In this document: positions 1 through 64,000 of the stretch, one piece after another
How the letters are laid out: each line of letters opens with the position of its first letter
Numbering within the stretch: the first letter of the stretch is position 1
Origin: Protonemura montana
Taxonomy: Eukaryota > Arthropoda > Insecta > Plecoptera > Nemouridae
Assembly (NCBI GenBank): GCA_947568835.1
Contig: OX387611.1
Location: forward strand, 11,446,350 to 11,510,349
Direction of reading: 5' to 3'
DNA: 64,000 bases
Notes under the pieces: generated by a model
What the model saw: the letters and a program-made list of their open reading frames with translations, nothing else
What the model was told of the DNA's origin: nothing
Databases searched by the model: none
Program-made: the position numbers and the translations under genes

Positions 1-687
1 CTTGCAAATCTGGGCCACCTTGCACTTGCCAGTAGAATGTCAATTTAGTCAGGATCGTTTCGGTATTTGTTTTAAAATACCCTGATCCAGGATGTGACGT
101 TCCTTAGCTAGAGAATATAAACAAGCGGCAGTTTTTACGCACCTTTTTTTCCAGTCTTCCTATTCCCCAAATCACATACCTTTCTTCAAATAATTAACCT
201 CTGGGATCTAAATTAGTCAAAAAACTTCGCGCTAAAAATCAAACATTGCAACCTATCGACTTATATGCCGACTGCCCAGAGATGGAGACAAAGTAACTTT
301 GATTGTGCAAATATTTTATTTTTATTTTTATTGCAGATTACTTCCATTTGAGACTGGCTTTGACGTTCTGTAGATACCTAGACCTTGAATGAAGCTACTT
401 GTAATCTGCAAGCTGCGCTTAAAAGTCTAAATTTAACCATTGAATTGGTTAATATATACGAGGGGTAGGTTATAAAAAGGGTAATTCCTCATCAAATCAA
501 CACAAGATACAATAAAAAGTGACATGACCAATTTGAATTCTTAATAACTGTGAGGAAATGAATGAAGTAAATCGTTTTGTTTTTCTAAATTTCGTATCGC
601 ACTGATCATTGGCAGTTGCCGTCTGAACTTCGTCACTTTTGGGTCCTAGGTCTACGTAATGCAAAAAAAAAAATGTGTTTGTTGTAC
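1..687. other. AT-rich stretch, no gene seen
   Basis: I see no convincing exon, RNA or repeat here. It ends at the truncated SINE that starts near 688. Confidence 0.4.
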
Positions 688-898
688 CATACTTCGGAAG
701 GGACGTTAAGCCGGTGGTCCCCTTGGTGCTATTCTACAAGAGTAGGCTACGTGCCAGCGCCGGGTTTCCCCTCCTCCCTTCTAAGCTAGGTTAGGTTCAT
801 CATCATCCACTCATTCTCCGACGCCATTAGATCAGTGCCGCATGGCCAGATTTCAAAACAGTGCGTCGTCAAACACCACAAATCAATCAAGGATAGTT
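688..898 (+). mobile_element. 5S-derived SINE, 5'-truncated copy
   Basis: It matches the body and tail of the window's main SINE, from the CTTCGGAAGGGACGTTAAG segment to the end AAACACCACAAATC. The 5S-like head is missing, as expected for incomplete reverse transcription. Confidence 0.75.
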
Positions 899-1154
899 AA
901 ATATTTCCATAATTGCAAATGGTCACTTTAGTTAGAATAGAAAAAAAGACAAATATTTTTCATTAACATGTCTAAGTCAAGAAGAAACCTCCCATGCAGC
1001 CATCGAGGCGGATGACTTGACGGGACAAACAACTGGTACAAGAACAACTTAATACAAATATTATTAATAACATGACTTACTTCATAAAATCATCTTCTTT
1101 ATTTTCTTGAACCTTTCGTAGGAAGTTTATAAAACAAAATGTAATAAATCACTT

Positions 1155-1893
1155 CTGGCGATAATATTTATTTGTGAATCCTGATGAGTAGACCACCCAT
1201 CGTACATGTGTGCGTTGATGTTTGTTTACAGCCCAGGCGTTGGTAGTCGAGGAACTCTGAGAATTCTCAGAAGAAAATCAAGAAAAATGTGGTAAGTTTT
1301 TATTGCAGGTGGAAACGGGCGTGTGCATTCGACTCCCCATGAAATTCTACTCCTGTTGACACCCCTCGCGGGTCAAAATTTGTCACTCGAATTTTGTTTA
1401 AAATATTGAAAAACATCGTGGACTAACCCCTTACGTTTTTTCTTTAATTTTAAAGATTCACCCATACTGTGGCCTAAGGGGTAGTTTGCACTCCCGAACA
1501 CAGTCGGCTAATTAGATTTTGCGTTAGCCTTATACTTTCGCCACTATATTGATTTTAAACATTAAAACTTGAATAACTCCCATAATATTAATCAGAGACA
1601 AAATCAGAGGGGTGCATTCGACTCCCCATGAAATTCTACTTCTGTTGACACCCCTCGCGGGTCAAAATTTGTCACTCGAATTTTGTTTAAAATATTGAAA
1701 AAAATCGTGGACTAACCCCTTACGTTTTTTCTTGATTTTTGAAGATTCGCCCATACTGTGGTCTAAAGGGTAGTTTGCACCCCTGAACACGATGGGCTAT
1801 TCGGATTTTGCGTTAACATCATACTTTAGCCGCTATATTGATTTTAAACATTAAAACTTGAATAACTCCCTTAATATTAATCAGAGACAAAAT
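1155..1893. repeat. Satellite-bearing element, head plus two ~289-bp units
   Basis: A head of about 165 bp (AATATTTATTTGTGAATCCTG onward) is followed by two copies of a roughly 289-bp unit, with GCATTCGACTCCCC at 1325 and 1614. The same head followed by the same unit recurs at 9384. The last unit ends exactly where the 10-bp array begins. Confidence 0.75.
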
Positions 1894-3655
1894 CTATGGA
1901 ATTGTATAATATTGTATCGTACTTTATGGTGTTATCTGGTAGTCTATGTTATTCTATGGTATTCTATGGTATTCTATGGTATTCTATGATATTGTATGGT
2001 ATACTATGGTATACTATGGTAACCGTATTCTATGGTATTCTATGATATTGTATGGTATTCTATAGTATTCTATAGAGTTATATGGTATTCTATGGTATTC
2101 TATGATATTCTATTGAGTTATATGGTATTCTATGATATTGTTTAGTATTCTATGGAATTTAATGATATTCAATGGTATTCTATGGTATTCTATGATATTG
2201 TATGGTATTCTATAGTATTCTATAGAGTTTTATGGTATTCTATGGTATTCTATGATATTCTATTGAGTTATATGGTATTCTATGATATTGTTTAGTATTC
2301 TATGGAATTTAATGGTATTCTATGGTATTCTATGGTATTCTATGGAGTGCTATGGTATTCTATGGAGTGCTATGGTATTCTATGGTATTGTACGGAGTTC
2401 TTTGGTATTCTATGGTATTGTTTGGTATTCTATGGTGTTCTGTGGTATTCTATGATATTGTATTGTATAAGATGGTATTCTTTGGTATTCTATGGAGTTA
2501 TATGGTATTCTATGGTATTCTATGGTATTCTATGATATTGTTTGGTATTCTATGGTATTCTATGGAGTTCTATGGAGTTCAATGGTATTCAATGGTATTC
2601 TATGGTATTCTATGGTATTCTGTGGTATTCCAAGGTATTCTATGGTATTGAATGGTATTCTATGATATTCTATGGTATTGTATGGTATTGTATGGTATTG
2701 TATGGTATTCTATAGAGTGGTTTGGTATTCTATGGTATTCTATGGTATTTTATGGTATTCTATTGATTTCTATTGTATTCAATGAGATTTTATGGTATTT
2801 ATGGTATTCTATGGTATGCTATGGTATTCTATGGTATTCTATGGTATTCTATGGTATTCTATGGTATGCTATGGTATTCTATGGAGTGCTATGGTATTCT
2901 ATGATATTCTATGGCATGTATGGTATTCTATGGTATTCTATGGAGTGGTATGGTATTCTATGGTATTCTATGGAGTTCTATGGTATTCTATGGTATTGTT
3001 TGGTATTCTTTGGTGTTCTATGGTATTCTTTTGATTTCTATGGTATTCTATGATATTGTATGGTATTGTATGGTATTGTATGGAGTTCTATGGTATTCTT
3101 TGGTATTATATGATATTCTATGGTATTATTTGATATTCTATGGAGTAATATGGAATTTTATGGTATTATATGGTATTGTTTGGTATTCTATGGTGTTCAA
3201 TGGTATTCTATGATATTGTTTGGTATTCTATGGAGTTTTATGGTATTCTATGGTTTTTAGGTATTCTATTATATTTTATGGTATTCTATGGTGTTCTGTG
3301 GTATTCTATGATATTGTATGGTATTGTTTGGTTTTGTTTGGAAGTGTATGGTATTAAATGTTTTTGGATGGTATTCTATAAAATTTTATGGATTTCTTTG
3401 ATATAAGATGGTTCTCTATGGTATTTGGAGGTATTCGATAGTATTATTTGTTATTCTATGATGTTCCTATGGGTTTCTTTATTATTCTATGGTATTGTTT
3501 GGTATTCTCTTGTATTTTATGAGTTTCAATGGATTTCTATGGTATTATAAGGTACTTTATGGTGTTGTTAGGAATTGAATGGTATTCGATGATATAGTTT
3601 GGCATTTTTAGGTATTCTATGGTATTGTATGGTATTGTATAATATTGTATGGTGT
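1893..3655. repeat. 10-bp tandem array (TATGGTATTC), ~1.76 kb
   Basis: About 175 imperfect copies of TATGGTATTC, built of two pentamers (TATGG, TATTC). Common variants are TATGATATTG and TATGGAGTTC. It is AT-rich and free of stops over long stretches in plus-strand frames, so it gives spurious ORFs with a ten-residue period (MVFYGILWYS-like). It decays at both ends into shorter mutated units. Confidence 0.9.
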
Positions 3656-5292
3656 TGGCTCAATCAGGGGATGAAATTGTAGGAATGCATACCGTCATTG
3701 AGCATTTTGTAACATTTAGATGTGTTTTGTAATTAGGATGAGGTTGGTAATCATGATGTGGATCGTGTATACTTTGAACGCGGTGGATTATTTGAAATTG
3801 TTGGATTTTTTTTCGTAGTTGGAAGCCCTGCACGACGTAGATAGCGCCGGAAGCTTACTTCATATCAGATATTTTGATCGTGTTTCTTGCAATTCAATAT
3901 GTCTAATATTCTTTCTAATTACGGTTCTTTATCATTTAAAATATTGCCAGTCTGGTTCTACAAGATATCTCGAACTATGAGATTGATAATTTTGTTCTTG
4001 TTTGGGTAAGTCTTTTAAAATAGTCCATATTTAATTCAGTAGGGTTATTGGAATAGTTCCTACCTCGTGGCCTAAATCTATTTGTTACGTGTAGAACTAA
4101 ATTCCTTGCCAGGCGAGGGTTTTCTATAGTTATAGGTCCAATGACCTATGGAGGGTGACACAATTCTTAAAGAATCCGGGTTCTATCGGTGGTAAAACAT
4201 TCGGAGAACAAGAACCGAATCTTGTGATTGGACGCTTAGTTTCTTTCCACCTACCCTTGCATAACTTTCTATGTTTAAAGTGAAGATTGTTTTGCTTCTA
4301 GGATACCGCTGATGTTGATTGAATAGTGAGCAAAGCCATAAGATGGGTGCTATCGTCATGAATTCAGCAACGGAGCAAGATATCTTTGGAACTGCCAGCT
4401 AGTTTCAGAGACTTGCAATGCGGTCACTCGACTATGAAACTGCACTCCGCTACAGGTGACTTTTTATGCTATTTCTGTCTTTTCTATCTGTAATTTCTTT
4501 TTGTTAAAATTGTCAAGTGCCTACGTATAAGACTTGATGTTGAATGGAAGACATTGCCCCTGGCTGACAAGCTTATGATTGCAGCTTCATCAGGATGAAC
4601 TGTCAAATATTTTGTCGATGCTATCAACTTCTCTCTGTCTGTAAGATGATATCTTCTGCTGTGTGGCTGCCACCAACAATCCAATATCATTGACTGATGG
4701 CATCGTGGAGACTACTTGGACTTACGCTTCGAATTATCAAGCTACATCCGTAGAAGAATGAACTCAAGTGGGATCTCAACCATTCATGAAAGAATTTACC
4801 AGTGTCTAAACCAATTGCTCGAAACTAAAGGTACTTGTATTTGTTCCTAATAAAACTATGAGATAAAAGTAAAGTTAACTGTGAAGGGTTTAGTTTACAA
4901 GAAAGTCTGTTCCAGAACATCTGGTATCTGGGGAATCGCAGGGTCAGGAATTGGATAATTATTACATTCAAGCAGATTTGTACATTTTGATAGTTGTCTT
5001 AGAAATTTCACACCATCTTAGCGTTTCAGATCTTACAATATATCTTTTAACAACTTCCTAAAACTATTGACATTCTTTGTCACCTGTTTCCAATCACTTA
5101 AACCCATTCTACTATTCAACACCTGCTTTTTAAATTCCAATACCTCTGCCCATTAGCTTATATTCATGTCCAATCTTCTATATGTCTGTTAAACCTGCCA
5201 ATTAAACCATTTTTATGTTTCATTGTAAGCCCCGGGATTTACACAATGTATTTTATGTTTCGGTATTAATTGTTTCTTTGTTTCTATTTCAG
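3656..5292. other. Intergenic stretch, no gene recognised
   Basis: The sequence is non-repetitive, with only short ORFs that lack splice context or recognisable protein motifs. It probably holds the promoter or 5' untranslated part of the small gene that starts at 5309, but no clear promoter element is visible. Confidence 0.35.
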
Positions 5293-5308
5293 CAAACCCA
5301 GCCCAAGG

Positions 5309-5393
5309 ATGGCTTCTAGCATCAGTAACACATTGTTGCATGCATTAGAGATTCAAGAACCACCGACTCACTTTGAATACAACTTTAAACAAG
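5309..5393 (+). CDS. Small gene, exon 1 (coding part)
   Basis: The exon starts at 5293 after TTTCTATTTCAG and ends with CAAG before GTTAGT. The ATG at 5309 opens the only frame free of stops. It contributes 28 codons plus one base. Confidence 0.4.
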
Positions 5394-7518
5394 GTTAGTT
5401 GAAGTTCATACAATTGCTTAGAAACCAACGAGAAGCTGTCGATGTCTGAGTCATGAATTCTTTCTTCTAGATTGCTGTCAACGGCTGCTGGAGACCTGCT
5501 CTTGTGAAAGACCAACAACAGCGACTGTCCCGGAGTTTCCATCAACAAAGCTTGTCAAGTCTACTGAAGGTGAGCAATTCAGAGCAATTCTTGACATCAA
5601 TATTTTAACAATTGTCACTATTTTTGCCTCAGTTCAGGAATTTTTAGAGCATGCACGGCCTGTAAGAGTGCATGCCAGGTATGTTTTACAGACTTACTGT
5701 CCAGTCGAATGCACTGCCTATAAGAGTGCATGCCAGGTATGTTTTACAGGCTTACTGTCCAGTCGAATGCACTGCCTATAAGAGTGCATGCCAGGTATGT
5801 TTTACAGGCTTACTGTCCAGTCGAATGCACTGCCTATAAGAGTGCATGCCAGGTATGTTTTACAGGCTTACTGTCCAGTCGAATGCACTGCCTATAAGAG
5901 TGCATGCCAGGTATGTTTTACAGACTTACTGTCCAGTCGAATGCACTGCCTATAAGAGTGCATGCCAGGTATGTTTTACAGGCTTACTGTCCAGTCGAAT
6001 GCACTGCCTATAAGAGTGCATGCCAGGTATGTTTTACAGGCTTACTGTCCAGTCGAATGCACTGCCTATAAGAGTGCATGCCAGGTATGTTTTACAGGCT
6101 TACTGTCCAGTCGAATGCACTGCCTATAAGAGTGCATGCCAGGTATGTTTTACAGGCTTACTGTCCAGTCGAATGCACTGCCTATAAGAGTGCATGCCAG
6201 GTATGTTTTACAGGCTTACTGTCCAGTCGAATGCACTGCCTATAAGAGTGCATGCCAGGTATGTTTTACAGGCTTACTGTCCAGTCGAATGCACTGCCTA
6301 TAAGAGTGCATGCCAGGTATGTTTTACAGGCTTACTGTCCAGTCGAATGCACTGCCTATAAGAGTCCATGTCAGGTATGTTTTACAGGCTTACTGTCCAG
6401 TCGAATGCACTGCCTATAAGAGTGCATGCCAGGTATGTTTTACAGGCTTACTGTCCAGTCGAATGCACTGTCTATAAGAGTGCATGCCAGGTATGTTTTA
6501 CAGGCTTACTGTCCAGTCGAATGCACTGCCTATAAGAGTGCATGCCAGGTATGTTTTACAGGCTTACTGTCCAGTCGAATGCACTGCCTATAAGAGTGCA
6601 TGCCAGGTATGTTTTACAGGCTTACTGTCCAGTCGAATGCACTGCCTATAAGAGTGCATGCCAGGTATGTTTTACAGGCTTACTGTCCAGTCGAATGCAC
6701 TGCCTATAAGAGTGCATGCCAGGTATGTTTTACAGGCTTACTGTCCAGTCGAATGCACTGCCAATAAGAGTGCATGCCAGGTATGTTTTACAGGCTTACT
6801 GTCCAGTCGAATGCACTGCCTATAAGAGTGCATGCCAGGTATGTTTTACAGGCTTACTGTCCAGTCGAATGCACTGCCTATAAGAGTGCATGCCAGGTAT
6901 GTTTTACAGGCTTACTGTCCAGTCGAATGCACTACCTATAAGAGTGCATGCCAGGTATGTTTTACAGGCTTACTGTCCAGTCGAATGCACTGCCTATAAG
7001 AGTGCATGCCAGGCATGTTTTACAGGCTTACTGTCCAGCTGAATGCACGGCCTATAAGAGTGCATGCCAGGTATGTTTTACAGGCTTACTGTCCAGTCGA
7101 ATGCACTGCCTATAAGAGTGCATGCCAGGTATGTTTTACAGGCTTACTGTCCAGTCGAATGCACTGCCTATAAGAGTGCATGCTCTTCTAGGCAAGGTTA
7201 GGTTCATCATCCCACTCATTCACCGATGCGACTAGACCAGTGCCACATGGATTGTTGTCAAAACAGTGTTATATTTAATCCCAACAAGCAGTGTTGCCAC
7301 CTGTTAGCTTGCCAGTCTGGCACAGTTGGCTATCCTGACATGTCTAAATGTTTCCCTTATTTTGCAGGTTGGCGTTCCCTCCCCTCTCGGTCCCGCTGCA
7401 CCTAACTGAAGAAGAACTTGTCTCGGGAAACATCGATCTACGTCAACGCAAGACCAGCAGCTTTGTTCACTTTCCGTCCCTCGGGGAGAAAAACGAGGTT
7501 TTTATTTTATCACAGTGA
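5309..7518 (+). CDS. Predicted small four-exon gene, 111 aa, unknown function
   Basis: The model joins 5309-5393, 5511-5569, 5638-5678 and 7368-7518, giving 336 nt and one open frame with a TGA at 7516-7518. The start ATG lies 16 nt inside an exon whose acceptor is TTTCTATTTCAG. Junction phases agree throughout, and a canonical AATAAA lies at 7785. The predicted protein is hydrophilic with a short Leu-rich stretch (SLSSLLKEFLEHARP) and an acidic patch (LTEEELVSG). No signal peptide, membrane segment or known domain is apparent. The acceptor at 5509-5510 is weak. The stronger acceptor at 5469-5470 gives a different frame that ends early in exon 4. The third intron is almost entirely a 58-bp array. 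I do not recognise the family, and the model rests on splice logic only. Confidence 0.4.
5511..5569 (+). CDS. Small gene, exon 2
   Basis: It ends at a good donor (GAAG, then GTGAGC). The acceptor used, CTTGTGAAAG at 5510, is weak but keeps phase with exons 3 and 4. The alternative start at 5471 after TTCTTTCTTCTAG is a stronger site but gives a truncated product. Confidence 0.35.
5638..5678 (+). CDS. Small gene, exon 3 (founder of the 58-bp array)
   Basis: A 41-nt exon between CTCAGTTCAG and the consensus donor GCCAG, GTATGT. Its last ~25 nt and the donor are the part amplified in the downstream 58-bp tandem array. Confidence 0.35.
5650..7183. repeat. 58-bp tandem array, ~26 near-identical units
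   Basis: The unit runs from CGAATGCACTGCC to TACTGTCCAGT. Every unit holds GCCAG followed by GTATGTTTTACAG, that is, a consensus splice donor and an acceptor 13 nt apart. The other 45 nt are free of stops in two frames. Units are almost identical, so amplification is recent. The array sits inside an intron of the small gene and starts from its exon 3 boundary. Confidence 0.92.
7188..7268 (+). mobile_element. 5S-derived SINE, tail fragment
   Basis: It matches only the SINE 3' part (AGGTTAGGTTCATCATC ... GTCAAAACAGTG). It joins the end of the 58-bp array directly. Confidence 0.6.
7368..7518 (+). CDS. Small gene, exon 4 (terminal)
   Basis: The acceptor TTATTTTGCAG has a good pyrimidine tract. 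The frame stays open for 49 codons to the TGA at 7516. A GT at 7498 could be a weak donor if the gene is longer. Confidence 0.4.
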
Positions 7519-7599
7519 TCAATTCTCGGCTCTGGAAAAAACGCATATTTATAAACGAAAATATAAGTATAACTAAGCTATTTAAAATTAATTTTTACC

Positions 7600-7765
7600 T
7601 TGGCCGACTCTGAATTTCATGAAATTTGCCAAAAACCCCCCATAACTTTTGAACTCTTTGAGTAAAAAAAAAATGCTTTTACTCAAAGCAACATTCTGAA
7701 CAAGTGAGATGTCATGAAATTCCGAGTTGGTTAAGATCAAGGTCGGTCCTATTTGACATGGAATG
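7600..7765. repeat. Dispersed repeat, copy 1
   Basis: It shares CCCCCATAACTTT, a purine tract, ACATTCTGAACAAGTG and a TGGAATGACCC end with 16445-16610, in the same orientation. The family is unknown. Confidence 0.55.
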
Positions 7766-7784
7766 ACCCGCAAGCTTTGTTAGG

Positions 7785-7790
7785 AATAAA
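7785..7790 (+). terminator. Possible polyadenylation signal of the small gene
   Basis: A canonical AATAAA 267 nt after the predicted stop. It is just past a dispersed repeat, so the assignment is tentative. Confidence 0.3.
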
Positions 7791-7964
7791 ACAACCGCAG
7801 GATAAGAATCAAAATGTCACTGTGACAGAGATCTCGGAAACTGTCAGCTGTTTTTTAGCTTCCTCCAATCAAAAGCACCGGTCGACTGGAATTTAGATTT
7901 TGTTTATTGAACGTAGCGACCCAATAGTTTCCAGGACGGTCTGAAATCCTTGTTGTCTTTTGTT

Positions 7965-8170
7965 TTCAACTTGAGATGGTTGTTTCAAGAAAACCTCTTT
8001 TCAATTTGTTCTTTGAATGCAAAGCAAAGAACAACTAATTTTCCCAACGTTTACCAACATTATTTGTTAGGGTAATTATTTAAGTAAAAATAATTGTTGA
8101 TATTTTTTTGGTTTTTTTGTTATCAGAGAAATGTCAGAACTGCTTTCACCCTCGATAAAGTGACAGCCAC
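7965..8170. repeat. Decayed foldback element, family A
   Basis: It resembles the foldback elements at 23385 and 41995: TTTGAATGCAAAGCAAAGAACAAC, then CCAACGTTT, and later CTCGATAAAGTGACAG. The second arm is eroded. Confidence 0.45.
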
Positions 8171-8366
8171 GAGTTGTAGAACTTTAGTAAAATGAGTTGT
8201 TTTCACTTAGCTTTGAAAAAACCCAGTTGTAGAAAGTTATTGCAAATGTGATATTGTTGCTGCTTGTGAGAATGAAATGTATTGCCATGACTTACAATAA
8301 AAACAAAATCTTGCTGAAAAAGTTGATTGTATTTTTCAAAACACTTACCCCTTTATTCTGTCCGCG

Positions 8367-8407
<41 letters not shown>
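8367..8407. repeat. Poly(A) tract, 41 nt
   Basis: An uninterrupted A run next to the minus-strand tRNA-like module at 8437. It may mark the tail of an inserted retroelement. Confidence 0.8.
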
Positions 8408-8412
<5 letters not shown>

Positions 8413-8436
8413 AAACTGGAAACAAAACCTAGTTTT

Positions 8437-8513
8437 GACCGGATTCGAACCCGGGAATATAAATCCATGTGCAGCACTGAAGCCAGCACGTTACCATTGA
8501 GCCACGCTGCCCT
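8437..8513 (-). repeat. tRNA-like module 1 (tRNA-derived repeat head)
   Basis: The minus strand has an A-box match (TGGCTCAATGG) and a perfect B-box (GGTTCGAATCC) at tRNA spacing. The anticodon arm and acceptor stem are imperfect, so it is a tRNA-derived repeat rather than a functional tRNA. Confidence 0.6.
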
Positions 8514-8660
8514 GATAATAACCTAGTGGTTTAACTTGTATATGAGCCACTTTGGACTTAGTAAAAAAAAAAAACTTCACTGAAATACTTCTCAATATTT
8601 TTATCGTGATTCCCTTCAATGAAAATATATTTTTAATGAGGTGTTGCAGAAAACAAAACA

Positions 8661-8734
8661 TGGACGTGTCGGTGATCGAACCCCAAACCCTTCCTACTGA
8701 AGATGTAGACCATACCACTGAGCTACATGGACAC
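8661..8734 (-). repeat. tRNA-like module 2
   Basis: The minus strand has a perfect A-box (TAGCTCAGTGG) and a B-box with late mismatches (GGTTCGATCAC). CTTCA sits at the anticodon position. The T stem is mispaired, so it is probably not a working tRNA. Confidence 0.6.
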
Positions 8735-9038
8735 TTGATAAGATGGGGATTTATTAGCCAACATTAGATGCAATTTATCTTTTGTAATGAATTACAGTCG
8801 CGACTTGAAGAACAAAAAGCAGATCAGTGAATACATTCACTCTGAGATTGTTATTCGCTGATGAAGATTGCAACCCAACAAGCCGTGCATACGAGTCGAC
8901 GTCTTAAGAGTTGTCACATGATGATCTCGATGAAACTGACGAGAGATGGAATATCATATTGATGACATATGAACACGCACATACGCACACACACGCACTA
9001 TTTGTTACTTACCTTGTAGCGTAGCTTTGCTATCAGAT

Positions 9039-9107
9039 GCGTCGGGGATCGAACTGGGGACCCCTCGTACCGAAGATGACGAACATCCCACTCGGTCACA
9101 TAGACTC
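9039..9107 (-). repeat. tRNA-like module 3
   Basis: The minus strand has a degenerate A-box (TGACCGAGTGG) and a B-box-like AGTTCGATCCC. The central CATCTTCGGTACGA resembles module 2 and suggests a common origin. Confidence 0.5.
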
Positions 9108-9192
9108 ATGCAATCAAGATGGATTTATTAACAAACACGTGCTGTCAATCACTGAAAATCAATTCTATATTCTCTGATAAACAAAAAGCGGA

Positions 9193-9268
9193 TCGGCCGG
9201 GAATCGAACCCCAGACCACGGGACGACGATCTCATGAAGAAACTTCTGCAATGAGCCACCAAGACACG
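9193..9268 (-). repeat. tRNA-like module 4
   Basis: The minus strand has TGGCTCATTG and a perfect B-box (GGTTCGATTCC). It is preceded on the plus strand by AACAAAAAGCGGATCGG, a motif also found near 8811 and 11386 beside related modules. Confidence 0.55.
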
Positions 9269-9383
9269 AAGATAATGAAGGGAAATAAGATATTGTTAAA
9301 CAATGGATTTGGCTGCAGTGTAAAAACAAATGATTGTAAGAGTTTGTTGTGAAATAAAACGAGATGTAAATAAATAATTTCTG

Positions 9384-11300
9384 ACGGTAATATTTATTTG
9401 TGAATCCTGATGGGTAGGCAACCCATCGTACACGTGTGCGCTAATGTGCTGCTGATGGTGCAGGCGTTGGGGTCAATGAAACCAGATTATCAGAAGAAAA
9501 TCAAGAAACACGGGGTAAGTTTTCATCACAGGTAAGAACGGGGGCGTGCATTCGACTCCCCTTGAAATTCTACCCCTGTTGACACCATTCAAGGGTCAAA
9601 ATCCGTCACTTAAATTTCCACTAGAAAAATATTGAAAAAATCAATGGACTAACCCCTTACGTTTTTTCTTAATATTTGAAGATTCGCCCATACTGTGGTC
9701 TAAGGGGTAGTTTGCACCCCCAAACACGATAGGCTAATTAGATTTTGCGTTAGCCTTATACTTTAGCCACTATATTGATTTGAAAGATTAAAACTTAAAT
9801 AACTCCCTTAATATTAATCGGAGACAAAATCTGAGGGGTGCATTCGACTTCCCTTGAAACTTCACTCCTGTTGACAGCCCTCGCGGGTCAAAATCCATCA
9901 CTTGAAATTCCACTCAAAAAATATTGAAAAATAAATGGACTAACCCCTTACGTTTTTTGTTGATTTTTGAAGATTCGCCCATACTGTGATCTAAGGGGTA
10001 GTTTGCACCCCCGAACACGATGGGCTAATTAGATTTTGCGTCAGCCTTATACTTTAACCACTATATTGATTTGAAAGATTAAAACTTAAATAACTCCCTT
10101 AATATTAATCGGAGACAAAATCTGAGGGGTGCATTCGACTTCCCTTGAAACTTCACCCCTGTCGACACCCCTCGCAGGTCAAAATCCATCACTTGAAAAT
10201 CCACTCGAAAAATATTGCAAAAATCGATGGACTAACCCCTTACGTTTTTTCTTGATTTTTGAAGATTCACCCATACTGTGATTTAAGGGGTAGTTTGCAC
10301 CCCCAAACACGATGGGCTAATTAGATTTTGCGTTAGCCTTATATACTTAAGCCACTTTATTGATTTGAAAGATTAAAACTTAAATAACTCCCTTAATATT
10401 AATCGGAGACAAAATTTTAGGGGTGCATTCGACTTCCCTTGAAACTTCACCCCTGTTGACACCCCTCGCGGGTCAAAATCCATCACTTGAAATTCCACTC
10501 GAAAAATATTGAAAAATAAATGGACTAACCCCTTACGTTTTTTGTTGATTTTTGAAGATTCGCCCATACTGTGGTTTAAGGGGTAGTTTGCACCCCCGAA
10601 CACGATGGGCTATTCGGATTTTGCGTTAACATCATACTTTAGCCGCTATATTGATTTTAAACATTAAAACTTGAATAACTCCCTTAGTATTTATCTGAGA
10701 AAAAATCAGAGGGGTGCATTCGACTCTCCATGAAATTCTACTTCTGTTGACACCCCTCGCGGGTCAAAATTTGTCACTCGAATTTTGTTTAAAATATTGA
10801 AAAAAATCGTGGACTAACCCCTTACGTTTTTTCTTGAATTTTGAAGATTCACCCATACTGTGGCCTAAGGGGTAGTTTGCACTCCCGAACACAGTGGGCT
10901 AATTAGATTTTGCGTTAGCCTTATACTTTCGCCACTATATTGATTTTAAACATTAAAACTTGAATAACTCCCATAATATTAATCAGAGACAAAATCAGAG
11001 GGATGCATTCGACTCCCCATGAAATTTCACCCCTGTCGACACCCCCCGCGGGTTAAAATCCGTCACTTGAAATTACACCCCTTGCGTTTTTTCTTGAATT
11101 TTGAAGATTCACCCATACTGTGGTCTAAGAGGTAGTTTGCACCCCCAACACAGTGGGCTATTTGGATTTTGCGTTTTCATCATACTTTGACCGCTATATT
11201 GATTTTAAACATTAAAACTATAATAACTCCCTTTATTTTTAATCGTAGACAAAAGCAGGGGCGTGCATTCGACTCCCCTTCAAATTCTACTTGATGAAAT
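9384..11300. repeat. Satellite-bearing element, head plus ~6 units of ~292 bp
   Basis: The head at 9384 matches that at 1155. Unit starts (GCATTCGACT) recur near 9548, 9840, 10131, 10425, 10716, 11005 and 11265, a spacing of 289-294 bp with a shortened last unit. Each unit contains AACCCCTTACGTTTTTT and CCATACTGTG. No coding potential is seen. Confidence 0.85.
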
Positions 11301-11523
11301 CTTTGCTTTAAATATTTAAAAAAATCATCTGTCATATTTTCCTAATTTTTGTATTTTAGAACCAACAGCCAATGCTATTTTCTGAAGAACAAAAAGTGGA
11401 TCAGCCAGGATTTTAACCCATAATTGTTAATATTCATAAATAGAAAAGCGACTTTTCCATCCAGCCACCGAGTTGAGATGGAAGAGGAGGAAAAATACAT
11501 GAATAGAGAAATCCTGTTGTTCG

Positions 11524-11690
11524 CATTTTACCCTCCTTCGGAAGGGGCGTTAAGCCGGTGATCCCCTTGGTGCTCTTCAACAGGAGTAGGCTATGTGCCG
11601 GCACCGGGTTTTCCCTTCTCCTTTCTAGGCTAGGTTAGGTTCATCATCATCCTCATCAACAGTGCGTCGTTAAACACCACAAATAAACAA
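11524..11690 (+). mobile_element. 5S-derived SINE, 5'-truncated copy
   Basis: SINE body from CCTTCGGAAGGGGCG to the tail AAACACCACAAATAA. The head is absent. Confidence 0.7.
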
Positions 11691-13008
11691 GAATAGTTTA
11701 ATATTTCCTTAATTGCAAATAGTCATTTTAGCTAGAATAGAAAAAAAATACATATATTTTTCAGATCATTCAAATTCAGATTCATTTATCAAGACATTTT
11801 GAATACATTTCATGGCAGAACAATGAGAGAAGACTTTTTTTAAAAAGCTTCTTGAGCTAGAGAGAATCCGTTCAAAACAAACTTAACTACACTGTGTTAT
11901 TTACATTTTATACTGGGACAATTTTGTTTAACAGTTGCAAGATCCACAAGCATAGACACAACCTTTCATTTTGGCTAGTCGATGTTTTGGAAGCACACCT
12001 AAGCGCAGTATTTTCAGGTTATCAACAAAGACTTTCATCAAAGATGGCTGACCCCCCGTTGCCTAAAAACATTCGCTTATAAGAGCTAGTAGGAAACAAG
12101 GCTGTGAGTTAATCATTGTTGTTGGCAGTTCTATCTGAAAATTAGGTAAAGCCTCGTTCACGTGCAATATAAATATCATACATCAGTTAATACTTCTACA
12201 CTCGTTATCGCCAGCATTAATCACGCGCTCGTTTAACAAAATTAGCGTGCACGATCCAACAAAACCTAAATTATCTGAGCAAAAACTAACTCAACGCCTA
12301 AAAGCACGCTGTCAAACGTCCAGGAATGCGGTAAGATGCAAGATTTTGCGTGGTTGTCAACCCCTAGATTGACAGTTTTGCTTCTGGAAAATGACTTGAC
12401 GATGGCGACTCGCACATTTGACCTGCTACAAAGAACGATGCCTCTTTGCCAACCTTGCCAACCATTTTGGTCTAAACTAGAGATGGGCACCAATAAAAAT
12501 GAACCAGTTATTTGGTGGACAGCACAGTTTGCTTCATCTTATATCTCTTTGAATACAGAAAATCCAGATCAAAACGTTTACATAACTTGAGAGAAACTTG
12601 AAATTTTACAAAGTGAGCCTTGAAGAGAGGTAGAAAACGTTCATACATGTACAATTAGTCAAGAGTCCCAGCGCTAATGTTAAATGTCTTTCCTAACAAA
12701 TGGTGGATAGGTGACTGCTATACCAAAAAAAAAAAAAAATGGTTGGCTAGAAAAAAAAAAAAAAAAAATGCATATTTTCAGCCTTAATTATCTCAGCAGA
12801 AAGTTTAACATTAGCTCTGGGACTTGTCAAAACCGTTAAACACAATGGCAAGAAACACTTTACTACACAGCTTGGTGCAACTGAATTTTGGCTTCTCAGT
12901 AAAAATTTCATTTAAAATTGTTTGTGCTTTCTTTTTAATTTTTTTTTTGAAGTGAATCAGCGCCCATGCCCGGTCTATTCTTCTCGCCAAATTCCTAAAG
13001 TTTCATCG
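11691..13008. other. Gap downstream of gamma-tubulin, no gene seen
   Basis: It holds A runs at 12725-12739 and 12751-12768. The CAGCAGAAAGTTTAACATTAG motif near 12795 resembles the founder of the 47-bp array at 20.5 kb. It probably contains the gamma-tubulin 3' untranslated region. No clear poly(A) signal was seen on the minus strand. Confidence 0.4.
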
Positions 13009-13308
13009 TTAATTCCCGGCCCTATCCCCACGCTCCAAGCCCCGCTCGATGTAATTCGGAAACCGAGCCGACTTATACTCGTCCACGAGCTCCTGCACGA
13101 CTTCCCTCGAGACGTCGAGCTCTTCGAGGCTGTCGGCGAACATCGCTTCCTTGCGGAACTGCTCGAGGAACGCCTCTCGCTTGCGCAGTTTGTCGTACTG
13201 CTGCAGGCAACGTTCGAATAACGTCGAGATGTTCGTGTGGTTGGCGAGCATGAGGCCAGAAACGCGATGCGCTGTTTTCACGTACGGCGACTGCCGGGAG
13301 AGCGCCAC
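13009..13308 (-). CDS. TUBG1: Gamma-tubulin exon 5 (terminal)
   Basis: Encodes the last 99 residues including [13 protein letters not shown] and [17 protein letters not shown], then TAA. The acceptor is TTTCGCAG. Confidence 0.97.
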
Positions 13309-16300
13309 CTGCGAAAGAGACTCGTGATTAAAAAAATAGTTGATCACCCTACAAAAACGAGCTCTAATATCCAGCCAGTAAGCCAGTACTGACCCTTCTG
13401 CAGAGATCTGGATGAAAGATTCAAGTATTTAAACATTTTAAAGTACTGACTCTCATTAGCTTGTATATTTTTAATGTTGTTATATTTGTTTTTGATAATG
13501 AGGGGTTGGAAAAGTCTCAAACAAATTCTTATGCTACCAGACAGAAATTAAAATATGAGCATGATAAACCAAATGTATCTATTTAAAAAAAAAATACCTT
13601 TTTATGCTGGTAGTTTATTTTATAGTAAACTTCCTTCAGAGCTAAAAGTTAAAGAATGTAATGAATTCAAACATTGTCATAAACAAATAAGCATAGACAA
13701 ATTTTTCCTGACTTTCCTGTATTACATTTGATGTTCTTGTGGAATAAAATAAAATAATAATAATAAAAACTGTAGAGATAAAAGTGTGCCCCACATAAAG
13801 GTGACCAACAGCAAAGGCTGTTTTCTGCTCCTTTCTGTATTTCCTGTTTTCAATTTACACCCGCTAAATTTTTCTTTTAAACTGGTCAAAAAGTATTTTT
13901 AATTCAAAAATCCTTTCTAAAATAAAGCATACATGACTGATAACTGCTTCAGTTTTCTTTTACTTTTCATTCAAATTTTTGCTGATAGTTTTTAGTGGAT
14001 TTTTATGGAATCGAAACAAACAGACTTTTTATTAATAGATTATTTGCCATACCAAACCTAATCTGCTCTTTTCATTTGGTCACTTCTGACTTGTTTGTCC
14101 AGTACCCATGCAACTAACATTTCCAAACAACTAGGTTGACATGAGCTAAACCCTACGTATGAATGGGACAGCTCCAAACACTGAGTATTACTGGCTAAAT
14201 TGTAAACTTATGTACGTAGTGTGTTTTATATACGAATTAAGCTTTTTAATCATTTACCCCTTGATTGTACAACAGGAACCAATTAAAAAAAATGTAAGAC
14301 AAAAGTAAAACAGGTTTTATTCGACAATCCTCTCTATTGAGTGGAGAAATTATTTTAAATCATTAGTTAGTATGTTATTATGTATTGTGCATTATTAACT
14401 ATACATTATTATTATTGCAATATTTATTTTAATGTGTTGTTTTATTATGTAACATTGTACATGAACTGACGAGCCCATTATCCAGTAACCAGTTTGTGAT
14501 TTACACGGGCAATAAATAAATAAAAATTGAAATATTGTGACCCAAAATTTGTCACCTTTATGTAAAAATAAAATTGTCAAAATTTGACTAACCTGTATGC
14601 TCGCCGGTCCCCAGGGGATAAAGTTGGCAAGCTTGCGTTCTCGAATTCTTAGCAGCGATTTGTGTACTTGTGTTGGGTCGACCTCGCCCTGCAACAGACA
14701 CACGTTTGGTCACCCAAGGTACTACAGGCCATATCACACTTTGGAGAGGGATGATTTTTTAAATTTGTATTAAAGGAAAAAAAATATATCTATTTGGTAA
14801 CAATTTAATTTTTTTGGATCAAAATAGATTCATTTGGTTTTAGATTGATTTGCTGTTTTGACAACTGCGGCACTGGTCTAATGGCGTTGGTGAATGAGAG
14901 GATGACGATGTTGATGATGAACCAAACCTAGCCTAGAAGGGAGGAGGGGAAACCTGGTGCCGGCACGTAGCCTACTCCTGTCGAAGACCAAGGGGACCAC
15001 CGGCTTAACGTCCCTTCCGAAGGACGGTACAACGCGAACAACAGGATTCCTCCACAAATCCATGCTGTCGAGAGGTTGATAAGCAAGGCGAGTGAAGTTG
15101 CTGTACTAACTTTCATCCCTCCAACCTCTCTCCCGAACAGAACTGGTCATGTGTATGATGGTCACTTATCCAATACCTGACCCAGCGCAGTGTTGCTTAA
15201 CTTTCATCCCTCCAACCTCTCTCCCGAACAGAACTGGTCATGTGTATGATGGTCACCTATCCAATACATGACCCAGCGCAGTGTTGCTTAACTTTCATCC
15301 CTCCAACCTCTCTCCCAAACAGAACTGGCCATGTGTATGATGGTCACCCATCTAATACCTGACCCAGCGCAGTGTTGCTTAACTTTCATCCCTCCAACCT
15401 CTCTCCCGAACAGAACTGGTCATGTGTATGATGGTCACCTATCCAATACCTGACCCAGCGCAGTGTTGCTTAACTTTCATCCCTCCAACCTCTCTCCCGA
15501 ACAGAACTGGTCATGTGTATGATGGTCACCCATCCAATACCTGACTCAGCGCAGTGTTGCTTGACTTTCATCCCTCCAACCTCTCTCCCGAACAGAACTG
15601 GTCATGTGTATGATGGTCACCCATCCTATTGGATCCTATTGGCTTGGTTGACAGCAATTTTATCTTGATTTTCCACATCTGCATTTTCAAAAAAGCCGCT
15701 GGAAAAAACTCTCCTCTTAAATTTACCTAAAATTATTTCTTTATTGTTGACAACATATGAATGTTTATTTGTGCCAAATTTCAGAGTTGGCCCTCCACTA
15801 CTTGTCAAGAAAAAAAATATCTTGTGTAAAAAAGTTTTTTATCAGGCAGTTAAACAGCATAGATCTTATACCCACGATGTGTAGCATTGTGCTTTTAGCT
15901 CAGGCTTTGATCAACATGGTGAGTAATGCTCATTGTACATTTTCTTGTTATTCCACTCTCACTACATGTTTATTCTGGGAAAGCACACTTTCATCAAGCG
16001 ACATGTTGAAACTAGAAATGTGCGCAGTTAACCAAGTGGTACATATCCATACGTTGTCAACAGTATTATTTTTTAATGTAAATTAAAGAGGAGGGTTTCT
16101 TCCAGCAGTGTTTTTTTTTTAACGCAGATGTAGAAATTCAAGATAAAATTGCTGTCAACCAAGTGGTACATATTATTACATTTTCAAGCAGAGAATTGAA
16201 TTACCTCTCAGATGAGCTCTCCTGGAACTCTGTAGCTGTCCACCAAGTGGTACATATTATTACATTTACAAGCAGATAATTGAATTACCTCTCAGATGAG

Positions 16301-18891
16301 CTCTCCTGGAACTCTGTAGCTGTCCACCAAGTGGTACATATTATTACATTTACAAGCAGATAATTGAATTACCTCTCAGATGAGCTCTCCTGGAACTCTG
16401 TAGCTGTCATACAACCCTAGATAATGTGACGGTAATACGCTTGCAGGGGGTGAAAACGCCCAAACTTGAACCCCCTGTAACTTTCGGAAAAAAAAAAAGA
16501 TTTTACTCAAACTAACATTCTGAACAAGTGTGCCGAATTTCATGAAATTCAGAGTCGGTCATGGTCAAAACTCATTTTAAGTGTAGATGGAATGACCCAA
16601 ATACAAAACAAAACAAACTAACCACAGAAGTAAGGCAGGCAAGTACGATGGACCGTTTTATAGTCAGGCAAGATCGTGAAAGTTAAGTGTTTAGTACCTG
16701 AATGATGTTCAAGATCGATATGTAGCAGTGATCCGCACCACGTTCGTAAGCGGAAGACACCATCATGTTCTTGGGCTGCAGCAGCCGACGCATCACGTCA
16801 AGTACGGTGGTCTTACGCACGCTGGCGGCGTCGTTGTCTGAAGCTAGAGGCGTATAGCCGGTCATCAAGAAGTGAAGCTGTGGCGTAGGGATCAGCGGCG
16901 CGATGAGACCGACCTAGTACAGCGGTAAAATTACTTGGTTGATGTCTTTTGTTTAACGACCACTGCGGCTTAAGCACCCTTAATACTAGTATATATGATA
17001 AATTCATTGTTAATTTGAAGTGTGTTATTATGGTGTGTGTGTGTGTGAACTGTGTTATTTAGTATATTTAGTGTACACCTGTTTCTCTTTATTTTCCATT
17101 TATTTATTATTATTTCATATTCTATTCTTATTTCTCATTCTATATCTTAATCCTATTTAGAATAATTGATTTATGTAAATAGGATGCCAAGAGTTTGAAT
17201 ATCTCTCATGGTAATGAAGGTAAGAGAGAAGAAAATTGGCTTCGCATGGTGAACTCGTCGAGAAATTTCTAGAATTCATGAGAATTTCGACGTTTCAACG
17301 AGTTGTTTCGTCGTGATGTCATAATTCTAAAAAATTCAAGAAATTTCTTGAAGCGACGCCAATTTTCTTCTCTGTTAAGTTGAGCTGCCGAGCTCTTTCC
17401 TTCTTTACCCCAGCAAAATTTACTGATTGATTATGAATAAGCCCTGGTTGCTTGCAAAAAATGTATTACAAAAATCAAGGCTAGAAGTTGCATGTATCAG
17501 TTTGGTTAACTGAATTTTTCAGAATATTTTGCTTTCCTCCGTTCCTTTGCTGCAGGTTTCCACTGGAAATTCAAATTAGGAGGGTGTTTTTTAAATAAGC
17601 TTTTATAAAGGAGTTTCTTGCAAATGAACCAGATGGTTTCTTGTTTAGATCAATTGTTTCGTTTCTTGATTAGATAGCACAAAATAGCTAGAGATTACGC
17701 TATAGAGCTGTCAAAACCAAACAGGGATTTAGTCAGGTACTGGGTGGTTATACAATAACCTAAAAACTGGTCTGTAAATGCTGATGATTTCTTACTAAGT
17801 CGTTGTTCATGTAGGAGGGATAGCGAAGTGTTGTTGTTGACACGGACATTATTTTCGAGACCAGCGAGTTGATTTGCGTGAATGAAGGATTCTGGATGTG
17901 AAGCCTGCAAGTTTAAAACAATGACAGATTATATGCTATTTACAGAGAACTTGAAAAGTAATCGGTTTCTTGTAAGATTTTACAATTGATAAACTAAAAA
18001 AAAATTTAAGAAAATCATACATCTTAGAGGATTGGCCAAGACTCTGGAAAATCTGCAATTCGGAATGAGGCTAATTGAATATAATTTGTTTGCCCCAAAA
18101 ATATACCTATGCTTAGATATGGCAAACATGGATTTGTAGTATTGGTATGAGCTGATTTTTGCGAAGTTCTGATTTATTTACAAAGCATAGAATATGATGG
18201 AATCCTTTCTAGGATGCAGTGTACAGTAAAAAAAAACTTACCTATCAGTAGCAATTCTGTTGAGAGCAGTGTTGTCTAAAACAACTACACAATCTGCGCT
18301 TTGAGTTAGTCGTTTTAACGTGAGTAAAGAGTTGTAAGGCTGCACCACAACGTCGCTCATCTCGTCTTGATTCGGAAACACACTATAAGTCTGAATCAGT
18401 TTCTTTGGGAACCTATCAGTAAGCCGTTCAAGAATAAAAGAACCGGTTCCTGAACCTGTACCTCCTGCAATTGAGTGACACAGTACAAATCCTTCAAGAC
18501 TGTCCGATCCATCTGCTTCCCTGTCGATTATGTCAAATATATCCTCCGACAATGTTTCTCCTTGTGAGTAACCGCTTGCCCAATTGTTTCCTGCACCGCC
18601 CCCGTCCTTTGACAGGTAGATGTTTTCGGGGTTGTAAAGTTTGGAATATGACGAGGTCATGATAGAATGTATCACCCTGGGTTCCAAATCCAGCAAAACT
18701 GCTCGAGGAATGTAATGTTCATCATCAGCTTGATAGAAGAAGACATCTTTCCGATCTCCTCCATCTGTAGCAAAATCCTCCAAGATGCCATCCGGACTTA
18801 TACCATGTTCTTCGCAAAGTCGTTTCCAAAATTCGAACCCAATTTGATTGCCACACTGGCCAAGTTGGAGAGTTATCATTTCGCAAGGCAT
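13009..18891 (-). CDS. TUBG1: Gamma-tubulin, complete, 5 coding exons, 456 aa
   Basis: Gamma-tubulin is the core of the gamma-tubulin ring complex that nucleates microtubules at centrosomes and spindle poles. Exons, in gene order: 18891-18242, 17904-17796, 16913-16698, 14688-14593, 13308-13009. They sum to 1371 nt, close to the usual 450-455 residues. The N-terminal GQCGNQIG motif and the tubulin GTP-binding signature [10 protein letters not shown] are in exon 1. Conserved blocks follow: [18 protein letters not shown] (exon 3), [12 protein letters not shown] and [12 protein letters not shown] (exon 4), and [17 protein letters not shown] (exon 5). All donors and acceptors are canonical and in phase. 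Sequence around the C-terminus ([12 protein letters not shown]) separates it from alpha and beta tubulins. Introns carry a SINE with a 91-bp array, an 84-bp array and a foldback-like palindrome. The gene reads in the same direction as the transporter gene upstream of it. Confidence 0.97.
13309..14592. other. Gamma-tubulin intron 4, nothing else seen
   Basis: AT-rich intron. No exon, RNA or recognised repeat family stands out. Confidence 0.5.
14593..14688 (-). CDS. TUBG1: Gamma-tubulin exon 4
   Basis: 32 codons, [19 protein letters not shown] to PWGPASIQ, between TGTTGCAG and GTTAGT. Highly conserved gamma-tubulin segment. Confidence 0.96.
14862..15632 (-). mobile_element. 5S-derived SINE with six tandem 91-bp head units
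   Basis: It reads on the minus strand. The SINE body is at 14862-15110, then the 91-bp head segment is repeated six times, with TTTCATCCCTCCAACC starts spaced 91 bp apart from about 15112 to 15567. The 5' extreme of the 5S-like head is missing. It lies in gamma-tubulin intron 3. Confidence 0.88.
16185..16412. repeat. 84-bp tandem repeat, ~2.7 units
   Basis: Units run from CACCAAGTGGTACATATTATT through CTCAGATGAGCTCTCCTGG. Degenerate relatives of the AACCAAGTGGTACATA motif occur upstream at 16030 and 16158. Located in gamma-tubulin intron 3. Confidence 0.85.
16445..16610. repeat. Dispersed repeat, copy 2
   Basis: Same family and orientation as 7600-7765. Shares ACATTCTGAACAAGTG and TGGAATGACCC. 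Confidence 0.55.
16698..16913 (-). CDS. TUBG1: Gamma-tubulin exon 3
   Basis: 72 codons, phase 0 at both ends. Encodes [20 protein letters not shown] through [18 protein letters not shown]. Acceptor CTGTACTAG, donor GTACTA. Confidence 0.95.
17222..17388. repeat. Palindromic element in gamma-tubulin intron 2
   Basis: The outer arms GAGAAGAAAATTGGC and GCCAATTTTCTTCTC are inverted copies about 165 bp apart. Inner arms (GAGAAATTTCTAGAATT against AATTCAAGAAATTTCTTG) also pair partly. It could be a short foldback or MITE-type insertion. Confidence 0.55.
17796..17904 (-). CDS. TUBG1: Gamma-tubulin exon 2
   Basis: 109 nt between AACTTGCAG and GTAAGA, encoding the block LHIQNPSF to YPSYMNNDL. Only the frame set by exon 1 matches gamma-tubulin. 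Confidence 0.93.
18242..18891 (-). CDS. TUBG1: Gamma-tubulin exon 1
   Basis: Starts with the ATG at 18891-18889 and encodes residues 1-216 plus two bases of Arg217. It holds [20 protein letters not shown] and the [10 protein letters not shown] signature. It ends at GATAG before GTAAGT. Confidence 0.97.
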
Positions 18892-19164
18892 GTTTAAGTT
18901 ATTTTATGGCACACGATATAAAAGAAACGGTAGGCACGTAAAGCCAGGAGAGTAATTGACAGCGTTCTTCAAAGTCCGTTTCCCTCCATTTTGAAGAACC
19001 AGGCCCCAACCAGCAGCATATTCAGATTAAACATGGCGGATATTATAATACCCTTGAAGAGGCTACATCGAGAATTCTATGAAAAGTTGAACATGCTAAA
19101 CAGCATGTTCAATCGACTGAATCTTCCAGAATTAAAATCGTGTAAAAAATCTAGAAAAATGACA

Positions 19165-19515
19165 AAAACTTAAAGAGGTACTTTGAGGTAGATGGAAATT
19201 TTGTGCCCGAATTTTCTAAATGGGTTTAAAAGCATCCAACGCCCAACAACGACACGATTTCTTGCTACCTTGAGTAACTAAACCGGCTGTAACTACCAAA
19301 CGAAAATCTAGCCCAACTCATAAAACTTGTAAAATTATAAGAACATACAGAGGTACCTTCAGGTAAAAGGAAAATGTAGGCCGGATTTTCTGAAGGGGTT
19401 AAACGGCGTCCAACACCCGACACTAATACGATTTCTTGAGTACTACTTGAGTTACTAAACTGGCTGTAACTACTAAACAAAAACCAGGAAAAAATTGGAA
19501 ATATACATCTCTGCC
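19165..19515. repeat. Two diverged ~175-bp direct copies
   Basis: AGAGGTAC motifs lie at 19174 and 19349, followed in both copies by a GATTTCTTG segment and a GGCTGTAACTAC segment. This is an old tandem duplication upstream of gamma-tubulin. Confidence 0.55.
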
Positions 19516-19738
19516 TCAAGCTGAATCCTTGGTCGTTTGAATGTTTCTAACATTTTTCCTGACAGACAGTTTTAGCAAAAACTGGTTTTTGATTGTGTCG
19601 ATTTCCAAGTGGATCTGCGGAAGAGACAGCCACCAACACCGACATACCACCCCCCGACAACCCCCTATTACATGAAAGTATGCAGTTTAAACATTTTCTT
19701 TGGCTTTCTTTGTTTTGTCTGTTGAGCTAAAATTATTA

Positions 19739-20172
19739 TTATTTGTGGTGTTTAACGACGCACTGTTTTGACATATGGCCATGAGGTACTGGTCTAATGG
19801 CGTCGGTGAATGAGTGGATGATGATGAGGGTGATGATGAACCTAACATAGCCTAGAAGGTAGGAGGGGAAACCCGGTGCTGGCACGTAGCCTACTCCTGT
19901 TGAAGACCAAGGGGACCACCGGCTTAAGGTCCCTTCCGAAGGACGGTACAACGCGAACAGCAGGATTCCTCCACAAATCCATGCTGTCGAGAGGTTGATA
20001 AGCACGGCAAGTGGAGTTGCTGTACTAACTTTCATTGCTCCAACCTCTCTCCCGAACAGAACTGGTCATGTGTATGATGGTCACCCATCCAATACCTGAC
20101 TGAGCGCAGTGTTGCTTAACTTCGGTGATCTAACAAGAACCGGTGTTTCCAACACGCCAAACCGTTCGGTTT
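19739..20172 (-). mobile_element. 5S-derived SINE, near full length, single head
   Basis: It includes the tail, the body and the complete 5S-like head ending in AACACGCCAAACCGTTCGG. It serves as a reference single-head copy. Confidence 0.88.
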
Positions 20173-20539
20173 TTAAAGGATAGGTATGCGATTAGGTATT
20201 ATACGGGGAAACAATGACCCTTGCTTAGCTATTTATATAAAACAACAGCCTCGTTTTTGTAGACCCTGTGTCCATGCTTATTTCCACTCAATTATTTATG
20301 CCGTTGATATCGAAGTTTGATCCAAACCAACGAAATACTCTACGATCAAAGAAATACACTTAAATAGAAATTTAAGCAAGAAAACTCATCGAATATTCAC
20401 TCATCTTAGGCTGTGAACCTTTTCAGGAGCAACCAGAAATATCGAAATTAAATTTCATACGACAGTGGCTCCACTTAACGGCGTGTTCCGGTACTCTGCA
20501 TATTTCTCGGTAAAGTAGTCATTTGGCGGCCATCTTTCA

Positions 20540-21213
20540 CGCAGAAAGTTTAACATTAACGTTCTGTCTCTACCTAGAACCTGTACACTCAACGGTTTAA
20601 CATTAACGTTCTGCCTCTACCTAGAACCTGCACACTCAACGGTTTAACATTAACGTTCTGCCTCTACCTAGAACCTGCACACTCAACGGTTTAACATTAA
20701 CGTTCTGCCTCTACCTATAACCTGCACACTCAACGGTTTAACATTAACGTTCTGTCTCTACCTAGAACCTGCACACTCAACGGTTTAACATTAACGTTCT
20801 GCCTCCACCTAGAACCTACACACTCAATGGTTTAACATTAACGTTCTGTCTCTACCTAGAACCTGCACACTCAATGGTTTAACATTAACGTTCTGTCTCT
20901 ACCTAGAACCTGCACACTCAACGGTTTAACATTAACGTTCTGCCTCTACCTAGAACCTGCACACTCAACGGTTTAACATTAACGTTCTGTCTCTACCTAG
21001 AACCTGCACACTCAACGGTTTAACATTAACGTTCTGCCTCCACCTAGAACCTACACACTCAATGGTTTAACATTAACGTGCTGTCTCTACCTAGAACCTG
21101 CACACTCAATGGTTTAACATTAACGTTCTGCCTCTACCTAGAACCTGCACACTCAACGGTTTAACATTAACGTTCTGTCTCTACCTAGAACCTGCACACT
21201 CAACGGTATAACG
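20540..21213. repeat. 47-bp tandem array, ~14 units
   Basis: The unit is GGTTTAACATTAACGTTCTG plus CCTCTACCTAGAACCTGCACACTCAAC. A few variants (TCTC for CCTC, TACACACTCAATGG) recur in blocks. It lies between the 3' end of the transporter gene and the gamma-tubulin start. Confidence 0.92.
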
Positions 21214-21655
21214 AAAGTAGACAAAATAATAAACAACCATACCTTTCGTGTATAAATAAATTGTATTTGTTATTTTAATACTGAAATTCTAGTTACAATA
21301 ATGTACAAGGTCTAGGAATAAATAACGGTAGGTAATATAATTGGCAAAGTATAGTATAATCACAAGAGAGAGACACAAAAATACCGTCGCTACGCTAAAA
21401 TTTCACGCACCTTGGTACTACGTAGCACCAAACGCACACCAGTTCAATCTGCTCATTACCAGAGAGAAAGACACCGAACAGCTGTGAAAAAAAAAAAACT
21501 CGTGAAGGTACTTTGAAACACATCGGGACGATAGATTCTAAATGAAAAATATGGCGGTGAGCTGACACTGGGGTGCTCAGAGGTGCTAGGTCTTTCTTTG
21601 GAAAGCCAAGGAGAGCCCGTAATCAATACTTTAATATTGGAGCAATTTCAAACTA

Positions 21656-21661
21656 TTTATT
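21656..21661 (-). terminator. Possible poly(A) signal of the ABC transporter gene
   Basis: AATAAA on the minus strand, 467 nt past the TGA. It is the first canonical hexamer I found downstream. Confidence 0.3.
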
Positions 21662-22127
21662 TGTTGTGGTGAAGAAGAAAAGTGACGGGGAACGCAACTC
21701 ACTGACGTAGAAAATTTGCGTCGCGTAGCGCACATGTCGAAAAATGTCTAGAATTTCCGAGAAAATTCCGAGAAAAAACAGAGTTAAAATCCATCTCTAG
21801 TCTCTCTTTCCTTCTTCAACGCATCAAATACCCAGCCTTGTGGCATCCTATTCGCATTTTAACTACACAGATAGATTCTTCAGTGTTTAATAATATTGTT
21901 AAATGTAAAAATATGTCCACAAAATGAGTTCATTAAATAAAAAATAACATAATGTGTACAATTGACCACTTGATTGTAATAGCATGCACTGGTATGTTCT
22001 GCAAATGTCAATCCAATTCTTTTTTGGGCCCTGTATGCTCAAACACCAAGCACCAGCGATTGACCGTTTGTAAATACCAAAGCATCGAACTTCTGTGCGA
22101 TTTAACCGTACCATTGTTGCTGAGATC

Positions 22128-22253
22128 TCACTTGGGCGCTCCCCCCTGAAGACTGTACAGTTTGTAGTAGTGACCCCTCTGTGCCAACAACTGGTTATGT
22201 TTGCCCATCTCGGCCACGCGGCCACGGTTAATCACGCATATCACATCAGCATC
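22128..22253 (-). CDS. ABCB1: ABC transporter exon 22 (terminal)
   Basis: 41 codons and [23 protein letters not shown] and the C-terminus. Acceptor TTTTGTTTCCAG. Confidence 0.96.
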   Translation of the reverse strand, partial: DADVICVINRGRVAEMGKHNQLLAQRGHYYKLYSLQGGAPK

Positions 22254-25200
22254 CTGGAAACAAAAACATGGTCTGCATTCCATACAAATTGATGTTACTA
22301 TGTATAGATACTGATTACAGAATCAATGCATTGTAACCCTACCCAATCTTGCTAGGGTCTTTAATTTTTTCAAGCAAAAAGGTCAAAAAACTTGTCGGGT
22401 ACTTCTAAAATAAAATGTACAGAAGAGTTTTCCATTTCTAAAACGGCAAACTGCCAGTTCAAGCAAAGATATACCTGTATGGTGGAAAGTCTGTGAGCGA
22501 TGGTAATACACGTTCGTCCCTCCTTAGCCTTGTCAAGTGCCTCCTGCACGACCTTCTCAGACTCTGTGTCCAGAGCGGATGTCGCCTCGTCCAGCAGCAG
22601 GATGCGCGGGTTTCGAACAAGAGCTCGGGCGATCGCAACTCTCTGCTTTTGTCCGCCTGAAAGCTGAGCACCTTTCTCGCCCATTCGTGTTTCGTAGCCC
22701 TGGAGCGAGGGGAAAACGGGGTTAATGAACATGTTAGCTGGAGTCTTGAAGTACATTTTATTGCTTAATTAGCGGGGTTTAACGACGCATTGTTTTGATA
22801 ACGGGTTCTGTGACACTGGTCTATTGGCGTCGGTGAATGAGTGATGATGATGAACCTAACCATGTCTAGATGGGGGGATAGGCGAGTCCAGAAGTATAAT
22901 TGTCTGAACTCCTAGATATAGTGGGAGTTAAATTAATTGCCATGGTAACAACCGATTACAGACAGTAAAAAACAGCTGTTTCTCTAGGTGAGGAGCTTAA
23001 CTCTGAGTTAAAACATATTGTAGTACCAAGTCTTAGCAAAGAAGTAGAGAAACTTACGAAGTATGTATAACCAAACCGATACGTGGTTAAAACATTGAAG
23101 GACCAGTTTTACAAAATTCTTTCACTTATAGTTAAGCTAGAAATCAAATGACAGAGCAATGAAGTATTCCAGTGAATGGGAGTGGAAGCCTTGCAGTGCA
23201 TGGGAGTGGAAGTATTCCAGTGCATGGGAGTGGAAGCCTTGCAGTGCATGGGAGTGGAAGTATTCCAGTGCATGGGAGTGGAAGCCTTGCAGCAAATCTT
23301 CCAATAAGTAGCTCCTCTAATCTAGGAGCTACACACAGTCCCAAAACAAACTAAATACTAACTTACAGATAATTCTCACAAAAAATGCGATCAACTTTTT
23401 ACAAAAACTATTTGAACTGGGTTTTGAATGCTAAGTGAAGAACAACTAAATTTCCCAACGTTTCGTAACTTGCACCTGGTACTTTATCAAGGACTGCTTT
23501 TACTCTTGATAAAATAACAGGTACAAGTTACGAAACGTTGGGAAATTTTGTTGTTCTTCACTCAGCATTCAAACCCCAGTTTAAATAGTTTTTGTCAAAA
23601 CTAGTGTTAAGTTTACATCAAGTAGACATGAGTCTAAGAACCAGTATAATGTGATCAAAATTTACCAAAGGCAGTGACGCGATGAAAGTGTGTATGTTGG
23701 CGTTCTTTGCAGCCTCGATGACCTCGTCCATGGTGACGTGACGCGAGTTGTCGCCGTAAGCGATGTTGTCTGCGATCGTGCGGTCGAACAAGATCGGCTC
23801 TTGCGAGACAATGCCGAGCTGCGAGCGCAGTTTTGCCAGACGCACGGCAGAAATGTCCAACTCGTCCACGGACTAATGAAAGACAATTCGTTGATGACTT
23901 TATTGATTTGTGGTGTTCAATGATGCATCGTTTTGATAAAGGGCCCTGTGGCGGTGAATTAGTGGATGAGGTATCTTACTAGGCCTAGAAGCAAGGAGAT
24001 TCGTGGTTTAACGTCCCTTCCGAAGGACGGTACAACGGGAACAACAGGATTCCTCCACAAATCCATGCTGTCAAGAGGTTGATAAGCAAGGCGAATGAAG
24101 TTGCTGTACTAACTTTCATCCCTCCAACCTCTCTCCCGAACAGAACTGGTCATGTGTATGATGATCATCCATCTAATACCTGACTCAGCACAGTGTTTCT
24201 TCACTTCGGTGATCTCACAAGAACTGGTGTTTCCAACTCCGTACCTTGTTACCAGTTAGGTGAGGCCTTCTTAGTTCAGCTAGCTTCATCATCAGCATAC
24301 CAGTTCCGCAAGGAGAATTTCAAGGACCAAGCGCTGGTAGCCTGGTAATCGGTATCTTTAGCAAGGTAAGGTACCATGGTATCGTATTAAACTTTGACTC
24401 TCTTTTAGGCCCGGCTAGTTTCTAAACCAGCATACCATTAAACGATTGAGTTCAATAGAAAATCTTGTACAATCTTGTTCAACTGAGCAATGTGAAAAGG
24501 TAAAACGTAAAAGGTAAAACGTAAAACGTAAAACGTAAAACGTAAAAGGTAAAAGGTAACTCACGATGGTGCCAGCGGTGGGATCGTAGAACCTCTCCAG
24601 CAGTTGGATGCATGTTGACTTGCCGCATCCACTTTGCCCGACGAGCGCCACCGTCTGTCCCGGTTTAACGATCAGGTTTAGACCCCTCAGCACCTTGGTC
24701 GCAGCACGCGTCTCGTAGAAGAATTCGACGCCTGCGTAGTTCACGTGACCCTTGGCGACCTACACGTAAGCACGAGATTTTTAGCTACATTTTAGCACAT
24801 TTAGCCATATTTAAGTTAATTTTGAGATATTTAGATTGACGCTTAATAAAGCTTAATTAGCAGATAAATAACAAAGATATATTTCTACTGAACTCACCCA
24901 TTTGTCGCTGCCTGGCAGAGGTGTCAGTGGGTCGTAGATCTTGGGCTTGCGATCAAGCAGGCTGAAGATTCTCGACGCAGCGAGGTAACCCTTCTGGAAG
25001 TTTGGCGCGAACGCGATCGAGTTGGCGATCGAAACGGTGCCCATGATCAACGCCTGGGACACCCTGCAATCGAAAACAAGTCAGAGTTAGGCGTTTTCTC
25101 CATGCAATATCCCACCATAAAGCTCGTGTAAGTTGATTTGTGGTAATTCAAAACGCATTGTTTTGACAACGGGTCATATGGCAGAGTCGTTGAACGAGTG

Positions 25201-26118
25201 GATGACGGTGAGAATGTTGATGAACCTTACGTAGCGTAGAAGGAAGGTGTGGTATTGGATGGGTGACCATCATACACATGACCAGTTCTATTCGGGAGAG
25301 AGGTTGGAGGGATGAAAGAGTTCAGCAACTTCACTCGCCTTGCTTATCAATCTCTCGACAGCGTGGATTTGTGGAGGAATCCCGTTGTTTGCATTGAACC
25401 GTCCTTCGGAAGGAACGCTAAGCTGGTTGTCTCATTGGTTTTTGACAGGAGTAGGCTCCGTGCCGACACCAGGCTTACCCTCCTACCTGATCGGTGAATT
25501 TATCATCATTAAAATCATTAACTCATTCACCGATGCCATTAGACCAGTGTCACAGCACCTTTTGTCAAAACAGTGCGTCGCTAAACGTCACTAATCGATG
25601 TGGTATAACTTACTTGAAGACAGTGGCGTAGGGGAGTCCCTCGTTGGCTACCAACTGTCCCCCGTAGTACATGCAGGTGGCGAAGGCGAAGAACATGATG
25701 GAACGTGCCAGACCCATGACGATGCCCCGCATGTGGTTGTTGCGGAGGGCCACCAGATATGCGGGACGCAGTTCGTCCATGTATTGTTTGTGGAACGTGT
25801 CTTCGCGACCGAGACCGACCACGGTACGGATGTTACCGACAGCCTCCACGGCGAGCTGCGGATGGCGAGCACTTCATGAAGGTTTTCATTGCCAAATTGT
25901 TACATAACTTGTAACTGTTCATGCTGATTTACAACAAGCGCTACTGAGTTAGCTGCACCATAACTAAGTTAGATGTGAAAACGAGTCGTGTTTTTTTTTA
26001 CTAAGCATTCAAAATTAAGTTTTTAACAAATTTTTTGAAACTAATGCCAAGGTTTGATCAAGTAAACACGAGTCTGAAAAACATCTTAAACAAGTCTTAA
26101 ATCATATTTATTATGGTG

Positions 26119-26157
<39 letters not shown>

Positions 26158-29100
26158 TCATTACACGGCATGGTTCAACTTTGTAAATGCTATTGAACAC
26201 GATTTACAAAATATACTCAAATGACAATACACATTTAATGGAATACAGCGTTTTTCATTTTCATTCAAGGTTTGTGAGAACCAAAATATAGTAATATTTA
26301 TTTTAATTCAATTTATTTTTGTTTGTTTATTTTATTAATTTATTAATGAAGTTCAGAAATTTCTATTCTAGGGAACAGTATTTTTAGTATTAGAAGTGAG
26401 AATCAAAAAATTAGTTATTAGACTATTATTATTATTATTATTATTTTACTGTTATTAGTTATTAGAGTTATTAGTTATTAGTTATTAGATGCCACATGTC
26501 AATCTCGTCTTACCTTCGTTGAACTCTCCATGGCCGCCTTGTTGTTCAGACTCTCGCCGCGAATGGCGCCAGCGAACGCGTAGTTGGCTACAAGGATGAT
26601 GGGCGTGAAAGAGAGTGCGACCAGACCGAGTCGCCACTCGTACGAGAGAGACAACCCGACGCCGAGGAAGAGGGTGGCCAGCGATTGGAGGATGGTGCCG
26701 ACGCGCTGACCGGTAGCCTAGAAACGAGAGGACGCCGTCAAGAGTGAAATCATTGCCAGAGGGTTTTTAAATCGCGCCTATTTATGAAGAGACGTTGAGA
26801 AAAAAACATTTGTTAATGCTTTTAGATGAAATCTTATTTAAATTGCAAAAGCTTGCAATGCGCGGGGTATTTTATTATTATGAACCCTATAACAGTCTCA
26901 AAAATTGATGCCCAAACGAGGAACCAGGTGTTTTGAGTCCCCGTTTGATCATCAATTTTTGAAACGGTTATAGTATTTATAATAATAAAAAAAATTTGTT
27001 AAAGCAATTTTTTTTAATTTAAGAGTCATTTTACCAACTAGAAAAGCTGACATATTATATAAATGATATATAGCGGGCTATGTGTGGGGCAGTGCTCCAG
27101 TGCCCTGCCCCTACCCTACGCCACTATAACAAGTGAACTCACCCCCTGTACACTGGCGGCGTCCCCAGATAGCCTAGCACAGAGCGATCCAGTGCTGTTG
27201 GCCTTGTTGTCGAACCAAGCAACTTCTTGACGGACCATTGCGGAGAACGCCAAGCCTCGGAGGCGTTCTGTTAGATGCTCGCCGGCGACGCCAAACGTGT
27301 AGATTTGAAGGAAGGTGGCGAAACCGACCGCAAGGCCGGCGCCGAGGAAATAGAGGGCGTAGACGTTGGTTTCTGAGCGTACTTCGTCGGGGTCGGGTTT
27401 GGACAGGATCTGTGGGCGGACATGCGTTTAGAAACTTCATATAGTAAGTTCGTATAGCGCTAAAGATTTGAAAAAATGATATAAACTGTTGTTTTTGGCG
27501 TAGCCAACGAAAAAAAAAGTACAGCACAGTTGTTTTTCGGCTTCTAACACCTTCAGTCTGTGCTTAATGAGAACTGGCATTTGAAAGCCATCTACACCTA
27601 TATTTGTCACCGAACGGTTTGGCGTGTTAGAAACACCGGTTCTCGTCAGATCACCAAAGTTACGCAACACTGCGCTGAGTCAGGTATTGAATGGGTGACC
27701 ATCAAACACATGACCAGTTATGTTCAGGAGAGAGGTTGGAGGGATGAAAGTTAGTACAGAAACTTAGCTCGCCTTGCTTATCAAACTCTCGACAGCATGG
27801 ATTTGTGGAGGAATCCTGTTGTTCCCGTTGTACTGTCCTTCGGAAGGGACGTTAAGCCGGTGGTCGGCTTGGTGCTCTTCGACAAGAGTAGGCTACGTGC
27901 CGGCACCGGATTTTCCCTCCTCCCTTCTAGGCTTCTTCATCATCCACTCATTCACCGATTACATTAGACCAATGCCTCACGGCCAGTTGTCAAAACAGCG
28001 CGTAGTCAAACACCACAAATCGATCAAACTTACGCCAAGGATATCTCCGAAAAGCACGGCAAAGATAGGCATCGCGCAGCCCATGACGATGGAGGATAAA
28101 CAGCCGACCACTATGTACGGCCACTCTTCCTTGTTCTTCTCTATGATCCTCCTGAACGGTATCTGGAAACAAATGGTGGGTTACTAGCCAGTCTTCCACT
28201 GCTAAGATGCGAAGGGGCATTATTACATAGCGCAAAAGTGAATGACATTCTAACTATGATAACTAAAATCCAGCATTCATTAGGATTGGAAACACAGCTG
28301 CTTCGATCCATGGCAAAGAAAAAGATTGAGAAAATCTGCTAAACGTTTCTTTCGAAATAAGTTGTAAAGCACCCTACTACCCTCTCAAAAATTGATGCCC
28401 AAACAGGGCCACGAACCCCGATCTCCACCTATCGCGAGTGTTGCTCTAACCAATTGAGCTAATAGAACTCGGCCTTTTTGAGATGATTTTAGTAAATTTG
28501 ATGAGAATGACGCATCTCCAAGGAGTAAACGCTATACCACGTCACAACCATTCAATCTCGAGTAACTAAAATTTGATGTTGGATGCGTTTTATGTTGTGA
28601 AATCTTATTTAAATCGCATACGCTTGCAATGCGCGGGGTATTTTATTATTATGAACACTAAAACCGTCTCAAAAATTGAATGTCCCCGTTCGGGCGTCAA
28701 TTGTTAAGAGGTCATCAGTGTTACTAATAATAAAATACCCCGCGCATTGCAAGCGTATGCGATTTAAATCAGATTTCACATCAGCTGTAAGTTGCAATAC
28801 TGTCCATAAACAAGTGAAAGAAAGCTGGTGTACCATTTAACATCAACTGAACAACATTCAACACCTCCCATGAACAGAACCGTCCATAACTATTGTCACG
28901 ACTCAGAGTTAAGTGGATTTGTTCCAAAAGCGAAGACATTAATATTGCAGCGCACTTACATCTGGTATGTCTTCTACTTCGTCTTCAGCCTCGTGCTCGT
29001 GTCCTTCCTCTTCGCCAACCGACGATGTACCACTTCGGCTGGACGTGATGCTCAACATACGTGACAGCTTCTTTGGTTGGATTATTGCGTCCGGATCTAA

Positions 29101-32100
29101 GGTTGGGGAAAACCACGTGGGTCAGGTTAGTACTATATGGTCCAGTTGTTCAAAAAATAACTAGGTTACCCTGGGTTTCAGTTGATCATCACAGTACAGT
29201 GAGGACAAAGCAAAAAATTGCGTTAAAAGCGAAAGTCACTAAAAATGGCACCATCTAATACTGCTGCTCTAGGTCGGGGTTACGGCTTGGTGCTATGGTG
29301 GTGCTAGTTAGCACGGTGCTACTGACAGTAATATCAGGGTTACGAATCACCGCTCTAGGTCGGGGTCACTGCTTGGTGCTATGGTGGTGCTAGTTAGCAC
29401 GGTGCTACTGACAGTAATATCAGGGTTACGAATCACCGCTCTAGGTCGGGGTCACTGCTTGGTGCTATGGTGGTGCTAGTTAGCACGGTGCTACTGACAG
29501 TAATATCAGGGTTACGAATCACCGCTCTAGGTCGGGGTTACTGCTTGGTGCTATGGTGGTGCTAGTTAGCACGGTGCTACTGACAGTAATACCAGGGTTA
29601 CGAATCACCGCTCTAGGTCGGGGTTACGGCTTGGTGCTATGGTGGTGCTAGTTAGCGCGGTGCTACTGACAGTAATATCAGGGTTACGAATCACCGCTCT
29701 AGGTCGGGGTCACTGCTTGGTGCTATGGTTGTGCTAGTTAGCACGGTGCTACTGACAGTAATATCAGGGTTACGAATCACCGCTCTAGGTCGGGGTCACT
29801 GCTTGGTGCTATGGTGGTGCTAGTTAGCACGGTGCTACTGACAGTAATATCAGGGTTACGAATCACCGCTCTAGGTCGGGGTTACTGCTTGGTGCTATGG
29901 TGGTGCTAGTTAGCACGGTGCTACTGACAGTAATATCAGGGTTACGAATCACCGCTCTAGGTCGGGGTTACTGCTTGGTGCTATGGTGGTGCTAGTTAGC
30001 ACGGTGCTACTGACAGTAATACCAGGGTCACTGCTTGGTGCTATGGTGGTGCTAGTAAGCTCGGTGCTATTGACAGTAATACCAAGGTTACGAATCACCG
30101 CTCTAGGTCGGGGTTACTGCTTGGTGCTATGGTGGTGCTAGTTTGCACGGTGCTACTGACAGTAATACCAGAGTTACGAATCACCGCTCTAGGTCGGGGT
30201 TACTGCTTGGTGCTTTGGTGGTGCTAGTTTGCACGGTGCTCCTGACAGTAATACCAGAGTTACGAATCACCACTCTAGGTCGGGGTCACTGCTTGGTGCT
30301 ATGGTGGTGCTAGTTGGCACGGTGCTACTGACACTAATACCAGGGTTACGAATCACCGCTCTAGGTCGGGGTTACTACTTGGTGCTATGGTGGTGCTAGT
30401 TAGCACGGTGCTACTGACAGTAATACCAGGGTTACGAATCACCGCTCTAGGTCGGGGTTACTGCTTGGTGCTATGGTGGTGCTAGTTAGCACGGTGCTAC
30501 TGACAGTAATACCAGGGTTACTGCTTGGTGCTATGGTGGTGCTAGTCAGCACAGTGCTACTGACAGTAATACAAGGGTTTGTTATTGGTAATGCCACTGG
30601 GACGTTCTAGCTGGTTGATTGCTCACCTTCGTTGCCCTCGCCGGTCTCTTCGTCTTCAGCATGCATGATCTGTGCCGTGACCAGTGTATGGTAGTGTCCC
30701 TCGAGTTTCATCAACTCGTCATGGGTGCCTTGCTCGACCACGGTACCTTCGGAGACGACCACGATCTTGTCCGCTCCACGGATCGTGCTCAGACGATGTG
30801 CGACTATCACGGTGGTGCGACCGAGCGACGCCTGCACACACACGTGAAAGCATCACAAGGATTAGAAGCAGCATATTTGAGTTTCAATGGCGACACAAGT
30901 AATATCATTTTCTCAATAATTACAGTAAAAAGTATTCAAGCATTTTATCATTGCAAGGAGTCCAAGTGCTAATGCTAAACGTTCTACTGAGCAAACGAGG
31001 CCGGTAACAAGTGGTAATGGTAGTTGCTCCCAGATGGCGCTTGCGGCTGTTATTTTTCATAAACCTCTACCAGGATATAATCTCGTGTCAAACTATCGAT
31101 ACCATCAATACATATTATATATGTATAAACAATATATATATATAATATACATAATGCGGCTGTTATCAATACCAAATGCGAGACTCTACACTAAATGGAA
31201 AGGCTACAAATTATAACTCCTTGCTCAGTGGATTTCTAGTTCCTATCAAATACCAATAGTTTAAGAGTGCGTAGCCAAAGTTGTGACATTTTTAGAAATA
31301 GCCAAAGAAAGCTGTAAATGCATCGTCAAAATTAGGCCAAGCCGTACTTTGTCCAAGGCCTGTTGCACGCGGGCCTCACTGCCAGTATCCAGTGCAGATG
31401 TTGCCTCATCCAATAGCAAGATGGCGGGTTTGCGGATCAGCGCACGCGCGATCGCGATTCGCTGTTTCTGTCCTGCGAACGAATGGTAAAAATGCATTAA
31501 TGCGCGGAATTTTGCAGCCGTGACTGACGGTGGTAGCAATTTTGTAAAACCAGCACTACATTTTTAACAAGCCATATTTTGTCCAGCTCACTGCATAGAC
31601 ATACCTCGAGGTAATACATTTTCGGATAGCCGGCCACCAGGATCAAACCTGAGACCTCCAGAATGCAAGGCAGACATAGCGCTCTCACTACCAGGATAGC
31701 CGGTCACTAGGATCGAACCTGGGACTTCCCGAATGTAAGGCAGACATAGCGCTCTCACTACCAGGATAGCCGGCCACCAGGATCGAACCTGGGACCTCCC
31801 GAATGCAAGGCAGACGTGGCGCTTTCAATACCAGGATAGCCGGCCACCAGGATCGAACCTGGGACCTCCCGAATGCAAGGCAGACATGACGCTCTCACTA
31901 CCAGGATAGCCGGCCACCAGGATCGAACCTGGGACCTCCCGAATGCAAGGCAGACATGGTGCTCTCACTACCCGGATAGCCGGCCACCAGGATCGAACCT
32001 GGGACCTACCGAATACAAGGCAGACATGGCGCTCTCACTACCAGGATAGCTGGCAACCAGGATCGAACCTGGGACCTCCCGAATGCAAGGCAGACATGGC

Positions 32101-35100
32101 GCTCTCACTACCAGGATAGCTGGCAACCAGGATCGAACCTGGGACCTCCCGAATTAAATACAAACTAATTTGGTGCTTTCAAGGCAAGAAGAGGACCAAC
32201 AACTACTGATCGTGATCTATCTGATCGTGGATGTCTGTACCTCCTGACATCTGTGCCCCACGCTCGCCGACCAGAGTGTCGTACTGCCGAGGCAGCTTCG
32301 AGATGAAGTCGTGGGCGTTAGCCTGCCGAGCCGCGTCCTTGATCTCTTCCAGAGTGGCGCTCTCCATTCTGTTAGGGTCAAGACGGGACACAATGTTTAG
32401 CCAGGGACAAACGGTTGAAACAGGCAAGCATCTTTGAGATAAGCTTGTATTCAAAATAAATTCTGCCACATGCTTTATAGAGGAGACTCAATTTGTTTCT
32501 CTATCGGATCTTCGCACTAGTTTTGGAAAAACTTGATACGATTCTAGGTTTAAAAAGCTAAGTAAAATCAGGAAAACGTTTGCCTTTCTGTGTAATATTT
32601 TATTTTTGAAAGTTTTGTCGAGTGAAAGTAACGAATACATTTCTGGAGTAGAATGTGGAATGAATACTTGGAGATTTTGACAGTTGCTTGGAAATTAATC
32701 GTATAATTGTGCTGAAAAAGTTTGAGGATCTAATTTAATTCCAAACAAAACTGTTCTGAAAACAGCATGTACGACAGATCAACCTTTTGGGCAGACAGAA
32801 ACAAAAACAAAGCATTCAGGATTCTCCAAAAATGTCACATTCAACTTTACCCGTATCGAATGTTCTCTGCGATGGTCGTCGCAAACAGCACCGGCTCCTG
32901 TCCAACGACGCCGATCTTCTGTCTGAGCCACGCCACGTTCAGCTGCGTGACGTCGACGCCGTCCAACTCGACGCTGCCTTGCATTGGGTCGTAGAAACGT
33001 TGGATCAGCTGGATGCAAGTCGACTTGCCGCAACCAGAACTACCGACGAGGGCGACAGTCTCGCCGCGGTTGATGGTCAATGTCAAACCCTTCAGAATCT
33101 GAACAGTAAACGATGGACTAAAAGGTAAGTTTGTAAAACAAACCCGGTGCCGGCACGTAGCCTTCTTCTGTCGAAGACCAAGGGGACCACCGGCTTAACA
33201 TCCCTTCCGAAGGACGGTACAACGCAAACAACAAAATTCTTCGACTAATCCGAGGAAGTTGATAAGCAACGCGAGTGAAGTTGCTGTACTAACTTTCATC
33301 CCTTTTAACTCCCTCCCAAACAGAAGTCGTCATGTGGACCCAACCAATACCTGACTCAGTGCAGTGTTGCTTAACTTCGGTTATGTCATTAGAACCGGTG
33401 TTTCAAAAACACCAAACCTTTATCGTGGTTAGGTTGGTTTTTAATGGCAGCTGGGAGAATGTTAATAATATATAAACAAAAATAATCTCTAATTGCCTGG
33501 TGCCAAGAAAATTACCAATAAACAGTTGGTAGGTGCTACTGAAAACCCAGCTCCTAGTCTTTGCCTCTTTGGTAAAGTACGCAACGGTTCTACTCTGATG
33601 AATTTGACTGTATGACCCAACAAAGACCTATTTACGCCCTTTTTAGACCTACAATAAGTCCCTTAATGTGACTTTCCGAACAATCCCATCTAACTTTAAA
33701 GAGTTTGACATACTTAAGAAGAGAAGAAAAAGAGCGTTGTTAACCCCTACCTTGACGTCCGCGCGACTAGGATAGTTAAAGTGAACGTTCTTGAAGCTTA
33801 TTGACCCCTTCATCTCGGCAGGTTTGACGCCGGCTGGGCTCGAGCTGTCGATGGGTGAAATGCGCTCGATCACGGAGAACACCTTTGCGCCGGCGCCCTT
33901 AGCGATCGAGAACACTTCAATGTATGGAGACGAGATGCCAAGGTTCATGGAACCCATCATCACGCTGAAGAACACCTGAAGACAGAAGTAAACGAATTGG
34001 TATTGTACAGCATTGAATAAAATAGAGACGATCTTAAGCTTATATGGTTAAAAAACCATTCCAAGGGATTTGTAGTGATTTGTGCTACCTGTACGCCAGC
34101 TGTATCTTACAAGAGTGTACAGACCAGTGGGTTACACAGGTAGAATAGGGGAGATCGAAGACCCCACTGGCTTGGAAACCAGTCCACGGGATGCGCTATC
34201 CACGCAAGTGTGTACAGACCAGTGGGTTACACAGGTAGAATAGGGGAGATCGAAGACCCCACTGGCTTGGAAACCAGTCCACGGGATGCGCTATCCACGC
34301 AAGTGTGAACAGACCAGTGGGTTACACAGGTAGAATAGGGGAGATCGAAGACCCCACTGGCTTGGAAACCAGTCCACGGGATGCGCTATCCATGCAAGTG
34401 TGTACAGACCAGTGGGTTACACAGGTAGAATAGGGGAGATCGAAGACCACACTGGCTTGGAAACCAGACCACGGGATGCGCTATCCACGCAAGTATGTAC
34501 AGACCAGTGGGTTACACAGGTAGAATAGGGGAGATCGAAGACCCCACTGGCTTGGAAACCAGTCCACGGGATGCGCTATCCACGCAAGTGTGAACAGACC
34601 AGTGGGTTACACAGGTAGAATAGGGGAGATCGAAGACCCCACTGGCTTGGAAACCAGTCCACGGGATGCGCTATCCACGCAAGTGTGTACAGACCAGTGG
34701 GTTACACAGGTAGAATAGGGGAGATCGAAGACCCCACTGGCTTGGAAACCAGTCCACGGGATGCGCTATCCACACAAGTGTGTACAGACCAGTGGGTTAC
34801 ACAGGTAGAATAGGGGAGATCGAAGACCCCACTGGCTTGGAAACCAGTCCATGGGATGCGCTATCCACGCAAGTGTGTACAGACCAGTGGGTTACACAGG
34901 TAGAATAGGGGAGATCGAAGACCCCACTGGCTTGGGAACCAGTCCATGGGATGCGCTATCCACGCAAGTGTGTACAGACCAGTGGGTTACACAGGGATAA
35001 TAGGGGAGATCGAAGACCACACTGGCTTGGAAACCAGTCCATGGGATGCGCTATCCACGCAAGTGTGTACAGACCAGTGGGTTACACAGGTAGAATAGGG

Positions 35101-38100
35101 GAGATCGAAGTCCCACTGGCTTGGAAACTAGTCCACGGGATGAGCTATCCATGCAAGTGTGTACAGACCAGTGGGTTGCACAGGTAGAATAGGGGAGATC
35201 GAAGACCACACTGGCTTGGAAACCAGTCCACGGGATGCGCTATCCACGCAAGTGTGTACAGACCAGTGGATTACACAGGTAGAATAGGGGAGATCGAAGA
35301 CTCCACTGGCTTGGAAACCAGTCCACGGGATGCGCTATCCACGCAAGTGTGTACAGACCAGTGGGTTACACAGGTAGAATAGGGGAGATCGAAGACCCCA
35401 CTGGCTTGGAAACCAGTCCACGGGATGCGCTATCCACGCAAGTGTGTACAGACCAGTGGGTTACACAGGTAGAATAGGGGAGATCGAAGACCCAACTGGC
35501 TTGGAAACCAGTCCACGGGATGCGCTATCCACGCAAGTGTGTACAGACCAGTGGGTTACACAGGTAGAATAGGGGAGATCGAAGACCACACTGGCTTGGA
35601 AACCAGTCCACGGGATGCGCTATCCACGCAAGTGTGTACAGACCAGTGGGTAACACAGGTAGAATAGGGGAGATCGAAGACCCCACTGGCTTGGAAACCA
35701 GTCCATGGGATGCGCTATCCACGCAAGTGTGTACAGACCAGTGGGTTACACAGGTAGAATAGGGGAGATCGAAGACCACACTGGCTTGGAAACCAGTCCA
35801 CGGGATGCGCTATCCACGCAAGTGTGTACAGACCAGTGGGTTACACAGGTAGAATCACACGAGTCCCTGTTTCGTCTTACCGTGACCATGGTACCAGCGT
35901 CGTAGTGAGGGTGTTCCTCTCCACGTTCGCGAAGCACTAGACCGACGCCGTACCAGAAGGCAAGCGCGTAGCTCGAGTAGATGAAGAACCAGAGCAAGCC
36001 GAAGCCGAGACCAGAGAAGAAGCCACGCTTCACGTTGTTCTTCTTGGCGTAGATCAGGTTCGACTGGTATCTGCGACCGAAACGTAATTGTTGTCAATTG
36101 GTACCGACGCTTTGTTATTAGGAACACTGGTTATAAAATACTTTACTCATTGCAAGCTCATTGCTCATTTGCTCATTGTAATTTAAATACAAATATCACC
36201 AACGTCAAATTGGAGTCACTGGAGATTGAAAGGTTGTGACGTGGGATAGCGTCACTAGAATCAGAGTGACTGTGAGTATTCACAACCACTTGGTTCTACT
36301 CCTTGGAGATCCGTCATTCTTAAGAAAAGGAATAAACCCCTCTTAAGGAAAAGCCATGTCCAATGAGCTCAACTGACACCTGACACTAATTTTTAAGAGG
36401 TTTTTAAGAGTGTTTCTAATACTTAAAATATTTTTCCAATTGCAAGTATTTGCAATTTAAACACAAATTACATGGTAGCGACACGTTTAAAATTTTAACA
36501 TAATTAATTAATACAAAATTAAAAAAAAATCAAAGAAAATAACGATTGAAAATAAATTTAAGGTTGTAATTTATAACTTAGGATCCTATTATTGCAAGTT
36601 AGTGCTATTTTTAAGCCAACATTCAGTAAAGATAACATGTTTTTATATTACTTTATTTAATTCTAAATAAGCGGTAAAATCCTACCTCGCCACTTCTTTC
36701 TCCTGGCCTCCGAATGCCATGACAGTCCTAATAGAACTGAGGACTTCCTCGGCAATCACCCCCGCCTTTCCATAGGCGGACAGCTCGTTCTTGGCGAGCT
36801 TGGATGTGATGATCGCGACGAGGCCGACAGAGATCAATGTGACAGGCAGCGAGATGAGGCAGATCAAAGCAAGCTCCCAGCCCTGGTTAGAAAGTGGATA
36901 AGAATGTGTTTTAACAACTAGGAGTAAAGACTGATTTCATTTCAATTTCTGGTAGCACGTGATGGCAATTTGATGCTAAAAGCAGAACAAGCCTAAAACA
37001 AAGAATCGTGTGGAACTGTTATATAGCATTAAATTATAAAAAACTTGTAGTGGTTTAGCGTAGGATCCAGCCAGCTGATCTCAAATAACCTGGATAGAGC
37101 ACAGGATCCAGCCAGCTGATCTCAAATAACCTGGATAGAGCATAGGATCCAGCCAGCTGATCTCAAATAACCTGGATAGAGCATAGGATCCAGCCAGCTG
37201 ATCTCAAATAACCTGGATAGAGCACAGGATCCAGCCAGCTGATCTCAAATAACCTGGATAGAGCATAGGATCCAGCCAGCTGATCTCAAATAACCTGGAC
37301 AGAGCATAGAATCCAGCCAGCTGATCTCAAATAACCTGGATAGAGTATAGGATCCAGCTAGCTGATCTCAAATAACCTGGATAGAGTATAGGATCCAGCT
37401 AGCTGATCTCAAATAACCTGGATAGAGCACAGGATCCAGCCAGCTGATCTCAAATAACCTGGATAGAGCAAAGGATCCAGCCAGCTGATCAAAATTGAAG
37501 CCAGGAAATCCATTATTGGCAACAGGTAGGAGTCTCTGTATCCGACGTGTTCCTCTTGTTTCAATGACAATTTTAAAGTTTTTGAAACCTTTTACTTACA
37601 CCAATTTTGACCATTAAAGTGGTAAAAGCTACAAAAATAGCACATTCACTTTGAGAGAACTCAAATTCAGGGACTCTCAAGATGGCGGTCGTGGCTTCAA
37701 AGTTTCTCTATGGCAACCGCCATCCAGCTTATTTAGGATCAGTGGTTGTAAGCCCAACCACCTGAATCAAACCACTTTAGAGAAATACATCTCTTTGGTA
37801 CTTTCTGGTGGCAAAATATCCTACAGCTTGTGGTAGTCACTTTCCCATCCCTATCTTAACCTCTGGCTGTCATCTTACATCGACCTACCTTAATAAGAGC
37901 GAGGATGATGCTGCCAAGAAAAGATACTTGGAAGTGGATGAACATGACGACCTTTTCGCCGATGCCCTCCTCCAGCTTGGACAGATCCCTGAAACGAGAA
38001 ATAGTGTTATGGGTTGGTCTTTCGCTAATCGTTAATTACGCTCATTCTTGATTGTATTTTTGAGTTTTATGACGCACTGGTTTGAAAACAGGCCATGGGG

Positions 38101-41100
38101 TACTGGTCTAATGGCGTCGGTGAATGAGTGAGTGATGATGCGGATGATGACGAACTTCATCTTGTCTAGAAGGGAGAAGGGGAAACCCGGTGCCGGCACG
38201 TAGCCTACTCCTGTCGAAGAGCACCAACGGGACCACCGGCTTAACGTCCCTTCCGAAGGACGGTACAACGCGAACAACAGGATTCCTCCACAAATCCATG
38301 CTGTCGAGAGGTTGATAAGCAAGGCGAGTGAAATTGTTGTAACAACTTTCATCCCTCCAACCTCTCTCCCGAACAGAACTGGTCATGTGTATGATGGTCA
38401 CCCATCCAATACCTGACTCAGCGCAGTGTTGCTTAACTTTCATCCCTCCAGCCTCTCTCCCGAACAGAACTGGTCATGTGTATGATGGTCACCCATCCAA
38501 TACCTGACCCAGCGCAGTGATGCTTAACTTTCATCCCTTCAACCTCTCTCCCGAACAGAACTGGTCATGTGTATAATGGTCACCCATCCAATACCTGACT
38601 CAGCGCAGTGTTGCTAAACTCCTGTGATCTCACGAGAACCGGTGTTTCCAACACGTCAAACCGTTCGGACTTCGGTTAAGTTCGACTTTCAAAAAATTTC
38701 AAATGTATTGCCTGGCGTTAAAGAGGGTATTGCCCAGTTGTACCCGTAGAAAGAGATACGCTAAGGGGTGACAACGTTTTTGACAATATTTTGATAAATG
38801 CCTTTTCACGATCTATATCTTCAAAAACAAATGCGCGACTTAATTTTTCTGTAAAAACCTTCATGATGAACTTACTCTGACATCCTGGAAGCGAAGTCGC
38901 CGCTCTGGTTGAGGTCGTACCAGCCGATGTCCTGGTGCAGAGCAGACTTCAGGAACCTGTTGCGGATCACGAAGATCTGTTTCTGCGCTGCGTGGTTGAA
39001 CAGGAGCACCGAGACGTAGCTCATCACCAGCATGATGACGCCTGGAGAGGTTAAGCAACATTTTTACTCGGTCAAGTACAGGATGGTTGACCATTTTAAG
39101 CAAGACTTATCATGGGCTTTTAAGTTAAGCAACACATGCGTTTGGTCGGGTGTTGGTTGCGTGATCGATCATAGCAACACTATAACTTATCTGGTGGTTC
39201 AAAATAAGCAAAGAAATATAGATACAGAAAAGTAATAAATTATCTGGCTCAAAACTCTGAAGCTGCAGCTGCAGCATCACTCGCCTTGCTTATTAACCTT
39301 TTGAAAAGATGGATTTGTGGAGAAATCCTGCTTTTCGTGTTGGATTGGAAGGGACGTTAAGCCGATGGTCCCCTTGCTGCTCTTCAACAGGAGTAGTTTT
39401 TCCAGCCCCAGAATTCCCCTCCTCCCTTCTCAGCTAGGTTAGGTTCATCGTCATCTTCATCGCCATCCACTAATTTGCCGACGCCATTAGATCAGTACCC
39501 CAACACCCGTTGTCAAAACAGCGCGTCTTTGACTCAATACTTCAACCGTCTTAACTCAAGACAAGCACTCAAGAAATGAACTAACAAACCTAGAATAGAG
39601 TTGCTGATGGCAAACTTGTTGATCTCATCTAAGAACTTGTCGGTGATGGCGTCGATGACGTCCGGTGGAATGGTTGTCCCTGGTCCCGGTGGTGTGAGCC
39701 CGTTTGATCCGAAATCAACCATCGCCCCCGTGAGGTTGCCGAAGAGTAAGGTGTTGGCAGGGGCTACAAGACCTGTGGCGATTCCTCCGAGGACTCCGAC
39801 GAAGAGGAGGAAACGGTCCATGTTTGTCGAGTAGCGGAACTAAAGAAGATTTAGGTGAATTAGTGAGGTTCTTACCTCGTGAGGCTAACAAGATGTGACA
39901 TAAGAAAGCAGAATTGAGAAGCTCTGTTAGGCGATCTCAGCATCTCCAGACTCCATGGCTACCAAACGTTGAATCTACCATTAAACCTCCTATGCTAGGC
40001 CATGATATACCCGTGGTAACATAAGATAGCAGAATTGGGAAGCTTTGCCAGGCGATCTCAGCATCTCCATGGCTACCAAACGTTGAATCTACCATTGCAC
40101 CTCCTATGCTAGGCCATGATATACCCGTGGTAACATAAGATAGCAGAATTGAGAAGCTCTGTCAGGCGTTCTCAGCATCTGCATGGCTACCAAATATTGA
40201 ATCTACCATTGAACCTCCTATGCTAGGCCATGATATACCCGTGGTAACTTGAGATAGCAGAATTGAGAAGCTCTATCAGGCGATCTCAGCATCTCCATGG
40301 CTACCAAACGTTGAATCTACCATTGAACCTCCTAAGCTCGGCCATGATATACCCGTGGTAACATAAGATAGCAGAATTGAGAAGCTCTGTCAGGCGATCT
40401 CAGCAACTCCATGGCTACCAAACGTTGAATCTACCATTGAATCTCTGAAGTAAGTCAGCGAAAATGGCAAATTTCTGCAGTTTTCCACTCTAATTGGTAA
40501 AAGTTTGTTAGAAGACTGTGAGATTGACAATTTTTGCTGGTAGCTTTTCTGCAAATACCTTTACAAATAACAGCATTTTTAATGAAACTCATCAGAGAAG
40601 AGATGAACAGGGAACGAATCTTTATTGAACCTTGACGTACCAGAGAAAAAAATCCAACAGTTGGCAAGTCTGGTGGTGCATCCTCTTCTTTACCCTTCTT
40701 CTTCTTTGTCTTGATTTTCTTGCCGTTCGCATCGTACTTTGGTTCCTCGTCAGCCGGGACAGTGAATTCTCTGTGAAAAACGAACGATATGAAGATGAAG
40801 CACCGCTCATATGTTAGATGGAAATGAAATATTTAAAACATGTTTGTTTTTTTAATTTTTGTCTGAGTGATATTTTATTATATTTTACATCCTTTAGCCA
40901 TTTCTTAAAACTGTTTAACTTATGATGGTTTAACCTTAGCACTAGTTTTAACAAAAACAATTTGAAATGGGTTTTGAATGCTAAGTGAAGTACAACTAAA
41001 TTTCCCAATGTTCCCAACTTTTTACATAATTAATCCCATTTTCATTCGTTAAACCAATCCCACTCTACTCTTCAACGCCTCTTTCTAAAACCACAAACCC

Positions 41101-42542
41101 TTTAACCAATTGGAGTAAAACTGAACCTTGTAAAGAAACAGGTACAAGTTGCGTCGGTGAATGAGTGGATGAGGATGAGGATGAGGATGAGGATGAACCT
41201 AACATGTCATAGATGGGAGGAGGGGAAACCTGGTGCCGGCACGTAGCCTACTCCTGTCGAAGAGCACCAAGGGGACCATCGGCTTAACGTCCCTTCCGAA
41301 GGACGGTACAACGCGAACAACAGGATTCCTTCACAAATCCATGCTGTCAAGAGGTTGATAAGCAAGGCGAGTGAAGTTGCTGTACTAACTTTCATCCCTC
41401 CAACCTCTCTCCCGAACAGAACTGGTCATGTGTATGATGGTTACCCGTCCAATACCTGACCCAGCGCAGTGTTGCTTAACTTTCATCCCTCCAACCTCTC
41501 TCCCGAACAGAACTGGTCGTGTGTATGATGGTCAACCATCCAATACCTGACCCAGCGCAGTGTTGCTTAACTTTCATCCCTCTAACCTCTCTCCCGAACA
41601 GAACTGGTCATGTGTATGATGGTCACCCATCCAATACCTGACCCAGCGCAGTGTTGCTTAACTTTCATCCCTCCAACCTCTCTCCCGAACAGAACTGGTC
41701 ATGTGTATGATGGTTACCCATTCAATAACTGACCCAGCACAGTGTTGCTTAACTTTCATCCCTCCAACCTCTCTCCCGAACAGAACTGGTCATGTGTATG
41801 ATGGTCACCCATCCAATACCTGACCCAGCGCAGTGTTGCTTAACTTTCATCCCTCCAACCTCTCTCCCAAACAGAACTGGTCATGTGTATGATGGTCACC
41901 CATCCAATACCTGACCCAGCGCAGTGTTGCTTAACTTTGGTGATCTCACGAGGACTCGTGTTTCCAACACGACAAATCGTTCAGTGGCCTTCACAAAAAC
42001 TTTTTTAACTGGGTTTTGAATGCTAAGTAAAGAACAACTAAATTATCCGACGTTTCGTAACATGTACTGGTTACTATTTCAAGGGTTAGAGCAGTCCTGA
42101 CAATTTTCCAATAAAAAAAGAACCATAACGTCCTTGTTATCGTTATTTTGTTATCCTTGTACTTTTGCTATTGGAAAATTGTCAGGACTGCTCTAACCCT
42201 TGAAGAAGTAACAGGTACAAGTTACGAAACGTCGGGAAATTTAGTTGTCCTTTACTAAGCATTCAAAACTCATTTCAAATAGTTTTTCTTAAAACTAGTG
42301 CTAAAGATAAATCAAGTAGACATGAGTCTAAAAACCATCATAACGTTCAGTGGTCACCCATCTAATACCTGACTAAGATAAGATTTCACATCATAATTTT
42401 GATTGATTAATGATTTGACCGAAAATGTGACTTACGCGTCAAGCGGCGTCTTCTTTGTGTATCCTTCTCCAGAAATTCTTCGCAGTGTCCCGCCGATCAC
42501 ACCCTCGTCGTCGTCGGCGATCGTCTCCTTGGACTTGATCAT
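22128..42542 (-). CDS. ABCB1: ABCB1/P-glycoprotein-type full ABC transporter, 22 coding exons, 1322 aa
   Basis: A plasma-membrane ATP-driven exporter of lipophilic compounds, arranged TMD1-NBD1-linker-TMD2-NBD2. Coding exons sum to 3969 nt in one phase-consistent frame, close to the usual ~1280 residues. The ATG at 42542 follows an in-frame TAG and a good acceptor, so a noncoding 5' exon lies upstream. NBD1: Walker [10 protein letters not shown] (about 474-482), Q-loop 522, signature MSGGQKQ, Walker [13 protein letters not shown] (D602, E603), H634. NBD2: Walker [10 protein letters not shown] (1113-1121), Q1161, signature LSGGQKQ, Walker B ending D1243-E1244, H1275. Both sites therefore look catalytically competent. 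The linker (about 690-736) is rich in Ser and acidic residues, like the phosphorylated P-glycoprotein linker. The first extracellular loop has an NLT glycosylation site. Introns contain most of the SINEs and arrays in this window. Exact paralogue (ABCB1, ABCB4 or an invertebrate-specific Pgp) is not resolvable. Confidence 0.97.
22475..22699 (-). CDS. ABCB1: ABC transporter exon 21 (NBD2 signature, Walker B, H-loop)
   Basis: 75 codons with [27 protein letters not shown] and [10 protein letters not shown]. Acceptor TCGCTCCAG, donor GTATAT. Confidence 0.98.
22772..22870 (-). mobile_element. 5S-derived SINE, tail fragment
   Basis: Only the 3' tail (TTTAACGACGCATTGTTTTGATAA and the GATGATGATGAACCTAACC segment) is present. 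Intron 21 of the transporter. Confidence 0.65.
23161..23291. repeat. 48-bp tandem repeat (24-bp dimer), ~2.7 units
   Basis: GAAGTATTCC at 23161, 23209 and 23257. Each unit is two related 24-mers (…GAAGTATTCCAG… and …GAAGCCTTGCAG…). Transporter intron 21. Confidence 0.85.
23385..23625. mobile_element. Foldback element, family A
   Basis: The left arm (TTTTGAATGCTAAGTGAAGAACAAC ... CCCAACGTTTCGTAACTTG) is inverted in the right arm (CAAGTTACGAAACGTTGGG ... CTCAGCATTCAAA). Arms of about 95 bp surround a short centre. No ORF, so non-autonomous. Related to 41995-42345. Confidence 0.8.
23666..23872 (-). CDS. ABCB1: ABC transporter exon 20 (NBD2 Q-loop)
   Basis: 69 codons with [20 protein letters not shown]. 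Acceptor CTTTCATTAG, donor GTAAAT. Confidence 0.97.
23906..24243 (-). mobile_element. 5S-derived SINE, internally deleted, single head
   Basis: Tail, part of the body and the 5S-like head are present. The GTGCCGGCACGTAG part of the body is missing. Transporter intron 19. Confidence 0.75.
24496..24557. repeat. 7-bp microsatellite (AAAACGT / AAAAGGT)
   Basis: About nine copies of AAAACGT or AAAAGGT, ending at the exon 19 donor. Confidence 0.85.
24565..24759 (-). CDS. ABCB1: ABC transporter exon 19 (NBD2 Walker A)
   Basis: 65 codons with GQSGCGKST and [10 protein letters not shown]. The donor GTGAGT is followed at once by a 7-bp pyrimidine-rich microsatellite. Confidence 0.97.
24898..25063 (-). 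CDS. ABCB1: ABC transporter exon 18 (TM12)
   Basis: Encodes [20 protein letters not shown] and [15 protein letters not shown]. Acceptor GATTGCAG, donor GTGAGT. Confidence 0.96.
25136..25245 (-). mobile_element. 5S-derived SINE, tail fragment
   Basis: A minus-strand tail that meets the head end of a plus-strand copy at 25247. Confidence 0.6.
25247..25596 (+). mobile_element. 5S-derived SINE, nearly complete
   Basis: Starts at GGTATTGGATGGGTGACC (C-box region of the head) and runs through the body to ACGTCACTAATCG. It ends 18 bp from the exon 17 donor. Confidence 0.82.
25614..25855 (-). CDS. ABCB1: ABC transporter exon 17 (TM11)
   Basis: Encodes [19 protein letters not shown] and [16 protein letters not shown]. 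Acceptor CATCCGCAG, donor GTAAGT. Confidence 0.97.
26119..26154. repeat. (ATT)n microsatellite
   Basis: About 12 ATT trinucleotides in transporter intron 16. A shorter one is near 26425-26444. Confidence 0.9.
26514..26717 (-). CDS. ABCB1: ABC transporter exon 16 (TM9-TM10)
   Basis: 68 codons, [19 protein letters not shown] to [11 protein letters not shown]. Acceptor CGTTTCTAG, donor GTAAGA. Confidence 0.97.
26824..26995. mobile_element. Foldback element, family B, core deleted
   Basis: Contains GCTTGCAATGCGCGGGGTATTTTATTATTATGAA, then ATAACAGTCTCAAAAATTGATGCCCAA and the inverted TGATCATCAATTTTTGAAACGGTTATAG. The tRNA-like core found in other copies is missing. Confidence 0.7.
27143..27409 (-). 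CDS. ABCB1: ABC transporter exon 15 (TM8, coupling helix)
   Basis: 89 codons. Includes [20 protein letters not shown] and [20 protein letters not shown]. Phase 0 at both ends. Confidence 0.97.
27607..28025 (+). mobile_element. 5S-derived SINE, full length, single head
   Basis: Starts CACCGAACGGTTTGGCGTG and ends AAACACCACAAATCG. The head contains TTCTCGT and GATCACCAAAGTTA followed by GAATGGGTGACC, matching 5S rRNA order. Transporter intron 14. Confidence 0.9.
28034..28162 (-). CDS. ABCB1: ABC transporter exon 14 (TM7)
   Basis: 43 codons including [16 protein letters not shown] and [17 protein letters not shown] ends within 10 bp of its donor. Confidence 0.96.
28376..28530 (-). repeat. tRNA-like core of a family B foldback
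   Basis: The minus strand reads TTAGCTCAATTGGTTAGAGC (perfect A-box region), then GGGGTTCG at B-box distance. It is flanked by the family B arm CTCTCAAAAATTGATGCCCAA. Confidence 0.65.
28590..28785. mobile_element. Foldback element, family B, long inverted repeat
   Basis: The left arm CGCATACGCTTGCAATGCGC... and the right arm ...GCGCATTGCAAGCGTATGCG are almost perfect inverted copies about 45 bp long, extended by ATTTAAAT-rich ends. Transporter intron 13. Confidence 0.8.
28960..29096 (-). CDS. ABCB1: ABC transporter exon 13 (linker)
   Basis: Ser-rich then acidic linker ([30 protein letters not shown]). Probable phosphorylation region by analogy with P-glycoprotein. Acceptor CCAACCTTAG, donor GTAAGT. 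Confidence 0.9.
29270..30580. repeat. 86-bp tandem array, ~15 units with 60-bp variants
   Basis: Unit GGTGCTACTGACAGTAATAT + CAGGGTTACGAATCACCGCT + CTAGGTCGGGGTCACTGCTT + GGTGCTATGGTGGTGCTAGT + TAGCAC. Near 30025 and 30510 units lack 26 bp between two GGGTTA/GGGGT sites. Transporter intron 12. Confidence 0.93.
30627..30831 (-). CDS. ABCB1: ABC transporter exon 12 (NBD1 H-loop, linker start)
   Basis: Encodes [20 protein letters not shown] then an acidic stretch ([13 protein letters not shown]). Donor GTGAGC. The 86-bp array lies about 50 bp further into the next intron. Confidence 0.96.
30961..31045 (-). repeat. Dispersed ~85-bp repeat, copy 1
   Basis: Shares TGAGCAAACGAGGCCGG and ATGGCGCTTGCGGC with the inverted copy at 54810-54892. 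Confidence 0.6.
31348..31472 (-). CDS. ABCB1: ABC transporter exon 11 (NBD1 signature end, Walker B)
   Basis: Encodes [16 protein letters not shown] and [12 protein letters not shown]. Acceptor CATTCGTTCGCAG, donor GTACGG. Confidence 0.96.
31620..32155 (-). repeat. 70-bp tandem array of tRNA-Ala-like units, ~7.6 copies
   Basis: On the minus strand each unit reads TGGTAGTGAGAGCGCCATGT, then a CCTTGCATTCGGGAGG anticodon-arm-like piece with TGC, then CCCAGGTTCGATCCTGG (T-arm with B-box). The T-loop is one base short, so it is tRNA-like rather than a tRNA. Transporter intron 10. Confidence 0.85.
32241..32368 (-). CDS. ABCB1: ABC transporter exon 10 (NBD1 helical domain)
   Basis: Encodes [20 protein letters not shown] and the first part of the signature (QMSGG). 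Donor GTACAG. Confidence 0.95.
32851..33098 (-). CDS. ABCB1: ABC transporter exon 9 (NBD1 Walker A and Q-loop)
   Basis: Contains GSSGCGKST and [10 protein letters not shown]. Most relatives have Ser where this has Gly before the Q-loop Gln. Donor GTAAAG. Confidence 0.98.
33137..33420 (-). mobile_element. 5S-derived SINE, 3'-truncated copy
   Basis: It starts in the body (GGTGCCGGCACGTAGCC on the plus strand) and keeps the single 5S-like head with some decay. Transporter intron 8. Confidence 0.75.
33751..33975 (-). CDS. ABCB1: ABC transporter exon 8 (TM6, start of NBD1)
   Basis: 75 codons, [20 protein letters not shown] to the A-loop region [15 protein letters not shown]. Phase 0 at both ends. 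Confidence 0.97.
34112..35856 (-). repeat. 95-bp tandem array of tRNA-like units, ~18 copies
   Basis: Unit starts TAGAATAGGGGAGATCGAAG every 95 bp. The minus strand reads GTGGATAGCGCATCCC then ACTGGTTTCCAAGCCAGT, a perfect anticodon-type hairpin with TCC, then GGGGTCTTCGATCTCCCC, a T-arm-like hairpin. Transporter intron 7. A second array is at 52745. Confidence 0.9.
35881..36070 (-). CDS. ABCB1: ABC transporter exon 7 (TM4-TM5)
   Basis: Encodes [18 protein letters not shown] and [13 protein letters not shown]. The donor GTAAGA lies within 30 bp of the end of the 95-bp array in the next intron. Confidence 0.97.
36686..36882 (-). CDS. ABCB1: ABC transporter exon 6 (TM3-TM4)
   Basis: Encodes [13 protein letters not shown] to [20 protein letters not shown], a family hallmark. 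Acceptor TAACCAG, donor GTAGGA. Confidence 0.97.
37063..37492. repeat. 41-bp tandem array, ~10.5 units
   Basis: Unit AGGATCCAGCCAGCTGATCT + CAAATAACCTGGATAGAGCAT, nearly invariant. Transporter intron 5. Confidence 0.92.
37889..37988 (-). CDS. ABCB1: ABC transporter exon 5
   Basis: Encodes [20 protein letters not shown] and the start of TM3. 100 nt between CTCGTTTCAG and GTAGGT. Confidence 0.95.
38052..38676 (-). mobile_element. 5S-derived SINE with three tandem 91-bp head units
   Basis: Body on the left, then CTTTCATCCCT starts near 38347, 38439 and 38530, then the 5' head end AACACGTCAAACCGTTCGG. Transporter intron 4. Confidence 0.88.
38876..39041 (-). CDS. ABCB1: ABC transporter exon 4 (TM2, first coupling helix)
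   Basis: Encodes [20 protein letters not shown] and [19 protein letters not shown], the intracellular loop that contacts an NBD. Acceptor CCTCTCCAG, donor GTAAGT. Confidence 0.97.
39277..39533 (+). mobile_element. 5S-derived SINE, 5'-truncated and diverged
   Basis: Starts CATCACTCGCCTTGCTTATTAACC and ends TTGTCAAAACAGCGCGTC. Located in transporter intron 3, 56 bp from the exon 3 donor. Confidence 0.72.
39590..39839 (-). CDS. ABCB1: ABC transporter exon 3 (TM1, first outer loop)
   Basis: Starts [19 protein letters not shown], the conserved P-glycoprotein entry to TM1, then [11 protein letters not shown] and a Pro/Gly-rich extracellular loop. Acceptor TTCTTTAG, donor GTTTGT. Confidence 0.95.
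39885..40447. repeat. 114-bp tandem array, ~5 units
   Basis: ACCAAACGTTGAATCTACCA recurs at 39961, 40075, 40189 (mutated) and 40303, spacing 114 bp. Transporter intron 2. Confidence 0.9.
40641..40770 (-). CDS. ABCB1: ABC transporter exon 2
   Basis: Charged N-terminal segment with [11 protein letters not shown], ending LPTVGFFSL just before the first membrane span. Acceptor TTTTTCACAG, donor GTACGT. Confidence 0.93.
40945..41148. repeat. Decayed foldback element, family A
   Basis: Left arm GGGTTTTGAATGCTAAGTGAAGTACAAC and CCCAATGTT. The right arm is reduced to AACAGGTACAAGTTGCG and joins the SINE at 41150. Confidence 0.55.
41150..41982 (-). mobile_element. 5S-derived SINE with six tandem 91-bp head units
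   Basis: CTTTCATCCCT starts recur at about 41390, 41484, 41575, 41666, 41757 and 41848. The left end carries a (GATGAG)n stretch in the tail. Full head at the right end. Transporter intron 1. Confidence 0.9.
41995..42345. mobile_element. Foldback element, family A, larger copy
   Basis: The arms pair over about 130 bp (GGGTTTTGAATGCTAAGTAAAG ... GGGTTAGAGCAGTCCTGACA against its complement at 42180-42270), with a centre of about 55 bp. Followed by CTAGTGCTAAAGATAAATCAAG, also seen after the copy at 23385. Confidence 0.82.
42436..42542 (-). CDS. ABCB1: ABC transporter exon 1 (coding)
   Basis: 35 codons plus two bases, cytosolic N-terminus rich in Asp and Lys (ETIADDDEG). Acceptor CTGTTTCCAG lies at about 42593, so bases 42543-42592 are 5' untranslated. 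Donor GTAAGT. Confidence 0.85.
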
Positions 42543-42672
42543 CGCTTCACCGCTGTCCTCCTCGACCGCACGCCGCTGTTCACGACGCTAATGCGCTCTG
42601 GAAACAGGTGTAGGAAACAGGAACCATTAACACGTGTTCAGGTTATAGGGTATATTGTTATATTGATTATTG

Positions 42673-43105
42673 GTGTTTAACGACGCACTGTTTTGACAAC
42701 TGGCTATGCGGCACTGGTCTAATGGCATCTGTGAATGAGTGGATGATTATGAGGATGATGATCAACCTAACCTAGCTTAGAAGGGAGGATGGGAAACCCG
42801 GTGCCGGCACGTAGCCTACTCCTGTAGAAGACCAAGGGGACCACCGGCTTGACGTCCCTTCCGAAGGACGGTAAAACGCGAACAACAGGATTCCTCCACA
42901 AATCCAAGCTGTCGAGAGGTTGATAAGCAAGGCGAGTGAAGTTGCTGCACTAACTTTTATCTCTCCAACCTCTCTCCCGAACAGAACTGGTCATGTGTAT
43001 GGTGGTCACCCATCCAATACCTGACTCAGCGCAGTGTTGCTTAACTTTCATCCCTCCAACCTCTATCCCGAACAGAACTGGTCATGTGTATGATGGTCAC
43101 CCATC
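42673..43105 (-). mobile_element. 5S-derived SINE with two head units, broken by TTAGG repeats
   Basis: Tail and body as usual, two 91-bp head units, then the sequence stops in the C-box region at CCCATCGAATA and continues as TTAGG repeats. Confidence 0.85.
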
Positions 43106-43136
43106 GAATATAGGTTAGGTTAGGTTAGGTTAGGTT
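43106..43136. repeat. Short interstitial (TTAGG)n tract
   Basis: About six TTAGG units directly at the break in the SINE. TTAGG is the ancestral arthropod telomere repeat. Confidence 0.75.
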
Positions 43137-43260
43137 ACATCGATCTAGTCGTAACCTGACCTAAAGTCTTAAAGACCAAAATAAAATCAAAACAGAGGAA
43201 AACCGTACACCATTAAATTGCGACTGTAAACCACTTCACCATTTTAAGTCAAACAAAATA

Positions 43261-43278
43261 CCCCCCCCCCCCCCCCCC
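43261..43278. repeat. Poly(C) tract, 18 nt
   Basis: An uninterrupted C run in the gap between the divergent transporter and DnaJ genes. Confidence 0.9.
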
Positions 43279-43683
43279 TATTAAAACTAAAATGTAACAA
43301 ATTTTAGTTTTAGAGTAATTGAAAGTTACGTTTTTTTAGCTCTGGAAATTCTTTATTTCGATTCGAGTCCATTTCACTGACAAAAATGACTAAAACTAAA
43401 AATTAATTTCACATCTAACAGTGACTAACAATTGCTACACTGAAGCTCACGGACTCCTGGAAACTCCCGTCACAAACAAGCTGTAGACAATACTAAAAGT
43501 CAACGCGAAGCAGGCGTCAGTTCGTAGATATCAATTGATTGTATGTCGATCGTCGTATTTAGACCTTGAATTAATATCTTACTCTACACAATTCAATTGC
43601 TGTGTCTCTTAAAGTTGACTAACCCTGAAACATTGTCTTATTTAAGGTGCCTCAACCGTATCTTGTTTCGCTCGCCTTCGCCT

Positions 43684-45440
43684 CTGTGCTAGACATTCCG
43701 TGACAGGGCGCTTGTTTCACTCCACGCAAAGGAGCGGACACTCGCCGTCGCCTCTGTGCTGGACATTCCGTGACAGGGCGCTTGTTTCACTCCACGCAAA
43801 GGAGCGGACACTCGCCGTCGCCTCTGTGCTGGACATTCCGTGACAGGGTGCTTGTTTCGCTCCACGCAAAGGAGCGGACACTCGCCGTCGCCTCTGTGCT
43901 GGACATTCCGTGACAGGGCGCTTGTTTCGCTCCACGCAAAGGAGCAGACACTCGCCGTCGCCTCTGTGCTGGACATTCCGTGACAGGGTGCTTGTTTCGC
44001 TCCACGCAAAGGAGCGGACACTCGCCGTCGCCTCTGTGCTGGACATTCCGTGACAGGCTGCTTGTTTCGCTCCACGCAAAGGAGCAGACACTCGCCGTCG
44101 CCTCTGTGCTGGACATTCCATGACAGGGTGCTTGTTTCGCTCCACGCAAAGGAGCGGACACTCGCCGTCGCCTCTGTGCTGGACATTCCGTGACAGGGCA
44201 CTTGTTTCGCTCCACGCAAAGAAGCGGACACTCGCCGTCGCCTCTGTGCTGGACATTCCGTGACAGGGTGCTTGTTTCGCTCCACGCAAAGGAGCGGACA
44301 CTCGCCGTCGCCTCTGTGCTGGACATTCCGTGACAGGGCGCTTGTTTCACTCCACGCAAAGGAGCGGACACTCGCCGTCGCCTCTGTGCTGGACATTCCG
44401 TGACAGGGTGCTTGTTTCGCTCCACGCAAAGGAGCGGACACTCGCCGTCGCCTCTGTGCTGGACATTCCGTGACAGGGCGCTTGTTTCGCTCCACGCAAA
44501 GGAGCAGACACTCGCCGTCGCCTCTGTGCTGGACATTCCGTGACAGGGTGCTTGTTTCGCTCCACGCAAAGGAGCGGACACTCGCCGTCGCCTCTGTGCT
44601 GGACATTCCGTGACAGGCTGCTTGTTTCGCTCCACGCAAAGGAGCAGACACTCGCCGTCGCCTCTGTGCTGGACATTCCATGACAGGGTGCTTGTTTCGC
44701 TCCACGCAAAGGAGCGGACACTCGCCGTCGCCTCTGTGCTGGACATTCCGTGACAGGGCGCTTGTTTCGCTCCACGCAAAGAAGCGGACACTCGCCGTCG
44801 CCTCTGTGCTGGACATTCCGTGACAGGGTGCTTGTTTCGCTCCACGCAAAGGAGCGGACACTCGCCGTCGCCTCTGTGCTGGACATTCCGTGACAGGGTG
44901 CTTGTTTCACTTCACGCAAAGGAGCAGACACTCGCCGTCGCCTCTGTGCTGGACATTCCGTGACAGGGTGCTTGTTTCGCTCCACGCAAAGGAGCGGACA
45001 CTCGCCGTCGCCTCTGTGCTGGACATTCCGTGACAGGGCGCTTGTTTCGCTCCACGCAAAGGAGCGGACACTCGCCGTCGCCTCTGTGCTGGACATTCCG
45101 TGACAGGGTACTTGTTTCGCTCCACGCAAAGAAGCGGACACTCGCCGTCGCCTCTGTGCTGGACATTCCGTGACAGGGCGCTTGTTTCGCTCCACGCAAA
45201 GAAGCGAACACTCGCCGTCGGCGCTGTTCTGGACATTCCGTGACAGGGTGCTTGTTTCGCTCCACGCAAAGGAGCGGACACTCGCCGTCGCCTCTGTGCT
45301 GGACATTTCGTGACAGGGTGCTTGTTTCACTCCACGCAAAGGAGCGGACACTCGCCGTCGCCTCTGTGCTGTACATTCCGTGACAGGGCGCTTGTTTCGC
45401 TCCACGCAAAGAAGCGGACACTCGCCGTCGCCTCTGTGCT
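43684..45440. repeat. 70-bp tandem array, ~25 units
   Basis: Unit GGACATTCCGTGACAGGGTG + CTTGTTTCGCTCCACGCAAA + GGAGCGGACACTCGCCGTCG + CCTCTGTGCT. Each has a hairpin, CGCTCC / ACGCAAA / GGAGCG. GC-rich, with no stops in any minus-strand frame over long stretches, which creates spurious ORFs up to 390 codons. Confidence 0.95.
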
Positions 45441-45449
45441 TGAAATGTC

Positions 45450-46592
45450 TGATTTAATGATTTTAAATTCATTCAGGTGCAAGATCAGAATGGAAATGTA
45501 CCGTTATTGTATAGAACTTGCTGGTAAAGGTTGGCGTAGGCACATTAGTGTCATTATCTTATCATATAATTACAAAGCATTGATAATTGTAAGCATTTAA
45601 AGTGTTGATAGAATATGTTATGATAAGTAAGCTAGCAGGACCAACACATAGCGTCAGTTTTATGCAACGTAAATTATTCATGAGATTTTAGCTTGGTGTT
45701 AATTTGTCGCATGAAACTTTTATGAATCATAAAGATGACAAGATAGTTTTAGCCAAAGAATTTAGTAGACAAAGAAATTGCAATCTTATTGTAAAGCTTA
45801 TCGAGATTACCGGTGAAAACTTGCTGGTAATGTTGGTACGAGTACGCACCTGACATTTTCACCTGCACGGATTGTCACTTTAGACAATGAGCTTGCTATC
45901 CATGACAACTGGATGGGAAATTAAAAATTTTTAGTTTTTTTAGCCTTAAACCGCAAGTTGAGAAAGGGTAAGTTAGATATTTTAGACACTTTTTTTTTTA
46001 CTTTGTTATTTTAGTGAAATTAAAACATGCTTTTTTATTTAACGGCTCTGTTACGAGAGATCGCAGGACGTAAAACAATAAAATTACAATAATCATTATA
46101 TAAACCATGTTATTATTTAATTAAATTGCTTTAAAATTCTTATTTTAATTTTATCACCATTAATTTTCGGCTCACTTCCCCAGTCTATAATTCAGTTAAT
46201 TTTCTAACATCTGTCCGGGGTTTCTTCCACCAAAATCTTAAGCATGGTCTTAAGTATAAAGCGAGTAAAAACTGGTGCTAATACAGAACTTAATTAAAAA
46301 CCCTTAAAACTTCCAAACTACCCTAATAATCACATTCATGGCAGTCACTAATTCAATTCTTGGTCTAAGTATTAGCCTTATGTCTGGACTTTGTACACTC
46401 AGTAACATAAAACATACTTTCCCACAAAAAGAACCTCAGATAACAAGACAAAAAATCTACTTTCTCAATTGTAATGCAAATACTTTATGCATTTTAAAAG
46501 ATTTGACAGCGATTTGACAGCTGTCAGTCATTTGTTTTTCTTAATATCTTGTCACTGTGGTAATACAAAGGGGGTTTTAACTTCTAGCACAG
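45450..46592. other. Gap upstream of the DnaJ-like exons, no J domain seen
   Basis: I searched by eye for a J-domain exon (HPDK motif and flanking helices) and found none. The sequence is AT-rich and not obviously repetitive. Confidence 0.45.
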
Positions 46593-46605
46593 GTTTCATA
46601 CTGCG

Positions 46606-46689
46606 ATGGGTGCTGCTTTCGGCACCCACTCTTACACGTTCGATGGACCACCACCTAACTGTAGTCAAACGAACACAACCATCTCCCAG
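46606..46689 (+). CDS. DnaJ-like exon a (G/F-like region)
   Basis: The exon begins at 46593 after an acceptor. ATG at 46606 is the first Met in frame. Ends CTCCCAG before GTAAAA, phase 0. Confidence 0.6.
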
Positions 46690-49600
46690 GTAAAATCAGA
46701 ATCAAGTTAACTTTCTAAACTGATACTAAACTTCTTTGCATTTTTGAGCTGCAATCTACGCAAAGTAATATCATTATCACTTTGTAGAAATAAGAACCGT
46801 AATCAAAAATTACACTCGATAAAATATTTTGGTTTCTTCGATTGATTCGTGGTGTTTAACGACGCTGTTTTGACATCTGGTCATGTGGCACTGGTCTAAT
46901 GGCGTCGGTGAATGAATGAATGATTATGAGGATGATGATGAACCTAACCTAGCCTGGAAATGAGGAGAAAAAATCCGATGCCTACAAGTAGCCTTCTCCT
47001 GTCGAAGAGCACCAAAGAGACCACCGGCTTAACGTCCCTTCCGAAGGACGGTACAACGCGAACAGCATTCCTCCACAAATTCATGCTGTCGAGAAGTTGA
47101 TAAGCAAGGCGAATGAAGTAGCTTTACTAACTTTAATCCCTCCAATCTCTCTCCCGAACAGATTTGGTCATGTATATCATGGTCACCCATCCAATACCTG
47201 ACTCAGCGCAGTGTAGCTTAACTTCGGTGATCTCACGATGACCGGTGTTTTCAAAACGACAAATCGTTCGGTGGTTTCTTCGATAAACCGTTAAAAATGC
47301 GCGATACGTAAAGAAAAGCTCGTATCTTTAGTACAAAACACAGCTGACCCATACGGTCGGGCATACACTTTGCCGGTCATCTAACAATACTAGGTGATTT
47401 GGTCTTGTCTGCTATTAGTTTTTAAACCTATTCGTGCCTCTGTCCCAGGACCCACGCGATAAGGTGCTACCCCTGTACGTGACATTGGAGGAACTTCTAA
47501 CAGGCACCAGGCGTAGGGTGAGGTTTGAACGACGCGTCGGCACGAAGTTACTTGCTAAGGAGTTAAAGGTGCAGGTCAAGCCCGGGTCACCGCTTGGGAC
47601 GAAGATACGATGTCACAGTGCAGGTTAGAAAGGGGCTAAGGGTACCTAGTGCTAGTTTGCAGCCTACTCCTGCCCAACAGCACCAAGGACCGGCCACCGC
47701 TTAGCCTTGTCACTTTGACACACTGTGTTGGCTGCTCCTGTCCAACAGCACCAAGGACCGGCCACCGCTTAGCCTTGTCACTTTGACACACTGTGTTGGC
47801 TGCTCCTGTCCAACAGCACCAAGGACCGGCCACCGCTTAGCCTTGTCACTTTGACACACTGTGTTGGCTGCTTCTGTCCAACAGCACCAAGGACCGGCCA
47901 CCGATTAGCCTTGTCACTTTGACACACTGTGTTGGCTGCTCCTATCCAACAGCACCAAGGACCGGCCACCGCTTAGCTTTGTCACTTTGACACACTGTGT
48001 TGGCTGCTCCTGTCCAACAGCACCAAGGACCGGCCACCGCTTAGCCTTGTCTCTTTGACACACTGTGTTGGCTGATCCTGTCCAACAGCACCAAGGACCG
48101 GCCACCGATTAGCCTTGTCACTTTGACACACTGTGTTGGCTGCTCCTATCCAACAGCACCAAGGACCGGCCACCGCTTAGCTTTGTCCCTTTGACACACT
48201 GTGTTGGCTGCTTCTGTCCAACAGCACCAAGGACTGGTCACCGCTTAGCCTTGTCACTTTGACACACTGTGTTGGCTGCTCCTGTCCAACAGCACCAAGG
48301 ACCGGCCACCGCTTAGCTTTGTCACTTTGACACACTGTGTTGGCTGCTCCTGTCCAACAGCACCAAGGACCGGCCACCGCTTAGCTTTGTCACTTTGACA
48401 CACTGTGTTGGCTGCTCCTGTCCAACAGCACCAAGGACTGGTCACCGCTTAGCCTTGTCACTTTGACACACTGTGTTGGCTGCTCCTGTCCAACAGCACC
48501 AAGGACCGGCCACCGCTTAGCTTTGTCCCTTTGACACACTGTGTTGGCTGCTCCTGTCCAACAGCACCAAGGACCGGCCACCGCTTAGCTTTGTCACTTT
48601 GACACACTGTGTTGGCTGCTCCTGTCCAACAGCACCAAGGACCGGCCACCGCTTAGCCTTGTCACTTTGACACACTGTGTTGGCTGCTCCTGTCCAACAG
48701 CACCAAGGACCGGTCACCGCTTAGCCTTGTCACTTTGACACACTGTGTTGGCTGCTCCTGTCCAACAGCACCAAGGACCGACCACCGCTTAGCCTTGTCC
48801 CTTTGACACACTGTGTTGGCTGCTCCTGTCCAACAGCACCAAGGACCGGCCACCGCTTAGCCTTGTCACTTTGACACACTGTGTTGGCTGCTCCTGTCCA
48901 ACAGCACCAAGGACCGGCCACCGCTTAGCCTTGTCACTTTGACACACTGTGTTGGCTGCTCCTGTCCAACAGCACCAAGAACCGGCCACCGCTTAGCCTT
49001 GTCCCTTTGACACACTGTGTTGGCTGCTCCTGTCTAACAGCACCAAGGACCGGCCACCGCTTAGCCTTGTCACTTTGACACACTGTGTTGGCTGCTCCTG
49101 TCTAACAGCACCAAGGACCGGCCACCGCTTAGCCTTGTCACTTTGACACACTGTGTTGGCTGCTCCTGTCCAACAGCACCAAGGACCGGCCACTGCTTAG
49201 CCTTGTCACTTTGACACACTGTGTTGGCTGCTCCTGTCCAACAGCACCAAGGACCGGCCACCGCTTAGCCTTGTCACTTTGACACACTGTGTTGGCTGCT
49301 CCTGTCCAACAGCACCAAGGACCGGCCACTGCTTAGCCTTGTCACTTTGACACACTGTGTTGGCTGCTCCTGTCCATCAGCACCAAGGACCGGCCACCGC
49401 TTAGCCTTGTCCCTTTGACACACTGTGTTGGCTGCTCCTGTCCAACAGCACCAAGGACCGGCCACTGCTTAGCCTTGTCACTTTGACACACTGTGTTGGC
49501 TGCTCCTGTCCAACAGCACCAAGGACCGGCCACCGCTTAGCCTTGTCACTTTGACACACTGTGTTGGCTGCTCCTGTCCAACAGCACCAAGGACCGGCCA

Positions 49601-52379
49601 CTGCTTAGCCTTGTCACTTTGACACACTGTGTTGGCTGCTCCTGTCCATCAGCACCAAGGACCGGCCACCACTTAGCCTTGTCACTTTGACACACTGTGT
49701 TGGCTGCTCCTGTCCAACAGCACCAAGGACCGGCCACCGCTTAGCCTTGTCACTTTGACACACTGTGTTGGCTGCTCCTGTCCAACAGCACCAAGGACCG
49801 GCCACCACTTAGCCTTGTCACTTTGACACACTGTGTTGGCTGCTCCTGTCCAACAGCACCAAGGACCGGCCACCGCTTAGCTTTGCCCCTTTGACACACT
49901 GTGTTGGCTGCTCCTGTCCAACAGCACCAAGGACCGGTCACCGCTTAGCCTTGTCACTTTGACACACTGTGTTGGCTGCTCCTGTCCAACAGCACCAAGG
50001 ACCGGTCACCGCTTAGCCTTGTCACTTTGACACACTGTGTTGGCTGCTCCTGTCCAACAGCACCAAGGACCGGCCACTGCTTAGCCTTGTCACTTTGACA
50101 CACTGTGTTGGCTGCTCCTGTCCATCAGCACCAAGGACCGGCCACCACTTAGCCTTGTCACTTTGACACACTGTGTTGGCTGCTCCTGTCCAACAGCACC
50201 AAGGACCGGCCACCGCTTAGCCTTGTCACTTTGACACACTGTGTTGGCTGCTCCTGTCCAACAGCACCAAGGACCGGCCACCACTTAGCCTTGTCACTTT
50301 GACACACTGTGTTGGCTGCTCCTGTCCAACAGCACCAAGGACCGGCCACCGCTTAGCTTTGCCCCTTTGACACACTGTGTTGGCTGCTCCTGTCCAACAG
50401 CACCAAGGACCGGTCACCGCTTAGCCTTGTCACTTTGACACACTGTGTTGGCTGCTCCTGTCCAACAGCACCAAGGACCGGTCACCGCTTAGCCTTGTCA
50501 CTTTGACACACTGTGTTGGCTGCTCCTGTCCAACAGCACCAAGGACCGGCCACCGCTTAGCCTTGTCCCTTTGACACACTGTGTTGGCTGCTCCTGTCCA
50601 ACAGCACCAAGGACCGGTCACCGCTTAGCCTAGTAACTTTGACACACTGTGTTGGCTGCTCCTGTCCAACAGCACCAAGGACCGGCCACCGCTTAGCCTT
50701 GTCACTTTGACACACTGTGTTGGCTGCTCCTGTCCAACAGCACCAAGGACCGGTCACCGCTTAGCCTTGTCCCTTTGACACACTGTGTTGGCTGCTCCTG
50801 TCCAACAGCACCAAGGACCGGTCACCGCTTAGCCTTGTCACTTTGACACACTGTGTTGGCTGCTCCTGTCCAACAGCACCAAGGACCGGCCACCGCTTAG
50901 CCTTGTCACTTTGACACACTGTGTTGGCTGCTCCTGTCCAACACCACCAAGGACCGGTCACCGCTTAGCCTTGTCACTTTGACACACTGTGTTGGCTGCT
51001 CCTGTCCAACAGCACCAAGGACCGGTCACCGCTTAGCCTTGTCCCTTTGACACACTGTGTTGGCTGCTCCTGTCCAACAGCACCAAGGACCGGCCACCGC
51101 TTAGCCTTGTCACTTTGACACACTGTGTTGGCTGCTCCTGTCCAACAGCACCAAGGACCGGCCACCGCTTAGCCTTGTCACTTTGACACACTGTGTTGGC
51201 TGCTCCTGTCCAACAGCACCAAGGACCGGTCACCGCTTAGCCTTGTCCCTTTGACACACTGTGTTGGCTGCTCCTGTCCAACAGCACCAAGGACCGGTCA
51301 CCGCTTAGCCTTGTCCCTTTGACACACTGTGTTGGCTGCTCCTGTCCAACAGCACCAAGGACCGGCCACCGCTTAGCCTTGTCACTTTGACACACTGTGT
51401 TGGCTGCTCCTGTCTAACAGCACCAAGGACCGGCCACCGCTTAGCCTTGTCACTTTGACACACTGTGTTGGCTGCTCCTGTCCAACAGCACCAAGGACCG
51501 GCCACCGCTTAGCCTTGTCACTTTGACACACTGTGTTGGCTGCTCCTGTCCAACAGCACCAAGGACCGGCCACCGCTTAGCCTTGTCCCTTTGATACACT
51601 GTGTTGGCTGCTCCTGTCCAACAGTACCAAGGACCGGCCACCGCTTAGCCTTGTCACTTTGACACACTGTGTTGGCTGCTCCTGTCCAACAACACCAAGG
51701 ATTGGCCACCGCTTAGCCTTGTCACTTTGACACACTGTGTTAACATGGTGTTTTTTGGTTCCCAGGCGACAAGCTGGACCCAAACAAACCAGCATCTGAC
51801 GTGGTGTTTGTTGTCAAAGAGCAACCTCACCGCCATTTTAAGCATAACGGCAGAGACTTGTACTACATTGCCAAGATATCAATGCAAGACGCGATCTGTG
51901 GTAAGTACGGTGAGAAGGCGAACTACAAATGTGAATACGCTTAAGTCGACTGGCTGTCCAAGTAGCTCAATTTATGAGAGCAACATCCGCGATAAGTGGA
52001 GATCGGGGTTGGAGTCCTCGTTTCAAATTTTGTGGGGGTAGAAGTGTTCTTAGTAATGAAATTGTTAATTCCGGTTCGCTATTCATAAACATCCATGAAA
52101 TGAAATTGACATATTCTGTCCTGCGGGTTCCCAGGAAAATCAGTGCTCGTGCCAACTCTGACTGGCGGTCAAGTGAAGCTAGATCTCGGCAAAGGAGCAA
52201 TCAATCCTAGCCAAGTCCGTCGAATCCCCGGCCAGGGATTGCCCGAATCCGACAGAGGGCGCTCGAAACGAGGCGATCTGCTCGTGATGGTCGACATCGA
52301 GTTTCCGAGTTACACGAGTCAAAAAATGAAAGACCAACTGATGGATAGTTTGCCAGAGTACACTTCATTGTGGTGCTGA
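46606..52379 (+). CDS. DnaJ subfamily-B C-terminal (substrate-binding) domain gene, J domain not found
   Basis: Hsp40 co-chaperones of class B carry an N-terminal J domain, a Gly/Phe-rich stretch and two C-terminal beta-barrel domains that bind clients. Here exons 46593-46689, 47449-47623, 51766-51900 and 52135-52379 join in one frame. They encode a short G/F-like stretch (AFGTHSYTFDGPPP), CTD1 (DPRDKVLPLYVTLEELLTG, then KELKVQVKPGSPLGTKI), the CTD1-CTD2 core (DVVFVVKEQPHRHFKHNGRD, YYIAKISMQDAICG) and CTD2 (RRIPGQGLPESDRGRSKRGD). From the ATG at 46606 the product is 212 residues, against about 340 in the family. The first exon has an acceptor (CTTCTAGCACAG), so upstream exons may exist but are not visible. 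The gene diverges from the transporter gene. Its second intron is almost entirely a 68-bp satellite. Confidence 0.82.
46846..47272 (-). mobile_element. 5S-derived SINE, full length, single head
   Basis: Complete from GTGGTGTTTAACGACGC (tail) to CAAAACGACAAATCGTTCGG (head). DnaJ-like intron between exons a and b. Confidence 0.87.
47449..47623 (+). CDS. DnaJ-like exon b (CTD1)
   Basis: 58 codons plus one base, between GCCTCTGTCCCAG and GTTAGA. VTLEELLTGTRRRVRFERR matches the start of CTD1. Confidence 0.9.
47640..51742. repeat. 68-bp satellite, ~60 units, ~4.1 kb
   Basis: Unit TGTGTTGGCTGCTCCTGTCC + AACAGCACCAAGGACCGGCC + ACCGCTTAGCCTTGTCACTT + TGACACAC. The reverse strand (CCTTGGTGCTGTTGGACAGGAG) resembles the SINE body (CCTTGGTGCTCTTCGACAGGAG). 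A seven-unit block is duplicated intact with a 476-bp offset (about 49546-50022). It fills the intron between DnaJ-like exons b and c. Confidence 0.95.
51766..51900 (+). CDS. DnaJ-like exon c (CTD1-CTD2)
   Basis: Starts after TTTGGTTCCCAG, only about 25 bp beyond the satellite, and ends TGTG before GTAAGT. Encodes VVFVVKEQPHRHFKHNGRDL. Confidence 0.93.
51950..52030 (+). repeat. tRNA-like fragment of family B foldback
   Basis: CCAAGTAGCTCAATTTATGAGAGC followed by GGAGATCGGGGTTGGAGTCC, the same core as at 58838. Lies in the last DnaJ-like intron. Confidence 0.6.
52135..52379 (+). CDS. DnaJ-like exon d (CTD2, terminal)
   Basis: Starts after TGCGGGTTCCCAG. Encodes VLVPTLTGGQVKLDLG and RRIPGQGLPESDRG, then a short tail and TGA. 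Confidence 0.93.
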
Positions 52380-52744
52380 ATCAACTTAGATGTCAATCTT
52401 CCCGAGGTCGTCTAAACCAAGCAAAGCTATACAGAAACACCTTGATCATGTTTCTGCATTCACTGTAAAGTTGCCTCTAGGATTATTTGTTACAATTTTT
52501 GAATTGCTCATATTTACTGTTGATGACAATTTTTTGCTTAAGCGCCATTTTTAATTTTCCCTATAGATGACTTTACCATAAACCTGAAAATGATGAGAAT
52601 TCCTCATACATTTTATTCTTGATGTTTTGAGCTCGACTCTTTTGACAGTTCATAGCAGTACTATTCATTCTCATTTTTTTTAAGTTGCTTAACGACGCAT
52701 TGCTTTTTATAACTAGAACAATGTGGCCAAGGTCATATCGAATA

Positions 52745-53195
52745 TTTCGAATAGGGGAGATCGAAGACCCCACTGGCTTGGAAACCAGTCCACGGGATGC
52801 GCTATCCACGCAAGTGTGTACAGACCAGTGGGTTACACAGGTAGAATAGGGGAGATCGAAGACCCCACTGGCTTGGAAACCAGTCCACGGGATGCGCTAT
52901 CCACGCAAGTGTGTACAGACCAGTGGGTTACACAGGTAGAATAGGGGAGATCGAAGACCCCACTGGCTTGGAAACCAGTCCACGGGATGCGCTATCCACG
53001 CAAGTGTGTACAGACCAGTGGGTTACACAGGTAGAATAGGGGAGATCGAAGACCCCACTGGCTTGGAAACCAGTCCACGGGATGCGCCTTCCACGCAAGT
53101 GTGTACAAACCAGTGGGTTACACAGGTAGAATAGGGGAGATCGAAGACCACACTGGTTTGGAAACCAGTCCACGGGATGAGCTATCCAATACACA
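52745..53195 (-). repeat. 95-bp tRNA-like array, second locus, ~4.7 units
   Basis: Same unit and orientation as the array at 34.1 kb, with few differences. Confidence 0.9.
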
Positions 53196-53868
53196 CATTA
53201 TTTGAACGAACGCGTGACGTCTGTTTGTGCGATTGGCAATCGTGAATTCCTGTCTTTGAAATCCTTCTGCCATGAAAACCACTCGACCGGCATGACTCGT
53301 CGTAACCAGCGACTCAATCTTTTGTTATCTCGCTGTTATCTCGGCGTTGTCATGGTTACCAGACAATCACCGGCTGCAACCGATTGAATATCAATTACCA
53401 AGGTGTTATACGCAAATTGCCGGTTGTATTCTTCGAGCAGTTTTATGGGTTAGCGAATACAATTAACTGATGTACGATTGAATGTTTAAGGGACCATTTG
53501 GGTTTGTTATCAGGATTGAGTTTATAAGTTCGTGAGTACCTATGTAGATTTTAAAAATTATGATATTTAATTTTCCTTAGAAAACTGCCATTTTTGAACT
53601 ATTCATGACCCATGGATTAGCTTTGTTAGTGATGACCAAGTCTGTAACATGTGACCTGTTCCCCTTTCTGCAAATAAGCTACTGATACATTTTGTTAGCT
53701 AGAAGAATAAAAAAAAATGGCTACCACGAGTTTTTCTATAGCAACAACCTACAATAGTCGAGTCGGTCTTTTAAGTAGTTGTTCTGGAAATATTTTAAGA
53801 CCACGATATTGACCAGAATGTACACCGCAAAATCCATTGGTAAAAACTACAACAAGTAACTGATTTGT
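53196..53868. other. Gap, nothing recognised
   Basis: No exon, RNA gene or known repeat seen. Confidence 0.4.
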
Positions 53869-54420
53869 GCACCGAACGGTTTGGCGTGTTGGAAACACCG
53901 GTGCTCGTGAGATCACCGAAGTTAAGTAACACTGCGCTGAGTCAGGTATTGGACGGGTGACCATCATACGCATGGCCAGTTCTGTTCGGTAGAGAGGTTG
54001 GAGGGATGAAAGTTAAGCAACACTGTGCTGTGTCAGGTATTGGATGGGTGACCATCATACACATGACCAGTTCTGTTCGGTAGAGAGGTTGGAGGGATGA
54101 AAGTTAAGCAACACTGTGCTGGGTCATGTATTGGATGGGTGACCATCATACACGTGACCAGTTCTGTTCGGGAGAGAGGTTGGAGGGATGAAAGTTAAGC
54201 AACACTGTGCTGTGTCAGGTATTGGATGGGTGACCATCATACACATGACCAGTTCTGTTCGGTAGAGAGGTTGGAGGGATGAAAGTTAGTACAGCAACTT
54301 CACTCGCCTTGCTTATCAACCTCACGACAGCATGGATTTGTGGAGGAATCCTGTTATTCGCGTTGTACCGTCCTTCGGAAGGGACGTTAAGCCGGTGGTC
54401 CCCCTTGGTGCTCTTCGATC
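53869..54420 (+). mobile_element. 5S-derived SINE with four tandem 91-bp head units, 3'-truncated
   Basis: Starts CACCGAACGGTTTGGCGTG. GTTAAGCAACACTG-type unit starts near 53920, 54012, 54103 and 54194, then the body. It stops at GTGCTCTTCGATCAAG, before the tail. Confidence 0.88.
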
Positions 54421-55030
54421 AAGTAATTAATAATAAAAAAAAAAAAATCAGAGAAAAAGTCACAATTTAAATTTATTATGCACTTGCACTTTGTCAAATT
54501 GATAAGAAATGCAGCATTAGATAAACTTTATAATGTAATTGCGGTAATAGAAATGCCATGATAATTCATGTGAATATCACTTGTCACTGATTTCGCAATT
54601 GCAATGCTAGGTCATCGGCAAACTGACTCAACTTCTCGCTTTAATTTAGTGGCAAGTCTATCACCTATGACGCCAATTGCAGTTGATTGCATCGCATTTG
54701 AAACTGGTTTATGCTCAATAAATCTTTATTAATGCCAACCTCAACGATTGATGAACATGTATCGCGATATTTTGAGTCGTTATTACTTTCTTGTAGAGGT
54801 TTGTTAAAAAGGACGGCCGCAAGCGCCATCGGGTGGAACCTACCGTTACCGCGTGTTGCCGGCCTCGTTTGCTCAGCAGAAAGTTAAATGTCCTATTTAA
54901 ACTACAAATCGAGATGAATCAATCGATCCAATTACAGAAAAACAATTTTTCTAAAAACATGTTAAATGCAGTGTTCTCTCAAACTCTCAAGGAGAAACAC
55001 GCAACTCTAAAAATGAGTCATTCATGCTTT
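54421..55030. other. Gap with dispersed ~85-bp repeat copy 2
   Basis: 54810-54892 is the inverted partner of 30961-31045 (GCCGCAAGCGCCAT, GGCCTCGTTTGCTCA). No gene seen. Confidence 0.5.
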
Positions 55031-55510
55031 TCCAAGCAGTCCAATGTACTTGGTGCTAGGGGTTGAAATATGTCTCTGTGTTATTCTTATTGGCCATGTT
55101 TTTCCAAGCAGTTCAATGTACTAGGTGCTAGGGGTTAAAAAATGTCTCTGTGTTATTCTTATGGGCCATGTTTTTCCAAGCAGTCCAATGTACTTGGTGC
55201 TAGTGGTTGAAAAATGTCTCTGTGTTATTCTTATGGGCCATGTTTTTCCAAGCAGTCCAATGTACTTGGTGCTAGTGGTTGAAATATGTCTCTGTGTTAT
55301 TCTTATTGGCCATGTTTTTCCAAGCAGTTCAATGTACTAGGTGCTAGGGGTTAAAAAATGTCTCTGTGTTATTCTTATGGGCCATGTTTTTCCAAGCAGT
55401 CCAATGTACTTGGTGCTAGTGGTTGAAAAATGTCTCTGTGTTATTCTTATGGGCCATGTTTTTCCAAGCTGTCCAATGTACTAGGTGCTAGGGTTTTAAA
55501 AATATCTCTG
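55030..55510. repeat. 72-bp tandem array, ~6.5 units
   Basis: TTTTTCCAAGCAGTCCAATG recurs every 72 bp (55101, 55173, 55245 and on), with TGTCTCTGTGTTATTCTTAT between. A two-variant pattern (GGGGTTAAAA and GTGGTTGAAA) suggests duplication of multi-unit blocks. Confidence 0.9.
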
Positions 55511-55934
55511 CGTTATTCTTATGGGCTTTGATTTTTTTTTAGAATTAAAGCCCTGAAACGAAAAAATTTGACACCCTTTGCTCAGGGTTGGGGTAAAAAA
55601 AAAATTTTTCATTCCTATCATAAATAGGTAGACGAAGTGAGTCTAAAGAATCTCTATTGCATGTAGTACATTGTTTCAAATCCCCTTTGAATCATTTCCT
55701 GTCATCGATCAGTTTCAGTAAATTTAAAATGCTAGATGATAAAGCGCATGAAAAAGTAAAAACAAACAATACATTATCGTGCACCGTTACAACTCGTGGA
55801 AATGCAACAGGTGCGTGACGTTGGCTAAACGTCAGATTTACGTCACTTTTTGCCATTATGATGTCGACCTATCTCAAGTTTTAATAATTTTAAATCATGG
55901 AGAATAAGTCCTCTGGAATTTTACATGAACACTT

Positions 55935-56442
55935 AACAGGCATTCGTAACCCTGGTATTACTGTCAGTAGCACTGTGCTAACTAGCACCACCATAGCACC
56001 AAGCAGTAACCCTGGTATTACTGTCAGTAGCACCGTGCTAACTAGCACCACCATAGCACCAAGCAGTAACCCTGGTATTACTGTCAGTAGCACTGTGCTA
56101 ACTAGCACCACCATAGCACCAAGCAGTAACCCTGGTATTACTGTCAGTAGCACTGTGCTAACTAGCACCACCATAGCACCAAGCAGTAACCCTGGTATTA
56201 CTGTCAGTAGCACCGTGCTAACTAGCACCACCATAGCACCAAGCAGTAACCCTGGTATTACTGTCAGTAGCACTGTGCTAACTAGCACCACCATAGCACC
56301 AAGCAGTAACCCTGGTATTACTGTCAGTAGCACTGTGCTAACTAGCACCACCATAGCACCAAGCAGTAACCCTGGTATTACTGTCAGTAACACCGTGCTA
56401 ACTAGCACCACCATAGCACCAAGCAGTAACCCCGATCTACAC
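55935..56442. repeat. 60-bp tandem array, 8 units, inverted relative of the 86-bp array
   Basis: Unit is the reverse complement of the 86-bp unit at 29.3 kb lacking its 26-bp TTACGAATC...GGTCGG part. The outer edges still carry traces of that part (ATTCGTAACCC left, ACCCCGATCTACACC right). 60 bp is a codon multiple, so ORFs of 174 and 189 codons appear on both strands. Confidence 0.92.
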
Positions 56443-56477
56443 CAGAATTGGCGTTATTTTCAGTAACTCTGCATTCA

Positions 56478-57395
56478 GACACTCGCCGTCGCCTCTGTGC
56501 TGGACATTCCGTGACAGGGTGCTTGTTTTGCTCCACGCAAAGGAGCGGACACTCGCCGTCGCCTCTGTGCTGGACATTCCGTGACAGGGTGCTTGTTTCG
56601 CTCCACGCAAAGCAGCGGACACTCGCCGTCGCCTCTGTGCTGGTCATTCCGTGACAGGGCGCTTGTTTCACTCCACGCAAAGGAGCGGACACTCGCCGTC
56701 GCCTCTGTGCTGGATATTCCGTGACAGGGTGCTTGTTTCACTCCACGCAAAGGAGCGGACACTCGCCGTCGCCTCTGTGCTGGACATTCCGTGACAGGGT
56801 GCTTGTTTCGCTCCACGCAAAGGAGCGGACACTCGCCGTCGCCTCTGTGCTGGATATTCCGTGACAGGGTGCTTGTTTTGCTCCACGCAAAGGAGCGGAC
56901 ACTCGCCGTCGCCTCTGTGCTGGACATTCCGTGACAGGGTGCTTGTTTCACTCCACGCAAAGGAGCGGACACTCGCCGTCGCCTCTGTGCTGGACATTCC
57001 GTGACAGGGCGCTTGTTTCGCTCCACGCAAAGGAGCGGACACTCGCCGTCGCCTCTGTGCTGGACATTCCGTGACAGGGTGCTTGTTTCGCTCCACGCAA
57101 AGGAGCGGACACTCGTCGTCGCCTCTGTGCTGGACATTCCGTGACAGGGTGCTTGTTTCGCTCCACGCAAAGGAGCGGACACTCGCCGTCGCCTCTGTGC
57201 TGGACATTCCGTGACAGGGTGCTTGTTTCGCTCCACGCAAAGGAGCGGACACTCGTCGTCGCCTCTGTGCTGGACATTCCGTGACAGGGCGCTTGTTTCG
57301 CTCCACGCAATGGAGCGGACACTCGCCGTCGCCTCTGTGCTGGACATTCCGTGACAGGGTGCTTGTTTCGCTCCACGCCAAGGAGTGGACACTCT
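56478..57395. repeat. 70-bp tandem array, second locus, ~13 units
   Basis: Same unit and orientation as 43684-45440. It begins about 35 bp after the 60-bp array. Confidence 0.94.
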
Positions 57396-58790
57396 CAGCA
57401 TTTTTTTCTTTTAATGTTACGCAATACGTTTTTTCCTAACACGCGCGTGACTATTTTTCTTGCGTACATGCGTGATGTAATCTTTGGAATCTGTTCTGAC
57501 GATAAGACCGCAGTTCACAGACAATTCCAGCGATTTCAAGGGCGTGATGATGCAGTTTACCGTGCAAGGTAAGAACGATATCGCAAGTAAAAATTACCCA
57601 GAACATTATTTTCTTAATATAATGCATTTTCTGGAGAGGAGTGAAAAATTTGGCGACATCCCATACATGTACATACGTGAAATGGATTTTTACCTGCAAA
57701 TTTCAACCGTTTTTTGACGATTTTCAGATAGTTTATTTGAAACTTTGATAAAGAATCCAAACGAAAGTTTCAATTGAGTTTACCTGTAGATTGTAGTCCC
57801 ATAAGAAATGTCATGAAGAGATTGTTCGATCCATTGGGAAATAGGTAAAACTTACGTAAAAAATTACATCACCACGGATAATATTCGCCGACTTTTTTGA
57901 TAGCTTTCAATACTTTATTGATTTTTTAAACTTTTGATTTAAGTGCTACAACCGAATTACTAAAAGACTTTGCACAAATTTCTTTCCACCATTTTGTACG
58001 CAAAAATCATAATAAACGGCTTTAAAATTGTACTTTTTCTCAATGGAACTATAACGCTATGTGCTTTGTAATAAACTGTACAAAATCTTCTAATTAAGAC
58101 AAAATATCAATCAACTTTAGCTAAAATACAAAAGAAATTATGACAGCCTTTCGACCGATTTTCTTACTTTTTAAAATCGCTAAAATTCCACGGCCAGATT
58201 AGCACCAATTCACTGTCGTCTCAATCGTCTCAATCGTCGAACATGCACTGGTCACAATTTGATTTGACTGGCAATTGTCACCGTGGTAGGTGTCAGATAT
58301 AATAATTCCAACCTTCATTGTAATCTAAATTCTAATCATCCATTAGATAAAGAGGACAAGATTACTCGGCGTCGTTATCTCAGTGGACGCGTTTTGTAGG
58401 TTAGTTATTCCATCGCGTGTGCTAAATGCAATCCGATAATCGTTGGAATAGGTAGTGTCGTAGGTTAATTTATTTATTTGATTCAGAAATTAATTACATT
58501 TAAGTACTAGATACTTATTTTATAGTATTGAACAAGTCAGATTACAATGGAAGTATTGGAATTATTGTGTAAAGAAATATTATTCTTGCCATTACCTTAG
58601 AGGTTAAAAGCTGATTCAACGACTGAAAGATAATCCAGTAAAAAATGCACGAAATACCTCATAATAAACTGTGGGATTTTTTTTGTAAAACATCAACAAA
58701 ATTGAGCATGTTTTCAAAACAGAATCGCTGACGGTTTTTGGTGGCACGTTAAAATAATTAACAGACAGTTAATAAAAGAATACGATTCTC
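57396..58790. other. Gap, nothing firmly recognised
   Basis: AT-rich. A possible first exon at 57468-57569 was considered and rejected. Confidence 0.35.
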
Positions 58791-58794
58791 TAAT

Positions 58795-58995
58795 TAACAA
58801 CACTATAACCGTCTCAAAAATTGATGCCCAATTACAGTGTCCGAGTAGCTCAATGGTTTAGAGCAACACCCGCAATAGGTGGAGATCGGGGTTGGAGTCC
58901 GCGTTTGGGCATCAATTTTTGAGACGGTTGTAGTGTTGTTAAATAATAAAATACCCCGCGCATTGCAAGCGTTTGCAATTTAAATAAGATTCCAT
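58795..58995 (+). mobile_element. Foldback element, family B, with tRNA-like core
   Basis: The arms ACCGTCTCAAAAATTGATGCCCAA and TTGGGCATCAATTTTTGAGACGGT enclose GAGTAGCTCAATGGTTTAGAGC (A-box) and GGGGTTGGAGTCC (B-box-like). Followed by ACCCCGCGCATTGCAAGCG. Confidence 0.85.
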
Positions 58996-59394
58996 CCAAA
59001 TACGATTCTGATTGGCAGTTGTGAAGCAAATTATAAATTGACGACCTGTAAGTTGGGTACATTTCCGTAATTGGACAAAACATTTTATTGATGAGGATTT
59101 TTTTTCAAAGTTTTGACAGGTAATTTCTTTTATTTATTTTCGCAGACTGTGACAGATTGTCTAGGCTCATGATTTGAAATTATATAAATCTATTAAATTT
59201 TTCAAATTTTCAGGTAGTGAAATTTGGGCAACAAGAAAAATCGGTTTTTAACGCAGAGTTTACGTCAAACGTAAAAAAAAAAACGTAAAAAAACCGCTAC
59301 GATTTTGTCTGGCACTATTTTCTTTCAACTTGAACGATTAAAACTGCAACCACCATCGATCAAGGTGCCACATTTTGAACGGAAATAAGCACGA

Positions 59395-59665
59395 AATGCG
59401 GTGTATTTTATTATTATGAACATTATAACCATCTCAAAAATTGATGCCCAAACGCAGTCTCGAACCCCGATCTCCACCTATCGCGGGTGTTGCTCTAAAC
59501 CATTGAGCTATTTGGACACTAGCTTTTTGAGACGATTTTAGTGTATTTGATGAGAATGACGGATCTCCAAGGAGTAGAACCAAGAGGCTGTTTTGTTTTG
59601 AACCCTGAGGCATCAATTTTTGAGACGGTTATAGTGTTGATAATAATAATATTATTGTTATTATT
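59395..59665 (-). mobile_element. Foldback element, family B, with tRNA-like core, opposite orientation
   Basis: Same arms. The core is on the minus strand (GCTCAATGGTTTAGAGC and GATCGGGGTTCGAGAC). The space between the core and the right arm holds a GATGAGAATGACGGATCTCC segment shared with 28500. Confidence 0.82.
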
Positions 59666-60120
59666 ATCACAACTTACCTGAGTTGCACGTGTTGGCTGCT
59701 ACCACCACTAACAAACAAAAACGTGTGATTCTTCCACATCTTCACAGGTAAAACTGGTCGGAAACACGAATACAGCAAACTGCCAAACTCATCCATAATT
59801 CAGACGAACACTTTGCATTTCACAGCCAACCAATAACGCATTTACTCTGTCTAGCCTGTTGCCTGAAGTATTGACCTGTCTCTGTCGCTCGTGGAGACCG
59901 TCGTCAAATAATCAATGGGAGCTAATGTTTGCTTAGGTGACAAAGAAAATAGATTTCACGATCGTAAACGTGCGGTGGTTTCTTTGTTTAATATAAGAAC
60001 GCAATGCATTGGTTAGTTTTGGTTATTTGTGTAAAATATGACCGTGCTATTTGGATAATTTCTTCATGTTTGCTCGTAAGTTTTTTTTCAGCGTTTATGT
60101 ACTTGGCAATTGACAATTTG

Positions 60121-60215
60121 CTTAGTTGTAATCTTGTTTAAATTGCAAACGCTTGCAACGCGTGGGGTATTTTATTATTATGAACACTATAACCGTCTCA
60201 AAAATCAATCACCAA
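60121..60215. repeat. Family B foldback, single arm
   Basis: AATCTTGTTTAAATTGCAAACGC ... GGGGTATTTTATTATTATGAACAC and ACCGTCTCAAAAATCAATCACC. The rest is missing. Confidence 0.65.
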
Positions 60216-60562
60216 ACGGAGACTTTCTATAAATGAGATTTGAAAAAGCGGTGATGGACATGCTAGTCCGTATAATAGAGTAAAAACTGACAAAAATTCA
60301 CTGTTATTCACGAAGAAATTCATAATTCCAAATTTTAAGTAAAATTGAAATTTAAAATATGATTTGAAAATGTTAAAATATTTTTTTGTTGCTATTCTAG
60401 TTAAAATGGTCATTGTATTAAATCTGTTATGCCTAAATAAGGGCGGTATTAACTTCATTCCTGCCATTCTTTGCACCAACATCGATATCACAGTTGATTT
60501 TTATCAAAGTCTTCTTCGACATTGTTAAGAAAAAGATCGTTTTGAGTAATTTGTTTACAAAA

Positions 60563-61136
60563 CGGGCAATTTGGCTCTGGTCTCATAGGATCGGTAAATA
60601 ACTGAGTGATGCTGAGGATGATGATGACCCTAAACAAGCCTAGAAGGGAGGAGAGGAAACCCGATGCCGGCACGTAGCCTACTCCTGTCGAAGACCAAGG
60701 GGACCACCAGCTTAACGTCCCTTCCGAAGGACGGTACAACGCGAACAACAGGATTCCTCCACAAATCCATGCTGTCTAGAAGTTGATAAGCAAGGCGAGT
60801 AAAGTTGCTGTACTAACTTTCATCCCTCCAACCTCTCTCCCGAACAGAACTGGTCATGTGTATGATGGTCAACCATCCAATACCTGACCCAGCGCAGTGT
60901 TGCTTAACTTTCATCCCTCCAACCTCACTTTCGAACAGAACTGGTCATGTGTATGATGGTCACCCATCCAATACCTGACCCAGCGCAGTGTTGCTTAACT
61001 TTAATCCCTCCAATCTCTCTCCCGAACAGAACTGGTCATGTGTATGATGGTCACCCATCCAATACCTGACTCAGCGCAGTGTTGCTTAACTTCGGTGATC
61101 TCACGAGAACCGGTGTTTCCAACACGCCAAACCGTG
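60563..61136 (-). mobile_element. 5S-derived SINE with three tandem 91-bp head units
   Basis: Tail, body, three head units (about 60818, 60908, 61000) and head end AACACGCCAAACCGT. The LINE begins directly after it. Confidence 0.87.
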
Positions 61137-61159
61137 AGGTGATATTAATATGGTCTTTC

Positions 61160-62060
61160 TCTCACGGGCTGGACTGTAAGATAAGGAAGATAAGTCAGAG
61201 GGAAGAGAAGTAGCAGGGGAAATATATTCGCGGGGAAAGCAAGCACTAGGGAAGGAGAAGAGGAAAACGGTTGAGAAGATTGAAAACAGACAAGACGCAG
61301 GCCGGACAACCTCAAGCAGTACTCTGGCAGAGGCAGCAGCAAAAGCTAGCACCTCGCAGCAACATCACAATCCAGTAAAGAGTAATAGCAAAAGAAAGAC
61401 AGTAGAAGTAAGCATCATGCATCAAAATATATGCAGTCTTAAGAATAAGGTCGAAGAACTGGAAGTTTTCTTAGACGCTGAAATGTCGGAGGAAATAGAC
61501 ATACTATGCCTGACGGAGCATTGGCTGAATAGAGGGCAAGAAAATTCCGTGATCATCAGAAACTTTGAACTAGTAGCGTGTTTTACTCGCGAAAAACGGG
61601 TGGAGGAGCGGCGATATATGCCAAACGAAATCGAAAATGGAAATACGTTGCGCGTTCTGATATCAACAACTTTGGCCGTGAACAAGAGGTTGAGTTATGT
61701 GGGATCGAAATTCGAGGACAACAGCCGACGATAGTTATATCAATGTATAGACCGCCAGGTGGGAAAAACCTTCGGATATATTTACAAAAACTAAATCGGT
61801 TAATCACCACACTAGAAAGCGAAAGGAAACAAATATTGATTTTAGGTGATATCAATATTGATATGCTTACACTAAATGAGAAGAGATTTAAATTGGAAGA
61901 AGTGCTATCAAACCACAACATGGAAACATTGGTAACATTCCGACAAGAATTACTAAAAACACGGTCACAGGAATCGACAACATAATCGCCAACTTCGCGC
62001 TGAACGACATACCAAGATCCGTAGAAACGGGACTCTCAGATCACTTAGCCCAAAGGATAG
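61160..62060 (+). pseudogene. LINE endonuclease domain, frameshifted
   Basis: Endonuclease motifs appear in order: NICSLKNK, CLTEHWL with the catalytic Glu, YRPPGG, ILILGDINID with the GDxN motif, and GLSDHLA. These are spread over three frames, with shifts near 61590 and 61945. The domain nicks target DNA to prime reverse transcription. Confidence 0.85.
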
Positions 62061-62068
62061 CCATTACA

Positions 62069-64000
62069 ATGACAGCTGATAAACAAGAGACACGCTATGT
62101 ATATGCAAGGAAAATCTCCGATTTACAGATTCAAGAATTGGCGGCAGAGTTAAGTGTGAAAGATTGGAACATGGTGTACATGGGAGCCACCATAGACGAC
62201 AAATTTGGCATTTTCCTTGCAATTTTCCTGGAAGCTTACGAAAGACTTTACCCCAAAAGAAAACAGCGTGAAGTCACAAGAAATATCCAAAGAAAAGAAT
62301 GGATGACGGAAGAAGTAAAAAAAAGCGTGCGAAGAAAAAAGAAAATTATTCATTCTCACCAGGAAAAGAAATGGTGGACGGTATAAGGAAGATATGAAGA
62401 TAGCAAGAAAGAACGCCCAAAGAATGGTGAGGAAAATCAAGAAAGACCACAACGAAAGAAAAATGCAAAGTGCGGCAAACAAGAATAAAGCGACATGGGA
62501 TATTATAGACACTAATACAGGAAAACAGAAAACGAGGAGTCAAGTAGATTACAAGAAGTTAAGTGTGCAGAAAAATGGAAAACTTGTAACAGATCCAGAA
62601 GAGGTTGCAAACACCTTGAATGAATATTTTGCGACAGTAGCTGCAAGAACAATGGGAGATACCGCAGTCTCTCTACAAGATTGCGAAGTGAAAATGGGAA
62701 ACAGAAAGTGGGAAAGACAATGGTCTTGGAAGTTACAGATGAGAGGGAGGTAATGCAGATAATAAGGGAACTCAAAGAAAAAAAAATCCTTCGGGTGGGA
62801 TGAGGTCCCAAGTAAGGTAATTAAAGGGGTAAGCTTACAAATTGCCACCCCTGTAGCCCACCTTATCAACTTCACATTCATGACCGGCCAATTTCGAACT
62901 CAAGCAAAATGGGCAATAATTAAAGCAATATATAAGAAAGGCGCAAGGACGAATATAGATAACTATAGACCGATCGCACTCACTAGTTTTTTTTTCAAAG
63001 ATACTGGAAAGAGTTTTCTTAATTAGACTGACTAACTTTTTAACGGAAAACAAAGTAATATGCGCGAGCCAACACGGATTTCGAAAAGGGTTTTCAACAG
63101 CTTCGGCAATTTGTGAAATGGTTAGTAGAATAACAGAGGCATTGGAAAAAAGGTTACATGTTAGTGCAATCATGTGTGATCTCACTAAAGCATTTGATAC
63201 TATATACCATGCGGTGTTACTAGAAACAATTAAATTCTATGGGATCAAAGACAAAGCAGGGGAATGGTTGCAATCATACCTGACTGGCAGGGAGCAGAAA
63301 GTGATTATTAACACCGTTAAAGGAAATGTGTCGTCCAGATGGGAAACTAGCCCAACAGGAATCCCGCAAGGCTCATTATTGGCTCCGACCCTATTTAGTC
63401 TATACATAAATGACCTCCCGACTAATTTAAACTGTCTCATGGCCAATGCTATTTTATATGCCGATGACACAAGTCTACTGGTTGCAGGCAGTAGTGCAGA
63501 AGAACTAAGAGATAACATGGCCCAGACCCTGGACGACATAGGAAAATGGTTTCAGCCTAACATGCTTAAATTAAATGTAAACAAAACCAATGTCATGAAC
63601 TTTAAGTCGAGGGAGAACCAGCAACCACGATAACAGAGCAGGCGAATGAAACGGTGGAAGAGTGTCCTTTTCTAGGAGTGCAGATTGATTATAGATTAAA
63701 TTAGAAGGATCACGCGAGAAAGATTATTAATAGGCTAAACTCGGCTTGTTTTGCCTTAAAAATGCTAGCAAACCATGTACATAACACCACATTGAAAATT
63801 GCTTTTCATGCAAATTTAAAATCCATACTTAGCTATGGAATAATTGTATGGGGTGGGTGGCCAGCAGCAAATAAGGTGTTAATTACCCAAAAAAAAGGCT
63901 GTTAGGATAATAAAGGGAGTAAGGAGAAGGCGATCGTGTCGTAAATTATTTAAAGAGTTGAAAATATTGACGGTACCCAGTCTATACAATATAGCTGTTC
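62069..64000 (+). pseudogene. LINE reverse transcriptase, frameshifted, partial
   Basis: After a Lys-rich connector come AIIKAIYKKG and NIDNYRPIALTS, motif A CDLTKAFDTI, motif B GIPQGSLLAPTLFSLYINDL, motif C LYADDTSLLV and MLKLNVNKTN. Frameshifts lie near 62390, 62750 and 62990. There are stops near 63631 and 63701, and a conserved thumb-like region (CPFLGVQIDY, LSYGIIVWGG) follows. It synthesises cDNA on the element's own RNA. YADD at the active site is intact in this copy. Confidence 0.88.

Follow-up and report, generated by a model that had tools for sequence, protein, structure and literature searches.

The window, by which we mean the whole 64,000-nucleotide stretch of the Protonemura montana genome analysed here (G000:C14:11446350-11510349), belongs to an assembly of 258.5 Mb in 34 contigs and carries copies of one short interspersed element (SINE), whose unit sequence was found by BLAST at 14 places, one of them a 27-bp match, with body or tail fragments at five more (Table 1). 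Read in its own direction, the element consists of a head of about 49 bp that resembles 5S, at least one 91-bp unit, a middle part, a central part built around TTCGGAAGGGACGTTAAGCC and a tail around CAGTGCGTCGTTAAACACCA that runs into ATAA/ATCA/AAT repeats; this 3' tail is short and LINE-like and ends in simple repeats. Exons resembling those of a multidrug-type ABC transporter were read by eye at about 31350-32450 and 33010-33560, with SINEs and arrays in their introns.

The window also holds other tandem arrays. A 58-bp unit is repeated about 26 times at 5651-7268; the 5S SINE's central part and tail immediately adjoin this array, in whose unit no promoter was recognised by eye. At 31624-32154 (minus strand) lies a 70-bp array that can be read as tRNA-like units in tandem, with a palindromic GCCGGC common to their acceptor ends (the Rfam tRNA match is weak, at 17.7 bits, E 0.96; 585 exact junctions genome-wide). 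A 95-bp array is found at 34110-35855 and 52749-53188 (minus strand) and in the sampled locus L011 (32 copies), with 479 exact junctions genome-wide; at 52749-53188 a SINE-like CGTCGTTAA tail adjoins it. This unit looked tRNA-like by eye, but 52749-53188 gave no Rfam match and the idea of a tRNA head was dropped. Dispersed minisatellites of 41, 47, 68, 70, 72, 86 and 114 bp were detected by TRF in the window, the 68-bp array alone spanning 47667-51741 with about 60 copies, and those of 41, 68, 70, 72 and 114 bp recur in 10-kb samples of the genome.

Table 1. Copies of the 5S-derived SINE in the window, and two sampled loci of a SINE with a tRNA-like head
Feature	Position	Strand	Content	Evidence
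5'-truncated 5S SINE	14862..15632 (BLAST 14869-15629)	-	5 full + 1 partial unit (unit positions 30-91), no 5S head; array part 15113-15629, then body to ~14869	TRF (91-bp array 15107-15626), BLAST
5S SINE, 3' end lost	41151..41986	-	head + 6 units + body	Rfam 5S 41866-41984, 41.9 bits; TRF (41386-41938), BLAST
5S SINE	53870..54418	+	head + 4 units + body start	Rfam 5S 53871-53991; TRF (53919-54288), BLAST
5S SINE	38048..38668	-	head + 3 units + body + tail	Rfam 5S 38549-38669; TRF (38344-38620), BLAST
5S SINE	60573..61141	-	head + 3 units + body	Rfam 5S 61021-61139; TRF (60814-61092), BLAST
5'-truncated 5S SINE	42662..43110	-	1 full + 1 partial unit, body, tail	BLAST
Single-unit 5S SINE	19741..20170	-	head to tail	BLAST; Rfam 5S 60.9 bits
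Single-unit 5S SINE	27608..28027	+	head to tail	BLAST; Rfam 5S 44.6 bits
Single-unit 5S SINE	46840..47273	-	13-bp target-site duplication	BLAST; Rfam 5S 37.0 bits
Single-unit 5S SINE, diverged	23899..24237	-		BLAST
Single-unit 5S SINE, diverged	33140..33421	-		BLAST
Truncated 5S SINE	25251..25599	+	cut at unit position 27	BLAST
Old, diverged 5S SINE	39122..39530	+	unit positions 1-50, then body + tail	BLAST
5S SINE fragment	693..890	+	body + tail	BLAST
5S SINE fragment	11506..11687	+	body + tail	BLAST
tRNA-like-headed SINE	L011:3017-3449		52-bp amplified head, 8.0 units	TRF
tRNA-like-headed SINE	L021:1221-1982		52-bp amplified head, 9.5 units	TRF

The sequence-only reading had proposed a SINE descended from 5S rRNA, and the covariance model agrees: Rfam 5S_rRNA (RF00001) matched six window copies at its gathering score (E 2.7e-05 to 2.6e-10), while a seventh (46840..47273) fell just below the cut-off of 38 bits; the real 5S gene of this genome (L001) scores 117.5 bits. 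In an alignment with that gene, head and unit are nearly identical to it over AAACACCGGTTCTCG..GATCACCGAAGTTAAGCAACA, 5S positions about 18 to 60 (5S positions were counted by hand along L001), and again over TTGGATGGGTGACC, with divergence between the two stretches. Placing the boxes where we take them to lie on the gene and the SINE, the A-box region and the C-box core have been kept almost unchanged, in line with the earlier recognition of a C box and a 5S-type head, and the IE stretch has diverged. The A, IE and C boxes form a type 1 internal promoter, which is bound by TFIIIA. The 91-bp unit begins at 5S position 49 and contains the A-box region and the C-box core; BLAST similarity to 5S stops at unit position 44, which is 5S position 92, and the remaining 47 bp are not 5S-like. 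The hexamer AAGTTA, previously reported at both unit borders, is indeed present there, the two hexamers being 91 bp apart. The 438-bp element consensus lacks a TTTT terminator. Because of the Rfam matches, the close likeness to the genome's own 5S gene and the target-site duplications described below, the element is, as judged from its sequence, a 5S rRNA-derived SINE of the SINE3 class. A literal text search of the literature for GGGACGTTAAGCC matched no paper, and 33 bases of the unit gave 0 exact matches to viral contigs.

That copies differ in unit number, as first described, was corroborated by TRF and by part-by-part BLAST; the original counts hold for all but two copies, the "6" at 14862 and the "2" at 42673, each of which includes a headless 5'-truncated unit. 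Junction words of 22-24 bp were searched on both strands of the 258-Mb genome, giving 16,001 exact matches for the unit-unit junction, 4,459 for the array-body junction and 3,361 for the head-array junction, some of the latter from a second register treated below. These are lower bounds because a junction is missed when its word carries any mutation, and chance is excluded because the words occur thousands of times and their reversed controls 0 times each. In the sampled DNA, comprising the window, sixteen 10-kb stretches and 37 short regions, loci hold 1 to 22 units, partial ones included. The long arrays include one of 22 units without a body (L027), one of 15 units with a head and no body (L009) and one of 10 units of the 91-bp type with neither head nor body (L011). 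It is extremely improbable that these numbers are an artefact of assembly, given that units inside one array differ from each other, that flanks and counts vary among the many loci with arrays, and that single-unit copies assemble normally in the same genome.

A second register was found at two loci on contig C1 (L025 and L026), where tandem units of 92 bp adjoin ordinary 91-bp units. The 92-bp unit begins precisely at the 5' end of the SINE (ACCGAACGG) and extends through ..GGTGACC, so that the 5S-like head is repeated in full; Rfam still calls several stretches of L025 and L026 5S. Its junction word has 801 matches genome-wide, and 43 of the 53 loci on C1-C3 lie at most 5 Mb from a contig end, where 33% would be expected. 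The two kinds of unit have in common only AAGTTAAGC..GGTGACC, that is 5S positions 49-92, which corresponds to nearly the whole predicted internal promoter.

A second, unrelated head of putative Pol III type shows the same pattern. In this SINE a 52-bp unit containing a tRNA A-box region and half a B box is repeated in tandem, and the array ends in a full tRNA 3' half, which in L011 reached 28.3 bits with the Rfam tRNA model (E 0.001, cut-off 29). The copies in L011 and L021 have a common body of 101 bp with 88% identity, and the tail of the 5S SINE is also present on the one in L021 (one of the two loci examined). Genome-wide there are 7,645 matches for the 52-bp tandem junction and 744 for the complete B-box end. 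Among the matches listed, counted by hand, C1 holds 46 tandem junctions and 6 complete ends below 1.6 Mb, and 4 tandem junctions and 19 complete ends from 3.6 to 25.2 Mb.

The units themselves indicate how their number rises. Identical unit pairs are in excess within loci (13 of 546, against 25 of 6,957 between loci, p=1.4e-6), and at 53870 a variant carried by three of the four units is absent from the other 136 units compared, which together support local growth. Mean unit divergence is hardly lower within loci (4.9%) than between them (5.6%), pointing to weak homogenisation. A test for higher-order repeats was positive in two of the six arrays of at least 8 units (L009 at lag 3, L011 at lag 1; several lags, uncorrected); such repeats had also been read by eye in L027 and L028, where permutation gave no confirmation. 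The promoter half of the unit and the rest do not differ in non-consensus bases (2.6% vs. 3.0%, p=0.85, 182 units), which rules out selection on single promoters as a visible signal. If transcription began at an internal unit, from its 5S position 1, copies with 5' ends close to unit position 44 would be expected; truncated copies start at unit positions 11, 12, 27, 29, 30, 38, 53 and 62, lending no support to internal starts (the start of L055 falls at position 12 or 66, varying with the search settings).

The earlier reading called for a check of target-site duplications, and these attest, with head, body and tail, to the SINE nature of the element. A local gapped score between the two flanks of the 39 copies with a tail was at least 8 in 21 of them, compared with 5.9% of mismatched flank pairs. 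Duplications flank copies with 2 units (L029:2300, L045 and L041), and a copy with 8 units that is cut at unit position 53 (L042) has one of 13 perfect bases. They were found in 18 of 29 copies with at most 2 units and in 3 of 10 with more (p=0.14); this deficit, suggestive in ungapped scoring, is not claimed here, and the lower frequency means that some of the larger copies may have been moved or reshaped at the DNA level.

Bodies were compared in the 48 copies that matched the body over 120 bases or more, with the match beginning no later than column 12; this left out body-less arrays (e.g. L009, L011 and L027) and L028, L037, L049 and L056. Unit number correlates negatively with body divergence (rho -0.54, p=7e-5), and still does so without four diagnostic columns (rho -0.39, p=0.007); part of the age signal arises because the consensus is that of the commonest multi-unit haplotype. 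Since L025-L041 were chosen after the junction lists had been viewed, tests that include them are biased, and the main tests were repeated on a consecutive list from C1 (rho -0.48, p=0.014, 26 copies) and on window plus random copies (rho -0.57, p=0.016, 17 copies). Among multi-unit copies 15 of 22 carry the body haplotype CTCC, as do 2 of 24 single-unit ones (p=4e-5); for the 15 window and random copies that have at least one unit, unselected for unit number, the proportions are 9/9 and 2/6, and in the C1 list 4/11 and 0/15, so that more than one source is needed. The arrays are thus carried by at least one younger subfamily, which is not the sole one. With younger bodies on multi-unit copies and a target-site duplication around an 8-unit copy, arrays seem to travel with the SINE, and to the question of whether the SINE moves with its arrays or the arrays grow later, the answer is both.

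Position along the contigs matters as well. The consecutive C1 list covers array-body junctions from 0.27 to 6.28 Mb and has 30 entries, of which 26 passed the body filter (990115, L028, L049 and L056 were left out); multi-unit copies make up 11 of the 13 at 0.49-1.69 Mb and 0 of the 13 at 2.59-6.28 Mb (p=2e-5). Farther inside C1, at 8.96 Mb, one locus (L031) has 5 units. A rare variant of the junction, taken at all of its 81 places, gives 23 loci on six long contigs, and all 23 lie at most 5 Mb from an end (36% expected, p=6e-11); on C11-C15 its places are more spread. Arrays therefore concentrate near the ends of long contigs, and equating contig ends with chromosome ends is an assumption. 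Within the C1 end region alone there is no correlation between unit number and divergence (rho -0.10, p=0.75, 13 copies), so that age, subfamily and region are not fully separable. Near the C1 end the copies with the haplotype TTCC have 8, 2, 2, 9 and 1 units, whereas the three farther in have 1 each, which, in these few copies, favours regional growth over subfamily alone.

One possible explanation for this, to which we give somewhat less than an even chance, is that contig-end regions amplify any short direct repeat and that the Pol III promoter content of the unit is incidental. Arrays without a recognised promoter are plentiful in the window and samples (41, 45, 58, 68, 70, 72 and 86 bp, and others), which supports a regional process, and TRF arrays with a period of at least 20 occur in 7 of the 16 sampled 10-kb stretches, namely those at 1 Mb on C1, C2 and C3, at 20 Mb on C4, on C6 and both on C14. 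The absence of a lower substitution rate in the promoter half of the unit fits the same explanation. Regional growth alone, however, leaves unexplained the haplotype signal, the target-site duplication of the 8-unit copy and the amplification of the head in two unrelated SINE families; it is compatible with the explanation that we prefer and forms the local-growth half of it. As a separate observation, the whole of the 10-kb sample from C6 (L020, C6:1000001-1010000) is one 30-bp satellite of about 334 copies with 81% matches (TRF).

The explanation that we prefer, and regard as probable, has three parts: a founding duplication at microhomology, local changes of unit number in end regions through unequal exchange or slippage, and the retroposition of copies that already held several units. 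The 5S promoter region would have happened to lie between the two AAGTTA hexamers, and slippage or unequal exchange between these may have doubled the block from A box to C box. Once a second unit was in place, ordinary unequal exchange or slippage could have moved the number up and down locally, while multi-unit source copies would have been transcribed and retroposed to yield at least one younger subfamily with arrays, as body diagnostics and the duplications at 2 and 8 units suggest. Growth is greatest in the end regions of long contigs, where the 16 samples indicate that other minisatellites are common too, and it appears to run on into satellite-like arrays without head or body. The effect on the element is likely to be neutral or mildly positive, each unit being a potential TFIIIA/Pol III promoter. 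Slippage or unequal exchange at the microhomology had been put forward before; the hexamers at the borders uphold that part of the proposal, but slippage in each copy alone is insufficient in view of the younger bodies, the body haplotype, the target-site duplications and the regional distribution.

The first duplication might also have been created by the reverse transcriptase of a LINE: having copied a SINE RNA as far as its 5' end, the enzyme would jump, at microhomology, to the promoter region of that RNA or of a different one while target-primed synthesis was still incomplete. LINE enzymes are capable of end-to-end template jumping. The 92-bp register joins the exact 5' terminus to 5S position 92, as expected from such a jump, the amplified parts lie at the 5' side in both the 5S and the tRNA-like SINE, and the copies scanned showed no tandem duplication that took in all of the middle or core part. 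The 91-bp junction, on the other hand, links two internal points, the concentration near contig ends is left unexplained by target-primed insertion alone, the identical units within loci show growth at the DNA level, and repeats are not strictly confined to the head, since the middle part is matched a second time, over 24 bp, in the copy at L021:7569. We consider template jumping rather unlikely, and it is compatible with the combined explanation favoured above.

It is also conceivable that Pol III output rises with additional A, IE and C boxes and that multi-unit sources thereby out-compete single-unit ones. The inclusion of 5S positions 49-92 in both registers, the younger bodies of multi-unit copies, the consensus without a terminator and the repetition of the A-box part in the tRNA-like SINE are in keeping with selection for promoter number. 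Against it, the promoter half of the units shows no extra constraint, the repeated units of the tRNA-like SINE have half a B box only and their extra units are therefore not full promoters, and arrays follow contig region, all of which makes such selection quite improbable. A bolder proposal, which we think unlikely, is that several unrelated SINE families, apparently with one LINE tail, independently multiplied their Pol III promoter heads and that the multi-promoter forms are now successful; if this is true, parasites of one LINE would be engaged in an arms race over promoter number, and satellites at chromosome ends would be its by-product.

Satellites derived from SINEs (sSats) are known from scaled reptiles, where tandem units of about 70-290 nt cut from a SINE are repeated from a few to hundreds of times, with SINE remnants at the ends, several registers, a subtelomeric preference and, in a snake, a unit with promoter box B (PMC10702118, as far as that account was available). 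The arrays described here resemble them in having a sub-segment of a SINE as unit, a variable unit number, SINE remnants at array ends and a preference for the ends of long contigs. Unlike sSats, which in the available account come from tRNA-derived SINEs (PMC10702118), they have a 5S head and a unit that spans the block from A box to C box; SINE copies that are normal in other respects contain low-number arrays, and retroposition has apparently moved some of those with several units. Oligomeric SINEs, such as dimeric Alu, likewise repeat promoter-bearing monomers in one mobile element, but as presented there they are di- or multimers of whole monomers or SINEs with no variable number of a unit smaller than the head (PMC10702118). 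AfuSINE3 of Aspergillus fumigatus is a 5S-derived SINE with alignable, though poorly conserved, A, IE and C boxes; SINEs of its type have in common with the present element a 5S head, an unrelated body and the lack of a Pol III terminator (there in most), and for AfuSINE3 one 5S head is described, the word "tandem" occurring 0 times in the main text (PMC5063351, partial text).

Among other elements, the plant TRIM Cassandra is alike in that a retroelement with a 5S promoter forms tandem arrays in which Pol III promoters are repeated, but it is an LTR element whose repeat consists of LTR plus internal domain, with no promoter block inside a SINE (PMC7215508, in the part available). PcH-sat of the limpet Patella caerulea is likewise an invertebrate satellite from a SINE (Nin-SINE), but its 179-bp unit comes from the 3' part and is without box A or B, according to the accessible portion of PMC11121367. 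A 5S SINE with variable tandem promoter units was not found in the literature searched; SINE-derived satellites are already known, and what is new is the 5S-derived, promoter-carrying form.

This one genome shows the intermediates between SINE and satellite, from single-head copies through low-number arrays in mobile SINEs to long arrays from which head or body is missing. As the 5S-type promoter region lies within the repeated block, copies with 1 to more than 20 units offer a natural series for testing whether the number of promoters affects the transcription and spread of a SINE. Counts of 5S and tRNA genes in such genomes may be inflated by SINE arrays, and mobile elements are here linked to the birth of satellite DNA.
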